This document shows positions 1 to 64,000 of a stretch of DNA of 64,000 nt, one piece after another. Position 1 is the first letter of the stretch; each line of letters starts with the position of its first letter. Made by a program: the position numbers and the translations under genes. Below the pieces are notes generated by a model that saw nothing but the letters and a program-made list of their open reading frames with translations, ran no database searches and had not been told where the DNA came from. The stretch comes from Favolaschia claudopus (taxonomy: Eukaryota; Basidiomycota; Agaricomycetes; Agaricales; Mycenaceae), in the NCBI GenBank assembly GCA_037176885.1, contig JAWWNJ010000041.1, positions 868,001 through 932,000 on the forward strand. Reading direction: 5' to 3'.

Positions 1-248
1 AAGGAGCGGTGGCTGCATGACAAACCGCACATCGGCCTGAAACAAAACTGAAATACAGCCTAATTTGGGAACGTTTCGACGAAAAGATCAAGCGAGACTC
101 ACCTAATATATAGGAAACCCGCTGCGACAAATTATTGAAGTCCATTCCCTTCACCCAAAACCCTCGACGCGTCGACCCGCACCGGCCTGTGCTTTTACCC
201 ACACCTCCCTGCCTCATCTTGCGAATTTATACAACATCCTCGCGCTCC

Positions 249-3200
249 ATGGCCCCGCCCCACAAATTCGCACTAGAAGAAAGAGAACTTTTGCTCGCTT
301 ACCTGCCCGACTTCATCAAACGGCAAGCCGAAGGGAAGCTGTCGCTCTTCTGGCCCATCTTCTTAAAAGCTTTCTTCGCGAAATTCTCGGAATATGCGCG
401 TCTTGGACTTCCGGTACCGGGCTCGAAAGACGCTCGTCGACTAACGGACGACGAGATCCAGCTTGCTGGGAAGGCAATCACCGACAAGAAAGCCGTAAGT
501 CTCGTGTTTTGTACGTGTTTGACGCGTCGATGCTGAGATTTGCCCCAGCAAATCATGAACTGGTTCCGCAATAATCGCGCGAAGCTCGTTTCCGCCAACA
601 ACAGCGGTGCCGACAGCGCTATCGCGTCTATGCTTGCCCGTATCCTCAAGCTTGGTCCTGCTAAACGTGGGCGTGCCCACCAAGCTGTCGAGGTCTTCCA
701 GAAGCGCAATCCTGAGCTAATCAAGGCAGCGCTGATCGCTGCTGGGTACGACTTGCTGAACAAAAAGAACGAGGCAGACGAAGAGGACGACTGGGCGGAC
801 GAATCAGAAGAAACCCCCGCTGCGCAACTCAAGAGAAACAAGTCGCAACGGATGCGGCTGCGTACTAAGGTCGTCCATGGACTGTGGAAGGAAGCTTCGC
901 CGGAGGAGCGGGAGGCGGTGATGGAGGACCTTGACGCCGAGAAGGCAAAGGCGCGTGAAGAGGCTCTCGCGGGGGGATCAGAGGAGGAGCTGCCCAGAAC
1001 ACCGGCGCAGAGACAAGAGTAAGCTTTTCATTTTCATCTTCAGAGATTGCGAGCTGACAAGTCTTTCTGCTAGGGGAATCGACGCGTTGGAAACCCTGTT
1101 CGCCGCGGTTCACAAAGTCATCTTCCAGGCGATGGGTTGGGTTGGGTTCACAGTCTGCGGTGGCCCTAATCCGCGCATGAATGGCGAGTTGACGTTGAAG
1201 GTGTAAGTGATCCATTGATGTTGATGACGGCGAAATTCTCACATTCACTCTCTTTCTTCTCACCACCAGTATATGCTTCGGCGAGACCGCAGAAGGCAAC
1301 GACTTTGAGGCTTGCTACCTGGACTTCAACAAGTACATCATCCAGGCATTCCAGGACTTCCTCCGCATATGTTTCTGTAAGTCGTTTGTGTGATACGTCG
1401 ATGTAACTAAACCCATGCGATTTTCAGCGCCAGACGACTGCTCGGCTTGGGCAATGCCCACGTCTGTACCGTCCGTTGCCGATGGGCGCCCGGTTCAACG
1501 TGTCGCTCCCGACGAGAGCACTGAAGAACGGCCAACTCCCGTCACAGCGACGAAGAAGTCAAAATCAAAATCAAAGTCGAAAACAAAATCCAAGACCAAG
1601 TCGAAGAAAACCGCCTCCAGCACTAACGACAACGCAAACACAGCTCCAATGCCTTCCGCTGATACTCTCGACCCCGTTTCTCCCCTCGAAAATGGAGCGT
1701 CCGAGCCGTGCGTACCTTTTTTATCTCTTACCAATATCGTATTCTTATCAGTCGTCTTCTGCAGCCCCTCAAGTCCTTCACGCGGCTTTGAAGATAGAGT
1801 TTCGGACGAGGAGGGGGACTGGATGGTGCAACGGTGCGTCTTTGATCGATTTCACAACTAAGTAGAGCTAACGAGGAGTCTTACCAGCGACGAGTCATTC
1901 GATGACGACAACATGCGCGACGACGGTCCTGAGCCTATGGCTCACGCATGGCCTGCAGGGATGACTGCGCCATTGAGTCCCGAAGCTGCCAACGCCATCG
2001 GAATCATCGAGCGCGGGGGAACTCTGAACCTCGCAACGATGGCGATCGACCCCCAGCTTCTCGACCTCGACCTCCAAGTCCCCGCTGCCCCGTCCCATTC
2101 GCCGCCGCCCACCACTACCCCATCGTGTCCACGGCCCAAACCCGCGTTTCGCCAGCCCGAAGCTGCGCCTGCCCCTGCGGCAGTCGAGTCTCTCGTCGTG
2201 GGACCCACAGTGAACGTCGAGGGGTATAATTTCCCTGTGACTGTCGCTCATACTCCAACTGCGACGTCCGCCGTTGTCGCGACAACCCCGACTGTATCCA
2301 CCGCTATCTCCATGCCAGCCACGCCCGCCACCGATGCGAGCAGCCTTTTTCCCCGCTCCGCGCTTTTCTCGGCGTTCACACCGCGTCCCCCCGCTTTATC
2401 ATCAAAACCATGGTTCCCCACGACCTCAATGTTCTCTCCCGGTCCCACCGCTGTGACGCCCGCGCCTTCGCAACCACACCAGACGTGGGCGGCGCGTCAT
2501 ATGCTTTCCATCATAGCCGACAGCGATAATGATAAAAGAACCGCCCCCAGCTCATCTCCGCCTCTTCCGCCACACAACACGACGCCCAGCTCTCCTTCTA
2601 TCACCCCCGTATCGCATGCCTCCGCTGCGGCGCTGGCTACTGTCCCCGCCGTGCCGGCAGAATCCCCTTCGACGCCGGCGCCAGTGCCGGTCATTCCTCG
2701 CTCGCGACCGGCGGTACAGACGCCAACGGCGAGCAAGAAGACCTCGGCTGCCTTGGCCCCCGAGAAGGAAGTGGCAGCTGCGCAGGCGGCAAAGGTTGCC
2801 AGCGTCAAGGAAGGCGTGAAAAAAGCAAGAGGCCGCCCGAGAAAATCGCCACTCACCGACATCACCAACCAGTTCATCGACAACGCCGAACCCACCCCCT
2901 CTTCTCCACCCAGCTCTTCCACGACGCCCGCCGCTGCCACTACCTCCACAGAGCCACCACCGACCTCTTCGCCGTCGCCGTCGTTTCCTTCCACTTCCAC
3001 CACCAACCCGTTATCTTCCGCGATCCAGCCCCCGATCGAGAACTTGACGATCGATAAGGGAACGATCAATATTTGTGTTGACCCTGGACGTTTCGGTAAT
3101 CGCCACCACGCCAAACTGGCAGCGGAGAAGGCGAAGAAGGAGGAGGCCGCCGCCGCCGCAAAGAAGAACAAGGGCTGGGTTGAGAGGGTAGTGCAGGGCG

Positions 3201-3503
3201 CCTCGGTCGTCACATTCAACGGCCCTGCGAGTGTTTCCACCACCGCCGCCCCCGCCAGAACCAGCGCCAGAGGTCGGCCGCTGAAGACGGCAAAGCGTCC
3301 CGATGGAACGGACGTGCAGGCTGTTACCAAGGGGACGAGGAAGGCGGTCGCGGCTGAGCCGTCCGTACCAGCGGCGGGGAAGAAGAGGAAGGCGGCGTCG
3401 GCGCCGACGACGACGAAACCCTCAGGGAAGAGGTGAGCTTTCTTTTTTTGTCATCTGCTCTTGCGCCGATTTCTGACGCTTCCCGCACAGACGCAAGGCA
3501 TAA
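249..3503 (+). CDS. AT-hook-containing nuclear protein, 8 exons, unknown function
   Basis: Eight exons (249-494, 549-1018, 1074-1202, 1270-1376, 1428-1707, 1765-1833, 1888-3432, 3491-3503) join in phase to a 952-residue protein, which supports the model. The start is the ATG opening MAPPHKFALEERELL; an upstream in-frame ATG at 135 precedes an atypical leader. The N-terminal 250 residues look globular and helical. A lysine/serine-rich stretch follows (about residue 370). The long last coding exon is rich in Pro, Ala, Ser and Thr and holds AT-hook cores: KKARGRPRKSP, where GRP contacts the DNA minor groove, and the weaker SARGRPLKTAK. Several basic clusters near the C-terminus could be nuclear localisation signals. 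I infer a DNA- or chromatin-associated role from the AT-hooks. I do not recognise the N-terminal domain. Confidence 0.72.
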
Positions 3504-5192
3504 AGCCAACGTCATGCGGCGCTTTTACCGTCTTCAACGACGCGCCCCCTTATTCGCTGCTCAACCAGTGCATTAGACTCAATCTACTTATTCTTCTTTC
3601 CTGTTGTCGTACTTACATGAAATTACTTATGTTGAAGTACATACTATATAAACTACATACAAAAGAGCATGTATCTATGGTATCTATGGGATTCTATGAC
3701 TATGCAGTAGCTGAAGTGTAAGTGAGAAGGACTTCGAATCAGAAGAATCGGACTTGTAAAAAAAATTGGTGACTTGAGTGATGAAATGTTTTTTCAAAAA
3801 ATACTTCGGGGTTCGAACGCAGGAATACTGCGTGATGCCATTTACTAGAGGACAACATACGTTACAAGTAGAACACAGAATAATTTCTGAGGTATGAGAT
3901 TGGAAGCAGGATATGCTGTCCATGTCCGTCACAGGGACCACGGAATTTACAAGTCCCTCATCTTCAAGAAATATTTTATTTCGACTCCTTTGATGCACAA
4001 ACACCAAACAAAAAAAGCGCAGGATGTTCATATGAGCTAAAGTTACATCAGCTACACAAATTCAAGTCGTTACGGTGAGTAAAAAGAAGGGAAATCGCGA
4101 TATTTAGTTGAGGGGAGGCGAACGGGAGAGTTTTGAAGTAAAGAAAGAAAAGTAGCGGGCAGGAAGCCGTACTAACAAGATAGAGAAACATAGGGGTAGC
4201 TCATTCATACAACTCACGGTGCAAGGGCGTCAGGAAACCGGGAAACACCAACTCTGGAGGCGCCGCCTAGCCAGGCTATGCGCGGAGGAAGCGCGGGCGG
4301 GTGCCTCTAAGATAGAGAAGGATATCAAGAAGTCGTGTGGGGCGAAAACGACGGCAATCAAGGGCGTGGAAGGCGCGAGGAGGCGGGGCGGCGGGGAGGG
4401 TGGCGGGGCGGTGCCGTGGAGCGATGTGGATAAGCAAGATAAGTACCGGATATGAGCGAAAGGTCTGCTGAGAGTCGGGGGAAGCGGTCGATACAGGGAA
4501 CCGGGCGAAAATGCACCCGTGGTGGCGGCGGAACCGCCGGGCAGCGAAAAGCGCTATATCGAACCGAGAAGCTAGTGTAGAGCAAAGAACGTGTACTCCC
4601 TAGTAATATCATGTGTCAGTGCGTATAATGGAGGCAGAGATAGGGTGGGAGGAGGCGCACCAGCAAAGAAAATGGCGGGGCAGTAATATTTAGCGGCACC
4701 CACACTACGATCGCAGTACGCAACCTGACCCCTATCCCCAACGGCTGCGAGGTGCGTTATTAGATCCCAACACAGTTGTGAAGTATCAGGGCAGCCGCCC
4801 CCGTGGAAGCGGCGATCCAGAGAGTAGAGGGTGGCCAAAGGGCAGCGTATCCGCGATATTCCGGCAGTTGTGAAGAGCCAGACGATCTAGAATGTAGACA
4901 GGGTAATGGAGGGGACTGATAGTTGTGCAGTGCTGAATTTATAGGCCGGCAGGGGCAGCAGGCGTGGAGGAGGAGGGCGGGCAATGTGGAGGGAGGAGAG
5001 TGATGGGAGTGATGGGAAGCAGTGAATTCGTAACAAGTGCAAACAAATTCCCATTTCGGAAGAGCGCTCGCGCTCGATTCGTCGGTGGCGGGAAGCAGCG
5101 GGAAGCGCGAAGAAACGGTGGGCGCGGGCGCGGGCACCGGTCGTGGGAAAAAGGCGTGTTTATATACCAGAACGACCGGTAAGTTAGAGGCA
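3504..5192. other. Intergenic stretch, no gene supported
   Basis: The first part (about 3.5-4.1 kb) is AT-rich. The part from about 4.2 to 5.15 kb is strongly purine-skewed on the plus strand. Frames here are short and compositionally biased, and I found no splice-compatible conserved protein or RNA gene. Confidence 0.5.
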
Positions 5193-6440
5193 ATGATATA
5201 TCCCACCCCTCCGCTCACTACCAATGGGCTGATGTATCAGAACGCCCTATACGGCTGGTTCACGCGCGCGTCAGGACGTCCCCTCTCAATTTCTTTGATT
5301 TGTGCCTGGAGAGTCCCTCTTCCTGATGGTTTATTGGATGTCATGGCAGCCTACCATGAACATTGGGCGCGCATTGAGCTCGCTATCTCGTCGGAGGATT
5401 TTCTCGCCTTCAATAACATTGCGGGTCCCTTTCCTTTGCTATCGACGCTGAGCATAACTATCATTGACGCGCAACCTCCGGGGCTGACACGCTTGAATGT
5501 CAACTCTATCCGGAATTCCCCCAATTTGAAGTCTTTGGAGCTTCCGACGCACACTCGTGTGCCGCATAACAAGGGGCTTACAGTATTCCCTCGCAGCTTA
5601 ACTGCCGCAGGTATAAGATTATCGTCTGCAACAGGCTCGACTGCTGTAGCTGGTGGTTCCCTCGCACCGCTGCTCAATCATTTCCCCCATCTTCTGCATC
5701 TCAGCTTGGACCTCTTTCAATTTCCCATTAGCGCACCCACCACGAGGGTAGAAGCTTACCTTGTAACTCTTCGACTGAACCTCGATCACGCCTTGGACCT
5801 CCTCTCTCTTCCGACCTTGCAGTCCTTGCATATCAGGCTCAGTTCGAGCGCCAGGCTTTGCGACTTTCTGGCCCAATCGCAATGCCATCTCACTACTCTA
5901 AGTGTCGAGATGAACACAATGATGGCGCGAATTAACCTGGCGGCGGCTCTTTCTGCAGCCCCGGGGCTCCACACACTCATCGTTGCAGTGACGGTCTCCT
6001 TTCGCTACACCGCAATACAGCATTGCGAGCCTCTTTTCGATCTCAATCTCGTGCCACGGCTCCGCAACCTCATTATCGAGGAGCGGGCTCGGTTTCCCCA
6101 TCATCACCGCTGGACGGAGCTCGTGCAGCTGCGTGCGGGCGTAGGACTTGTGTTTGCGGAGCTCTATGTGCATCCTGTTCCACCTGTGCCGAAGGCTGAG
6201 CACTGCCTCCCGCCTTCGCAAGACATACAAGCGCGGTGGGCGGTACTCGCAGCGCGTGGTATGCACCTTCGGATCTCAGCAGGAGATTATAGTTGGCCCG
6301 CAGATGTTAAGGACGCGGACCCCATTGGTGATTTAGGTATGATCATTTCTCTGAGACCAATTCGTTTGCTGATATGTGATTCAGATAATGGGTTCACTGA
6401 GCAGCGCGAATTACGGCCGTATTACTTTTCATCTTTCTGA
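5193..6440 (+). CDS. Leucine-rich, F-box-family-like protein lacking the F-box
   Basis: The single frame from the ATG at 5193 resembles the C-terminal two thirds of agaricomycete F-box/leucine-rich proteins. It has a segment like 'WFTRASGRPLSISL', followed by irregular leucine-rich repeats such as LHIRLSSSARLCDFL and LTTLSVEMNTM. In that family the N-terminus normally carries an F-box for SCF ubiquitin-ligase assembly; no F-box is visible here or just upstream. A 48-nt stretch at 6337-6384 has GT and AG borders and could be spliced without changing the frame. The gene is probably 5'-truncated, or a divergent family member without the F-box. The call rests on general repeat pattern only. Confidence 0.5.
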   Translation: MIYPTPPLTTNGLMYQNALYGWFTRASGRPLSISLICAWRVPLPDGLLDVMAAYHEHWARIELAISSEDFLAFNNIAGPFPLLSTLSITIIDAQPPGLTRLNVNSIRNSPNLKSLELPTHTRVPHNKGLTVFPRSLTAAGIRLSSATGSTAVAGGSLAPLLNHFPHLLHLSLDLFQFPISAPTTRVEAYLVTLRLNLDHALDLLSLPTLQSLHIRLSSSARLCDFLAQSQCHLTTLSVEMNTMMARINLAAALSAAPGLHTLIVAVTVSFRYTAIQHCEPLFDLNLVPRLRNLIIEERARFPHHHRWTELVQLRAGVGLVFAELYVHPVPPVPKAEHCLPPSQDIQARWAVLAARGMHLRISAGDYSWPADVKDADPIGDLGMIISLRPIRLLICDSDNGFTEQRELRPYYFSSF

Positions 6441-6854
6441 CTTCCACTCGTCGTCGTCGTTCAAATCAATGTTGTTTACAAACATGAAGATCTCGGTTTC
6501 TCCTGCGCCGTCGACTATATATTATATATGTCCACACATCGACCTCGGTTTGGATCACTCCGGTTCGACTAAAATGCTCTAGCTTTTTTCCTTCCCGGGC
6601 GGCGAGTCTGGGTCCAATCGAAATGATAGCGGTATTATCTCGTACTTATCTCACTGTCTATTGGTTCCAAGCAGACATTAAGTAGTATCGCGGGCCTGCA
6701 AGCGGGCCTGGGCAAAAAATCTCGGCCCATTCGTTTTATCGACGTATCTAGAATTCGTTCTCCATCGTTTATTGAGATGATTTCGCCATCGCGTCAAGAA
6801 CTGGGAGGAACTAAATTTATTGCTTGACAATCTCATTTCCAATGGCCCGTCTAT
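6441..6854. other. Intergenic, nothing recognised
   Basis: AT-moderate sequence between two convergent genes. No conserved frame, repeat or RNA gene was seen. Confidence 0.4.
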
Positions 6855-7352
6855 TCACATTCCTACGGCCCCACCAACTAACGTCATGCCCAACACACCG
6901 ACTACCGTGACCATGTACCACCTTGGGCGCAGGTCAAACGCTGCACCCTTGTCGGAATCCTTCAGAGGAGGCCCCGCACATACACTGGATTTATTGTACT
7001 TCTCAGCACAGTCGAGGAACGGCTGAAAGTGCTCGGTAGTAAAATTTGCGTTGTAGGGGCAGCCGCAGACTCCTTGCGCAACTGTCGTGGCGCTGCCAAC
7101 GCTGTCGCAGCAGGTGCGGAGAAAGGTGTCCGGTTCCTCGATGACGCAACCTGTGGTAAGAGGGTGAGTACATGATAGTACGGTAGTCTTGAATCCTGAC
7201 CGCGGAAAAAGCCTGGGGTTAGAATGCCGGGTGGACCAGCGCAGTTTGAGGGAAACGGCGGGAGGGATGAAGATGTTGCGCTCGCAAACGAGGACGTGGC
7301 TGAGGACAACAGGGAGGACATGGGGAGGTCTTTGAGGGAATACAGCTGCCAA
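6855..7352 (-). CDS. Small Cys-rich protein with C-terminal hydrophobic segment
   Basis: The conserved-looking core contains several cysteines, including TFLRTCCDS, VCGCPYN and FLDCAEKYN. It is followed near the C-terminus by a hydrophobic segment (WYMVTVVGVLGMTLVGGA). This layout suits a secreted or surface protein anchored by its tail, common among fungal small Cys-rich proteins. The 5' end is unclear. The straight frame opens with a weakly hydrophobic stretch. An alternative start in another frame at about 7321 could be spliced into the core around 7150-7200. I do not recognise a named family. Confidence 0.42.
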   Translation of the reverse strand: MAAVFPQRPPHVLPVVLSHVLVCERNIFIPPAVSLKLRWSTRHSNPRLFPRSGFKTTVLSCTHPLTTGCVIEEPDTFLRTCCDSVGSATTVAQGVCGCPYNANFTTEHFQPFLDCAEKYNKSSVCAGPPLKDSDKGAAFDLRPRWYMVTVVGVLGMTLVGGAVGM

Positions 7353-7808
7353 CCGCTTTCAATTTATACGTGATATGAATTCATACTGCCTTCGAATAAG
7401 TATCAAGCGAGGGAATCAATTCGGCTGCTGCAGCCCGCAAACACCGTTACATTCAATGGCCGCGAGAGTGGCAGCGGGCGCCTAGCGTCAGATGGGTACT
7501 TAATGAATGGAGGAGAAGACCCACGCCCGCCGACGTGAGGGGAGGAGACGAGAGCCCCCAAGTGCAAACGCTGACCAAATTCAGTGGGGCTCGGTGTAAA
7601 GTCAATGCCTTAAAAGGCAAGTATATGCCCAAATCGGGGCAGTCCCCGCATGTCCTCCTCGAAGTGAGATGCGAGAAATCTCGGAATGAAAAATTTGAAT
7701 GCATAGAGTCGCGAGGTCTGTGAAGCATAGCAATGATGGACGCAAAGAGAGAGTAATAAGCGTGCAGCGGTGTTCCAAGAAGTTATACAGCCAAAAGTGT
7801 CCAGACGG
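7353..7808. other. Left flank of the giant retrotransposon
   Basis: No gene supported. The sequence ends at base 7808, where the LTR begins with TGAAACGG. The five flanking bases are GACGG, which do not match the bases on the far side of the element (CCGCG). Confidence 0.4.
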
Positions 7809-9620
7809 TGAAACGGTGCGTGTAGGTGTAGGCGTGAAATATACCGAAATATAAAATCACAAAATCTAATCCAATACGACGTGTGTGTGTGTGTGTGTTC
7901 GGGGTGGCGGGAGCACGTATCGTCCCTCAGAATACTTGTGCAAGCTTCGATCAATCAAGGTCGCTACGTTTGAGCGGGACGAACTACTAGATTGTCTAGC
8001 GAGAACGTAGCGGGCAAAACGATTCGCAGCGGGAGAAGCGAAGAGTCACTCTTTCTGAGACTTCGAAATGAGAAATTCTGAGTCTAGCGGGGAGGGTCTC
8101 CGTGCCAATAGAAAAGCGTCGCCCGGTAGTGGATCGTCAACCGGTAAGAAGCTTTCTGGATGACAACCGGCGGGCAGAAGGCGCGGCTCAGCGGGACGGG
8201 GTTCTTATACGACTGGCGCGGCTCTGGCGAGAAGCGGGGCTCTTATGTCGATGGCGCGGACACTAACAGTGACCCGGGCAGTTACACCACTACGCGGCGG
8301 CGAGCTCGAACGGGGGTCTTGGTTATACCGCGGAACGGCTGGCACACGGGGCGTCGACGGCGCGGAATCAAGCACGAACGGGGGTCTTGGTTATACCGCG
8401 GAACGGCGAGAAACGGGGCTTCGTATTTCAGGAGGGCTCGGGCTCAAAGGCTGGCGGGGCTCTCAAAGTTCTGGCGGCTCGGTATGCCACAAGTCTTTCC
8501 GTATCACTCGAGTCTCTCTCAGATATCAAGTCTAGTCTCTTTCAAAGTTCAATTCAAATTCTAGAGTCCGCTACAAACTGCCCTTGTCTACGGGTAGGTA
8601 ATTGACTGAGTAACAAAAAGTACACCGGGAGATTAAATACATGCAGCGGGAGCAGAAACAACCAAATAAAATCATGATGAGAGAGTGTCCAAGTTTGATG
8701 CCGCGCCCGCTGGGAACCAATGGTATATTCAGGATTGCGAGTCGTGAGTGAAAAGACTGCCTCCCGGAGAAAGTCCATGCGGGCGGGTGGGTATTGCGCC
8801 TTATTGCAGTGCAATGGCGTGCTGGTTGCCATGTCCCCGGGAGGGGACACGAAATTCTTCCTTCATAATATGGTCTTGCCGCTGGTCGAGCTGAAGTCGA
8901 AAAGGCTTCCCGCTGAGTAGTTAGTCAACGGCTCGACAGCGGTCAAGTTCGTCTCGTCTTCTATCTTCAGAACAGTCTAAGTTCCAGGGAGAATAGGGAG
9001 AGCCGAGTCGCGTTAGCGGCTCGCCACTCGCCGTTCGGGTTGTCCGCAATCAGCGGGAAATGCCCCCGGCAACTCGCCATGTCCTTCTCATCATTCTGAC
9101 AGAGCCGTTGGCTGGATAGCCGCTGGCTCCGCGGTGCTCCCGCTGGCAGTCGGTTAAGTCCCGGCTGTCCGTAATCAGCCGGCGTGCTCGGGTAGAGCCT
9201 GCCGGTGATCCTGTTCGTCGGTAGAGTGGTGGCCGTCCTGAGTTCGAAGTTGAACTCAGTATGGTCCCCCGCTAGATCTTCTTCATGTTGGTCGGCGGGT
9301 GAGCGCCTAACCTCAGGGAGGTTGGTAGTTCCTCTTAGTCGCCTCCAGCACCTCGAGATAGTAGTTTCCCACTAAGTCTCTTGGCCCGGCAGTTTAGAAA
9401 TAGTCAGCGGCAGAGTCTCGCACCCATGTTTAGGGAAACGTCGCTAAGCCGCCGCTACCCGTTAGTGTCCCGCCAGCTTGTCGGCTATCCACAGCAATAA
9501 GATACTGCCCGCGAGGACGGGCATATCTTCTATTATCCTAACCTCACTTCTCCCGCTGATAGGTCTCAAAAATCGATAAATTCCGGGCATTTCATGCCTA
9601 GCCGCTGAGCGGCCCTATCA
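7809..9620 (-). repeat. 3' LTR of the giant Ty3-like element
   Basis: 1,812-bp repeat with TG/CA ends matching 30586-32398. Its inner edge at 9620 abuts the polypurine tract, which identifies it as the downstream LTR. It includes a (GT)n run near 7880-7898. Confidence 0.9.
8307..8407. repeat. Tandem repeat inside the LTR
   Basis: A 33-bp unit (8307-8339) recurs at 8375-8407 with identical sequence and a 68-bp period. Weaker relatives lie just upstream (8190-8260). The copy in the right LTR (about 31084-31184) has a few substitutions in the second unit. Such arrays in LTRs can act as promoter elements; that role is only inferred. Confidence 0.7.
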
Positions 9621-9656
9621 TCTCCCCCTTTCTAGATTTCAACTCTCCCGAGTTGA
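9621..9656 (-). promoter_or_regulatory. Polypurine tract and adjoining hairpin at the 3' LTR
   Basis: On the minus strand a GAAAGGGGGAGA tract (9621-9632) directly abuts the LTR, as needed for plus-strand DNA priming. Bases 9639-9656 form a perfect 7-bp stem with a 4-base loop (GGGA in the genomic RNA sense, a GNRA-type loop). Both are duplicated at 17167-17203. Confidence 0.75.
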
Positions 9657-10308
9657 CGACTTAGGATCGCCCGCTAGAGATCTTATCCATCTTCCCGGGG
9701 AAGGGGACTTCAAGACAAACTTCTGTCTTGGAATAATTTTAGATAACGAACGGGCCGCCAGTGAGGCCCGGTTCCCGCTCGTCCCCTTTGGTATTTCATG
9801 AGAGAAAAACCTTAACGAAGGACTCGTGGCGACCTAATTTTAGATCCCACTCTACCTCCGCTGACAGTTTCTGGACTCAACTCCTCGCCGCGGCCGGCGA
9901 TGCCGTCATTTTCATTATGAGGCGTCATTCCTGCCTTTTTCGGAAGTACATCAAATTAGAGAAGCGCTCGAATCAAACTCTAACCCTGCGCTCTCTAAAG
10001 CCGTCCTATTCATCCGCAGTTTGGAATGTTTGGGATCAAAGAAGCCGCGGGGCCCCCCCGCTTCTTCATTCAAATGTTTTCTCGGAATGGCTCTCGAGAA
10101 TCCCATCAAACATTCAAACTCCGACTCCTCAGGGTATAAAGAGTCGAGAGGTTTCTGGGTGGATTCCCCACCGATTCCCTGATTGGGTACCCCCTTGCCC
10201 TCTCATCCCTTCATTCGTTCCTTCTGTCTTTCGCCCGCCGACTGGATTTCTGGCGCGTTGCACCGGGGAGCTCTTCTTCACTCATTCCTTGACGCTACAC
10301 CCACGGCA
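9621..10308 (+). promoter_or_regulatory. Upstream region of the first antisense cargo gene, with TATA box
   Basis: Between the PPT and the first cargo ATG there is no gene. A TATAAA at 10135-10140 in GGGTATAAAGAG lies 169 nt before the ATG at 10309, suggesting that the cargo gene has its own plus-strand promoter. Confidence 0.5.
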
Positions 10309-13300
10309 ATGGGTCCCAAACCCAGCGGCGGCTCTGCCTCTCGCCCCGATTCTCGTTCTTCTCATCGCGCCCCGGCCGCTTCCTCTCCCCTGCCGGTTCG
10401 CCGAAAACAGCTCTCTGGTCCTGGACAACCGCCCGCCGCTTCTTCCTCGAAATCGACCAAAGTCCCTCCGTCTCAGCCGCAGCCTTCTAGTGTCGACTGG
10501 TTTGCAGCATGGCGCGACAGGCCGGAGGAGTGGAAGATCTTGCAGGAGTTGGTCGTCCCGGAGAAGCTCGCCGACTACTCGCAACAGAAGATCGGCAAGA
10601 TGCTTCGTGCCATTCAAGACCCGCTGGTGAGTCGCGACGTCTTTTCTCTCCTTTCTGTCATTGTTCAATTTTTATCTAGAAGGAGCACCGGGCAGTCCTG
10701 TCGGCCGCTCAAAAAGGCCTCGAGCCGCCGCCCATGGCCATGGCCATTAGCGTCCATCTTCAGAAGGCCATCGAAGCGTACGACCCGGACGAACACCTGC
10801 CCGATATACAGGCGCTTCGATATCGCAAGACCCTCCTCAAGGAGAAGAAGGTGTGTGCTGCCCGTTTTTGCCGTTGGCTCCCGCTAATCCTTCTCTCAGC
10901 TGTATATGCCCCCGGCCCCTACTGAGGCAATGGAAGCGTTCCCCATACCGCCGCCGCCGACGACCCAACTCTTCGTTCCCAAGAGGACCAAAGCCGCCTC
11001 GGTGAGTTTCGTTAATTTCCCACCGGGCGACTCTGACTACGTTCTTTTCTTTAGGCTGCGTCTTCGTCCGGCAAAGTTAGCGGCAAGGCCGCACCCGCCG
11101 CCAGTGACTCTGGAAAAGTCAGCGGCAAAGCCGCCGCCGCGGCTGCTGAGACTGGAAAAGTCAGCGGAAAGGCCGCCACCAAGGTAAGTCGGGGTAACCG
11201 CCAATCGCTTCTTTTCCTAATTCTTTCATATAGGGGGAGGACACGCCCCGGCCCCAGCCAAGGAAACTCCCGAATTTCACGAAGACGGTGAGTTTCTTCT
11301 AGTTTATCTCGATTCTTGCCGGCTGACCATTCATGTTTAGTCCACCTCCACCACCGACGATCCCAAGCCCGAGCGGGTCAAGGTGATCAAAAAGACCATC
11401 AAGGTCCCCGCCGACACCCCGACCGCCAGCGGTAGTGGCACCAAACGTAAGGCCTCGACCGGCGCCGAGTCGTCCCCCTCAAAGAAGGTGAAGGAAGACA
11501 AGGCGGGCAAGGGCAAAGCGGCTAAGGCCCCCTCTCGTAGTCAGGTAGTTGTTGCCCGCTGCTGTCCCCAATGTAAGGCCGACATAGAATTAACAATAAA
11601 CTTTTCGTAGTCTGTCATCAGCGTCCCAAGCTCCGGCGATGAGCGCGTCCCCGACTTCGAAATTCGTAAGTCAGTCCAACGCCGCCTGCTTTCTGTGCTA
11701 AAATCTTTCTCAGTGATAGAGACAAAACCGCCCGCCGCTCGAAAAGCCAAGAAGACCAAGGCCGCCACCGTCGACACCGTGCCTTCACTCAAAGGGCAAG
11801 GCACCCGCGCCGCTCAACTCGCTGCCCTGGCGGGCGTTGGCATCAAGCCAGCCAAGCCGGTGAGTTCCTATTGACGGGGACATTCGTTCGCTAACACGTT
11901 CGCCTTAGCTCCCCGAGCAGCCCATCAAGTCGATGGAGCCGACCAAGAAGAAGACCAAGACTCGCCCCGAGGGGGAGTTCAGGCCGCCGAACAAGGACGT
12001 TGTGAACAAGTTGTTCACCAACTACCCTGGGGCCGCCCGTCGCCAGGACCTCCCATACGACCCCGAGAAGGAGCAGTTCGCTCTCGTCGCCGATCATCTC
12101 ATCGGCAACCTCGAGTTGAACGCCGCCCACGTAAGACCGTTTTGTTTCCTTTCTCAATTCATCTTTCTAATTTTTACTTCCGTCTAGAACGGCCCCCGCT
12201 GTTTGCGGTGCATCGCTTGTGGTAGCAAGTGCGAGTCCACCGCCGTCCCGGGCGAGTGCACCGCTTGCGCCAACCGCAAGTCTACCAAGGACTGCACTTT
12301 TCTCCTCGACGGCGAAAAGCTCAGTTCCATGGGCTCCGGGCTTAAGCAATGGGTTTCTATGACCCGGCCCGGTAAGTCAACTGCTAACTTCCTATTTAGG
12401 CCCGCTGACCCTTTCAACAGAGTGGTTCGACTTGCACGCCGATGTCAACGCTGCCGCCGACACCTGCTTCGCCATCCAGGGCGCCTTTGAAAAGGCCACC
12501 TGGAATTTGAACCAGAAGTCCTTTAAGATGCTTCTCTCGGTCTTAGTCACCCGCCGCGAAATTCAGCGGGAGGACTTCCTCAAGCGCTTTGCCGGCGAGG
12601 ACCGCGAGGAGCGGGAGAAGAATATGGACCAGGTTCTGCGCATCGCCATGACCCAGGGCTTGACCGCGTCGTCGACTATTAAGTCGAACCGCCGCTGGCA
12701 GTATTACCCTAACGAGGTCATCGACGAAATCCCCATCCCCGGCTTCGAGGACGCCTACGCCTTTTACGAAGCGAAGGACCGTCAGGACCAGAACATCCCG
12801 CTCGCCTTCTACCTCATCCCGGCTGAGCCCGAACTCTCGATTCCGACACAGTGGGTCGAAGTGCAAGTAAGTCTCATTCTTTCTTTTTATTTATTCTTCT
12901 GGGCCGCTGACCCTCTTATTCCCGTAGCCGGAGGACTGCGTGGACCTCTTCCACGACTTGAAGGGTGAGGACGCCGCCGAAGAGATCCCCGACGGCGCGA
13001 AGGTCCGTCAACGCCTTCTCCTCGACGGCAAGGGCCCGATCAACCTCGACCCGAACGACCAAGACGGGAACGTCTTGCCTTACAGCTGGGAGCACAAGAG
13101 CGTGCCCGGCTTCTTCAAGATGTTGTACCGTAAGGGTACATTCTTCGAGATCCCCGACGCTCCTCCACCAGAGCCGAAGCGCAAGGGCAAGTCCAGCGGC
13201 AAGGTGAAGTCGTCTTCTGTGGTTCACGACGACGCCGACGACGAGTTCAAACCCGACCCAACTTCCCAAGAGGAAGACATGGGCGAGGCCCCGGACGACC

Positions 13301-13758
13301 GTACGTCCCCTTTTCTTTTCTTCCTTCTAATTCTTTGCTAAAGTCGACTTCCCCCGTTAGCCATGGATATCTCTCACCCGCCGACTCCTGAAAAACGCCC
13401 GAAGGGCAAACAGCGGGCAGTCGACCCGCCCATCCCTTCGTCTAGTGATGAAGAGGAAGGAGAGTCCGGCGAGGTGGGTGCACCCGCTTTCGACGACTTC
13501 TTAGCTGAGTCGTTTGCACAGGACGAGTCCAGCGGCGAGGAGTCCAGCGAGGCCGAGGTACGCGGAAGCGTCCAGGGTGACGCCGACGAGGAAGACGACA
13601 GCGATCTCGAGGAAGTCCAAATCCCCGGGACTGCCGATTTCGCAGCCAGCGGCGAGGAGGACCTTGGGCCAGAAGTCGATGCAGCGGGCGAGGAAGACGT
13701 GGATATCCACCTTCCCGATCATCCTGCTCCTTCGGGCGACGACGCGGTCGAGAGCTGA
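10309..13758 (+). CDS. Antisense cargo gene 1: 13-exon Cys-cluster protein, 933 residues, unknown function
   Basis: Exons 10309-10626, 10680-10850, 10900-11001, 11055-11183, 11234-11287, 11341-11544, 11611-11665, 11714-11859, 11909-12130, 12188-12371, 12421-12866, 12928-13300 and 13361-13758 join in phase without a stop. Introns are 48-66 nt. The N-terminal half is basic and low-complexity, with repeats of SGKVSGKAA (exon 4) and basic clusters like TKRKAS that could direct it to the nucleus. Exon 10 encodes a Cys cluster (CLRCIACGSKCES... CTACANRKSTKDC), shared with the next three genes. A helical region follows, then a C-terminal acidic serine-rich tail. The gene lies inside the retrotransposon, antisense to gag-pol. 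I recognise no named domain; a zinc-binding nucleic-acid role is inferred from the cysteines. Confidence 0.75.
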
Positions 13759-14535
13759 GTGGGTAAGCACGCTCCCCCTTTCTGGAGTCTTATCTTCCCG
13801 CTGACCACTTTGCAGCCTTTCCTCGTGGGTGGGCGGGCGGCAAGTAAGCAATTCGCCCGACCTCCCGCTGCCTTTGACTTCTGGCTGACTTCTTTCTAGA
13901 AATTTTTCTGTATTCATAATCGCGGGGGCCGAGCGGCCCCCAATATCATCAAAAGCTACGGGTACGGGTCCCATAATCCCGCTAGATGCGAACTTGTCAT
14001 GGCCTGGTGGAATTCCACCCGCCATGACCCCCAATAAAAATCAAATGCCCCATAGTAGTATAACATCGTGTGCCGGCCAAAGAGCCGATGAAAAATAAAA
14101 GCTTTTTACGATGTCTCCTCTTTGTGTGAAACTCTTAAGTCCATTTTAAGTTCCAAGTCAAAATTCCCGGCTAGAGCCTCTAAGTGACTTGTAAGAGGTT
14201 GGAGCGAGGGATTCTGGCCAAGTGCTGCGCCCGTCGGCTGAGTACGACTTAGAGAGCGAGCTGAACATTGAACTTATCGAGTTTTTCAACATGCCGAGCG
14301 GCAACGGTGCTTATCACCGGGGCCATCAGATAGCGGGGATTGCCCGCGGCATCTCATCCAGCTATCAGCGGCTGCCCTCGGACTCCACTGGGTGGCTAGT
14401 TCCTTATTTCTCCCGCTAGTCTCGTAAGAGTGATAACGTAGAGTAGAACTGGCCCGGCGGCCCGAGCTGCCCGCTACCGTACTTGTATTCGATAGGGGTA
14501 GATAGCCAATCAAACCATCTTTTTCCTTCATTATC
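13759..14535. other. Non-coding interval within the cargo
   Basis: No convincing gene. A spurious frame at 14222-14419 lacks splice-compatible continuation. The sequence probably holds the 3' end of cargo gene 1 and the promoter of cargo gene 2; no clear TATA box is visible. Confidence 0.4.
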
Positions 14536-15278
14536 ATGCCTCAGCCCGTAGGTGAAGTCTTAATCGACTACCATTCCTTTCCGGTGGTCAGTCAAGACTT
14601 TGTGCGCAAGATCTATACTGTGGTAGGCTGTCCTCAACACATTTCTGCGCCAAGTCCAACCAGCCGCTAGCCGAATCTCGTCTGCACGCCTTGTAGTGAC
14701 GCCGGCGGAGATTGTGAATTTCTTCACTGGGGCTCGAAGTGCACTCGGTGCCGGGAGGCGAAGGTCCCCAAATGCTTGTTCGCCGGGGTGGATTGGTTCA
14801 AATATACCTATCCCTCTTCAACCTTTCCGACACTTTTCATCTATCGCAGCGGTAAGTCCTGCCGCTCTTCGAATTCTCATCTTTCTTATTCTATCCAGGC
14901 GGCACGTTGTACGACCTTGCATTCCTCGAACTCTGGTACCACTTGCGCCTCGGCGGCTTAAGCCCCGATATGTTTATAGGTTCGGTGGACGGTGAGCCCG
15001 CTGACTTCTTGCGTCGGCGGGAGGAATTTGCTGGCGACCTTCGTGACTGGGACATTGCTCACGACCTAAACCACGCCGCTCACTCCAGCCGGCGGCTGTA
15101 TTTCTACAACATCCTATCTCGAGTTTTACGCGAGTGGCGTACCCAGGATCGCTCGATCCATGCCCAGTGCGACGTCGACGCAGCTATCCTGCTCCATGAT
15201 ATCAGGCGACGGGACTCTAATGTTCCGACCGTCGTGCCCTTGGCCCAAGGCACGCGCCGCCAGACCTTCGAGCGGTAA
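14536..15278 (+). CDS. Antisense cargo gene 2: Cys-cluster protein, 215 residues
   Basis: Three exons (14536-14622, 14671-14851, 14899-15278) join in phase. Exon 2 encodes CTPCSDAGGDCEF..WGSKCTRC......C, a cluster of six cysteines with a conserved WG before the second CxxC. Exon 3 is helical, with many Arg and Leu. Exon order, the two intron phases (0 then 1) and the 181-nt middle exon match cargo genes 3 and 4, so the three are tandem paralogues. The pattern resembles Zn-cluster folds, but spacing differs from the classical Zn2Cys6 motif of fungal transcription factors. Function unknown. Confidence 0.68.
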
Positions 15279-15450
15279 CCCAGGCTAGTAGCTTTTCCCC
15301 GTTAGGGTCAAATAAATCTCTTTGCCCGGTCGCAAGCCGTTATCGTGATGTCTGATTCCTTCTGAGCTTTTGGTCCGGCAGCCGGTGGTATTCACCCGTC
15401 GGCTATAGGTTTTACTTATAGCGGCCGGTGCCCAGTGAGTCCTTCGAGCG

Positions 15451-16122
15451 ATGCCCGCCTTTTCTTTGGCAGCGACTTTTTACTCAGAACGCTTTAGGAG
15501 CTTCACCGGTCCCTCAGAGTACCAGCTCGTACTTCAAGCTCAATTTGTGGGTCTTTCGTTCTTTCTCAGTGTTCTCCCGCTGACGGTTGCCTCTTCTTAG
15601 CCGGAGTACGAATGCCAGTGCTGCCTCAAGAACTACCGCCATTGCATCTGGATTCAGTGGGGTGAAGCCTGCCTCAGCTGCATGTTCATAGGCCGCGCCG
15701 CCTTGTGCTGCTACACCAAGAAGTCCGTCTGGCAGGCCGAGAACAGCCGTCGTCGCGACACTCTCCTAGCCTCTCGGCCAGGTAAGTCTGCTTTCTATCT
15801 TTATACCGCTCAGCGGGGGTCTTAGTGAATTCTAGCTCCCTCCGCCGGACGGATCGCTCAGTTTGACTGGTACGCCCGGGCTGCCGGTGCCCGGCTCGAC
15901 GAGAAGAGATACATTGACGTGCGTACTTGCACCATCCTCGCCGCCAGGTCCATGCTCGGCACCCTTGGGTTTGGCCAGCTACGCTTCTTGTACGGACTGT
16001 GGTTTGACGCGAAGGGGGCGGGCGTACGAAAGGAAATTGTAGATCTCCTCCGGGATAGGTTAGACGCTGTAGCCCTCCAGTCCGGCGCAAGGCTCCCGCC
16101 CGTCATGTTCATCGGGCCGTAA
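15451..16122 (+). CDS. Antisense cargo gene 3: Cys-cluster protein, 181 residues
   Basis: Exons 15451-15528, 15601-15781 and 15836-16122 join in phase. The first donor is a weaker GTACTT. The middle exon (181 nt, exactly as in gene 2) encodes CQCCLKNYRHCIWIQWGEAC LSC and further cysteines. The last exon encodes a helical domain ending DLLRDRLDAVALQ, similar to the IRERLDVLANN segment of gene 4. It stands between genes 2 and 4 in the same direction. No known family recognised. Confidence 0.62.
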
Positions 16123-16360
16123 GCGTAGTAGGAAATATATTCCCACTGTCAAACGAACTTGCATCTTTAAAACTCTGTTTCAAGCTGCCCGATTAGGAAG
16201 GCTTCTTAGAAACCAAAGCTTCCTCGTGTTTTTGCCCAGCGGGAGCTCAGCACCTCGTTGGATATTCCACATGTATTGCGGATCTTCCGGGAGCATCGGG
16301 TGCAATGAGTCCCGCTGTCGATCTCTCTGTTTTTGGGTCTCCCGCCAGGTCTCAGAGAGA

Positions 16361-16367
16361 TATTTAA
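16361..16367 (+). promoter_or_regulatory. TATA-like box before cargo gene 4
   Basis: TATTTAA lies 39 nt before the ATG at 16406. Spacing suits a short 5' leader; inferred. Confidence 0.35.
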
Positions 16368-16405
16368 GCTGGCGGGAAGGTCCCATTTGCTTCAGTCGTC
16401 TACTC

Positions 16406-17034
16406 ATGTCTTTGCTGGAACATCCACTCTTCCCGAATGACCCCGTCGGCCCGCTCAGGGAGTACTATGTACGTTCCTGAACATTTTGCCTCGGGTAATT
16501 CCTCATCATTCGGCAGCCTGGCCGGGTATGCTCTGCGTGCCTCAACGCCCGTTCTCATTGCGAGTTTACTGAGTGGGGAGCGCCGTGCACCCGCTGTTAC
16601 TTGCTGAAGCACAACTGCTCGTACACCCAGACCGCTGAGCTGGCCGATGAAATTGCTGCCCGCCGGCACCGTTTCAAAGAGGGTCCCGATCGTAAGTGAC
16701 GACTTCTTTCTCATCTGTTGCGCCACAACTGATTCCCCGCTCGCTTCTAGCGGCTACGAAGGAACAGCTAGCTGCTTGGGACGTCCTTCATGAGGGGACC
16801 CTGGCGCAGTTCCCATTCTGGCAACAATACCATTCTGTAATCGTCGGGCGGAACGTCGCAGAGGCAGCCCAACGGCTGTCTTTTTACTTCGAGGCCCGCT
16901 TGGTTTTCCATCTTCTTCAGGAGGCCAAAACGGCTAATCTCCCGGCTGCGTATGTTGCTGTTATCCGCGAGCGGTTAGACGTTCTCGCCAATAATCTTTT
17001 CCTGGATCTTCCGGCTAGGATGCGGGCAGTGTAG
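16406..17034 (+). CDS. Antisense cargo gene 4: Cys-cluster protein, 173 residues
   Basis: Exons 16406-16468, 16517-16691 and 16751-17034 join in phase. Exon 1 ends with REYY, comparable with SEYQL of gene 3. Exon 2 encodes VCSACLNARSHCEF..WGAPCTRC......C, the clearest version of the shared motif. Exon 3 is helical (FPFWQQYHSVIVGRN and VIRERLDVLANN). With the same intron phases as genes 2 and 3, it appears to be a tandem duplicate. A zinc-dependent nucleic-acid or protein-binding role is possible but unproven. Confidence 0.68.
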
Positions 17035-17166
17035 ATACAGGCACATGTACTTTCGGATAGTTCGTTCCGATAACACACGCTCCCGCCCCATGTGAGGCCT
17101 TGGAAACATTTATTTCTTGGTAAAGATGTGCCCGCTGCCCTCAAATGACGTGCTAGGTGACCCACC

Positions 17167-17203
17167 TCTCCCCCTTTCAGAAATCTCAACTGTCCCCAGT
17201 TGA
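17167..17203 (-). promoter_or_regulatory. Internal second copy of the polypurine tract and hairpin
   Basis: Bases 17167-17178 are identical to the 12-nt PPT at 9621-9632. They are followed by a perfect 7-bp stem with the same loop (17186-17203). One stem pair differs from the 3'-LTR copy in both arms (C-G versus G-C), keeping pairing. It could be a central PPT or a relic of an older element end. Confidence 0.6.
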
Positions 17204-17385
17204 TCGATCAGAGGAAATTCAGGTTCCCCGGCAGCAAATTTTCGTGCCACGGAAGCGATCGGGTGCGTTTGAAATAATTTTCTGCGCCACCGGCGGGTGC
17301 ATCTACCATAAATGGTAATCCAAGTTCGGCCGTTGACCAAATTTCGTCCAAATTATCCTTACGGCGTTAATTACGGCCGCTCGAG

Positions 17386-17391
17386 TATAAG
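17386..17391 (+). promoter_or_regulatory. TATA box of cargo gene 5
   Basis: TATAAG in CGAGTATAAGAAGC, 64 nt before the ATG at 17455, a normal core-promoter distance. Confidence 0.45.
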
Positions 17392-17454
17392 AAGCAGCGG
17401 GCGGACAGGTATACCCCCAGCCTCGTCTACTGTCTTTACTCTGCTTCCTCCAAA

Positions 17455-18396
17455 ATGTCTCAAAACGATTACAACACCGTCAAAGCCGATTTCCTCAAGG
17501 CTATGGACGTTGCCGCCAACCTCGTCAAGTATTCGCCGCCCGAGTCTCGTAAAAACCAGCTCAAGGACGTCGCCGAGATTCTCGTAAGAGCCGCCGGCTA
17601 CATTGACCAGTCTCGTTTTGTTAACATTATTCTTTCGTTCGTAGGCGCGCCTTCCCCCGCTCATGCCTTTCATTTTGGAAGACAAGAGCGCGGTTCTTCG
17701 TGAGGCAATCTTCACCTCGCGTGAATATTACCACTCCTTGTACGACCCGGATGGTAAACGGGACGTGACCTTCCCCGCTGGGTACGATGCCCTGCGGCGG
17801 ATCACCAAGGCCATTCACGAAGACCGTTCCAAGAAGGCGATCCCGCCCGTCTCCCCCGCTCCCAAGGCTCCCCCTACCGGTCCCAAGGCTAAATCAGCCA
17901 TGGCGGGCAAGAAGGGTGCGCGCGCTGTAAGTCGCACGTTATTTCTGCTTTAGCTTCTGTCATTTATTTCAATCTTTCAGCATAGCCCGGCCCCCCGCTA
18001 AGAAGGGCAAAGGCAACAAGCGCGCTCGCATCGACAACGTCCCGTTCCACGAGGACTCCTTCCTCACCAACGGTGAGTTTCCCGTCCATTGTTAGTGGTT
18101 TCCCGCTGAATGTTATTACAGCAACGGCTGAGTTTTACGCTTCGGCACCCGCTTCAGGTGCTGTTGTCGACGAGGCCGCTAGCGTCGTTGAGATGGGCAC
18201 CGAGTTCATGAGCAACCACCTTGCCTTGCGCAAGCGGATGTATTTTATCATGGTCGAGCTGGCGGTCATCCACGAGAACCTTCGCAGCTCTCTGGCCCGG
18301 CGCGAGCAGCTCCTCGACGAAGGAGAGAAGATCTCGGCTCGCCTTCGCGACTTCCCCGAGTCCTCCTCTGCCGGCGTCGATGCTCATGTTCCCTGA
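17455..18396 (+). CDS. Antisense cargo gene 5: basic and helical protein, 253 residues
   Basis: Exons 17455-17583, 17645-17915, 17986-18072 and 18122-18396 join in phase. The N-terminus is helical (FLKAMDVAANLVKY). A middle basic segment (RPPAKKGKGNKRARID) looks like a nuclear localisation signal. The C-terminus is a probable coiled coil (around LRKRMYFIMVELAVIHENL and EQLLDEGEKISARL). Intron 2 must use GTGCGC...ATAG to stay open; the more canonical GTAAGT at about 17929 with TTTCAG at 17980 would lead to an early stop. The gene converges on the end of pol, with 222 nt between the two stop codons. No Cys cluster. Function unknown. Confidence 0.6.
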
Positions 18397-18618
18397 CTCG
18401 TTCCTAAAGAGCTCCCCCAGCGGGTCCCCCTTTCTTCAGAATCCTCGGTACTGGCTCAATCGTTTCGGACACCTCACGGCTCATCCTTCTGCTGGCCGCC
18501 ACACACTCCCCGGGTGCGCAACCTGTTCGCAGCGCACTGGCGGGAGATGAAGGAAATCCAATTACTTAAAGACTTCGAATCTCGTTTCAGACTGTAACGT
18601 AGATATCGTAGCAGTAAT

Positions 18619-19674
18619 TCATTCCCGCGCAGCGGCTTTCGTGGCAGAACGAGTCTTTCGTTTGAAAGGCAGCGGCTCATCCGTGTCAGGTTCCTCTTCC
18701 TCTTCTTCTTCCTCGGGCAAGGCCTCCTGCAGAGCCGGCTCTTCGTCAGCCGCCCCGCTGGGGGTTAACCTTACATTCCCGAATTGGAAGTCATCTCCAG
18801 AATAACCGTCTTCCTCCTGGACCATCTTTTCTAGCGTCTCTGCCGAGAGGTCGATTAAGTCGTGAATGTCAGCGGGCAGCTTGATAGAGCGCCGCTGCTC
18901 GAAGGGGACCACTCTGAACTGAGCAATCTTCGATTGAAAGACAGAGCCATCCATCTCCGCTACGATATAACTTCCACCTTTCGTACGCCGGATGATAATT
19001 ACTGGTCCCAGGTATCTGGCGGCCATCTTCGTATTCAGCGATTTCTCAACGGTCGTATTCCTGATGAGCACCAAGTCTCCCGGCTCGAAATGGTAATCTT
19101 CGATAGTATGTTTATGCGCTATCTCATACCGGCGCAAATTCGCTCGTTTCTCGTCGGTGACCCGCTCCCTCATCTGTTCGACGTGAGTGGCGTGCTTAGC
19201 CAGAGCCTGGGCTCGATAGCCGATTAACTCAGCGGTCGTTAGAGTCCTGCCGGGCAGATGCACTAGCCAAGTCGCTTCTTCTATATCCAGCGGGAGGATT
19301 GGATGTGCGCCCGTTACCATAAAGTAGGGTGAACAACCCGTTCCTCGTCGAATAGTGACCCGGTCAGCCCACAACATCTGCGGGAAGAACCAGTACCACT
19401 TGCTGGGATTCCCGCCAGTGGCTTTCCATAAGGATTGCCTCATCGAGAAGTGCCCATTTTCGACTTTCCCGTTGGCTTGAGAATTATACGGCGAAACTCT
19501 AATATTTCTTATGCCGTATTTAGACTCAAGGTAGGCTACGGCCGCTAGGAAGGCCGGCGCGTTATCTGTCACCAGTTCCTCCGGGCAACCCCACCTACAA
19601 ATCACATCTTCAAGTAAGAACAAGGCCAGCGTTCTCACCAGAGGTGGTAAGGGGAAGACTTCATGTCTGGCCAC
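18619..19674 (-). pseudogene. pol: C-terminal half of the split integrase
   Basis: This frame continues the Pol of 24167-27245 after the nested insertion; coding from the retroelement begins at 19635. It supplies the second and third catalytic residues: Asp in TDNAPAF (residue 37 of this frame) and Glu in QANGKVENGH (residue 72), the D-35-E spacing of integrases. A DNA-binding C-terminal domain (YLGPVIIIRRTKGGSY) follows, then an acidic stretch and a basic tail, with no chromodomain. No stops or shifts occur within it. Separated from the promoter and the first half, it cannot form a full integrase in this copy. Confidence 0.85.
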
Positions 19675-19925
19675 AGCCAGTTTTGAAAATTGTCTTTTTA
19701 CGCACGTGCAGCCAGGGCCTGGCTACAGTCAGAAACGGGTTTTTTGCGCTGGCAGCTTTCCCGCCCGGGCTCCGGAATGACTTTGATGCATCATTCCGGT
19801 TGCTTGGACGGCATTTTGACATCGGACTATTTTTCAGCTGATTATGCTCAGATATTTGATTTTAAGTCAAATAAACAGAATATATTCAAAAATGATTAAA
19901 ACGACAGGATATATGTAATAGGAAA

Positions 19926-20046
19926 GGGTTAAGCGCTCCGGCGCTTAACGACGAAAGCAGTAAAAGAAGAAGAAGCGCCCGGCGCTTAGTACCGAAAACG
20001 CCAAAATGAGGCGCAGGCATATTCGGTGTTAAGCGCCAGGGCGCTT
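19926..20046. repeat. Three palindromic AAGCGCC/GGCGCTT motifs
   Basis: The hairpin motif with arms TTAAGCGC and GGCGCTTAA or close variants occurs near 19929-19950, 19973-19988 and 20030-20046, just inside the left inverted repeat. Subterminal palindromes in DNA transposons can be transposase sites; this is inferred. Confidence 0.6.
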
Positions 20047-20625
20047 ATTTGCATCAGGGCGGCAGGGCGGGCAGAATGCGGCAGGCAGCGGGCAGCTTGG
20101 GCGTGTTGACAGCGACGTCGAGCGGGTGGGAGCGCAGGTAGGTACTGCATCCATGGGTAGTTTGCATCAGGGCGGGCAGAGCGCCGCGGAAGCGGCAGGA
20201 ACGGCGGGCACAGCCTCTCGTTGCAGATTGTGTGCACGCGCTGGAGCGAATGTGGGGCTGGCGGCGTGTGGCGACCGCGGGGCGGCGTGCGCGTGTTGAG
20301 GGCAATGTCGGGCAGGTGGGAGCGCAGGTAGGCGGGCATAGGTGATACAGGTCTGTAATCGCTGATAGGCGTCGAATCGTTGGCGGGTGCTGGACAATAA
20401 CGATCGTCGGGTTGGCGGAAACGAAGAAACTCACTCGGTTTTGATTTCTAGCGCGGCATTCTGAGTCGGTCGGCACGCGGAGCGCCAAAACAACAATGCC
20501 GATGTTGTCAGCTTTGTTCTGGTGTGTAATAGTTTTTCTGTTTCTTTTCGTCGTCAAAACTGAAACACTCACTTAGTTTTGATTCTGGCGCAATTTTCCG
20601 AGCGAATCGGCTCACACAGCACCGA
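20046..20625. repeat. Degenerate internal duplications in the TIR insertion
   Basis: TTTGCATCAGGGCGG occurs at about 20047 and 20161, GTGGGAGCGCAGGTAG at about 20126 and 20318. A segment with 'ACTCAC(T)(C/T)(G/A)GTTTTGAT' occurs near 20429 and 20566. This suggests repeated unequal duplication; no coding function seen. Confidence 0.5.
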
Positions 20626-23600
20626 AACAGCGTCTTAAGTCTTGAGGGTGTCGATGCGGCCGGCCGGCGGCGTTGGTTGCGGCATCTTGCGCGGTGGAGA
20701 AATTGACGGGAGGGCGGGGAGGCGGCGGAATGCGTCGGGACGACGATGTCAGCGGCGTTCGGGCAGTCGAGAACGAGCGGTGGTGGCGGGTAGGTCCTCG
20801 AGATGGGGAGGAGATGGGCTAGAGAACATGGGGATGTCGTTAGTACGGCGCGGGAGGAGGGAGGAAGGGCGGGACGCACCGTATATGTATGTACGCATCG
20901 GCGTAGGCGGTGTGGATGACGCCGTCGAGAGAGCGAGTAGGCGGCGGGGTGGTGCAAGGCAGAGGTGCACGAGGGTGTTGTGGCGGGAAGGAGGATTGTT
21001 AGTGTCAACGTTGCTTGTTGTTTTTGCCGGTGTGGTGGTTGTCGGTGGCATTGTCGGCGACTTGCTGGTTGTCGTGAGGTCAAGATCTTGCGCAAGAGGG
21101 AGAAGGGAGGGAGAGGGGAAGAGAGGGGAAAGGTCGTGAATGTGGTGAGCTGGCAGCGTGAGTCACACACCTCGGAAACGGTTCCGAGTGGCGCGGGTAT
21201 CGGTGCGAGATCACCGATACTCAACGCCAGCGTCCCGTTTTGGCAATTTTGCCATTCGGAAACACAAATCTCATGTATACTCATTTGCTCGACCTTCTTT
21301 CGAAATTTTATTACATCTCAATGGAACTACTACAGCTCTTCCCCATGTTGTAATAGAAACAGCGACTTAATCAACAATTGACTTGCTTTCGGTGCATCAA
21401 ATTCCATCATCAGTTAGATTCGGGTTTGGCCTCAGCAAATGGTCAACAAATCTTGAGCATCACATTCAACACTACTCAGCCGGTCAATTAAATTGCTTCT
21501 CGTTACTAATGTGCAGTAATAGCGGATCTCCTGAACAGAGAACAATGCAAAGTCATCTGGGAGCCACAGACCGAAAACAGCACCATGGATATCAGCTTGA
21601 ATGGCGGACTCGTCCGCAGAATGAGCTAGTTAGTATTCCTGTGTAGTTTGAATGTATAGAACTATGGACTGAAGACATAGTACAGTTTTTAGCCCACATG
21701 CTTTCCTTGCCGCATTCTGGCGAATTTAGCCACTTGTCGGGCAAAATCAAAGGCATAAACTGCTTCAGGAACTTCAAGATAGATCATATTTACAAGATAT
21801 GGAACACTTCAACATTTTTATATTACCAGGACACAACAGTTTCAAAAGGTAAACATAAGTATAGTGTTATTCACTGTGTATCTCGCTGTTTTCTTGGAGT
21901 TCGTCACCGAATTCATATATCACCGTGAGGAGCGTGTTTATCATGCTGATTTTGCAATATGTTGACCTTGTAGGCTCTAAAATTATTATACGAGGCTCAG
22001 ACACGTAGAAAACGCGTTGGATGTCCCGCAACACGTCGAACTCGTCGACGGCGGGAGCCCGGACCGAGTCGTTGTCACGGTGGTCACACGGCGCTAATTG
22101 GGCGCTTATAATGAACTGCCAGTCCAGCTCTCGAAGTTCGTCGTACAATAGGATTTAGACTCAGATATTCTCGGAGAAAGAGCTAGCATACAAGTTGCAT
22201 TGGATATTGGGCGCAAAATAGAGATACAAAGGAAAGCTAGTGAGGTTTCTCGTAGCTTCGGTAAGGGACTCGAAGCTCCACACAAGTCCACACATCATGA
22301 TACCCAGCTCGGTATACAAGCAAGAAACCAGCTAGAGTGATTTGTGATTAGTGAAGTCATTTGGGACTCATCGAGAAAAGATCTCACCATTTAGTACACG
22401 AAATGCGCCGGTATTAGATCCCGACAGACAAGTGGTGTATTGCAGCTTCCTGTCGTACATATAGGCATCTGGACGGGGTGATCTGTATCTGCAAACACTT
22501 TAATTCGGGGTATCTGAGTTGTAGATGGCAAAGAAATGGACTGGCCTGGGTGTGCAGATACATCTAGGCCAATAGAGGAGCGCCCAGTGTGTTTTGAGTC
22601 GAAGTTTGAAATCGCACTATTGAGGGGACAGAAGGACACCCAAAACGACACGAATTCACTTGCTTTGCGGTAGGGATTAATGAGGAAAGGACAAACCATT
22701 TATATCAGACCAAAGTGGAGGGATCAAAATGAAAAGTCGGCGCGTCGGCGCGTTTTCGATGATGGCGCCGTAGGGTGTATAGATGCATAAATAAGACATC
22801 CGAACGCTTGTAGTACGCGGTTAGTTTGAGGAATTTGGTGGAAGAATGGGCCAGAAACAGGGTACACACTCTAGACAGATAAAGTCAGATTCTGACCACA
22901 CAAAGACGCGAGAATTTGAGCGGGAAAGAGACCCCGGCCTTCGTGTCGCGTTCGCAGGCGTTTAGAGAGCGATAAGGGGAGCCCGTTGCAGCTTGAGTTT
23001 GCGGGATTTGACTCAGAAATGGTTGAGAAATGGCTTTCACAGTCTCAGTACATAGAGATCAAATAGTTGACCTAAAAACATAGTAAGCTTGGCTGTTCTC
23101 GAGTGCAGGCACCGAAAGCTGCTGCAATCGTTTAGACATAACATAGAGGTATCTGCTGGGGCTTGGGTTCGAGAGATTTGAGCCGGAGATCATGGAGAAC
23201 AAGAGGGTAAGATGGTGTGGACTTGAGGATTAGGGACCAGAGATTGAATCGCATTTTGTGGAGCACTTTGGAGAGATATTACAGCGGAGAGCTCGTAGTC
23301 GTCTAGATGTGTGTTGGAAAGACCAAGGGCAACTTTGAATCATGAGATTTGGTGCAAAAACGAGCAAGAAACGGACGCACTTTGCTGAGTGGCTCAAATG
23401 ACATCATCCCCCAAAAGTTATTCCCATCCCCAATTTGTCTGACTTTGGACCGTGTTGGGCAATCCTGGAAGCAATTGGAAGCTTCGAATTCGATCCAATC
23501 CAAAGGATGGTTGATGGGTAGCCGCAACCTGAGGGATCGTCTGAATACTCAAGAAAAAAAGACGAGACAAAGGAAGTGGCTGTGACTAAGCAGTGAGAAG

Positions 23601-24146
23601 CGATCAATCAGCAGAGACAAACAGCACACTGGACGCAATAAGTACAAGTCGAGTAAAAGTCCATTTTACATAATTTGAAGTTGTCCAGGTAAAGGGAATC
23701 ACCTATTATAGGAACAGCATTCCAGCATGATTTACATTGCTTATATCTGTAAGAAAATCCAAGAAAATTCAGTACTGGGGGGATGATAAAATTTGATGCG
23801 CTTTTTGGTGGTGCGGGATTGATGCGGAATGTCGGGAACAAAAGGTGGGAAATGATTTTCGATGTCGGGAGCAAATGATGTTTGATGGTGATTGTCAATT
23901 GATAACATTGCGTGTGAATTAGGTATTGCAGAAAAGAAATTTGACATTTTCAAATCACAATCAAATTAATATTTATTGTGGCCCGGGAGTGCACCCAAAT
24001 AGGCAAAGAAAGGCTGCTTGATCCCGGCCCCGGAGCCAAAAAAGAATAGACTGAAAAGCCTTTGCTTTGTGGCGCTAGCCAGGCCCTGTCTGTACACAAG
24101 TAAAAAGACAATTTTTACAACTGGCTGTGTCCAGTACATTTAGTCT

Positions 24147-27100
24147 TTATCTTACAGAGTGGGCTCGCGTTCTGGCATTCTCGTTCTTTATCGGCCGCGC
24201 TTCTATGTAGCTGCTGAGAGAGCAGCGGGCGTCGACAATTTTATTGAAGCCGTTGGAAGGAGTACCAACGACCATCACGTCGACGTGTACCACCTGGAAG
24301 AGCGAAGGGGTATGGGTCACAACGGGCGGGATCTTCAATAAAGTCCTTTGCCTCAATTGACACAATTCGCAAGTCTTAATGTACCAAGTGACATCCCGCT
24401 CCATCTCAGGCCACCAGAAGCGCATTTCTATCAAGGATTTGGTAGCGAAGACGCCGCGATGAGCTAGGCTATCATGAGCCGCTCGCATCATATACATTCG
24501 GTGTTCTTTGTCTACCACCAACTGATGTGCGCTCCCCGTCGTGGATTTATGATAGAGTTTTCCATCCGCATCCTCGAAGAAGCCGGTGGCGAATCGCAGG
24601 AAGGCTTTGTATTCCTTGTCGTTCATGCCATCCGGGCGAGCCAGGGTGTTCCGCCGCCATTCCTTCATGAGGAGCAGCCGCTCGTCCGCTAGCTTCGCCG
24701 CTACAGATCGTTGGTCTTCCGAATACGGCTCCCGCTTCGTCGGGTCGTACTTCAATTCGAGGTCAGGGATCAGCGGCTCGCCTGCTGGCTTGTCGTCACC
24801 CTTTGACTGAGAGAAGACTTCGAAAACATATTCTCTACTAAGGCGGGTGTAAGCCCAGGCCTGTTCGGCGTCGTTTTCGAAGTCAGCGGCTGACCGAGCC
24901 TCATCTCCCGCCACTTCAGCTACCATATATCCACCTCGGGTGTCAATATCGTGCTTGAAATCCTCGAAATTCTTGAGAGGCGGCCAAGCACTACTTTCGG
25001 GATGAAGACCCGGCGGTTCATTATTATCGAACTCGTCTTCTGGATGATCATACTCTGGATCCCCCGGCTGAATACGCCGGCGGGAGAGCCCATCTGGCCC
25101 GAAAGTCTTGCCCGGCACATGCTTCAAAGTGAAATGAAACATTAAGATCTCCTCGATCCAGCGGTTGATCGTAGCGTTGGGTCCCATCCCCGGGTGATCC
25201 AACATGCCTTTGAGGTACTGAGCGTCGGTCTCGACAACCAGCTTGCGGCAGCCCAACAGCCAATATTGCATGTGGTCTAGCGCCCTCTTCAAGCCAAACA
25301 ATTCCCGCTTGGGCTGAGAATATCTCGACTCTCGTTCATTCAAAGGTATGGAGCTGAAGCGGGCATAATACCGCTTATTTAGGTCCAAAGGATCCCGCTG
25401 GTACACATGCACTCCAACTCCAAGGTACGACGTATCAACCGCCAGCACCACTTCGGTGTCCCATTCATATCTTATAGGTCTAAGCGCGGGACATTCTCGC
25501 AAAGCCTTCTTCAAAACTTTCATGCAGGCGTCTTGGGGCGGGCCCCACTCGAATATGACTTCTTTCCGGGTGAGCTTCTGAATCGGTTCAGCCTTGACCG
25601 TGTAGTCTTGGATGAACATCCTCATAACGCCCACAGTTCCCAGAAAGGCTTTCACGTCGTGGAAATCCTTCAGCGGGCCCCAACGCTCAATGACGCCGAT
25701 TCTATCTTCATCCGGGCGCATGCCCTCGTATGAGCAGACATGGCCGACCACCTTAAAGGTTCCCCGGCAAATCTGCAACTTCTTCCCGCTTACAGTCGCC
25801 CCAGAATAGGCTAGCCGGGTAAGTACCCGGTTGCAGTCTACCAAGTGTAACCACACGAAGACCCTTATCAGCGGGTTCTCTGGGATGGTCTCGTACGTCC
25901 CGTCAGGCTTCTCATATCGAGTGAAGCCGCCGGCGACAGGCACGTCATCTATATACGGCCGGGTAACCGCAGGAATTTCGTCTCGCAGGATGTAGGTTAC
26001 GTCTTCGTGGAAGATCGGCACAGAGTTGGTCCAACCCTGCGGCAATCTTACCAATCGAAGCGCCCCAAACGGAGTTTGGAAGGTCGTGTAATCTCGAGAT
26101 TCCGGGTCAATCAGCCGGTGGTTGTACCCAGAATAAAGATCAAACGTGGACCCACAAGCCCTTCCTGCGAAATGTTCGGCTAGATCCGCGGCGCCGGGGG
26201 GCACCCCAGAGTGCGCAATGGTTACCGCGTTCAGCGGCTCCAACGAATGCACTAACCGAATTGACTTCTTATCACTCTTCAGAACTCCAAAGTACTTCGT
26301 GCGGTACGAGCCGTTGGATGGTTCGTAGATATTGGCGTCGATACTCGCCCTAAGCACCTTGCAGACTTCTTCCAGTTGTCCCGGCGGGATGGGAATATTT
26401 CTTTCCACCCAGACCTTATGGTCTGCTTTCACCGGGAACTTGACTGGCGGGAAGAAATCCGTCCTGAAAGTTCCTCGTTCACTGTCATCCCATGCTACTG
26501 TATTTTCGTGTATAGATAACATGTGATGAACCAGCTTCATCTCTTCATCATTCAGGAACCCATCATTATGCAGTTCGTCCACTACCGCTTTCCTTTCCGC
26601 TGTGTACCTCCCTACGGGAACGAACTCTGGCGGGTGAGGGTCTAGCGGGACGAGATTCTGCAGCGGATCCCCAATGATATTTCTTTCTATCCTGAACTCG
26701 GGAGGGAGCGGCTCGAGGACCGGCTTTACTTTCAGCGCTACCGGCTTATATTTCTTCGAGAACACCTCCTTCACCTCGACTTCAGGCGGGTGATCCTCGG
26801 GAACGATTTCCTCCATCAACACCACTTTCGTTTCGTTGTGTTCGAACCCGGGCACCACCCAGTCGGCGTAGTCACAGCACTGACAGCGCTCCCCCGCTGA
26901 ATGCCGAGACCGCTCCTGTTTGAGCGACTCAACATCGGCACCGGCTGTCATGAACACAGCGGCTGGGTCCTTCAGTTTCTCTCTGACTTTATCCGTTATA
27001 TTAGCTACGATGGCTACATAGGATTCGCCGACGTTCTTTCCTTCTGTCAGCTGCTCATTATATTCCTGAAATAGCTGAGCAGCGGGTTTGTCATCAACTT

Positions 27101-27245
27101 CTGGCATGGCAGCCGCTAGGTAGGCCATTTTCGTCTCGGCCATCGAAAACCCCTCTTCTCCAGATTTCATCAAAGCGCAAATTCTAGGAACATTATTCTC
27201 GTCCAGTTCTATCTGAACCGCTAACTCTCCTTGATGGTTAATCAA
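24147..27245 (-). CDS. pol: Reverse transcriptase, RNase H and N-terminal integrase (split Pol)
   Basis: A 1,032-codon frame. RT occupies about residues 285-500, with FDLYSGYN (first catalytic Asp 369), the LPQGWTNSVPIFHEDV segment and the YIDD active site at 431-434. RNase H spans about 600-725, with acidic residues at 603, 648, 674 and 718. The integrase HHCC zinc domain (H924, H929, C959, C962) and the first catalytic Asp of the DDE triad (HVDVMV, 989) follow. Element-derived coding ends at 24167; the last codons and stop come from the nested insertion. The frame opens with TTG, so it is probably reached by frameshifting from the protease frame. The rest of integrase lies at 18619-19635. 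Confidence 0.88.
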   Translation of the reverse strand: MINHQGELAVQIELDENNVPRICALMKSGEEGFSMAETKMAYLAAAMPEVDDKPAAQLFQEYNEQLTEGKNVGESYVAIVANITDKVREKLKDPAAVFMTAGADVESLKQERSRHSAGERCQCCDYADWVVPGFEHNETKVVLMEEIVPEDHPPEVEVKEVFSKKYKPVALKVKPVLEPLPPEFRIERNIIGDPLQNLVPLDPHPPEFVPVGRYTAERKAVVDELHNDGFLNDEEMKLVHHMLSIHENTVAWDDSERGTFRTDFFPPVKFPVKADHKVWVERNIPIPPGQLEEVCKVLRASIDANIYEPSNGSYRTKYFGVLKSDKKSIRLVHSLEPLNAVTIAHSGVPPGAADLAEHFAGRACGSTFDLYSGYNHRLIDPESRDYTTFQTPFGALRLVRLPQGWTNSVPIFHEDVTYILRDEIPAVTRPYIDDVPVAGGFTRYEKPDGTYETIPENPLIRVFVWLHLVDCNRVLTRLAYSGATVSGKKLQICRGTFKVVGHVCSYEGMRPDEDRIGVIERWGPLKDFHDVKAFLGTVGVMRMFIQDYTVKAEPIQKLTRKEVIFEWGPPQDACMKVLKKALRECPALRPIRYEWDTEVVLAVDTSYLGVGVHVYQRDPLDLNKRYYARFSSIPLNERESRYSQPKRELFGLKRALDHMQYWLLGCRKLVVETDAQYLKGMLDHPGMGPNATINRWIEEILMFHFTLKHVPGKTFGPDGLSRRRIQPGDPEYDHPEDEFDNNEPPGLHPESSAWPPLKNFEDFKHDIDTRGGYMVAEVAGDEARSAADFENDAEQAWAYTRLSREYVFEVFSQSKGDDKPAGEPLIPDLELKYDPTKREPYSEDQRSVAAKLADERLLLMKEWRRNTLARPDGMNDKEYKAFLRFATGFFEDADGKLYHKSTTGSAHQLVVDKEHRMYMMRAAHDSLAHRGVFATKSLIEMRFWWPEMERDVTWYIKTCELCQLRQRTLLKIPPVVTHTPSLFQVVHVDVMVVGTPSNGFNKIVDARCSLSSYIEARPIKNENARTRAHSVR

Positions 27246-28405
27246 CTCCTCGAATTCTGAAAATTTTGTTCCTCTTCGCCGCTCGCCTGCGCAGCCGGTG
27301 GCGCATCATTTTGTACGCGCCGCACCTGCCGCCGCTGACCTCTGGGGAAGGTAGGGACGACCACCCGCTTCGAAGTGGAGGGGTCGGTCAGAGTCAGGAA
27401 CTGGTTCCCGTCAGAAGTATTTTTGATACCGCTGGCGGTCAGAATTTCGAAGGGCCGCCCCAGCAGCACTTTGTAGGCCGGGTTCCGTATAACATGCACT
27501 TGTAGGTACACTGTCATATCGCCGAACCTGAAGGGGACGTTCCTCGCTAACCCGACTGACTTTTCGGTTTGCCCGTTGGCGCTCATCATGTGGATACAGT
27601 TATCCGGGTCCCAACTGACTCCCAGCTCGGTGGCTACCGACAGGGCCATGGACACTATCTGTGATCCACCATCCAGAATGCATTCGACTTCGGCGGCCCC
27701 ATGAATGAGCGGGAAGACCACTCTCAGGGCCGCTGATTCTCCAGCAGAAGCTTCGGAGATCGCGACGAAGATTTCTCTCACCGGCTCACCATCGGCTACC
27801 GACTGCCAATATTGCACTGCCGGGTCGACGGTGATGAGAGCTCCCGCTGGCATGAGTCCATCGGCCACAGTCGAGACCTGAACTAATGCTTTGTAAGGGA
27901 GATCCTCCAAGGCTACGCTGGAGGACTCGTCATCTTCGTCGGCTTCTTTCTCTGCGTGGCTAATCAATTGCTCGAGGGTGACTCGAACAGCGGGCGAGAC
28001 TCTCTTCTTCGAGAGCAACGCCTTAGCCTGTCGCAGCAACTTCGGGCTGAGAGCGAACAGCCTCCCCAGCGGGAGTGCTATTTCCAGGTTTCCAAAGATC
28101 TCCTTTATCAAGGATTCGACCTCCTCATCTTCCTGGTCCTCTACGGGCGCCTTCAACTCGTAGTTCTTTTCGTTGGCCGCTGGCAGCGCATTTCCCGCCG
28201 GCCGAACTCTAGGTTCGTTGGGCCTTTTAGCTGGCTTGACCGGGGGAACGTTCCTATACGGAAGTTCCGGCGGCTGAGTGCCATTTTGTTCTTCTGTCTC
28301 CTCCCGCTCCTTTTCCTTGGTCTCCACGATCGCCGGCTGTGCTTCGACAGCGGGCTTTCGTATCGTCCTCGGTTTATAGGGCAACTTCGGCATCACAACT
28401 TCCAT
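27242..28405 (-). CDS. Retrotransposon aspartic protease region (pol part 1)
   Basis: A 387-codon frame from an ATG at 28405. The N-terminal 170 residues are charged linker. The retropepsin-like domain begins near residue 205, with the catalytic motif ILDGGSQIVSM at residue 245 (Asp-Gly-Gly where most families have DTG or DSG) and the typical VLLGRPFE strand about 70 residues later. It should cleave the Gag-Pol polyprotein. The frame is -1 relative to gag, 87 nt after the gag stop. Its TGA stop overlaps the first codons of the RT frame, which is again -1. Expression by frameshifting, reinitiation or separate RNAs cannot be told from sequence. Confidence 0.8.
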   Translation of the reverse strand: MEVVMPKLPYKPRTIRKPAVEAQPAIVETKEKEREETEEQNGTQPPELPYRNVPPVKPAKRPNEPRVRPAGNALPAANEKNYELKAPVEDQEDEEVESLIKEIFGNLEIALPLGRLFALSPKLLRQAKALLSKKRVSPAVRVTLEQLISHAEKEADEDDESSSVALEDLPYKALVQVSTVADGLMPAGALITVDPAVQYWQSVADGEPVREIFVAISEASAGESAALRVVFPLIHGAAEVECILDGGSQIVSMALSVATELGVSWDPDNCIHMMSANGQTEKSVGLARNVPFRFGDMTVYLQVHVIRNPAYKVLLGRPFEILTASGIKNTSDGNQFLTLTDPSTSKRVVVPTFPRGQRRQVRRVQNDAPPAAQASGEEEQNFQNSRS

Positions 28406-28491
28406 TTTCTTTCCTGCGGGCGGGCGTGCTTGTCGGTTCTCCGGGGGCTTATCCGCAGTGGGTTTCCCCTTGGCCCCCTTCCTCGAACTCT

Positions 28492-30423
28492 CTAAAAATG
28501 CTCACCTTCGACGCTGTTCCCCGTTCGGGAAGGACCAGCCCCGTTGGAAGAGCGAGAGTTCGCTGAGACAGCCGCCAGCAGAATCGCAACAGCGTTGGCG
28601 TCGAATTGCGGCGGGGGAGATTGGCTTTGATGAGCCACAAGGGGTGGTTGAACACCCCCTGAACCATGCGACTGGAGTTGCGTCACTTGCCGCTGGAGGT
28701 TTACTTGCTCAGCTCGCAAAGAAACCAATTCTTCTTCTCTCGGGTCATAGTAGAATTCCTCGTTCTGGCTGAACGCGGCTTGCGCAGCTTCCAGCTCCTG
28801 CTCGTCCATGTCAAGAACGGAGAGCTGAGCGAAGACAGACTGGTAGTTTTGCGCAGCGGCCGTGGGTTGGGCGGCCGGGCGGTACTCCTCTACCTGCTGC
28901 TTCTTGGACTTGTGCCCGTCTTTCGGGATTGGTATCCCATCGGGGAAACAGTCTCTGAACCCTACGACCTTCATCTTTCCACTCCCTATGTGGGCCTGCC
29001 GGATGAGACACTTGTCTCTAAAATGCCCAAACTTGTCGCAATAAAGACACCCCTGATCCGCCAGGTTCCCTTTGAATTGCACGGTTGGCATTCGCGGGAA
29101 AGACTGGGAGTCAGCGGCGCCCGGGACTCTGCCCGGTAGGGACTTATAGAAGGACTCTAGCTCGGCCATCCTCTTCTTGGTCGCGGCATCGATCTCTTTT
29201 AATTGGGAGGTCTGGTTATCCAGCCGCTCCATCATAGTGACGACCGACACCTTAATCGTCTCAAGAAGGGACTTGTTAGGGTCCTCTTCTTCTTTCTTTA
29301 CCGTCACGTTTGGGTGAGGTAGTATGGATCGCCCGCTCGACGCCTTTCCAGACCCGCTGGCGTTCTTGGACTTGCTCGAGTAACCCCGGTCAGAGGCGCC
29401 GAAGAACTCAGAGTTAGCGGTCGAGCGTTTTGCGATCCTTTTGGCTTCTGTCATGACCTCGGCCAGCGTCCATGTGCGGACCTCTGGCTCGTCAGCATCA
29501 TCCCCGGCAGCGGGAGGTTTCCGCTCGAGGTTCTCCAGAATCCGTTCCTTGAACTCGGGACTCAATTTGGAGAAGAACATCGGGAGAGCCTCCCGGTGCG
29601 AAATTAATTTCGAATCGAGAAGCTTGTTTGCCTCGACGTTCATGACGCGCATTAGGCGCATGAGTTCGTCTTCATCGTCCCGGTCGATCCCCTCTTCCGT
29701 GAACTTACGAAGCTGCCGGTGCAATTTCTGCACAGAGCCCTTCTTTTGGTCGACTACGGACGGGTAATTTTCCAGGATTTCTTTCTTAAAGTCGTCGAAC
29801 TTCTTAGAATACGAGGCGAATTGCCGCCATTCCTCGGCGGTTGCCTGAGCAGTATAGCGGCAGACAAACTCGTTCTTCTTATCATCCGGCGTCTCATCTA
29901 ATTCCATCATACGCTCCACATGGTCCAGGAAACGAACAAGTTCCTCCGGCTCTTCCTCTTTGAAGAGCGGGGCGTTCCTGTCCCATGGTTCCGGCGCGCG
30001 CTTCTTTCCTCGAACGACAGGGTTGTTGTTGCCGTCGTCAGCCATCGGATTATTTGAAGGGGTTGGTGAAGTGTTGAGTAGTGGTGAAGAGACAGACGAA
30101 AGAGTCGTTGACGACTGGGTAGCTGCACCGTCGGGCGTAACAGGTCTTGTGCCGGGCGGTTGAGTTGAGGTTTGTTGTTCCAGCGGAGCAGAGGGGCTCA
30201 ACGACTGGGTTTGGCGGGTACGATAAGCGTGAGCTTGGGTTCGTCCGCGCAGAGAATAGAGTTCCCGGGCAAGAGCAACAGGCGGGCGGGAAGGATCGTC
30301 AGTCTCGAGATCGAGAGCAGTGGCAGCGGCACGTAGGCTAGTGTTGGTCGACCGAGGTTTTGGCGGTGGTGCTCTAGCGGATCGTCCTTCTGAAGCCACG
30401 TCTCTTCCGAAACTAAATGGCAA
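28492..30423 (-). CDS. gag: Retrotransposon Gag polyprotein
   Basis: A 643-codon open frame starts 162 nt inside the 5' LTR. The middle third is the helical capsid-like region of retrotransposon Gag (around WRQFASYSKKFDDFKKEIL). A CCHC zinc knuckle, CLYCDKFGHFRDKC, lies in the C-terminal third and should bind the genomic RNA. The frame opens without an ATG (TTG at 30423, preceded by a stop); the first ATG is codon 127 at 30045, giving a 517-residue protein that begins MADDGNNN. The 126 codons before it are low-complexity, so 30045 is the likelier start. The protein forms the virus-like particle in which reverse transcription occurs. The protease frame lies in the -1 register downstream. Confidence 0.85.
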   Translation of the reverse strand: MPFSFGRDVASEGRSARAPPPKPRSTNTSLRAAATALDLETDDPSRPPVALARELYSLRGRTQAHAYRTRQTQSLSPSAPLEQQTSTQPPGTRPVTPDGAATQSSTTLSSVSSPLLNTSPTPSNNPMADDGNNNPVVRGKKRAPEPWDRNAPLFKEEEPEELVRFLDHVERMMELDETPDDKKNEFVCRYTAQATAEEWRQFASYSKKFDDFKKEILENYPSVVDQKKGSVQKLHRQLRKFTEEGIDRDDEDELMRLMRVMNVEANKLLDSKLISHREALPMFFSKLSPEFKERILENLERKPPAAGDDADEPEVRTWTLAEVMTEAKRIAKRSTANSEFFGASDRGYSSKSKNASGSGKASSGRSILPHPNVTVKKEEEDPNKSLLETIKVSVVTMMERLDNQTSQLKEIDAATKKRMAELESFYKSLPGRVPGAADSQSFPRMPTVQFKGNLADQGCLYCDKFGHFRDKCLIRQAHIGSGKMKVVGFRDCFPDGIPIPKDGHKSKKQQVEEYRPAAQPTAAAQNYQSVFAQLSVLDMDEQELEAAQAAFSQNEEFYYDPREEELVSLRAEQVNLQRQVTQLQSHGSGGVQPPLVAHQSQSPPPQFDANAVAILLAAVSANSRSSNGAGPSRTGNSVEGEHF

Positions 30424-30565
30424 AATCTTCTATAGCGGGCCTGGAGCTATCGGCTCAACGGGCGGGTGTATATTCTATTCTCGAGTCAACCGGCGGATGG
30501 TTCGTGCTAGTTTAGAGCAGCGTCCACAAGTGATCTCTTTCGACTTGACACAAATAATCTGTCAC

Positions 30566-30583
30566 CCCTCGCGGTGGGCTCCA
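30566..30583 (-). promoter_or_regulatory. Putative primer-binding site (PBS)
   Basis: Read on the minus strand, two bases after the LTR end comes TGGAGCCCACCGCGAGG, starting with the TGG complementary to a tRNA CCA end. I cannot name the tRNA from memory. Confidence 0.65.
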
Positions 30584-30585
30584 GA

Positions 30586-32398
30586 TGAAACGGTGCGTGT
30601 AGGTGTAGGCGTGAAATATACCGAAATATAAAATCACAAAATTTAATCCAATACGACGTGTGTGTGTGTGTGTGTTCGGGGTGGCGGGAGCACGTATCGT
30701 CCCTCAGAATACTTGTGCAAGCTTCAATCAATCAAGGTCGCTACGTTTGAGCGGGACGAACTACTAGATTGTCTAGCGAGAACGTAGCGGGCAAAACGAT
30801 TCGCAGCGGGAGAAGCGAAGAGTCACTCTTTCTGAGACTTCGAAATGAGAAATTCTGAGTCTAGCGGGGAGGGTCTCCGTGCCAATAGAAAAGCGTCGCC
30901 CGGTAGTGGATCGTCAACCGGCAAGAAGCTTTCTGGATGACAACCGGCGGGCAGAAGGCGCGGCTCAGCGGGACGGGGTTCTTATACGACCGGCGCGGCT
31001 CTGGCGAGAAGCGGGGCTCTTATGTCGATGGCGCGGACACTAACAGTGACCCGGGCAGTTACACCACTACGCGGCGGCGAGCTCGAACGGGGGTCTTGGT
31101 TATACCGCGGAACGGCTGGCACACGGGGCGTCGACGGCGCGGAATCAAGCTCGTACGGGGGTCTTGGTTATACCGCGGAACAGCAAGAAACGGGGCTTCG
31201 TATTTCAGGAGGGCTCGGGCTCAAAGGCTGGCGGGGCTCTCAAAGTTCTGGCGGCTCGGTATGCCACAAGTCTTTCCGTATCACTCGAGTCTCTCTCAGA
31301 TATCAAGTCTAGTCTCTTTCAAAGTTCAATTCAAATTCTAGAGTCCGCTACAAACTGCCCTTGTCTACGGGTAGGTAATTGACTGAGTAACAAAAAGTAC
31401 ACCGGGAGATTAAATACATGCAGCGGGAGCAGAAACAACCAAATAAAATCATGATGAGAGAGTGTCCAAGTTTGATGCCGCGCCCGCTGGGAACCAATGG
31501 TATATTCAGGATTGCGAGTCGTGAGTGAAAAGACTGCCTCCCGGAGAAAGTCCATGCGGGCGGGTGGGTATTGCGCCTTATTGCAGTGCAATGGCGTGCT
31601 GGTTGCCATGTCCCCGGGAGGGGACACGAAATTCCTCCTTCATAATATGGTCCTGCCGCTGGTCGAGTTGAAGTCGAAAAGGCTTCCCGCTGAGTAGTTA
31701 GTCAACGGCTCGATAGCGGTCAAGTTCGTCTCGTCTTCTATCTTCAGAACAGTCTAAGTTCCAGGGAAAATAGGGAGAGCCGAGTCGCGTTAGCGGCTCG
31801 CCACTCGCCGTTCGGGTTGTCCGCAATCAGCGGGAAATGCCCCCGGCAACTCGCCATGTCCTTCTCATCATTCTGACAGAGCCGTTGGCTGGATAGCCGC
31901 TGGCTCCGAGGTGCTCCCGCTGGCAGTCGGTTAAGTCCCGGCTGTCCGTAATCAGCCGGCGTGCTCGTTTAGAGCCTGCCGGTGATTCTGTTCGTCGGTA
32001 GAGTGGTGGCCGTCCTGAGTTCGAAGTTGAACTCAGTATGGTCCCCCCGCTAGATCTTCTTCATGTTGGTCGGCGGGTGAGCGCCTAACCTCAGGGAGGT
32101 TGGTAGTTCCTCTTAGTCGCCTCCAGCACCTTGAGATAGTAGTTTCCCACTAAGTCTCTTGGCCCGGCAGTTTAGAAATAGTCAGCGGCAGAGTCTCGCA
32201 CCCATGTTTAGGGAAACGTCGCTAAGCCGCTGCTACCCGTTGGTGTCCCACCAGCTTGTCGGCTATCCACAGCAATAAGATACTGCCCGCGAGGACGGGC
32301 ATATCTTCTAGTATCCTAGCCTCACTTCTCCCGCTGATAGGTCTCGAAAATCGATAAATTCCGGGCATTCCATGCCTAGCCGCTGGGCGGCCCTATCA
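30586..32398 (-). repeat. 5' LTR of the giant Ty3-like element
   Basis: 1,813-bp repeat with TG/CA ends, nearly identical to 7809-9620. In minus-strand sense this is the upstream LTR that should drive gag-pol. It contains a (GT)n run near 30657-30675 and the same internal short tandem repeat as its partner. Confidence 0.9.
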
Positions 32399-32498
32399 CC
32401 GCGTTGGCTACGAGAACCGGCGGAGCTATGGGACAGGTCACTGCGGCATTGAAGTCAGCAATCATCGAAGAATGGGGTAAAGTCCGGCGAGTTGATTC

Positions 32499-34117
32499 TA
32501 TCAGAATATAAACCGAGGTGGCTGGAAGCCAGTAGAGCTCTATCGGAACAAGAGCTGCTGGAGTGCAGGTGTAGGAGCACACAGAGGGGCACAAGAGTCT
32601 CAGAGATGAGGGTAAAGAGTAAGAATGATTGATTTTAGACTGTACTCAACTACGAGAAGTACATAAATGTAGATAGGTATCAATGGATAAGAAGTGTCCG
32701 AAGTCGGAATGATGCGAACCAACAAATTCATATCCTGACACTCCCACCTTCGCAAAGAACGAGATATAGCCTACAAAGGAATAAAAGCAACAATAACGAA
32801 TGTGCGAGAGCTCCCACCGAATAGCGCATTCAGAAGACACAAAGAACTATAGCAGTCATACCAAAACAAACACCAAGGCAGCGCAAACTGCAATCAAGAC
32901 AATGGCTACAGTTCCCGTCACCGAATGTTGAAAAGACAGTTGCGCTATAATGGAGAAGTTGGCGAGAACAAGTGTTGTTTCCGCAACTTGGCTATAATTG
33001 GTCGTCCGCATGTGCGATCCAAGTGGAAGCCCATAAGCCTTCACTTGATGATAACCAGATCCTGCGCGTATACATAGCAGCGCACTGGCCATTAGATACC
33101 TAGAAAATACCAGCGAAAATGGCTCCACTATCCAAGTGAACAATAAAATCTGGATGTGATACACTGTGTGCGCAAGGACAGCACAGCAGTTGGAGCAGCA
33201 ATGTTGGCTCCCACCTATCCCAAGAGACCGCAGCATACAGTGCAGCGATTAGGAATAGAAGTCGGTGGTGTGTTCTGCCGAACGGTAAGGGTCGTAATCT
33301 GTGATGGAAGAAAGAGGTCGGCAGAATGAATATGGAAGCTCATGCTGGTAGGAATTGTCGTGCAAGGGGAAGTGAACCGACAATGGCTGTAGACGCCGTT
33401 GTAATCCATGGAACAGCAGGACAATTGAGGTAAATAATAACCTCCTCGAGGGTGAAAATGCTAGGGATGATGGAAGGATCATGAAAGGAAAAAATTCCTT
33501 TCAATAGTGAGGATCCGGAGAGAGGTAGAAGCTGCACACAGTGTGGGAGAACTGAGCATAGTGTGTGGGAAAGAACTCTCGGACAAGTCATCGGGTTGAG
33601 TAGGTCATGTGCATAGGCACTTGACATCCATGAGAGATCTCTACAGCAGTGTGAGAACCAGTAGATGCTGTAGAGATAAGAGTGTCGAGGCTGCAGTGTA
33701 AGGGAGGCTTGAGAGGATGACCTAGGAAGAGCAGCAAAGATTCGAGGTGGATGTGAGGATGGCATAGATCAGGTTGAGCAGTGGAAGTAACGAGTGGATG
33801 GTAAGATCCCGGAGGCACGCTGGAGCAAGCCGCTCTCGCATCAAGCTCAGGCGCTAGGGCGCGGGGCCCATAACCTATCAGAATATAAACCGAGGTGGCT
33901 GGAAGCCAGTAGAGCTCTATCGGAACAAGAGCTGCTGGAGTGCAGGTGTAGGAGCACACAGAGGGGCACAAGAGTCTCAGAGATGAGGGTAAAGAGTAAG
34001 AATGATTGATTTTAGACTGTACTCAACTACGAGAAGTACATAAATGTAGATAGGTATCAATGGATAAGAAGTGTCCGAAGTCGGAATGATGCGAACCAAC
34101 AAATTCATATCCTGACA
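32499..34117 (-). mobile_element. Non-autonomous copia-like LTR element (TRIM/LARD type), 1.6 kb
   Basis: Two 242-bp LTRs (32499-32740 and 33876-34117) look identical by eye and enclose 1,135 bp. A 5-bp target duplication GATTC flanks the element (32494-32498 and 34118-34122). On the minus strand the LTR begins TGTCAGGATATG and ends GATA. Next to the right LTR the minus strand reads GGTTATGGGCCCCGCGC, complementary to the anticodon arm of initiator tRNA-Met, the half-tRNA primer used by copia-type elements. A short purine-rich stretch (GAAGGTGGGAG) precedes the left LTR. The interior has only short frames without Gag or Pol motifs, so movement must be helped in trans. The element sits in the transposon-gene relic. 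Confidence 0.85.
33857..33875 (-). promoter_or_regulatory. Half-tRNA-iMet primer-binding site
   Basis: Directly adjacent to the LTR, minus-strand GGTTATGGGCCC pairs with the initiator tRNA anticodon arm (GGGCCCATAACC). Known for copia-type priming; identity of the tRNA is from memory. Confidence 0.7.
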
Positions 34118-34633
34118 GATTCGGAGGCTGGTGACACGATGCGGTCTTCCTCCCTCGCTCTTGGTGCCGATGACTCGAGGGATGCGACTTACGTTCGAGT
34201 GAGCACCTTCAAAAATTTTCACTATACCAAGTCCGAACTAATTCGCCACTCGTTTACCTAGTATGAGGTTCTTGTTGACCAGAACCGGCAATTCAGAAAT
34301 CGGCCCATTGCCCTCGAGCTCGAGACCTTCTACGGGCAACTCACACACATTTATCGTGTCCATTTCCCTACACCGTTTCCCGCCCTTCGGATTGAGAATG
34401 CGACTTCATTCATTTACGCTGCAATCCGATCTTGCAAAGTCCAAGCCCAAGACAAGGAGCTGGAGGGACTTGACATTCATGTCTATGCCCAGGTGGGATC
34501 GCTTGACGTTGTGGATATCACCACCGTGCAATCACTCGTTGGGCGCGTCAAAGCTTCCGGAAACTCTTGGGCTATCATTGACCGTAGCGGGGTCCTGGCA
34601 AGGGCGGAGTGGCTTGGGGACAATGACAATTGA

Positions 34634-35361
34634 TAGTCTAGTTCATTGGTTAATGTCACAGCCACGAGGTTTTTTAGCACAAGCAAGCGCGCAAGAAGAC
34701 GAGGATGTGTTGTATATCTCAATATCTTGGTATTCCCATGCCAATATAAAAAAACTCTAGATTCATATAGTAGTAAGCTGTCATTAATTCATACTCACAA
34801 CTAATTGTGAGGCACCCCCCATGCGCCACGAAAAGGTCGAGAAATTCTGAGTATTCTCGTGATCAACACAGCCACCACTTCAGACTTGCATCTCTCCTCC
34901 ATCGACGCGTATAATGGACGCGTTTTTCGCTCGGGAAACTGACACAAACAACCAAGAAGTGGCAGCTGCTTTCCTAGAGGACTTGAGGGACAACAAGCAT
35001 GAGGATGATAGGTGAGTACCCAAGCCTCCATCACCAAAAGCGGAAAAAGGTTGCCTAGCCTTGCCATCGACGGAATGCAACGAAATCCAGGCAATGCTCA
35101 CAATCATTCCGAATTTTCCGGCACCCCTTGCAAGAGGCGGCTAATTCCCAATCTCGACAATATTCCGACGATTGGGAATGTTGAGCACAATTCCGTAGCA
35201 AGGTAATACATTGCCTGTGTTTAGGTAGTGCCCGACATAGACCTTGATTTTGATTCTTCACCGAAATTCTCGTCGTTGATCAAGCTGGTTGTTCACACAA
35301 TACACAAGAATAGACGGAATAAAATAAATTGCAGTACAGTACGGATTATCTATACAAAATA
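34634..35361. other. Intergenic, no gene supported
   Basis: Contains only short frames without conserved content; an imperfect inverted repeat (TTCCCAATC... GATTGGGAA) lies around 35143-35180. Confidence 0.4.
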
Positions 35362-36955
35362 TCAAGCAGCTACTCCCGAAGGTGGTTCAGACTGAGAAGG
35401 CGGTTGCGCCAGCCGCACCTTCTTTGCCGCCCGATAGGCTTCAAGATCGTCATCGTCGTCATCATCAGCATCTTGTGCAGTCGGAGCCGGTGCCGCAGGA
35501 CGCCCGGAGGCATCGCCAAAGACGTGGCTGGAAGTGAGCAGCATTAGTATAGAGAATGTGTAAGAGCGAATACATACTGATTAAACTTCTGGAGTATATG
35601 AGCATTGTCTTCATCCTCGAGAAGACTCACTATCGTCCAGTAAAACTGCTCGTAATCGAAGTTTCCGTCGGTTTGTTGCCAACCCTCGAGAGACGAGATG
35701 GAGAAGAATGTCTGACAAGGCGGTGAGGCAAGGACGATGAAAGATAGACGCACATACCTGAACACCAATGTATGCCATGAGCCTCGGTGTGACTGTGCGA
35801 GCCCCGATCTTGGCGGCGTTCCCTCGATTGCCGCGGTGAGCACCCGGTGGCTTTAAGGCTTGGCTCGGGCCTTGTAAAAGGCATTTTGCTGTCTGCGGCA
35901 ACTGAGCTCTGAAGAAGGTGCAAAGAAGATAAAAGCTCGCACCCGTATCATGAGATGTCCTTCAAACAAATTATCCATTAGATTCTTCCCATCGTAAACC
36001 CAGTTGTCCGGATAATAGAAACGGAAAAAAGAACGCCCCGTAACCTTGATGGTGCCGTTTGCGATCGCCTCATAGGTACTACAAACAACATAAGCAATGA
36101 TGGTCATAAAGAATAAAGTAGAAGAAGATACGCGTCGGTGGGAGGTTTCTTTGCAGGGCAAAGAAGTTTGGCGGTAACGGAGTGATTGTAGCCTCGCTCG
36201 GCTTTGCTGGTCTTTGAGATCGGCGGGTCGACGGCGACGGCAGTGTCGGCATTGAGATATTCGAGAACACATTTCTTGAGTGTGTTGGCGTCTTCACCTC
36301 GGGATCCGGAGACCCCTAAGGCTATCTGAGGTGTATGTAGTAGTTATTTAGTCGCAGAATGGAAGATGAATGACCTGCACACTTACCTGTGCACATACAC
36401 GATGACGAAGCTTCTTATGTTTCTTGAGGAGAATCATATGGTTGCGGAATGAAGGACCTATGAGGCGCCACAACACCTCCCAGCTTGCTGTCTTGTGGTC
36501 GAAAACCTGGCGTTCCCTGAAATTGAATCAAGTTCATGTTGGAAGATTAGAATAAGAATGGAACGTACTTCAATGTCATCTTCAGATAATCAATCTCCTC
36601 CGTCGTCTCGATGAAGATCCCATGCTGCACAATGTCGTCGATGGGGGTGAAGGGATCACCGAGTCGAAGGTAGGCCCGCCCGTATTCCTTGTAGCTTGCC
36701 ATCACATCAGCATCTTCATCGTCGTTGGTGTCATGCTTCCTACGAAACGAAGATAAAGGGTCGATGAGCGGGATAAGAATGCGATAGCTACCTTTTCTTC
36801 CCACCACCAGCATTCATGACACCAGCTGTGAGTTGGTTGGAGACTTCGTTAACGGCACGTTGTTCTGGAGTGAGGTCGGCGGGTGGAGCACCGGCATCAG
36901 AAGGGGGAGGATCGGAAGAAGGGTTGGGCTGAGCATCGGCGGCGGGGGTCGACAT
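35362..36955 (-). CDS. DUF6698-type conserved agaricomycete protein
   Basis: Starts at the ATG at 36955 (MSTPAADAQPN) and is spliced through at least six introns to the stop at 35362. The N-terminus is acidic and Pro-rich. The core runs through ERQVFDHKTASWEVLWRLIG, RHRVCAQ, RGEDANTLKKCVLEYLNADT, then GYNHSVTAKLLCP, NGTIKVTGRSFFRFYYPD and NLFEGHLMIR. A conserved end region (RTVTPRLMAYIGVQ, FDYEQFYWTIVSLLED) follows. This order matches what I know of the DUF6698 family, expanded in mushrooms and of unknown function. The C-terminus has an Asp run (DDDDDDDLEAYRAAKKVRL). The family is often near transposons, as here. Individual exon ends were not all resolved. Confidence 0.68.
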
Positions 36956-37605
36956 TGGAGGGAAGGTGCGTAGCGGGGAGAGTCAAGATGTGGGGAGGCG
37001 ATGTTTGGTTTGGGTGCCTAGATATATAGTGCCATCAAAAAGCCGCGCGACCGTGTTTCCAAACATCACATGTGCATTATCAACAACGCGCACATGAGCG
37101 CGTCGAAGGCTTGGCGGGCTTGGGCGTCGATCAATTGAATATCATCATTGGCTTGACTCTGACCTTTCAACCTTCCCAGCGGGAGCCGCCTCGTAGAGTT
37201 GTGAGGATGTTCAGCAACATACCTCGCTATGTTCGCTCTTGAATGCAGGTAGGAGTGCTGATTCATTTCCGAGCGAGGTGAGGTTGTGGGGGAAGAGATC
37301 AAGACCTGTGACATCGTGACATGCGTGATTCTACGTGTCATCCTCTGCTCTCTCATCGTCGACGACCACTCAGCCGCGGCGGCGCGTCTCTCTAACTCAC
37401 TGGCACTCCAAGTCGTCGCCTTTTTCTCTGTTGCACTACTATACCAATTCTCTGGGCACCGATCCCCAGTCACACTGCTTTCTTGAAGAGTCGCGATGTT
37501 CTCCATGCTACAAACAGCTTCCGAAATATCATCTGCATTTGAAATGATCGTGCCAAGCCAACCACTGCCGCTTATTCGCACCTTGCTCTGCTCCAGGACG
37601 CGTCC
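36956..37605. other. Divergent intergenic region
   Basis: Separates the divergent DUF6698-type gene and the small gene at 37606. A minus-strand frame at 37066-37581 has no recognisable content and was not called. Confidence 0.4.
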
Positions 37606-38311
37606 ATGAATACCGAAAACCTTTCGACCGCATTTAACGCGCTTTGCATCGCAGAAAGTTGCGATATCGAGCTATCGGACGCGTCCGACGCGTCGTTTGG
37701 GCCTACGATTCCATTTCCGCGCACTTTTCCATTTGTTACACTCTACGATCTTGGGGAGTTAGCGCACCGGCAGGCCATTGCGGAAGTTTGGGTGGAATAT
37801 CTTCCGGTACGACTTGATTATTCTGTTTTTACAAGTGCATGCCGCTTATCCTCACAATAGGCTGCAGATTATTTTGTCAAGTGGACGCGATTTTTCGTTC
37901 GCGTCGACAGTCCTTTGTCGACAGCGGCAAGACCCAATCACAGCCCCTCTATGATCGTCAGTGTCAGTCTTGGCTCTCCCGAAGATCGCAAAGAGTGGAG
38001 CTATTGGCCGAAGAAGGATGAATATTACGAATTGACTGACCTATTGACCGCCGCAAGAGCATCGAAGCGCGCTTCCCGGAAGGTGTATAATCTAACGCTG
38101 GTTTGTTCTCTCTGTTCTCGCTCGTATTTAATCCTGGTGCTTAACGGTCTGTAGTCCAAATCTCTAGCAGCTTGGGCAAAATCAGCTGGCGAGGTACGTC
38201 GGCCCCTGACTCCAATTGCAAATACTGATCGAGTTTCCGCAGTTGGCTGATTTTCTAGAGTCAGATGGCGCCCCTATTGTACCGCCGCATAGTTATTCGA
38301 TTATGAATTGA
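37606..38311 (+). CDS. Small gene immediately before the Plavaka transposase, 182 residues
   Basis: Exons 37606-37806, 37861-38100, 38155-38193 and 38243-38311 join in phase. Content is unremarkable: an acidic N-terminus (ELSDASDASFG), an aromatic helical part (ADYFVKWTRFFVRVD) and a Ser/Ala-rich end. I recognise no domain. The stop lies only 31 bp before the transposase ATG at 38343. The two may therefore share a transcript or element; alternatively this is the remains of a host gene into which the transposon landed. Confidence 0.55.
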
Positions 38312-38342
38312 TTTTTTTCCGTGCTCTCCCCTCTTGTCCCTC

Positions 38343-41300
38343 ATGTACACTCACAAGTATCGCTGTCCCCCGCCTTGCCCCTTCAGTTCCGATACAAAGC
38401 AAGGCCTGGGCTACCACACAGCGCGCTGCTCGATCTACAACGCAGACGAGTCTTCTGACGACCATTCCAGCTCTGAGACGGATGCAGTGGAGAAATTTGA
38501 GCAAATTCGGGCGGCCAAGCGGCGAAAACTGGCTGCAGACTCTGAGGTGCAACGGTCAAGCACACACCCCGACTCCCCTGCCGCCGTAAGCCAGACGTCA
38601 TCTATAACGAAAAGCAGCTTGACAAAAATATTCCGTAGGACCCCTTCCAAGGCGCCGACCACGATGAACCTATGCCAGATCCGTCGCCGCCGCGTGAGCC
38701 GTCACCCGAGCCAGAGGTCAATGCGTCGGGTCGTCCCGTTCGCAAGAAGCGACCTACCTGGAAGCTGCTTCAGCTACTCCCAGAACCCGCAGCGCCGGCA
38801 CCGCTCAATATCTCCGAACCGGACGACGATGCGACACCGCCGCCTGCGCCAACTGCCTTCGTTTGGGAATCGATCAAGACAGCGATGAACAGCTTCGGAC
38901 TCTACCGCGAGTATCCTCGCATTCCCACCCACGATCCTGACGGTACCATTTCCCTCGACGATCTATCAGACATTCCAAAACCGACTCAATCGACTTCGGC
39001 TGCGTCTAATCCTTCGCTCCCAGCCGCTTTGGCTTCTTCCCCTGACTCCAGTCTCCCGTCGCAAAGCCACAGTAACCCCTACTTTCCCTTCCCGAGCTCC
39101 ACCGCCTACGGAATCACGAACTGGATGTGGAGCGGGTCGCCGATGAAGTCGATGGAGGAGGGTATTAAACTTTTGGAATTTTTGAAATCTGACGCGTTTC
39201 GAAAGGAGGATGTGGCGGATCTTAATCTGGTCAAAGAAACCCAACGGCTAGACCAATATATGGCCTCGGGGGCTGATGGGACTGCAGGTCGAGATGGCTG
39301 GAAGGAAGTTAGCGTTGACATACAGGTGCGGAGTCCATTTGATTCCGCTCGATACACTACCTCACTCACCTTATCAGGTTCCTGACGGCAAACCGCATCT
39401 TCCCAATGGCTCATCCCCTATTCCTCTTTACACCGTCCCCGGCCTATTCCTCCGCCCACTCTCCGAGGTTATCAGGAGTGCGATCCTGAACGGCATCAGT
39501 CGCCGCTTCCACTTTACGCCGTTCCGCCAATTTCACAAATCCGACCCGAACGCGGCCCCTACTCGTGTTTACGACGAAATATATTCCTCTGAAGCAATGA
39601 TTGAGGCGTATGAGAAACTACAGTCCCAGCCGCGAGAGCCGGGCTGCACGCTCGAGCGTGTAGTCCTCGCCCTCATGTGGTGGTCAGACTCGACGCATCT
39701 CGCCAGCTTTGGAAGCGCGGCACTGTGGCCCCTCTATCTTCTGTTCGGCAACCAGTCGAAATGGGTTCGCGGGAAACCACGGGCGAATGCTTGTCACCAT
39801 ACGGCGTATATCCCAAAGGTATCTTCTCAAAGTTCTCTACTGTGCATGCCGAGTTCTGACAATTTATTTTACAGCTACCAGACGAGTTTCACGATTGGTA
39901 TATAGCTGCGACCGGCGAAGGACCGTCGGCCGAGGTCCTCGCACACTGCCGCCGCGAGCTCATGCATGCTGTTTGGGCAAAGATATTGGACGACGACTTC
40001 ATGGACATCTACGAGCACGGCATTGTCATCGAATGTCACGATGGCATTTCCCGTCGCTTTTACCCGCGGTTTTTCACTTATTCAGCAGACTACCCGGAGA
40101 AGTAGGTATCCTTTCATCAGCGTCAATGACGGTCAATCTCACAGGTTGCTTTCTCTAGGGTTCTGCTGACAGGTATACGCAATCTCGGCGCCTGCCCGTG
40201 CCCACGCTGCAAGATATCGAAGGACAAGATTTCCGGGCTTGGTACCAAGAACGACGACAAGGCTCGCACACGCGATGAACGCAAAGACGACACAAGCTAC
40301 CGCGCGAAGATTGCATCGGCTCGCCGTCATATCTACGAGCTAGGCAAGGGCATCAAGAGTGCTGTAGTTGAGCGGATTTTGAGCCCGCAGTCTCTTGTAC
40401 CCACTCTTGTGAGTTCACTACCCGATTCCTCGCTCCGTTATTTATGGTCCCTGGTCGTCTGGAAAGAACACCTTTTCGGAACGATTCTCCAAGTTCGGTT
40501 TCAATTTTTACAAAATGTTCGCCCCCGACTTTCTTCACGAGTTCGAGATCGGAGTCTTCAAGTCTGTTTTCACCCATCTCATTCGCATCCTTGTGGCGCA
40601 TGGTGGTACTGCAGTCCAGACACTGAACGCAAGGTCTGTACATTCTTTACTGAATGCTGTACTAAAGACTAATTACTTCTCTAGATATCGAATGGTCCCT
40701 CCCTTTGGACGCGCCGTCATCAGACGTTTCGGTTCGAACGCGTCTGCGATGAAGAAGATGGCCGCACGGAATTTCGAGGATCTCCTTCAGGTACGAGACG
40801 ATTGATGTCTTATTGTAGCTAATGCGCTAACCCATACCAATAGTGCGCTCTCCCTGTTTTCGAAAATCTTCTCCCTGAGCCACACAACAAAACTATTCTT
40901 GACCTTCTCTTCAATCTGGCGGAATGGCACGCCCTTGGGAAGCTGCGGATGCATACGACTCCCCTCCTCACCCGTCTCTCTGAAGTAACCAGCCGCCTTG
41001 GACAATCCCTTCGCTATTTCGCCAAACACACCTGCACCCATTTCGATACCCACGAACTTCCGAAAGAAGAAGCTGCTCGCGGCCGACGTAACGCTCGCAA
41101 AAAGAAATCCAGGCCTACTCCTGTACGACAGCAAGCGGCGTCCGGGGCTGCTTCAAAAAAGAAACTCTTCAATCTTGATACATACAAGCTTCACGCGCTG
41201 GGCGACTACATTCACTACATCCCATTTATTGGAACCAGCGATTCCTGGTCAACTCAAACGGTTTGTTCATCTGTATTTCGTCAAATTGCGTCAGGCTAAC

Positions 41301-42793
41301 AAAGTTAGGGCGAACTCGAACATCGTCGGGTCAAGCGCTTCTACGCCCGAACCAACAAGAATACAGCGGTTCGCCAGATGACTGTCCTCGAACGACGCGA
41401 GCAGCTCGGATCGCCCGCACACTCGGCAAAATACTCCCACCTCCCTCTCCGCCGCCTGTCACTTCCACTAAACCGCGCAAGAAGAAAGCTCGTAAAGCTC
41501 TCCTCTCGCTTGACTTCGCCGACAGCGAGTCTCTCCCATACACCTCGCCGGAGCAGCACCACCATATATCACACTCCCGCAATTTCTATCTCAATATACC
41601 GCACTTCCTTTCCGAAAACCGTCGTGATCCTGCGACACAAGTGAGTTAATGTTTTTCATTCATTCTGTTGCGTGTTATTGAGTGCGTTTCATTGGCAGAA
41701 CTTTCTCCCCAAGCTCAAAGACCATGTTCTTAGCCGACTTGTATACCCAGACGAATCCGGCGACGAGCAGTTCCCAGCTGAAGATCACCGCTCGTTGCTC
41801 ATCTCAAGCGACCGCCTATACCGTCATAAGGTGTTTCGTGTCAACTATACCACCTACGACGTCCGCCAAGGTCAAGACTCTATGAACCCTCGCCGGCAAG
41901 CCGACATCATGACGCTTGCCCCCGAGGGTGATACCTCCCACCCATTCTCATACTGTCGCATCATCGGGATCTTTCATGTCGATGTCGTCCGCAATGTTCC
42001 CGGCGCAAGCAAGGTCCCGACCACTGTTGAGGTGCTCTGGGTACGCCGCTTCCGGCGAGACACTTCGTACCGCGCTGGCTTCAAGGCGAAGCGCCTCCAC
42101 CGCCTCCAATTTCTTCCTGGCGACGATCCGATGGCGTTCGGATTTGTGAATCCAGACGAGGTGATACGTGGCGCGCACCTGATCCCAGCATTCGCCCATG
42201 GGCGAACCAATGATTTGCTTCACCGTCTACCATCCGAAAACGACGACGACGACGAGGATTGGGAGTGGGAGGCTGTAGAGGAGGAGGAGGAGGACCTGCA
42301 ATGGCGCTCACTCGCGCTCGCAAACGAGGAGACACACAAAGACGGTGAATGGCGCTTTCATTATGTTAATTTGTACGTTTTTCTTCATTCATTCATTCAT
42401 TCTGTTCTATTTAATTGAATCCCCTGTAGCTTCGTAGATCGTGACATGCTCATGCGATACGTGGGGGGTGGTATTGGGCATTACAAGGTTGAGGTAGAAG
42501 ATGAGCAGGAGTTGCCTGAGCATGAGAGGGGGGAGAATGAGGAAGACCCGATGGACGACGACGAGCCCGAGCCGTCAGCGTCATCGAATGACGCTGAGGA
42601 CAACTCACAGGCGCGCAAGGACCGTGATGACGACTCAGAAGTCGACAGCGCTGAGGCGTCATCGGACTCGGATTCGGAGGACGGAAGCGCCAACGAAGAT
42701 GGAGCCGACGGCGAGGACGATGAGGATTTTGGCCCAGAGGATGGTGAGGGGTTTGTTGACGAGGAGGACGCAGAGGGATATGCACCTCTGTAA
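38343..42793 (+). pseudogene. Plavaka-type (CACTA-related) transposase with an apparent frameshift
   Basis: About ten exons. An N-terminal C2H2-like finger (CPFSSDTKQGLGYHTARC) is followed by an acidic/Pro-rich linker. The conserved Plavaka region comes next: NPYFPFPSSTAYGITNWMW, PLSEVIRSAILNGISRRFHF, LALMWWSDSTHLASFG, LWPLYLLFGNQSK, the Cys motif GACPCPRCKISK, FGFNFYKMFAPDFLHEFE, then GELEHRRVKRFYARTNK. The C-terminal segment (ADIMTLAPEGD..HPFSYCRIIGIFHVDVV) ends in an acidic tail. Around 41395-41412 the conserved reading continues in another frame (from MTVLERREQ to RIARTLGKIL) with no intron borders, so one indel probably disables it, unless it is a sequencing error. The protein would cut and paste DNA. 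Confidence 0.8.
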
Positions 42794-42955
42794 TTGATTT
42801 TTCATTGACCTTGCATTTTTACGGACTTGTACTGAGATTGAATCATATTCATTTTGTTTTAATTACAAGCAGTTAGAATGGATTGGCTGGATTGTGCAAG
42901 GTGGGCATCCTTGCGCCGTCTTTCCCTACGCTCGCCAGCATTGCGAGCCATTGGG

Positions 42956-43632
42956 AATGGCTTCGCCATCATGCCGAGCACATCCCAACCAATCAGCTGC
43001 CTGCCAACGTTCGCCGGCCATCACAAGGATCTTCCGCTTTTGGTGATGTCTGAGCGCGTTGCTGGAAATTGACAATCGATGCGCGCAGTTACTTGTGGCC
43101 GACCGTAGATTTTCACGAAGTGTCTGAGCAAACGTGCAACAAGATCTTCTCTCTTCTCGGCGAGGCTCCCTTCTCTCTCCTCAATGAGGAGCCTCGCCAC
43201 CATAGGGATGTTACCAAGACCCCTCGACGCGAACGAGTTTTGCGGCAACTCAACGAAGTCATGATGGCGCGCATCTACCTCCCGATAAAGCGTGCTGTTG
43301 ATTCCCAGCGTCTCGAAGAGGCGCTGGAAAAGGATGTTCTGGTTATCGTGGACTTCCTGCAAGCCGCCCGCCGTCGTAAAGAACTTGTGTTTCCTTTGCC
43401 CCACGCGGAGCACGAAATTTTGAGCAGCGCAGCCGGGATCAGGGCAGCTCTGCTAAAGGTCGAGGACATGCTGCGTCTCAACAGCAATCTACCGGGTTCA
43501 GTCACAGAATCGGACTCGCAGCCGGGATGGAATCCCTTTCCGCGCATGTCGGCACTCGTAATCCCCCGCACTTCCGACAACGAGGAGGACCCCGATAAGA
43601 CTTTGGTGGGCATCAAGGTCGAGCCTATGTAG
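42956..43632 (+). CDS. Small unknown gene downstream of Plavaka
   Basis: The main exon (to 43632) encodes a helical protein: SEQTCNKIFSLLGEAPFSLL, MMARIYLPIKRAVDSQRLEEA, DMLRLNSNLPG and an acidic end (NEEDPDKTLVGIKVEPM). A first exon from an ATG at 42956, joined over 43041-43085, keeps the frame; starting within the main exon at 43069 is the alternative. It lies between the transposase and the putative subterminal repeats, so it may travel with the element. No family recognised. Confidence 0.4.
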
Positions 43633-43969
43633 CTCAGTTATGAAAGGCAATTATATATATTTACTATCTATGCTTGTAGTGTCTTTGTATTCGTTTTATC
43701 CTATCATAGGTTGATATAATTTTGGCAAGCAACCGCATGAATATCATCCTAGCTTAGGTTGAATTGTACTGGATAAAATGCAACCTACAAAATAGGTTGA
43801 AAAAAATCAACCTAAGATCACCCGTTGATAGGTTAGTCGACAAGATTCAACCTAGACTAGGATGGAAAGTGTCCTAATCTGCCTCCATAGTGCAAGCCTC
43901 CAAGTCCCCATTAGTTAGAGGATAAGTATACATCAAACGTTACAAATATCGTTAGAGTCGTTCAGTACA
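43633..43969. other. Gap holding the AGGTTG array
   Basis: Apart from the motif array there is AT-rich sequence and the 3' region of the minus-strand membrane-protein gene. Confidence 0.4.
43705..43862. repeat. Array of AGGTTG/CAACCT motifs, possible transposon subterminal repeats
   Basis: Seven copies of the core TAGGTTGA or its reverse complement in about 160 bp (near 43707, 43755, 43781, 43793, 43808, 43830, 43849), including a palindromic pair. Such clusters near the ends of CACTA-type elements bind transposase. A TAGTG at about 43892 would fit a CACTA terminus. No matching left end was found. Confidence 0.5.
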
Positions 43970-46900
43970 TCAGGTAGGATCCAAAGGGTAATGGTATATC
44001 TTCCTCAACATCTGCCAGACCTTCTCCGCGCCCCAAAGAACTCTATCTATTGCCTGGTCAACGTCTATTTCAGGCCAACGCAGGTTCGGCCAGTAAAAAC
44101 TCGGAGGTCTGTAGAGGGACACCGAGGACGATGGTTCCGACTTCACAGTTGGAATAGCCCTGGGTGTCTCCTCAGGAGAAGGCGGTGGTGGCGCAGACTC
44201 CAGCACCTCAGATGCGCTCGCACTACTCGTCAGACTTGGTTGCGGAGACCAAGATGATGATTCCAAATCAGACGAGTCCGACTTTGGATCATTAAACCAT
44301 TGCCAACGGCCTGTCTGGTAAGCGGTCGACGTGAAGGTGATAGGCTCCGGTGGTACTGTCCAGCTTGGTGCGTCGACAGCTAGAGGATACCCGGCGAGCG
44401 AGTTGGAGAGTTCAGCCACGGCCGAGTTCAATCGAACGAGGTAGACGGATCCGAGAATGAGGATTGCCCAGGATATGAGCAGCACTGTTAAAGGACCAAG
44501 GCCATTCGGTGTCGGCGAGAATGGGTATATGCTGGAATGGCTTCGGCGGTCCAGTCGGATATCCAGAGAAATGTCGGGGTAGAAAAAGGGATGCATCGAA
44601 TATTGCAGTAAACGTCGTCCAGACTGAACATACTGGTGATGGGCGAAAGTAGACCGCAACGATGATATTTCCAGACCTGTGAACAATGAGAACGCAGACT
44701 CGTCAGACAAGTGGAAGCAAGCTTACCTGGTATTCCATCAATATTAACTTCCAACCTCCCGACCGGTAAACAGAACGAGGGCAAGTACACATCAAATTGT
44801 GTCTTATCGTTTGCCTTCCTTTTGCCCTTCTTATCGTCAGCTGGTCCGTCATCCACGTTCTTCACGACATAGTCCACCACAACACGCCCCCCACCAGCAG
44901 ACCCAACCCGCAACTTCACCCAACTCATCCATTCCTGCCCGCTAATCTGCTCAAACGGCAGACCAACACCAGGTTCTTCCCGTTTGACAGTAGCCGTAGT
45001 CTCATACAGCACGGGAACATCGTCCACGCTCACACTCACAATATCCACTTTAGGTGGCCCAGCGCTGCTCTGAGCTGTTGCGCTTGACCCACCGGCACCG
45101 CCATCACCGTGTTTGGCCAGTCCGAATTCGAGCCAGTCAGACTCCGCATCCACCGGTGCGGAAAGCACAACACGCACGGCGTACGCCTCTGGCAACGTCG
45201 TTAATCGACTCCTCAAACTGTCCGGCATGACAATGAGCGGTGTAACAGTGGCTACAACGCTCGGAATCATCAATACGCCATCCCGCTTAGGTCGCGCCGG
45301 CATCATTCCCAAGACCGACATCGCGCGCATCGGTGCAGACGCAGACGTGTTTGACGGAATACGATCTCGCGATGTTGCCCCGCTGTTAGGCGTTCTTGGC
45401 CGGCTGGGCAGCTTGCCATTCGCCAGCACTGCAACCCCATTGACCGAGGTTGAAGACGAAGTAAAAACAACCGCAGGTTTCACAGCAACTCGTGCGCGCT
45501 CCACGCACTTGGTATACTCTCCGCGTTGTAGAATGGTTTTAGTTGGCGGGGACGCCCTCGGGTTTTCGGCGTCGCGGTTGTGGGTCCCTGGATGAGTCAC
45601 CTCTACGGTGCAAGGGAGCGCGTCAACCGCCGTGGTGTCGTTTCGGACGACGACAGCGACGGTCTCGTTGTCTGCCGCCAACACAGTGAAACGGGGAACG
45701 ACGATCGATTCGGGGTCAATCGAAGCGGCCAGACCCGGAGTGTTGTCAGCGTCGTACTCGCCACGAACCGGGGAGGAAGCGCGGGACGTCGAAGTGTTGG
45801 ATGTCAGGCGGGGTCGTGGCGTGATGAGTACTGTGCCCGATATCCAAAACGGAAAACTGTTTTTGGAGGTGGGGAGGGTGAGCTCGTTCATGTTAACATG
45901 AATAGTTATGGCGGAACCGGGCGGTCGCGATGCGGAGTCTATCGAGGGTGTAGACGAAGGGAGGAGGGAACCCACAGATGATTCCATCGAGGTAGTTTGT
46001 GATGCAGAGACTGATGAGGACGGAGCTGCGCCCTCGAAAGAGTACTCAGGAACATTGGGAACAGGGAGAGGTCCTCGGAGCAGAGAGGATGTGGATGAGG
46101 CCGAGCTTTGGCGTGATAAATTTCGCTCCGCCGAAAGAAAGAATTGTGGTCCCCCATTAGAATAGTTGGATTCCAGCGAATCGTGCCGAGATGGGCCTTC
46201 GAGTTTTGGGGAGGTTCCTCGGTCAAAGCCCATATATCCAGCACCACCTCCTACCTCCCAGTCTTGAAGTTGCCCGGGCACCCATGTTATATCAGACCCT
46301 TTAGCTTCAAGACTCACATCCATGCCAAGCATTGTCGCAACTCCTGAATACCATACGCCCTTGCACACGCCTTTGTAGTCAACTTTCACCACAATTCCTT
46401 CCCGCTGGTGATCTGGATCCCACATCTTGCCAAGCACCGCGCACGTCATGTCTCCTTTGACATCCTTCACACCAACGCGTCGTCGCCCGTCTCCACCGGC
46501 CACGACCTTGATTGGCTTTGCCCAACGCACACGGATGCGCTCAGCACTTGGGAAAGATCCTTGGATGCCGCACCCGTCAGAGAACCCCGTCATTGACGAG
46601 TCACTCGACTCATCATCAGCAATGTTTCCATACGAGTACGTGCCAGAGCGAGACTGTCGCGAAGAGGCTGCGCGTGTAACGTGCGGGTCTGAAGTGAGGT
46701 CCCATGAGCCCGCATCTTCGTCGGCCGAGGAGAGCGAGGCGAGCGACGAGGAAGCCGAAGGCGGGAAGATACGTAGTCGAATGTTATTGTGAAGACATCG
46801 CGGAATTGGTATGGAGACCTTTCGCGCGAGTCAGTAAGCGCGGAGTGGGATGAGAGGGCTTGACGAACCAAATATGGAGAACGCGGTGGGCGAGAGGCAT

Positions 46901-47855
46901 ACGGGACAAACATGTCTATGGCAGCCATGAACTGCACGGTGTTGCGTTCAATGACGGAGGAGCGCCGGAGACTGGAGGAAGAGCGGGAGGAGTATGTATC
47001 AGAGTCTTGGTATCGCGCAGGGAATACTTTCGGGAGGATGTATGAGATATGGTAGTTGCTGATGAGGATGTGGCCAGTGTATTTCGAGTCTACAGGGGGC
47101 GTAGCACTTCTATTGGCGGAGGATCCATTGGACTTTGAGGATCGAACTGACGCGACGACAGAGTCGTTTACGGCCGGTGGTGAGAGCCCGAAAGCGGCAT
47201 GGTAAGACTCGGATGAGCGACTGGGAACTGTTCAAGGATGAGGGGCAGAATGGAAGTCATTGCGTTCACAACTCACGATTGAGCGCCCGTGCCGCGTAGT
47301 GGAGAAGAGGACACAAGTCGGAGGAAAAGTCATAGGGAACAGAATTATTGTCCAATGGGTGAACTTGTGAAGACAAAATTTTGACATTCTCCTCTTCGTA
47401 CCAGTCAAGACAGACCGAGAAAATATTTTGTCACAGACTCACCTGGAAACAACGCAATAGTCGACCCGGGAGTAATGCTGTCCAAAGGTAAGGCGATCTG
47501 CCACCGAGAAATTGAGCAAGAGCCCAGAAACAGAACGCCTGCCACGCACCTTGAGATACATCTTAATACCAGCACCGTCCTCGCCCTTTTTAGCCTTTCC
47601 TTCAATTGCCACGCGGGTCACCACTGTGGATTGTACGGTTACCATTCAATTCAACTCAAAACCTGTAGATTGGACGTCACCATTCAATTTCTGAGTTTGC
47701 GAAGCTGCAGTGACTGTTGGGGTGTACGCAGTTCCAGACGACGGGGTATCAAAAACGGCAGAGAGTCTGGGACGAAGGGGTGTCGTGGTCGAAGTACCAT
47801 TATTTGTTGGAGGACTGTTAGGTCTACTGTGCCGCTGGGACGTTGGAATAGGCAT
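43970..47855 (-). CDS. Conserved fungal membrane protein of unknown function
   Basis: The gene begins MPIPTSQRHSRPNSPP at 47855. A splice over about 47620-47680 leads to VVTRVAIEGKAKKGEDGAG, then IALPLDSITPGSTIALFPG, VHPLDNNSVPYDFSSDLCPLLHYAARALN and KYTGHILISNYHISYILPKVFPAR. The long exon 44758-46593 encodes a probable beta-rich region with ITIHVNMNELTLPTSKNSFPFWISGTVLI and VVVDYVVKNVDD. The last exon (43970 to about 44678) has one clear membrane segment (LTVLLISWAILILGSVYLVRL), then a low-complexity cytosolic tail. About eight exons and some 1,100 residues. The layout suits a single-pass membrane protein with a large soluble part. The family is conserved in fungi as far as I recall, but unnamed. 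Confidence 0.68.
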
Positions 47856-49731
47856 AAATCGAGAATCGACGCGTCGGGCGCGTCAGACAGCGAGCAAAGT
47901 ACAGGGGAACGTAAGAAGCGTAGAGAGTCGCGTTCGGCGGTATACTGGGGACGGTAAAAGTACAAATTCAAGAACGATAGCTTTTTGTTTCCGCAAGATG
48001 GCAATTCGTCACACGGTCACGTCGACCCAACTTGGCAACGCAACGCCGACCTTCCCAAAATGGTTTCTACGCGTCGAGGAGCGTTCCATAGCCTCAAACA
48101 ACGGATCTACGTGTCTATAAACCGGAATCCATAGCCACAAAGCCTCAGGTTTGTTTGCTGAGTTTCCTCAGTCTTTTCAAGGGAATAGCGAACGGATATA
48201 TGCCTGAGTGGCACTGGCCAAAAAATGGGTATATGTGCATTGCGAGCATACGAAACCGAATAAGCAAAGAGTATATGGGATATGCTATGAGATGAAGTAA
48301 GAATGGGTATACAGAAGCGAGCAAACAACTTGAAGCAAAAAAGCAGGGGGATATGGAGGTATATGTTGGCAGAAGTTTACAAAGCAAGGAGGGAGCATTG
48401 CCGAAGCCGCGGCCCGCAAGCCATGGCATTCAACGGACGAGCCGTCCATGTGCGATGCACCTAGGACATCATGGCGCGAGCGATTCTTCCAAAAAGCGCC
48501 GACCAGCTAGCGGCGCCAGGGAGGGAAAACGAAGCCAAACGATACGATCAACATGGCCCGCGGGGCAAGGGCGGAAGCTGAATGAGAATGAGAGCCAGAA
48601 GATCGTCGAAAAATGCCACACATAAGTGCCAGATAACAGACATTGGTAAGCGAATAGTCGGCAACCTTGGGGAGGTGGCGACCAGCGACAAGAAAAGGGA
48701 ACTACGGAGTCATCAGAAAACCAGCCAACATGGAACAGATTGCTCAAGAAAAAAACGAGCGGACGTCGACGGAGCAAGGCGAGAAAGTTGAACTGTAGAC
48801 ACGCGCGTCCGAATCATAAGTCGCGTCAATCTACTTCAATCTAGCCACAGTGGAATATAATTTTTTCTTCGTCGAATCACCGGTGCCAGATCCCTGAGGA
48901 GTTGCTTCCGCTTTCAATCAGTCATTGAGGGAGTGGATCAATGAAAGGCAAAGCTGCATTGTGAAGGGCGGTCGAGCGGCAGCACCGATGTCTAACGATG
49001 TCCAACTTGGATGTTGACTATCTACGTGAGATTTTGCCCAATTTTGGCCAACCATCGAACACTTAAGATGTGGAGATCGGAACAGCAGGAAACTTGTCGA
49101 ATTCACAATAATGAAGGTGTCGACGGAGATACGCGTCGCGGTATACGAACTTCAAGTTGGTGATTTGGAGCAGCAACGACCGCGACCGGGGAGACCACCT
49201 GAGATCCTGTGCAGTCCCTGAGTAACATGCTTGAACCAAAGCCGGAGTCGAGTCGCAAGATAATCGCGTGGATTCTGTTGTTGAAGCCCCTGGTCTTATG
49301 GGTTGCACGACGAAGATGGAAACCAAGAGTTGAGATCCTCGTTCGGCCTGTTGATCGGCGATTCGGCACATCAACACTCTTTGCCTCTTTCACCCTCGCT
49401 CGCTGCCGGGATGAGCAGGCCCGATGTTTGAGCACCATCGACGGCCAGGATAATACTAACTCTGGGAAGACTGTGTCTCGTACTATCAAGATCCAGGGTC
49501 TGTTAACCGCTGGAATGCTGAAAATGAACTGAGTCCTGAACTCTGATATTTCTGATCTCCTACCGCCGTTCTCATGCTTGTGCCTTCCATGCCCTCATAT
49601 CTTGCCGCCCATGAGTCGATCCTACTGTGTGCTTCGCTAAGATTTCACTTATCAACCATCGACCCGAGCAATTTTTTGCGCAACAGTAAGGTTTCCAACC
49701 TCCCTCCCGGTCGTCTGCCCCCTCAGACTCG
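47856..49731. other. Intergenic, no gene supported
   Basis: Short frames only, on both strands, without conserved motifs or consistent splice borders. Probably promoter regions of the divergent flanking genes plus non-coding DNA. Confidence 0.4.
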
Positions 49732-51945
49732 ATGTCGGCCGCCTCGTCGATGTTAAAATACCCCTTGAGCACCGACAAGGCTTTGCCCGATGCTCCAGAC
49801 ATACTCACGCCTCTGCGGAAACATCAATCCTCTCCATTCTTCAATAGGTCCCAGTCTCCGTTCTTCGACCGGTCGCGCTGGAATGCGAGAAGAGAGCTCA
49901 CTTTCAAACAGCCCAAGCCCGCTCCGTCTGAGGGTAGACTTCGATGGATTTTCCCCTTGCCTGCTCTCGTTATAGCACTCTTAATGTTTGCAATGGCAAC
50001 TGTTTTGCTGCTATACCTCGTAACAATGCGCCGAGTCCGCAATTCTGGAATATCGGAAGCCATAGTGGTTTCTGAAATAGCTACCAACACGCTGGTCGGA
50101 CTGACTATCTCCACTGTCTCTGTGCGTCGAAGGGTTTCCGTGTTTCATTGAGGACTCACAATATATTCCAACAGACACATTTAGTTTCCATCAGTGTCCC
50201 TTTTCTCATTTATGTTGCAGCATACTGTGTGGCAGGAACTTGGCTCAGCGAACAAGAGTTTCCAAGGCAGTCACGTCCCGCCCAACCTACACCTCTCCAG
50301 TAAGTCGCAATCTCTGCATACAACATAACTCCCCACTCAAGGATTATTTCAAGGTATGCACACATGGTCAAGATGCTCTCATCCCCGAACATCGCGTCTA
50401 TTTTTCAAGCAGCGAGGCACTCTAGACAGTGGCGGCAGACTGTCCGATTCCCTCGTGCCTTCCACCTCACGCTCATGCTGACAGTACTCATCTTTGGGCT
50501 CTCTTACTCACTGATGTACGTCCTCAAAGGCGACTCTAAATTCATCTCTTACCGTTACCGCCCAGACTTGCTGATATATGGCTCCACGGCGCATCATCCA
50601 TTGTACAACTGACTGTTACGAGCAACGACATAATCTCTCCAATCCGCCTTGCATTCAACGAGTCGGTTTGTACTACCTCGAATGCCTGCCTCAACAACAC
50701 TCGGGGTTGGGCATCCGACGCGCCATGGGTAATTCAAACAGGACTCGCTATCGCAGCCAACGACTCGACTGCCCCCTTTTCCATCGTCAATCTCGACAAT
50801 GCGTCAGGAGTAGCAGCTGTTGCTCCCTCATTGCAGGACCCCTCGCTCATCTACGAAACACCCTCTTTCGGAGTGCGAGCCCAGTGTGCCAGTTTGACAC
50901 CGAATTGCACTACGGCGTCGCACACGCAATGTCCCGGATACCCGCTTGCCGCTGGATTTCCTTTGGCCATTGGAGGGAATACATCCGCTAGTAGCGCTCC
51001 TTCGTCCTCCGCCAGCGCCCACTCATCCGTACCGAGTGCTATCCCAGCCGCGCTACCTGTCACGTCGGTTCTAGCTATCACCGAGCCCGCAGCAAACCCA
51101 CAGAGCGTGCGCGTGCAGCTATATTGGAGCAACTCGAGTGGGAATGTCCCCGTCAGTCCAGCAAGCCCTGCAGCGATCCAAACGAACGGCGGCGTCGCTG
51201 CTTGGGCTTCGTGTAATCTAACGTACTATAACCTGGCGCTCAGGCACGACGGCGAAGGAAATTATAGCGATATCGGCAACGACGGTCCTGTGCTTGCCAC
51301 CCCAAATTTCGCGGCAATTATGCAAGGCGGCCTTCTGTCACAGGCGGGGAATCTTCAGCTGCTAGCCAATCTCCAGGTTTTTGACTTGCTTTCTCAAGTT
51401 ATACGTCTCTAATATCCAGCAAGGGCACCATGCTGTCCCAACCGGAGGTCTCCACTGCGCTCTCAGCAATGGACAAGGAAATGGCGCATCTCACATTGGC
51501 GCTCTTTGCTGGGACTCTGCAGAGGTCCACAGAAGATACTCAGGCCAGCTCTCACCATCCGGAACTCTTCGGCAAATACCCGCTTGCGCCCGTCATCGTA
51601 TATATCTTCCTCCTTTACGCATACGCCTTCACCGCAGGCGGGATATACGTCTGGGCCGCCCGCCTGCGCTCAAGGCTTTTCCGAACGCCAGGATTTAGGA
51701 CCACGAGTGCAGTGCGACTCGCACAAATGCGCCTTACGGATCCGCTCGCAATTGTAGCAGCCCTGTACCCTTCGTTCCCTGACGTCAACGAGTCAGACGA
51801 CGCGAGGGATTTATTCGTCGAGGATAGTACGACCCCGCGACTCACGGTTGGTATGAATGGAGAGGGCTTCACGTCGCCCGCTTCGCCATTCACGCGGCCC
51901 GTTTTTGGAGTGCATAAACGCATGGTTGGATCGTCGGTGAAATAG
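49732..51945 (+). CDS. Multipass membrane protein of unknown function
   Basis: Starts MSAASSMLKYPLSTDK. Membrane segments include FPLPALVIALLMFAMATVLL (exon 1), HLVSISVPFLIYVAAYCVAG (exon 2), AFHLTLMLTVLIFGLSYS and, near the end, APVIVYIFLLYAYAFTAGG. Between the third and last lies a large loop rich in Asn-X-Ser/Thr sites and paired cysteines (CTTSNACLN, CASLTPNCTT), suggesting an extracellular or luminal glycosylated domain. The C-terminal tail is cytosolic. A very short exon (DYFK) and a GTACGT intron (about 50515-50556) are needed to keep the frame. It resembles repeated agaricomycete membrane proteins without assigned function. Confidence 0.65.
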
Positions 51946-52947
51946 CATATGGAGGGATAGAGCGTTGGGTTTTGTAGAAGAACATTAACACTCGTTTGTA
52001 TTTTCGCACTCACTGAACTTTGTAGCTTTTCGTGTGGTTTTCATCTGTGATTCACAACGTCCGTTTTCATCGTTGGGCAGCCCGTCAACCCTCTATTATT
52101 TTGCAGCGAATGGCACTGGTTTAATATACATGGCCAGCCGTGTACGGGCATTGAGTCGACTAGATAGCCAGGTAGTGCAAGTGGTCTATTTCCCTTCTGT
52201 TCCGGGAAGCTGAGAGATAATTCGCGTTCCGGGTATGCGAGCAGGGTTGAACGACCGATCACAGTCCGCGTATGCGATCCCGGCGCCGAAACCAGTAGAG
52301 AGTGCGATTGGCCATGTGCGGCCTAGAGCGAATGAGTTACTTGGTGTCTCGCGAGCAGGGTGGACAGACACGAACGTCGGAATAATACAACAGATAGAAC
52401 GACGCCAGCGCTGAAGCCTACACCACTGCAAGTTCGGAATCATGTCAGATGTACCGTCGTCGTGTTGAAATAACGCAAGAAGCATACGCCTTCACCAAGA
52501 AATCGGCCACTGATACAACCGGGTCAGTTAGGAATCGTAAACGAATGGATGCTTGAACCACGCACAACAGCGGTCATACTGCATAGGAAAATAGGGCTCA
52601 GATAGAGAGTTATTGAAGGTTCCTGCACCGTACCTTTTGACCGAGAAGGTCTTCGCTGGACGGAGGTTTGGGCGTCGACATGACGGCTTGAAGAAGCAGG
52701 TGTTTTGTTCCAATGTTTGACGCTCAGGTTAGGGTCAAGAATTTTAGTCAATAATCTTGTTTCTTTCCTTCACCAGTAAACTGCGTGTCTTCCAGGTATT
52801 AGCGACTAATGGACCTGCTGGATGCCTACCGCTCTGTCTACTCCGGATCCGACGTCTGGGCGCTCTTGGGTTACTTTCGCTCTAATGGAGCCAAAATGTG
52901 ACCGATATGACAACATCTTGGCTTCAAGTTGACCGCATACCCTCACC
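51946..52947. other. Intergenic, no gene supported
   Basis: Minus-strand frames at 52041-52751 are short and unlinked. Nothing conserved recognised. Confidence 0.4.
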
Positions 52948-54338
52948 ATGGATTCGTCAAGCCATCGCAAGAAGGAAGATAAGCCAGCAGAGCCAGCTCC
53001 TGTACCGCATGAATCTCTTCTGGACAAGGTTCTCGGACACTCTGAAGAGAAACAACTGACTACCGACCCGGCCTTGGCGCCTCTGTCCAAGCCGCATCCG
53101 AGCATTATCGATAGACTTACGGGACACGAGATACCCGCTCCTCCCCCACCTCCCGCTCTTCCTCAGGCGGCGAAGCACGATGGTATACTAGAGAAAATTG
53201 GCCTCGCACACGAGCATTCTGCTGTGCTCCCCCCACCCCCACCCCCACCATCCACGGGGATCTTGCACAAATTGGGGCTCGAACATGACGCCCCTCCGCC
53301 TCCTGCACCTCCCGTGCCCAAGCATGAGAGTGTTCTCGAGAAATTGGGATTGGAGCGGCATCCACCGCCTCCACCACCGGATACACCTCCGCCCCCTCCA
53401 AAGCGCGAAGGCCTTCTGGACAAATTGGGGCTACTGTCCCTCACACCTTCCGTAACTCCGCCTCCGCCGGTGTCCAATGCTCAGCCCGAAACCCTCCTCG
53501 AAAAGATCGGCTTCGAGCACAAGAGCCATCCCGTTCCGCCGCCTGCTCCTCCGAAGCACGAGGGTGTTCTCGAAAAAATCTCCACACCCCCAAAGCACGA
53601 GGGCATCCTCGAGAAACTGGGGCTCGAGCACCAATCCCCACCACCTCCGCCTTTACCCCCCAAACACCACGGACTCCTTGAGAAGATACGGCACGAACAA
53701 GAGGAGCCAGCACCCCCGCCCGAGACTAGCCTCCTCGATAACCTGCGAGCCGGCTGGAAAACCCCGCCTCCTCCCCCACCACACCATGAAACCCTCCTAG
53801 AGAAAATCGGGCTCACCGCGCCTCCTACACCGCCGCCGAAACCAGCTGGCCTCTTGAGTCATCTCTATAAAGACCCATCTCCCCCGCCCACAGAGCGTTT
53901 GACTGACAAGATCACTGCTCTCGGGCATGGCGTTTTGCCTGGCAGGGAACACCCGAAGCCGGAACGGGAACAGCACGGCTTGGTACATAAGCTGAGCGGG
54001 ATGCTGGGCAACGAGGGTGAGCGTAAAGAGGAGGGCGGTGTTTCCGGTTTAGTTGACAAGATAAGTGGTGCGCTTCAGCCGGAAGAGAAGAAACAAGGTA
54101 CAGTATTGGTTAACTTTCCCTTTCCTCTCATCGCACTCGCTCACTCTCACATCGCAGGGGTCCTCGAGCAAGGTACGTCTGAGCATGATGGTTCAGTCTC
54201 GTACTAATGTTCTCTGAAGCGGCTAGCTTTGTTCATGACCATGTCCCTCACGAGGAAACCACTTCCGAAAAGATAGCAGACGCCGTAAAACGCGAGTATG
54301 AGAAGCTAGAGACCAGCGTGGAGCATTTTTACAAATAA
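52948..54338 (+). CDS. Proline-rich tandem-repeat protein
   Basis: One long exon from the ATG at 52948, then two short introns (about 54097-54157 and 54171-54229) and a final exon to the stop at 54338. Splicing gives a longer, lysine-containing C-terminus (SEKIADAVKREYEKLE) than reading through. The body is about ten repeats of a unit of roughly 20-30 residues combining (G/V)(I/L)LEK(I/L)GLEH with a PPPPPP tract and KHE. Poly-Pro tracts suggest binding to SH3, WW or profilin-type partners. There is no signal peptide or membrane segment. No family recognised; a cytoplasmic scaffold is a guess. Tandem units may vary in number between strains. Confidence 0.65.
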
Positions 54339-54537
54339 GCATGCATATGGTGATTTGTTGATATCGTGTATTGTGCATGCGCTTGAGCTGCACTGCGATG
54401 GAGATGAGCGTCGACAGAAAGCCTTTCGGGCTTTCCGGTGTAATGTAATTGGGTCAGATACAATGAATCGATAGGAAAAGGTATTACATAGTACAGCAAG
54501 TAGGAAAGTGGATCATGGATCATCAATTGTCTAGTAT

Positions 54538-56808
54538 CTAAACCGCAGTCTGGCCCCATGGCGAATTGAGCAACATATCACGCAGAGCCTTCGCCTCCTC
54601 CTTGTAGTCGATGGGGTGTATTCTAACAATCCCGTAACGCACACGACTCTGACCCTAGAACCCACAGTTAGTCGAGCACCTAGTCAATGAATGTCCTCTG
54701 CGTACATTATACTCGTCCATTCGGGCGCGACATAGGAAGTTGTACGTTTTGCAAGTCGATTCTGACATCACCTCGTTGAACGCTGCCTCGTTCACCTCCT
54801 ACATGAAATGAATCGTCAAGAAAGAACGAACGACGAAACTATCGCTCCAACCTTGAGATCATGGAGTTCATCCGCCGTCTTTCCGAAGACAGTCTCTCCC
54901 ACTTCATTGAAACCTTGGAGCCATGCTTGTTCCGAATGATCAGAGCACGCCATAGCCATGATATAACTTTGCAAAAGATATCAGTAAACGATGAATGTTC
55001 CAGGCCAAACCAAAATGAACTTACCGGTATTTGGGTCGGGGCCAGCTCTGGTTGCACTTCTCGCACCGCCATCCACCGTTGCCATCGTCAGTGACCTTCT
55101 TGCTGCAGTCGGTCTTCTGGCAAGCAGGGTACCATAGCGATTCAGGTTTCATGAAAACGATCGTAGCGCGTGTGGAGAAGTATGTGCTTTCAGTCTCGTT
55201 TGAGCCCAACGATGTGGCTTTGACGTCGTGGAGACTACGGATCTGGCTTCGCTGGAAGCCAGTCCCCCCTGTGCCGCTTCCAGAACCGCCGGAGGATTGG
55301 TGCGCTCGATAGCTGGTGCTGTTGCCCAGTTCATCGTACCAACCTCGCAACACATGTGCATCTGGAATGTCAGGGTTGATGGACATAGTGCTTGAGCTGA
55401 AGAAAGAGAGAGACCGTCCTAAGAAAAGTGGGAAAAAATGAAGGTGAGTTGAATATGCTAGCTGCAAAACAATGATGTTCAAACCTCCATAATCTCCAAC
55501 CTTGACACTTTTGAACGCGATAACGGAGCCAGGCGAACTGAAATTTTCGGCTTGCTTTCCCCACAGGGTCATTCGAACAGAATACTCTGACTTGTCGACG
55601 AGAGTGAGCTCGCGTTTCGTGATCTTACCACAGTGGGATGTAAGTTCCAGAACCCAGGTTTCGAGTGATCATAGTATTTACCGTTCTGTTCGTGGCCTTG
55701 GATGTGATCTCGCTGCATTCTCCGACATCTTTGACGACGCCAAGCACATCTACATCCAGAATAAGTCTGATGCAATCGAATCAGAATCGAACATACCACA
55801 AGTCGAGTCCTTCGGTTGGCTCTCTAAGTTTCCGAGCTCGACAAAATTATACTTGATGCTGGGTACGTTTGAAGTGTCGAGACACTGTTAAAAGAGAAGA
55901 TGAGGGGAAGGTTGGAGAAGGGGACGTTGCCTAGAACATACCTCTTCTATTTCGCTGTTTTTCTCGAATCCCAATTCATATTCGTTGTTGAGGTGAGAAA
56001 ACTGTTTTTTGGCGATGTTGACTCGGGCACGAGAGATAAAGTACACTTTTCCCTCCTGGAGCCTATTGAACAGGTCAGTGGCAACTGCATTAAACGCTGT
56101 CGCCTTGATCTCCCCAGTCTCGTCCATCAGAGTCACGCTGAAGAGTTGACCTTCGCCTTTAGCAGTAGCGTAGTGCTTCATTTCGCTCTTCTGGGTGACG
56201 CGCGCTTTGATGGTCCAGTTGTTCTGGTAAGGGCTCAGGCCTTCGATAGGGTAAACTGAACCGCGGTTGCTAGAGGATGAAGTCTGTTGCCGTTGGGGAG
56301 GAGGAGCAGCCGGTGCAGGAGCGGGAGCGGGAGTTTGCTGAGCGGACGTGGAGGTAGTCGGCGTAGCCGCAACCTGGTTCTGACCCGCCTCTGGGGTCAG
56401 AGTGACCGGATTGCCGATTTTATCCACCATCTGCTCGACGACATCCATCCCGAGAATGATGAGGAGCCTGTAAAGCAAGATGAGCGCGTCACAAAGGACT
56501 GGTATACGTCAAACTGACCGTTTTTCCTGCACGAAATTGCAGGTCATTTTCGTGACATTGATGATCGTGTTTTTCTTAATCTGCTCCTCCTTGACGAGGT
56601 GATTGAGCTGGGTGGCAAGCATGGCTTGAATGAAATGCTCTCCATCGGAGACAATGATGCGATATCTATCCAGCGCGCTGGCGGCGTTGTTGGCGTTGAC
56701 ACTCCTGACGGAGAGAAGCTGGAGAGTGTGGGTCGCGTCGAAGAGGGACGTGTCATCGGGAGCTGCGTTGTGTAAGCCAATGCAGCTACCCGCGGTGAGT
56801 TGAACCAT
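54538..56808 (-). CDS. rfa1: Replication protein A large subunit (RPA1)
   Basis: Starts at 56808 (MVQLTAGSCIGLHNAAPDD) and is spliced through several short introns to the stop at 54538. The N-terminal OB fold (about residues 1-115) recruits partner proteins. A Gln/Pro-rich linker leads to DNA-binding domain A (VYPIEGLSPYQNNWTIKARV, LFSVTLMDETGEIKATAFN), domain B (SVRMTLWGKQAENF) and domain C with its zinc ribbon C-x4-C-x13-C-x2-C (CQKTDC...CEKC). The subunit binds single-stranded DNA in replication, repair and recombination as part of the RPA heterotrimer. Domain order and length fit the family well. Confidence 0.93.
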
Positions 56809-57055
56809 AATAGCGTTGAACGTATACGCGATATGAACAAGTTATGGGCCGTCTGTTGTGGGAGACGACGAGGTGGGGAAAGGAGAGAAAGGTGGTCACA
56901 GCTGTGACGCGACGCGTCCATATCATGACTCACGGCAACCGCCGATCCGATCCAAGGTGTCACAACATTCAGACTGTCCCCCGTCACGCCCCACTACGCT
57001 ACCGTCATTAATCTTTTAATAAAGTCTGTTAATTTGCTCCTTGTCTTGCTCCCCC

Positions 57056-58191
57056 ATGTCCTCTGGAATGGAGCCAGGAAACTCGTCCCTACTTCCCCCC
57101 ACCGCTGGCCCAAACTTTGAATTCGGTAAACGCAAGCGTTGGGCCGATCTGGTCATCACAGAGTTGGTCGACGTTCTGCTCCTAGTTCTCTCTCCTCTAG
57201 GCAAAGTGCTGTACTGCGGAAACGGTCTCAAAGCACTCTTGGGCTGGAGCGACGCTGATCTGATTGATTACGACTTTGCCGACCTTCTCAACGGTGAGTT
57301 ACTCGTCAAAGTCGGCAATTTTCAGAGCACAGATATCGCACGCAGCCGAAGACAAGGATGGCTTTATCCAGGCTTTTCAAGATTCCCTTCGGACTGGAGA
57401 TCCCATGGCAGCGTCCTATGTTCGGATTCGTATCGCACCATCTAAATCAACTGACCCAGCATCACCTGAACAACTATTTGAGGTGAACGGGCGAGTGCAG
57501 ACCACTGAGACAGATGCACAGGTGTTTTTTGCCGTAGCTAAACCGTATCCCAATAAGAACGTTGAAATGTATGGTTATTCTTCTAATCGCGAGTCAAGTT
57601 GAATTTTGTTTCGAAGGTTGGACACCTTTCTTGAACTTCAAGAGGAGCACGACCGACTACAATATCGGGTCGCCGAGCTCAGAGCCCGGGCGCCCCCGTC
57701 TTCTCCCGGCTCGCCTGCCTCATCTAATGCGCCGACTCCGACGTCTTTGTACGCGACAACCTCAGTGCTTCCTCAGTACCCTGTTCCTCGGTCTTCTCGC
57801 CTAGAAGACGATATGGCCTCTTTCCCTCCACCTGCTGGCGATAGAATCGGTACCAGCTCTTCAGGAAAGCCTGCGGATGACAGCGACCAATTGAAAAAGA
57901 AAAAGGTAACTCGTCATGCATCTCAATCGCTGCTTACATATAAATTCTCTCAAGGTTCAAAAGAAAACTGTTCCGCCCGAGCAGTATGTTTGTATCACTT
58001 GTGGACGCACCGACTCTCCTGAATGGCGAAAGGTTCGTGCGTGAGCTTGACGGGATCTAATCGCAATATCACGAATGTTGCAGGGCCCAACCGGACCAAA
58101 AACCTTGTGCAATGCTTGTGGCCTGCGATGGGCCAAGCAGACTAAGGTGAACAAACAGGCGGGGGAATCTGCCACTGGACCATCATCTTAG
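57056..58191 (+). CDS. wc-2: White collar 2-like PAS and GATA zinc-finger protein
   Basis: The start is the ATG at 57056 ([11 protein letters not shown]). A PAS domain (about residues 35-170) contains [30 protein letters not shown] Pro/Ser linker and KKKK cluster follow, then a GATA-type finger [26 protein letters not shown] near the C-terminus, split by an intron after EWRK. In fungi WC-2 pairs with the blue-light receptor WC-1 through PAS domains and binds GATA sites of light-induced genes; in mushrooms the pair controls photomorphogenesis. The single PAS and single C-terminal finger match WC-2 rather than WC-1, which has a LOV domain. Confidence 0.9.
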
Positions 58192-59718
58192 TTTCCCCTC
58201 ACCTTGTCTCATTGCTTTCTTGTTGTCGCGCTATCGTCGGAAATTCTTGGACTGCATTTGATGGACTTTGTAGAGTATGCAAACACACATAGAATCTGTA
58301 CAGACCTGTACACAGGATATGTTACATAGCTCAGACTAAAACAAAAATCTGGGTCCTGGGAATTGAAGATCCCGGAATTATTTGGGAATTACAAGGGAAT
58401 TATAATATAAGTCGGAAGTTGGCGGTCAAAGTGAGGACTACGAGCCAAATTCGGTCAAGATCCATACCACAACCATTTTCAAATAGCAAAGGACAAATTG
58501 CGGACTCAATTCATACGTCACGACGCGGGTGTATTCGCAGCGCGCAACCCACAGGGGAAAGATATATAAGAGTCAAGGCACCTTTGAAATCCAGCAAGGA
58601 ACATGGCCGCTTCCTTCCACCCAGTTTGGATTGCTCCCCTCGTCGACGTGCAGTCGTTGGGTATTATCCTTTCTCATACCCGACCAACGGCAGGCCCAAT
58701 GCGCATGGCCAAGACAATCAGACCCGTATTTCTCCCGAGATTTGCGCCTCATCTCTTTCCGCACGCCGCAAGGCGGGCCAGTTCGAAGAAAGCCAAGGGG
58801 GAAACAGGCATTGGGAGATGTAGACTCTTCAGCCGAAAGAAGAGTCCGCTGACTGGCCTCCAGTATGTCCAAGGTTTTGTTGGCATGATACACTTGCTCA
58901 TGGCATTGTTGCGTTCTCCGAAGCATATAGACTTCCAGGAACATGCCACAACCATCGAAGCACAAACATTCCGTGAGTTCGCTGACTGCTCTCGAGTATG
59001 TTCAGGATTTTGTTGAGATTATACAACTTGCTCATGCATTGTGTCCTCCAAAGCGTACAGACCGACTTCCAGGAACATGCCAGAATCATCGAAGCCCAAC
59101 ATTCCTTCCTTCCACTCTTTTCGCGGTTCTGAAATACTTTTAATTCCGCTTTCATAAAAGAACCTTCAGGAAAATATATAACATAGTACTGCCCTCTATT
59201 GTTTACACGTACAGCGTTGATGATATCACAGTCAATTCTGGGTATGCGTCGGAACAATGCAAGTGAGGAGAAGACGGAATAGGAAAAATTAGACCGAATG
59301 AAACCTCGACATCGAAAAGGATGAAGAGGGTGTCGTCATAGGATATGAAGGGAACGTGAAGATGAGGCATGATTTCAGCTGTACTAACTGTGCGTTGTGA
59401 TGGTGGTATGATAGCAGGCACCGAAGAATTACGATATCGTGTGTGTTGAAAGAGTGGTGTTGGGTTGCTTAGTGTTACACGTCCTCTACCGCTGCCCTGC
59501 AAAATTTGTTGAGAACCAACATTATAATCAAAAGTGAAGAGCAAGCTTACTAGGTAGAACGAGCATGATTAAAACAAGAGTCCAAATGCCGAAAGGCAAG
59601 TATAAATCTAGCGTGGGCCCAGCAGGCGACGAATGCGACGCAGCTGAATCGGCTGCGCGGGAGTCGGAAGAGCAATCGAAGGAAAAAATCTCGACCCCAA
59701 ATCCTCCCGCCAAGCAAA
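58192..59718. other. Intergenic region with a diverged tandem duplication
   Basis: Lies between the WC-2 and LIS1 genes, which converge. No gene supported; the duplication at 58848-59105 is described separately. Confidence 0.4.
58848..59105. repeat. Diverged tandem duplication, two units of about 125 bp
   Basis: Units 58848-58970 and 58980-59105 share blocks such as GCTGACTG, TTTTGTTG, CTTGCTCATG and CTTCCAGGAACATGCCA, with scattered substitutions. Confidence 0.7.
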
Positions 59719-61338
59719 TCAAGGAAGCCAAATCTTGACAGTTTGGTCTACGCTACCCGTAGCCACAACATTGATCAACTTTTCTTCCACCGGTGGCGCG
59801 TCACCCTTGGCTGCGTCGCCATTGACCTTCACGTCGTCGCCTTTCCCACCGCCGACGACCTGCCGGCCCCATGCGAGAGTTTGGACAAAATGGCCGTGGG
59901 CTTCGACAGTCTTCATGCATCGGCCAGTTGAGAGCTCCCACACTCGTACTGTCTTGTCGTCTGATGCGGACAAGAGGTATTTTCCTGTGGGATGGAATGC
60001 CAGAGCGCGAACCCAGTTGTCGTGCCCTGGAAGATTTCGTAGCAATTGCCCACTGGCGGTATCCCATAGCTTGATCGTCTTATCACGCGCACCGGTAGCG
60101 ACGTATGCACCTAGACGCTTGGAGCGGTCGGTATTCTAATTCAAAAATTAGACCATCGAAGCAAGCTCGCTGGGATCTCGTACTGGTATGCCGGCAAGCT
60201 CCCGAATGGCAGCGTATGCAGCGGGGGGTGCGAACACGACGACCTCGACAGCGTTTTCATGTCCCCGTAATTCCATCTTCGATTCACCCGTTAGCGGGTC
60301 CCAGATACGAGCAGTCTGAAAGACTTAGTGAGACAAGGAGATGGGGTGTCGACGAAAGTACGAACATGATCGTTGGAGGCGCTTGCTAAAAGCTTTCCGT
60401 CATCCGAGGGAATTACGCAGCGTACCCACTCAGAGTGCCCTGATATGGTTCGGACAAGGTGTCTGTAGGAGGTAAGAGGCGCCAATCCTGGGCAGTTCGC
60501 AATCACACTCACGTGGAAGCAATGTCGAAAACTCGGATGGTTTTGTCCCTACTAGCGCTCACGATAAACTGGTCGCCAGGCATGAACCGAACGGACGAGA
60601 CTGAGTGCTCGTGTCCTGGGAAGGTTTTGGTATTCTTCCATTCGTTCTGGCTGTCCCATATCTTGATGAACAGGTCCGTAGAGCACGTTACTATTTCGCA
60701 GGTCGACTCTTTCAGGTCATTGTTAAACGATTGGCGCACCCACCTAATAATTGTCCCTTGTGATCGAAATCCACGTCCATGACGGCCTTGGTATGTCCCT
60801 TGAGGGTGCGCTCGAACTCGCCCGTTTCCCAGTCCCATATCTTCACGGTTGCATCTTCACTTGCGGACGCGAGTATCGAATACTGCGGATGGAAAGCGAC
60901 TCGCGTGATGGGCGAGCGATGGCCAGTGAGCACATGCGCGGCGGGGGCGCGCGGAACCCAATCGGACTGAGAAGCCGCGCGCTTTGACGGTGCTTGCGAT
61001 AGTTCCTCTTGTAGAGCCGAATTTCGATTTTCAAGGTCCATGATCTACGCATAGTTACAGTCGCGATTGTTGGGACGGTTTGGAGCTAACGCACCTTCTT
61101 CTGCAATCGGATAACACTCGTCCATTTCTTCTCAAGTAGTCCACTGTATTTCGCCTTTGGATCGGGTGTGTATTCCGTCTCTGCGTCTTGCTTGAGAGCG
61201 TTGAAGGCCGAAATGAAGTTGTTGGCATAGAGGTAGTCCAGCATGGATTTGTGCCTAGAAACCGAGTGAGAACTTCCTTCCAAACGCCGCAAAGGGGACG
61301 CACAGGTCCTCCTTCTGCCTATCAGACAGCAGCGACAT
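59719..61338 (-). CDS. pac1: LIS1/PAC1 nuclear distribution protein
   Basis: Starts at 61338 ([11 protein letters not shown]). The N-terminal LisH motif ([20 protein letters not shown]) mediates dimerisation and is followed by a coiled coil ([16 protein letters not shown]). Seven WD40 repeats then form a propeller, for example [59 protein letters not shown] and [33 protein letters not shown]. An insertion rich in Gly and Lys ([20 protein letters not shown]) lies in the last repeats. The protein regulates dynein and nuclear migration, which matters for hyphae. Introns interrupt several repeats. Length and order match the family. Confidence 0.94.
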
Positions 61339-61613
61339 GATTGAGCTCGTTCAAACCCTCAATGAGAGGACGGTTGGAGTAAGGGAATTCAATGTGACAG
61401 CCAAAGAGGTCACAGCAAGGTTTCGAGACCACAACTAGGCGTAAAATTGGGGGCTCTCTCGCTGTACCAATCGACGATGTCGGCCGTCGTTGTTGTGGTC
61501 GCCGTCGGACCCGTTGAATGGACAGCGAGAAGCAGAAGCCAAGTGGTGGTTGAAATACAGAAACTCCGCAACCTTCGAATCACAACAAAGGTAAATATTG
61601 GCTTTTGACACTC
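61339..61613. promoter_or_regulatory. Shared divergent promoter region of LIS1 and the Drn1-like gene
   Basis: 275 bp between the two divergent start codons, so both core promoters must lie here. No clear TATA box was recognised. Confidence 0.4.
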
Positions 61614-64000
61614 ATGTCGGTCAAAGTGTGAGTTGGAAACGCGTCAATTACGCCAGCTTGAAGCCTTATGTTCTCCTAGGCTGACTGTCGGCTCAGCCGT
61701 AGGTTCAATACGCGACCTTTTCGCCAAAATCAAGGCCATTGACGCGAAACATGGCAAATTCGATCTCGTTCTATGTACCGGCGACTTCTTTGGACCTCTG
61801 GGCGACCCCAGCGCGGAAGAACAGACGGCACAGCTGCTAGATGGTACTCTTGAGGGTGCGTGATACCTTGTAACCCTTCAGGACATATCCGAGCTTGTGT
61901 CTAGCTCCAATTGAATGTTATATCATGCAAGGCAACAGTCCTCTGTCCGATTCTGTCATTCAGAAATTTGCGAAGGCTGGGGGCGAACTATGCAAGAATG
62001 TGTTTCTCATGAGTAAGTGTGCATTTGGCTCAGAGATCGAGTTTGGTTTGCGACGCGTCATGTCAGGCAAATCTGGAATCATAACCACTGCGAACGGCTT
62101 GAGGATCGCTTGTCTTGGAGGTCGCTATGACCCGGAAATATACTTCTCTGCAGAGGCTGCACCGGGCTTTGCTTCACCGTATTTCTCTACGCACACCATG
62201 GAACGCCTACTGTCGAACACTCTGACAACCTCGACTGCTAAACAAAATTATAAATCTCTCGCCGATATTCAATCCACAGCTTCCTCTTCTCAGCTCATTG
62301 ACATCCTGATTACCAATTCATGGCCTGCCGCCATCACCAACTTCTCCTCTACGACGCCTGGCCTCGCATCAAGTGCCGACGCACCCCCACTGGATGATGC
62401 AATTCGACGCACCAAACCGCGGTACCACTTCGCGGCCGCTGGCGGCACTCCACCAATGTTCTGGGAACGTGAACCCTTTATTTGGGGTGACGAAGGCGAT
62501 CGTGTCTCGCGGTTTGTCAGCTTAGGTGCATTCGGTGGTGAACCTGCAACAGGCAAGAAACAGCGCTGGTTCTACGCATTTTCCATTGCGCCTAACTCTC
62601 CTACGGCACCGCCTGTTCCTCGGCCGGCAAATGTAACTAAAAATCCTTTCACCGAGGCTGTCGCACGGTCAGTAAAGCGACCGTTTGATAGCACGACGGA
62701 TTCTGGGGAGAACTTCATCTTTGGGAACAACGTACGGCAACCGCATAAACGAACACGCGTCGGTATGTAGCCTTCTTCGCAGCTTGTGTATCGCCATTCA
62801 CAGATTGTTTGTAGAGGGGGAGCCGGGAAAACCTCCACCTGGATATAAATGCCATAGATGCGAAGCAAGCGATGTTGGTATCAAGATATTCACTTTTCCG
62901 ATTTGTGCTGACACGTACGAGATAGCATTTCATCAATGACTGCCCCGAACGGACGAAACCTCCAGAAGGGTACGTCTGTAAGATATGTGATACACCAGGC
63001 CACCTCGTTCGCGATTGCCCCACCCGGTTTGCGTTAGGTGATACCGGCGGCAAGAAACCGAAGCCGGGGTATATGTGTCGTGCATGTGGGAGCGAGGGTG
63101 CGCACTTTGTCGACGACTGTCCTCTATCAAGTCAGCGGCCTCGGGAGGACCATCGTGGCCAAGGTAGACGCGGACGCGGGCCACCGAAGGAAATTGCGCG
63201 TCAGTTATTTCAGTTTCTTTCGTCCCTGCTATCAATCAAGCCAAAATCCTGGTCTCATCGAACTCCACAGCGGACGAATGCTGGTTTTGCCTATCAAATC
63301 CCAATCTTGCGTACGTCACTGGAATTGTTTGAACTGCTGTCTTCGAGCTCATTGGGACGTTGGCGCAGAAAACACCTCATTGTGGCGATTGGGGCCGAGT
63401 GCTATGTGACGCTTCCAAAGGGGCAGATCATACCTACCCAGTCACAGGCAGGCGATAATTCCTCAATGGTACCGGGAGGGGGCCATATCCTCATTGTACC
63501 CATCACGCACTATCCCACTTACTCTACGATCCCGGAGGATCTCTCTGGTCCGATCATCGAGGAAACAGAAAAGTTAGTATTGTCTTGGCACACGACTTTT
63601 CATATGACGGACGAGTTAACTGCTTTGCATAGACACAAGGCGGCGCTGCGTGCAATGTACGCCAAATACGGCTGTGGAATGGTTGTTTTCGAGGTTGGGA
63701 GATTGAGCGCTAAAGGCGGGCACGCGCATGTCCAAGCGGTGCCAATACCAAACAAATTAAAGGATAAGGTGGAGGAGACGTTCCGAGTGGAGGGCCGTAT
63801 GACGGGTGTGGACTTTGAGGAAGATGCAGATGCAGCGCTGGAGGCGTGTGCTGGAGGAAGGGGAAGTTACTTCCGGGTGGATCTCCCAGATGGAAAGAAG
63901 CTGGTACATCTCATCAAGGACCGTGTTCCGTTTGGTATCCAGTTCGGAAGGTGCGTGTTCTGTGCTGGCTTCATTCACTGTGTTTACTCATTTGTGACTA
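61614..64000 (+). CDS. CWF19L1/Drn1-like splicing-associated protein (3' end outside window)
   Basis: Exon 1 is very short (MSVKV, from 61614), spliced at 61631. The N-terminal metallophosphatase-like region follows (VGSAVGSIRDLFAKIKAIDA, DLVLCTGDFFGPLGD, YIMQGN, GLRIACLGGRYD). After RKRTRVG-type basic sequence, CCHC zinc knuckles appear (YKCHRC, YVCKICDTPGHLVRDC, YMCRACGSEGAHFVDDC). A CwfJ C-terminal HIT-like domain comes next: CWFCLSNPN, LIVAIGAECYVTLPKG, VPGGGHILIVPITHYPT and GGHAHVQAVPIP. In yeast Drn1 works with the lariat-debranching enzyme Dbr1 and binds late spliceosomes. The last visible exon ends at 63950 (IQFGR) with a donor; the remainder lies beyond the window. Confidence 0.87.

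Follow-up and report, generated by a model that had tools for sequence, protein, structure and literature searches.

We report that a Ty3-type LTR retrotransposon of Favolaschia claudopus carries five plus-strand genes, g1 to g5, antisense to gag-pol and located between pol and the 3' LTR. Comparison of genomic copies at the sequence level shows that this cargo consists of spliced coding genes that form part of the element's family and evolve under purifying selection. Our main reading, to which we give a probability of roughly 0.6, is that they form an antisense accessory set in which g1-g4 encode predicted nuclear regulators of their own element and g1 is exchanged as a cassette. New here are the Zn2Cys6-spaced cysteine clusters in g1-g4, the occurrence of the g1 forms across both element bodies and the enrichment of the motif AGCGGG.

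Anatomy of the element

The window, i.e., the whole stretch of DNA that was analysed, comprises 64,000 nt of the F. claudopus assembly GCA_037176885.1 (contig JAWWNJ010000041.1, forward strand, 868,001-932,000). The element occupies 7809-32398 on the minus strand and its LTRs match at 1786 of 1813 positions. The 3' LTR (7809-9620, minus) has TG..CA ends with U3 toward 9620, and its U3/R border is probably near 8834-8850. The polypurine tract adjoining U3 (9621-9636, minus) and the primer binding site TGGAGCCCACCGCGAGGGG (30565-30583, minus) were read from the sequence, and the 5' LTR (30586-32398, minus) was delimited by LTR comparison. Also on the minus strand are the gag ORF (28492-30429; CCHC knuckle by eye, without Pfam match), the aspartic protease ORF (27242-28501; Pfam Asp_protease_2), the RT-RNaseH-integrase ORF (24147-27305), in which RT_RNaseH and Integrase_H2C2 pass the Pfam cut-off with RVT_1 slightly under it, and the C-terminal integrase part of pol (18619-19722). 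The integrase is split by a nested insertion with TIR-like arms (19636-24166; 7-bp target duplication GCGTTCT), which we take to be hAT-like; the low-coordinate end of the RT-RNaseH-integrase ORF runs into it, and the first 28 codons of the C-terminal part, as read, belong to it. The LTRs, primer binding site, polypurine tract and order protease-RT-RNaseH-integrase are those of a Ty3-type LTR retrotransposon; no 5-bp target duplication of the element was seen around the window copy.

Gene models, putative promoters and introns

The original prediction placed five spliced genes antisense within a retrotransposon, and g1-g5 do lie opposite gag-pol, enclosed by the LTRs at 7809-9620 and 30586-32398. 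The spliced models (all on the plus strand) of g1 (10309-13758; 12 introns), g2 (14536-15278; two introns) and g4 (16406-17034; two introns) reproduce the predicted 933, 215 and 173 aa, and g3 (15451-16122; two introns), given as 181 residues, has 187 aa. Splicing into whole codons without stops holds for g1-g4, which have no internal stops and 18 introns of 47-66 nt in total, but fails for g5 (17455-18396), where the proposed 253 residues require an unusual donor, GTGCGC, that masks a frameshift. With a GTAAGT donor and the acceptor unchanged the window g5 gives 195 aa. Elsewhere in the genome g5 encodes 310 aa and has five introns with canonical splice sites; compared with other copies the window g5 lacks ≈295 nt internally. 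Given this deletion and frameshift, and the intact g5 elsewhere, we regard the window g5 as broken; the cargo of intact copies comprises five genes with 23 introns.

Two TATA boxes had been noted; TATA-like boxes are present as TATAAA at -174 of g1, TATAA at -69 of g5 and TATTTAA at -45 of g4. The g1 promoter-like block (10059-10155, plus; TATAAA at 10135), defined by alignment among copies, is alignable in all eight copies compared, which cover g1 types I-III, and in type III copies the sequence flanking it on both sides is not alignable. We suggest that g1-g5 are transcribed from promoters of their own, with g1 transcribed from this conserved block.

Splice sites of the form GT/GC..AG were found in 95 of 96 introns of g2-g4 from 16 copies (L042 partial; L038 and L039 not alignable), and spliced alignment indicated that g1 and g5 introns are also retained in the copies examined (g5 of locus L043 extends partly beyond its locus). 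This agrees with the earlier argument that introns would survive reverse transcription when the opposite strand supplies the template RNA: the genes run against that template, on which their introns would not be spliced out and would be inherited.

Copy number, linkage and selection

The match listings gave more than 100 element copies in the genome. Totals of 204 and 220 exon-level matches were reported for g4 and g5, and those listed yielded 123 g4 and 122 g5 places once further exons of the same copy were omitted; among the matches listed, g5 is downstream of g4 in 110 of the 123 g4 places, and 102 of the 122 g5 places have an integrase on the opposite strand at a median gap of 232 nt. Within its own genome the expected antisense position beside the integrase is therefore the usual one.

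Several contigs start at the same base of the element. A subtelomeric location was considered for these copies and rejected: C19:1-10000 starts within the element, without telomere repeats, and we therefore read the shared starts as assembly breaks in tandem arrays, based on this one inspected contig end. Identical contig ends may inflate copy counts.

At spliced codons omega was 0.10-0.24 for all five genes in 27 of 27 pairs, which were hand-chosen within one g1 type or between element bodies and are not independent, and the proposed dN/dS comparison between copies thus indicates strong purifying selection in the compared pairs. The original prediction had named homologues occurring mainly as ordinary host genes, or a lack of transcript and of purifying selection, as arguments against an element-encoded system; of these, a mainly host-gene distribution and absent selection were looked for, and neither was found. 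The homologues are not mainly host genes in the F. claudopus genome, nor in the protein database, where few fungi have relatives and the result is weak. A second element (integrase 69% identical) carries, in antisense, a relative of g5 that scores 218, against 43 and 43 for shuffled sequences, and a third (integrase 65% identical) has an antisense Zn-motif gene beside pol.

These data bear on whether host genes were captured once and are carried as passengers without function for the element. Introns are expected of host genes, gene transduction by elements is known (available text of PMC7264820), and among the matches listed 20 of the 122 g5 places are without integrase. However, the genes accompany an integrase at most places, with either body, and the low omega values extend to comparisons between element lineages. 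Of those 20 places five were inspected, and integrase sequence is present at four (C121, C161, C171 and C211) while the remaining one (C7, L042) is a truncated copy. Antisense genes also occur in the two distant elements, and in the protein database the sole relatives are hypothetical proteins from F. claudopus. We consider passengers highly improbable.

Cysteine clusters and protein searches

Zn2Cys6 factors of the Gal4 type have the spacing CX2CX6CX5-12CX2CX6-8C and prefer CGG triplets. One cluster with this spacing is present in each of g1-g4 and none in g5; in g1 it reads CX2CX6CX8CX2CX8C. The pattern was found in 0 of 20000 shuffles for each of g1, g2, g3 and g4, the six cysteines of g1 are invariant over eight sequences, and g1 also has basic stretches and an acidic C-terminal tail. 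The proteins differ from Gal4-type factors in that they fall under the Pfam cut-off, the g1 cluster is internal and g2-g4 are very small. Specifically, the gathering score of 21 for Zn_clus (PF00172) was not reached (best 17.3 bits for a g4 piece and 16.8 for an L039 piece), and Pfam did not suggest Zn_clus for g1, g2 or g3. Over the cargo proteins Pfam gave nothing above its cut-offs, and TRP28 (PF04195) had no match in any of the five. No match was obtained in the NCBIfam search of P0001-P0004, no relatives with a g2-g4 profile in the protein database, and no related solved structure in a PDB search with the g1 profile; a phage collection and one viral-contig scan likewise contained no relatives. 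The model predicted for the g1 core (P0002 and three relatives) had a pLDDT of 35 and was not used. Four g1 relatives in the protein database are annotated as hypothetical proteins of F. claudopus.

The Zn2Cys6-like clusters, together with the basic stretches and acidic tail of g1, suggest that g1-g4 are nuclear DNA-binding regulators. Their target would be the DNA of the element itself, where the likeliest effect is activation or de-repression of the U3 promoter, perhaps via the AGCGGG motif scattered over the element.

The genes might instead encode accessory proteins with a role in structure or trafficking (env-like, nuclear import or gag partner) whose clusters bind RNA or protein and aid assembly or nuclear entry. 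RNA-binding proteins also have short cysteine clusters, a g2 piece matched an RNA-binding CCCH family weakly (E 0.03, below cut-off), and the same selection and linkage would be expected. Yet gag already has its CCHC knuckle, and the promoter-like block, the Zn2Cys6 spacing and the acidic g1 tail better suit a nuclear regulator; we regard accessory proteins as rather unlikely, at around one chance in five.

Types of g1 and proposed cassette exchange

Type III g1 is 25-29% identical to the other types. Five intron positions and phases are common to six g1 models of types I-III, where the type II and III models were built by alignment to the type I protein and are biased toward common introns; at further positions the introns vary from type to type. 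This conservation is relevant to the idea that the antisense transcripts work as RNA (antisense or dsRNA regulation) and that the proteins are of little importance. Such transcripts might anneal to the genomic RNA over its pol-3' LTR portion, as discussed for plant elements in the available text of PMC7264820. Selection at spliced codons, however, strongly constrains the amino acids and the frame and not the RNA alone, and the g1 cysteines and several intron phases are kept at this low identity; we consider an RNA role highly improbable.

All six combinations of the three g1 types and two element bodies were present among 17 copies. In all four type III copies the identity to the window LTR drops to 66-82% on the U3 side at ≈8834-8850, i.e., type III g1 is accompanied by a U3 of its own with a single junction point in the LTR, and the R-U5 side tracks the element body in seven copies. 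We suggest that g1, as a highly diverged regulator, is exchanged as a cassette via template switching during reverse transcription, and that in form III g1 would be swapped along with U3. A strict pairing, in which every U3 answers to the matching g1 type, was considered and is weakened, because types I and II have nearly identical U3.

The AGCGGG motif

AGCGGG occurs 80 times in the element vs 14.5 expected over 18.3 kb (approximately five-fold), and 40 times vs 11.0 in coding sequence, where the maximum in 500 synonymous shuffles was 23. It was picked out by order-1 ranking and synonymous shuffles and missed by order-4 Markov ranking, because its inner words are enriched too. The enrichment covers coding and non-coding sequence, both strands and the diverged g1/U3 cassettes, and is hardly seen in the flanks, in two other Ty3 elements or in the nested insert. 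A mild excess does exist in the left flank (11 vs 5.3), and the nested insert is enriched for a related word, GCGGGA (9 vs 2.1).

These counts might instead reflect mutation or base composition peculiar to the element and unconnected with the Cys-cluster proteins, an explanation to which we give not far short of an even chance. Site-by-site conservation between bodies in non-coding sequence is only slightly over control hexamers, coding AGCGGG sites are no better conserved than control hexamers from the window to L031, and motif pairs showed no fixed spacing. The left flank is mildly enriched, and one of four host ORF controls (44488-46830) hit its own shuffle maximum, 4. On the other hand, counts exceed synonymous shuffles, and coding and non-coding parts, both strands and the diverged cassettes are all enriched. 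We tentatively consider, as a possibility well below even odds, a self-recognition system in which predicted Zn2Cys6-like proteins bind the CGG-containing AGCGGG and keep the element transcribed or unsilenced, with g1 diversifying and able to swap with U3 through template switching, as a counterpart of VANC/VANDAL in a fungal retrotransposon.

Relation to known systems

VANDALs are DNA transposons. The comparisons with cited systems that follow refer to the available parts of the sources. The claim that no fungal precedent exists has to be qualified: Boty of Botrytis cinerea has an antisense gene, brtn (Zhao et al. 2011, via PMC7264820 and PMC8365987). The literature searched, mostly outside subscription journals, listed no fungal element whose antisense cargo comprises several genes with several introns. 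In Boty, likewise an LTR element of a fungus, the additional antisense gene also lies between pol and the 3' LTR, but one gene is named there, whereas the F. claudopus element has its five multi-intron genes, cysteine clusters and g1 cassettes. The plant elements Retand, Grande and RIRE2 have a long pol-3' LTR region with antisense aORFs in most copies; gene23 of Grande has its own promoter, and TRP28 is predicted to bind DNA (PMC11963269, PMC7264820). The word "intron" does not occur in the main text of either source. Antisense ORFs in this region (aORF-3R) are common to these plant elements and to the element of F. claudopus, which is from another kingdom, but the F. claudopus cargo has no TRP28 match and has multi-intron genes and probable g1 exchange, and the candidate counterpart of the Grande antisense promoter is the conserved TATA block, a predicted promoter. 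VANC of Arabidopsis VANDAL is an anti-silencing protein with DNA binding shown (PMC5735166, PMC10398659). In both systems the element encodes a protein that diverges and has built up copies of a short DNA motif. Binding is shown for VANC, whereas the pairing of motif and protein is inferred here, and AGCGGG is dispersed, also in coding sequence, and was not seen as tandem repeats.

Significance

The element shows how reverse-transcribed DNA can keep introns over long periods. It also carries a warning, since element cargo may be annotated as host hypothetical proteins, as with the four g1 relatives in F. claudopus. The large number of natural copies (>100) can be used for testing, and probing protein against AGCGGG is a simple way to ask whether self-specific anti-silencing occurs in fungal retrotransposons. 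Should the proteins prove to regulate the element, its opposite strand would hold a regulatory region of several genes with introns, and the retrotransposon would be near in logic to a complex retrovirus and different in construction.

Element structure and gene models

The window, which belongs to a fungal assembly of 264.6 Mb, carries a Ty3-type element on the minus strand (7809-32398) with LTRs, primer site, purine tract, gag, protease and an RT-RNaseH-integrase ORF. Its LTRs are 1.81 kb each and identical at 1786 of 1813 aligned positions, and no 5-bp target duplication flanks the window copy. A cargo region of 9 kb, with the reported genes g1 to g5 on the plus strand, separates the integrase end (18619) from the 3' LTR (9620). 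The integrase of this copy is interrupted by a 4.5-kb insertion (19636-24166) that has inverted arms and a 7-bp target duplication; the same insert is read into by 4 of at least 111 integrase places (the window itself on contig C41, two on C43 and one on C456), which may mean that the element was multiplied in its interrupted form. Other repeats are an imperfect 54-nt direct repeat with CGG-rich ends in both LTRs (8293-8423) and an exact 243-nt direct repeat immediately outside the 5' LTR (32498-32740 and 33875-34117). Element units are spaced approximately 18.6-18.8 kb apart on contigs C268, C73 and C337, and at one fetched locus (L050) the primer-site sequence of an element precedes the LTR, which suggests tandem arrays in which units share LTRs.

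The exons and introns of all five reported genes were rebuilt from the window sequence. The original prediction was reproduced for g1 (933 aa, 12 introns), g2 (215 aa) and g4 (173 aa), all open frames, while g3, also open, is 187 aa and not 181; together g1-g4 have 18 introns of 47-66 nt each. The predicted 253-aa g5 did not hold up in the same way: it depends on a GTGCGC donor, and with GTAAGT as donor the product is frameshifted. In most copies compared g5 is approximately 295 nt longer than in the window, and with canonical splice sites these longer copies encode a 310-aa protein with five introns. Of 15 copies, 12 matched this protein over residues 1-310 and were free of stops, the damaged ones being L035, L036 and L040; L042 also gave a full-length match (stops not scored). 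Hence, g5 is broken in the window and intact in other copies.

The genes belong to the element and are under purifying selection

We report that g1-g5 are genes of the element rather than host genes. Searches of the same genome gave 204 exon-level matches for g4 and 220 for g5, and at least 111 integrase places; 102 of the 111 listed have g5. Among the matches listed, 102 of 122 g5 places have an opposite-strand integrase within 3 kb downstream (median 232 nt), one shares its strand with a nearby integrase, and 110 of 123 g4 places are followed, no more than 8 kb away, by g5 in the same orientation. Five of the 20 g5 places lacking a listed integrase are in fetched loci, and since four of these (C121, C161, C171 and C211) do contain integrase sequence the integrase list is incomplete. 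The fifth, on C7, is a truncated copy (L042, 3244000-3253990 of that contig in assembly G000), where g4, g5 and the integrase end are followed by sequence unlike the element, the truncation apparently being in the integrase.

For comparison of copies we used 19 ten-kb loci and one contig end, picked across integrase groups and from the g4 and g5 matches. Sixteen copies could be aligned: 11 have an intact g2, 11 an intact g3 (12 if L043, whose acceptor is altered, is counted) and 12 an intact g4, and GT/GC..AG is kept at 95 of 96 introns of g2-g4. The rest of the element exists in two versions, body A (window-like) and body B, differing by approximately 4-9% in g2-g4 exons. Pairwise omega (NG86; 27 pairs chosen by hand and not independent; Fisher p <0.001 each) was 0.13-0.24 for g1 (pairs within one type), 0.11-0.13 for g2, 0.13-0.21 for g3, 0.10-0.14 for g4 and 0.10-0.12 for g5. 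Between g1 types it was 0.31-0.59 in five comparisons, with dS (1.35-1.72) close to saturation.

Predicted proteins and a putative g1 promoter block

Each of g1-g4 has one CX2CX6CX8CX2CX6-8C cluster (0 matches in 20000 shuffles of each). Around it g2-g4 are alignable, with an invariant WG between Cys3 and Cys4, suggesting that they arose by tandem duplication. Pfam Zn_clus was the sole family suggested for a g4 exon piece (17.3 bits, under the cut-off of 21), and gave no match for whole g3 or for g1 and g2 pieces. Read from the sequence, g1 has basic serine-rich stretches ahead of the cluster and an acidic tail.

Three forms of g1 were seen, type I (window), type II (43-45% identical to I) and type III (25-29% identical to the others); the type I protein was the template to which models of II and III were fitted. 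The six cysteines are present in all three, and six g1 models agree in intron position and phase at alignment columns 118, 570, 631, 784 and 924, the remaining introns being different. Ahead of g1, a block of 97 nt (10059-10155) containing TATAAA, ATTCAAATG and GAGAATCCCATCA aligns in 8/8 copies spanning types I-III, and in type III the neighbouring sequence is unalignable. The database relatives of g1 are four F. claudopus hypothetical proteins, P0001 (II-like), P0002 (I-like), and P0003 and P0004 (III-like), whose best-scoring spliced matches in the fetched loci are 69%, 93%, 97% and 85% identical, respectively; this suggests that the window comes from F. claudopus or a relative. Against the whole genome, P0001 gave exon matches in classes of approximately 93-98%, 76-80% and 52-57%; the genome, this suggests, has further g1 forms.

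Probable exchange of the g1 cassette

Across 17 copies, the window plus 16 loci, every pairing of g1 type with body is represented: A-I in 3, A-II in 2, A-III in 2, B-I in 7, B-II in 1 and B-III in 2. In 4/4 type III copies, covering both bodies, identity to the window LTR is 92-100% per bin to approximately 8834-8850, then drops to 66-82%, and similarity returns at approximately 14033-14056, right after g1. In three type III copies whose match extends over 9600-9640, identity is approximately 100% at the purine tract and the end of U3, although the rest of U3 is only 66-82% alike. In seven copies the last kb of the LTR sorts by body (A-A 98.5-99.0%, B-B 97.8-98.6%, A-B 95.5-97.1%), while the U3 side and g1 sort by type III versus I/II. 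Transfer of R-U5 strong-stop cDNA between molecules to a co-packaged RNA, with a second template switch back past g1, would give this pattern; if so, established reverse transcription would place the U3/R border at the shared break. The departure of type II from the window is confined to approximately 10035-13819, and its U3 is nearly that of the window, so the pairing of g1 type and U3 type is not strict. Separate A and B versions exist within each g1 type (dS 0.4-0.7), which makes it probable that exchange was rare and old.

The AGCGGG motif

The two hexamers with the highest enrichment in the element are CAGCGG (81 vs 12.6 expected, order-1) and AGCGGG (80 vs 14.5). The latter ranks in the top three in each of LTR, cargo and gag-pol and in the top five in type II and III cassettes. 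Counts elsewhere are 11 vs 5.3 expected (left flank), 21 vs 15.6 (right flank), 3 vs 2.1 (nested insert, where the related GCGGGA is enriched, 9 vs 2.1), and 3 vs 2.7 and 9 vs 6.8 in two more distant Ty3 elements, L038 and L039. Element coding sequence has 40, against a mean of 11.0 and a maximum of 23 in 500 synonymous shuffles; four host ORFs have 1-4 (shuffle means 0.8-2.1), one being at its shuffle maximum. Diverged type III LTR parts have 10 in 908, 8 in 750 and 7 in 605 bases, and the window U3 5 in 787. Zn2Cys6 proteins tend to favour CGG. The case against a function is that site conservation between bodies barely exceeds that of control hexamers: non-coding sites are kept slightly better (20/24 vs 237/314), coding sites no better from the window to L031 (11/17 vs 361/541), although the reverse direction gives 11/12 vs 361/551.

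Antisense cargo in other elements

In L038, whose integrase is 69% identical, the corresponding antisense position holds a relative of g5 (28% identity, score 218 vs 43 and 43 in two shuffles), and no g1-g4 relative there was clearly above shuffles. In L039 (65%), an antisense gene with introns adjoins pol (exons by eye); it has a Zn-type cluster (Zn_clus the sole Pfam family suggested, 16.8 bits, under the cut-off of 21) and an acidic tail; upstream of it is a CCGAAC-rich low-complexity repeat (6638-6790). Antisense cargo is thus probably present in several Ty3 families of this genome.

The stretch between pol and the 3' LTR is described as holding antisense genes in the plant elements Grande, RIRE2, Retand and PvRetro13 (PMC7264820, PMC11963269) and, as brtn, in Boty of Botrytis (PMC7264820, PMC8365987); a regulatory function is suspected for them. 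VANC proteins bind short motifs that accumulated in VANDAL elements (PMC5735166, PMC10398659). The listings from our literature search, which covered few subscription papers, showed no fungal element described as having several spliced antisense genes. Antisense genes in this position were already known; a spliced set of several would be new for fungal elements, and a regulatory role is proposed for the cargo.
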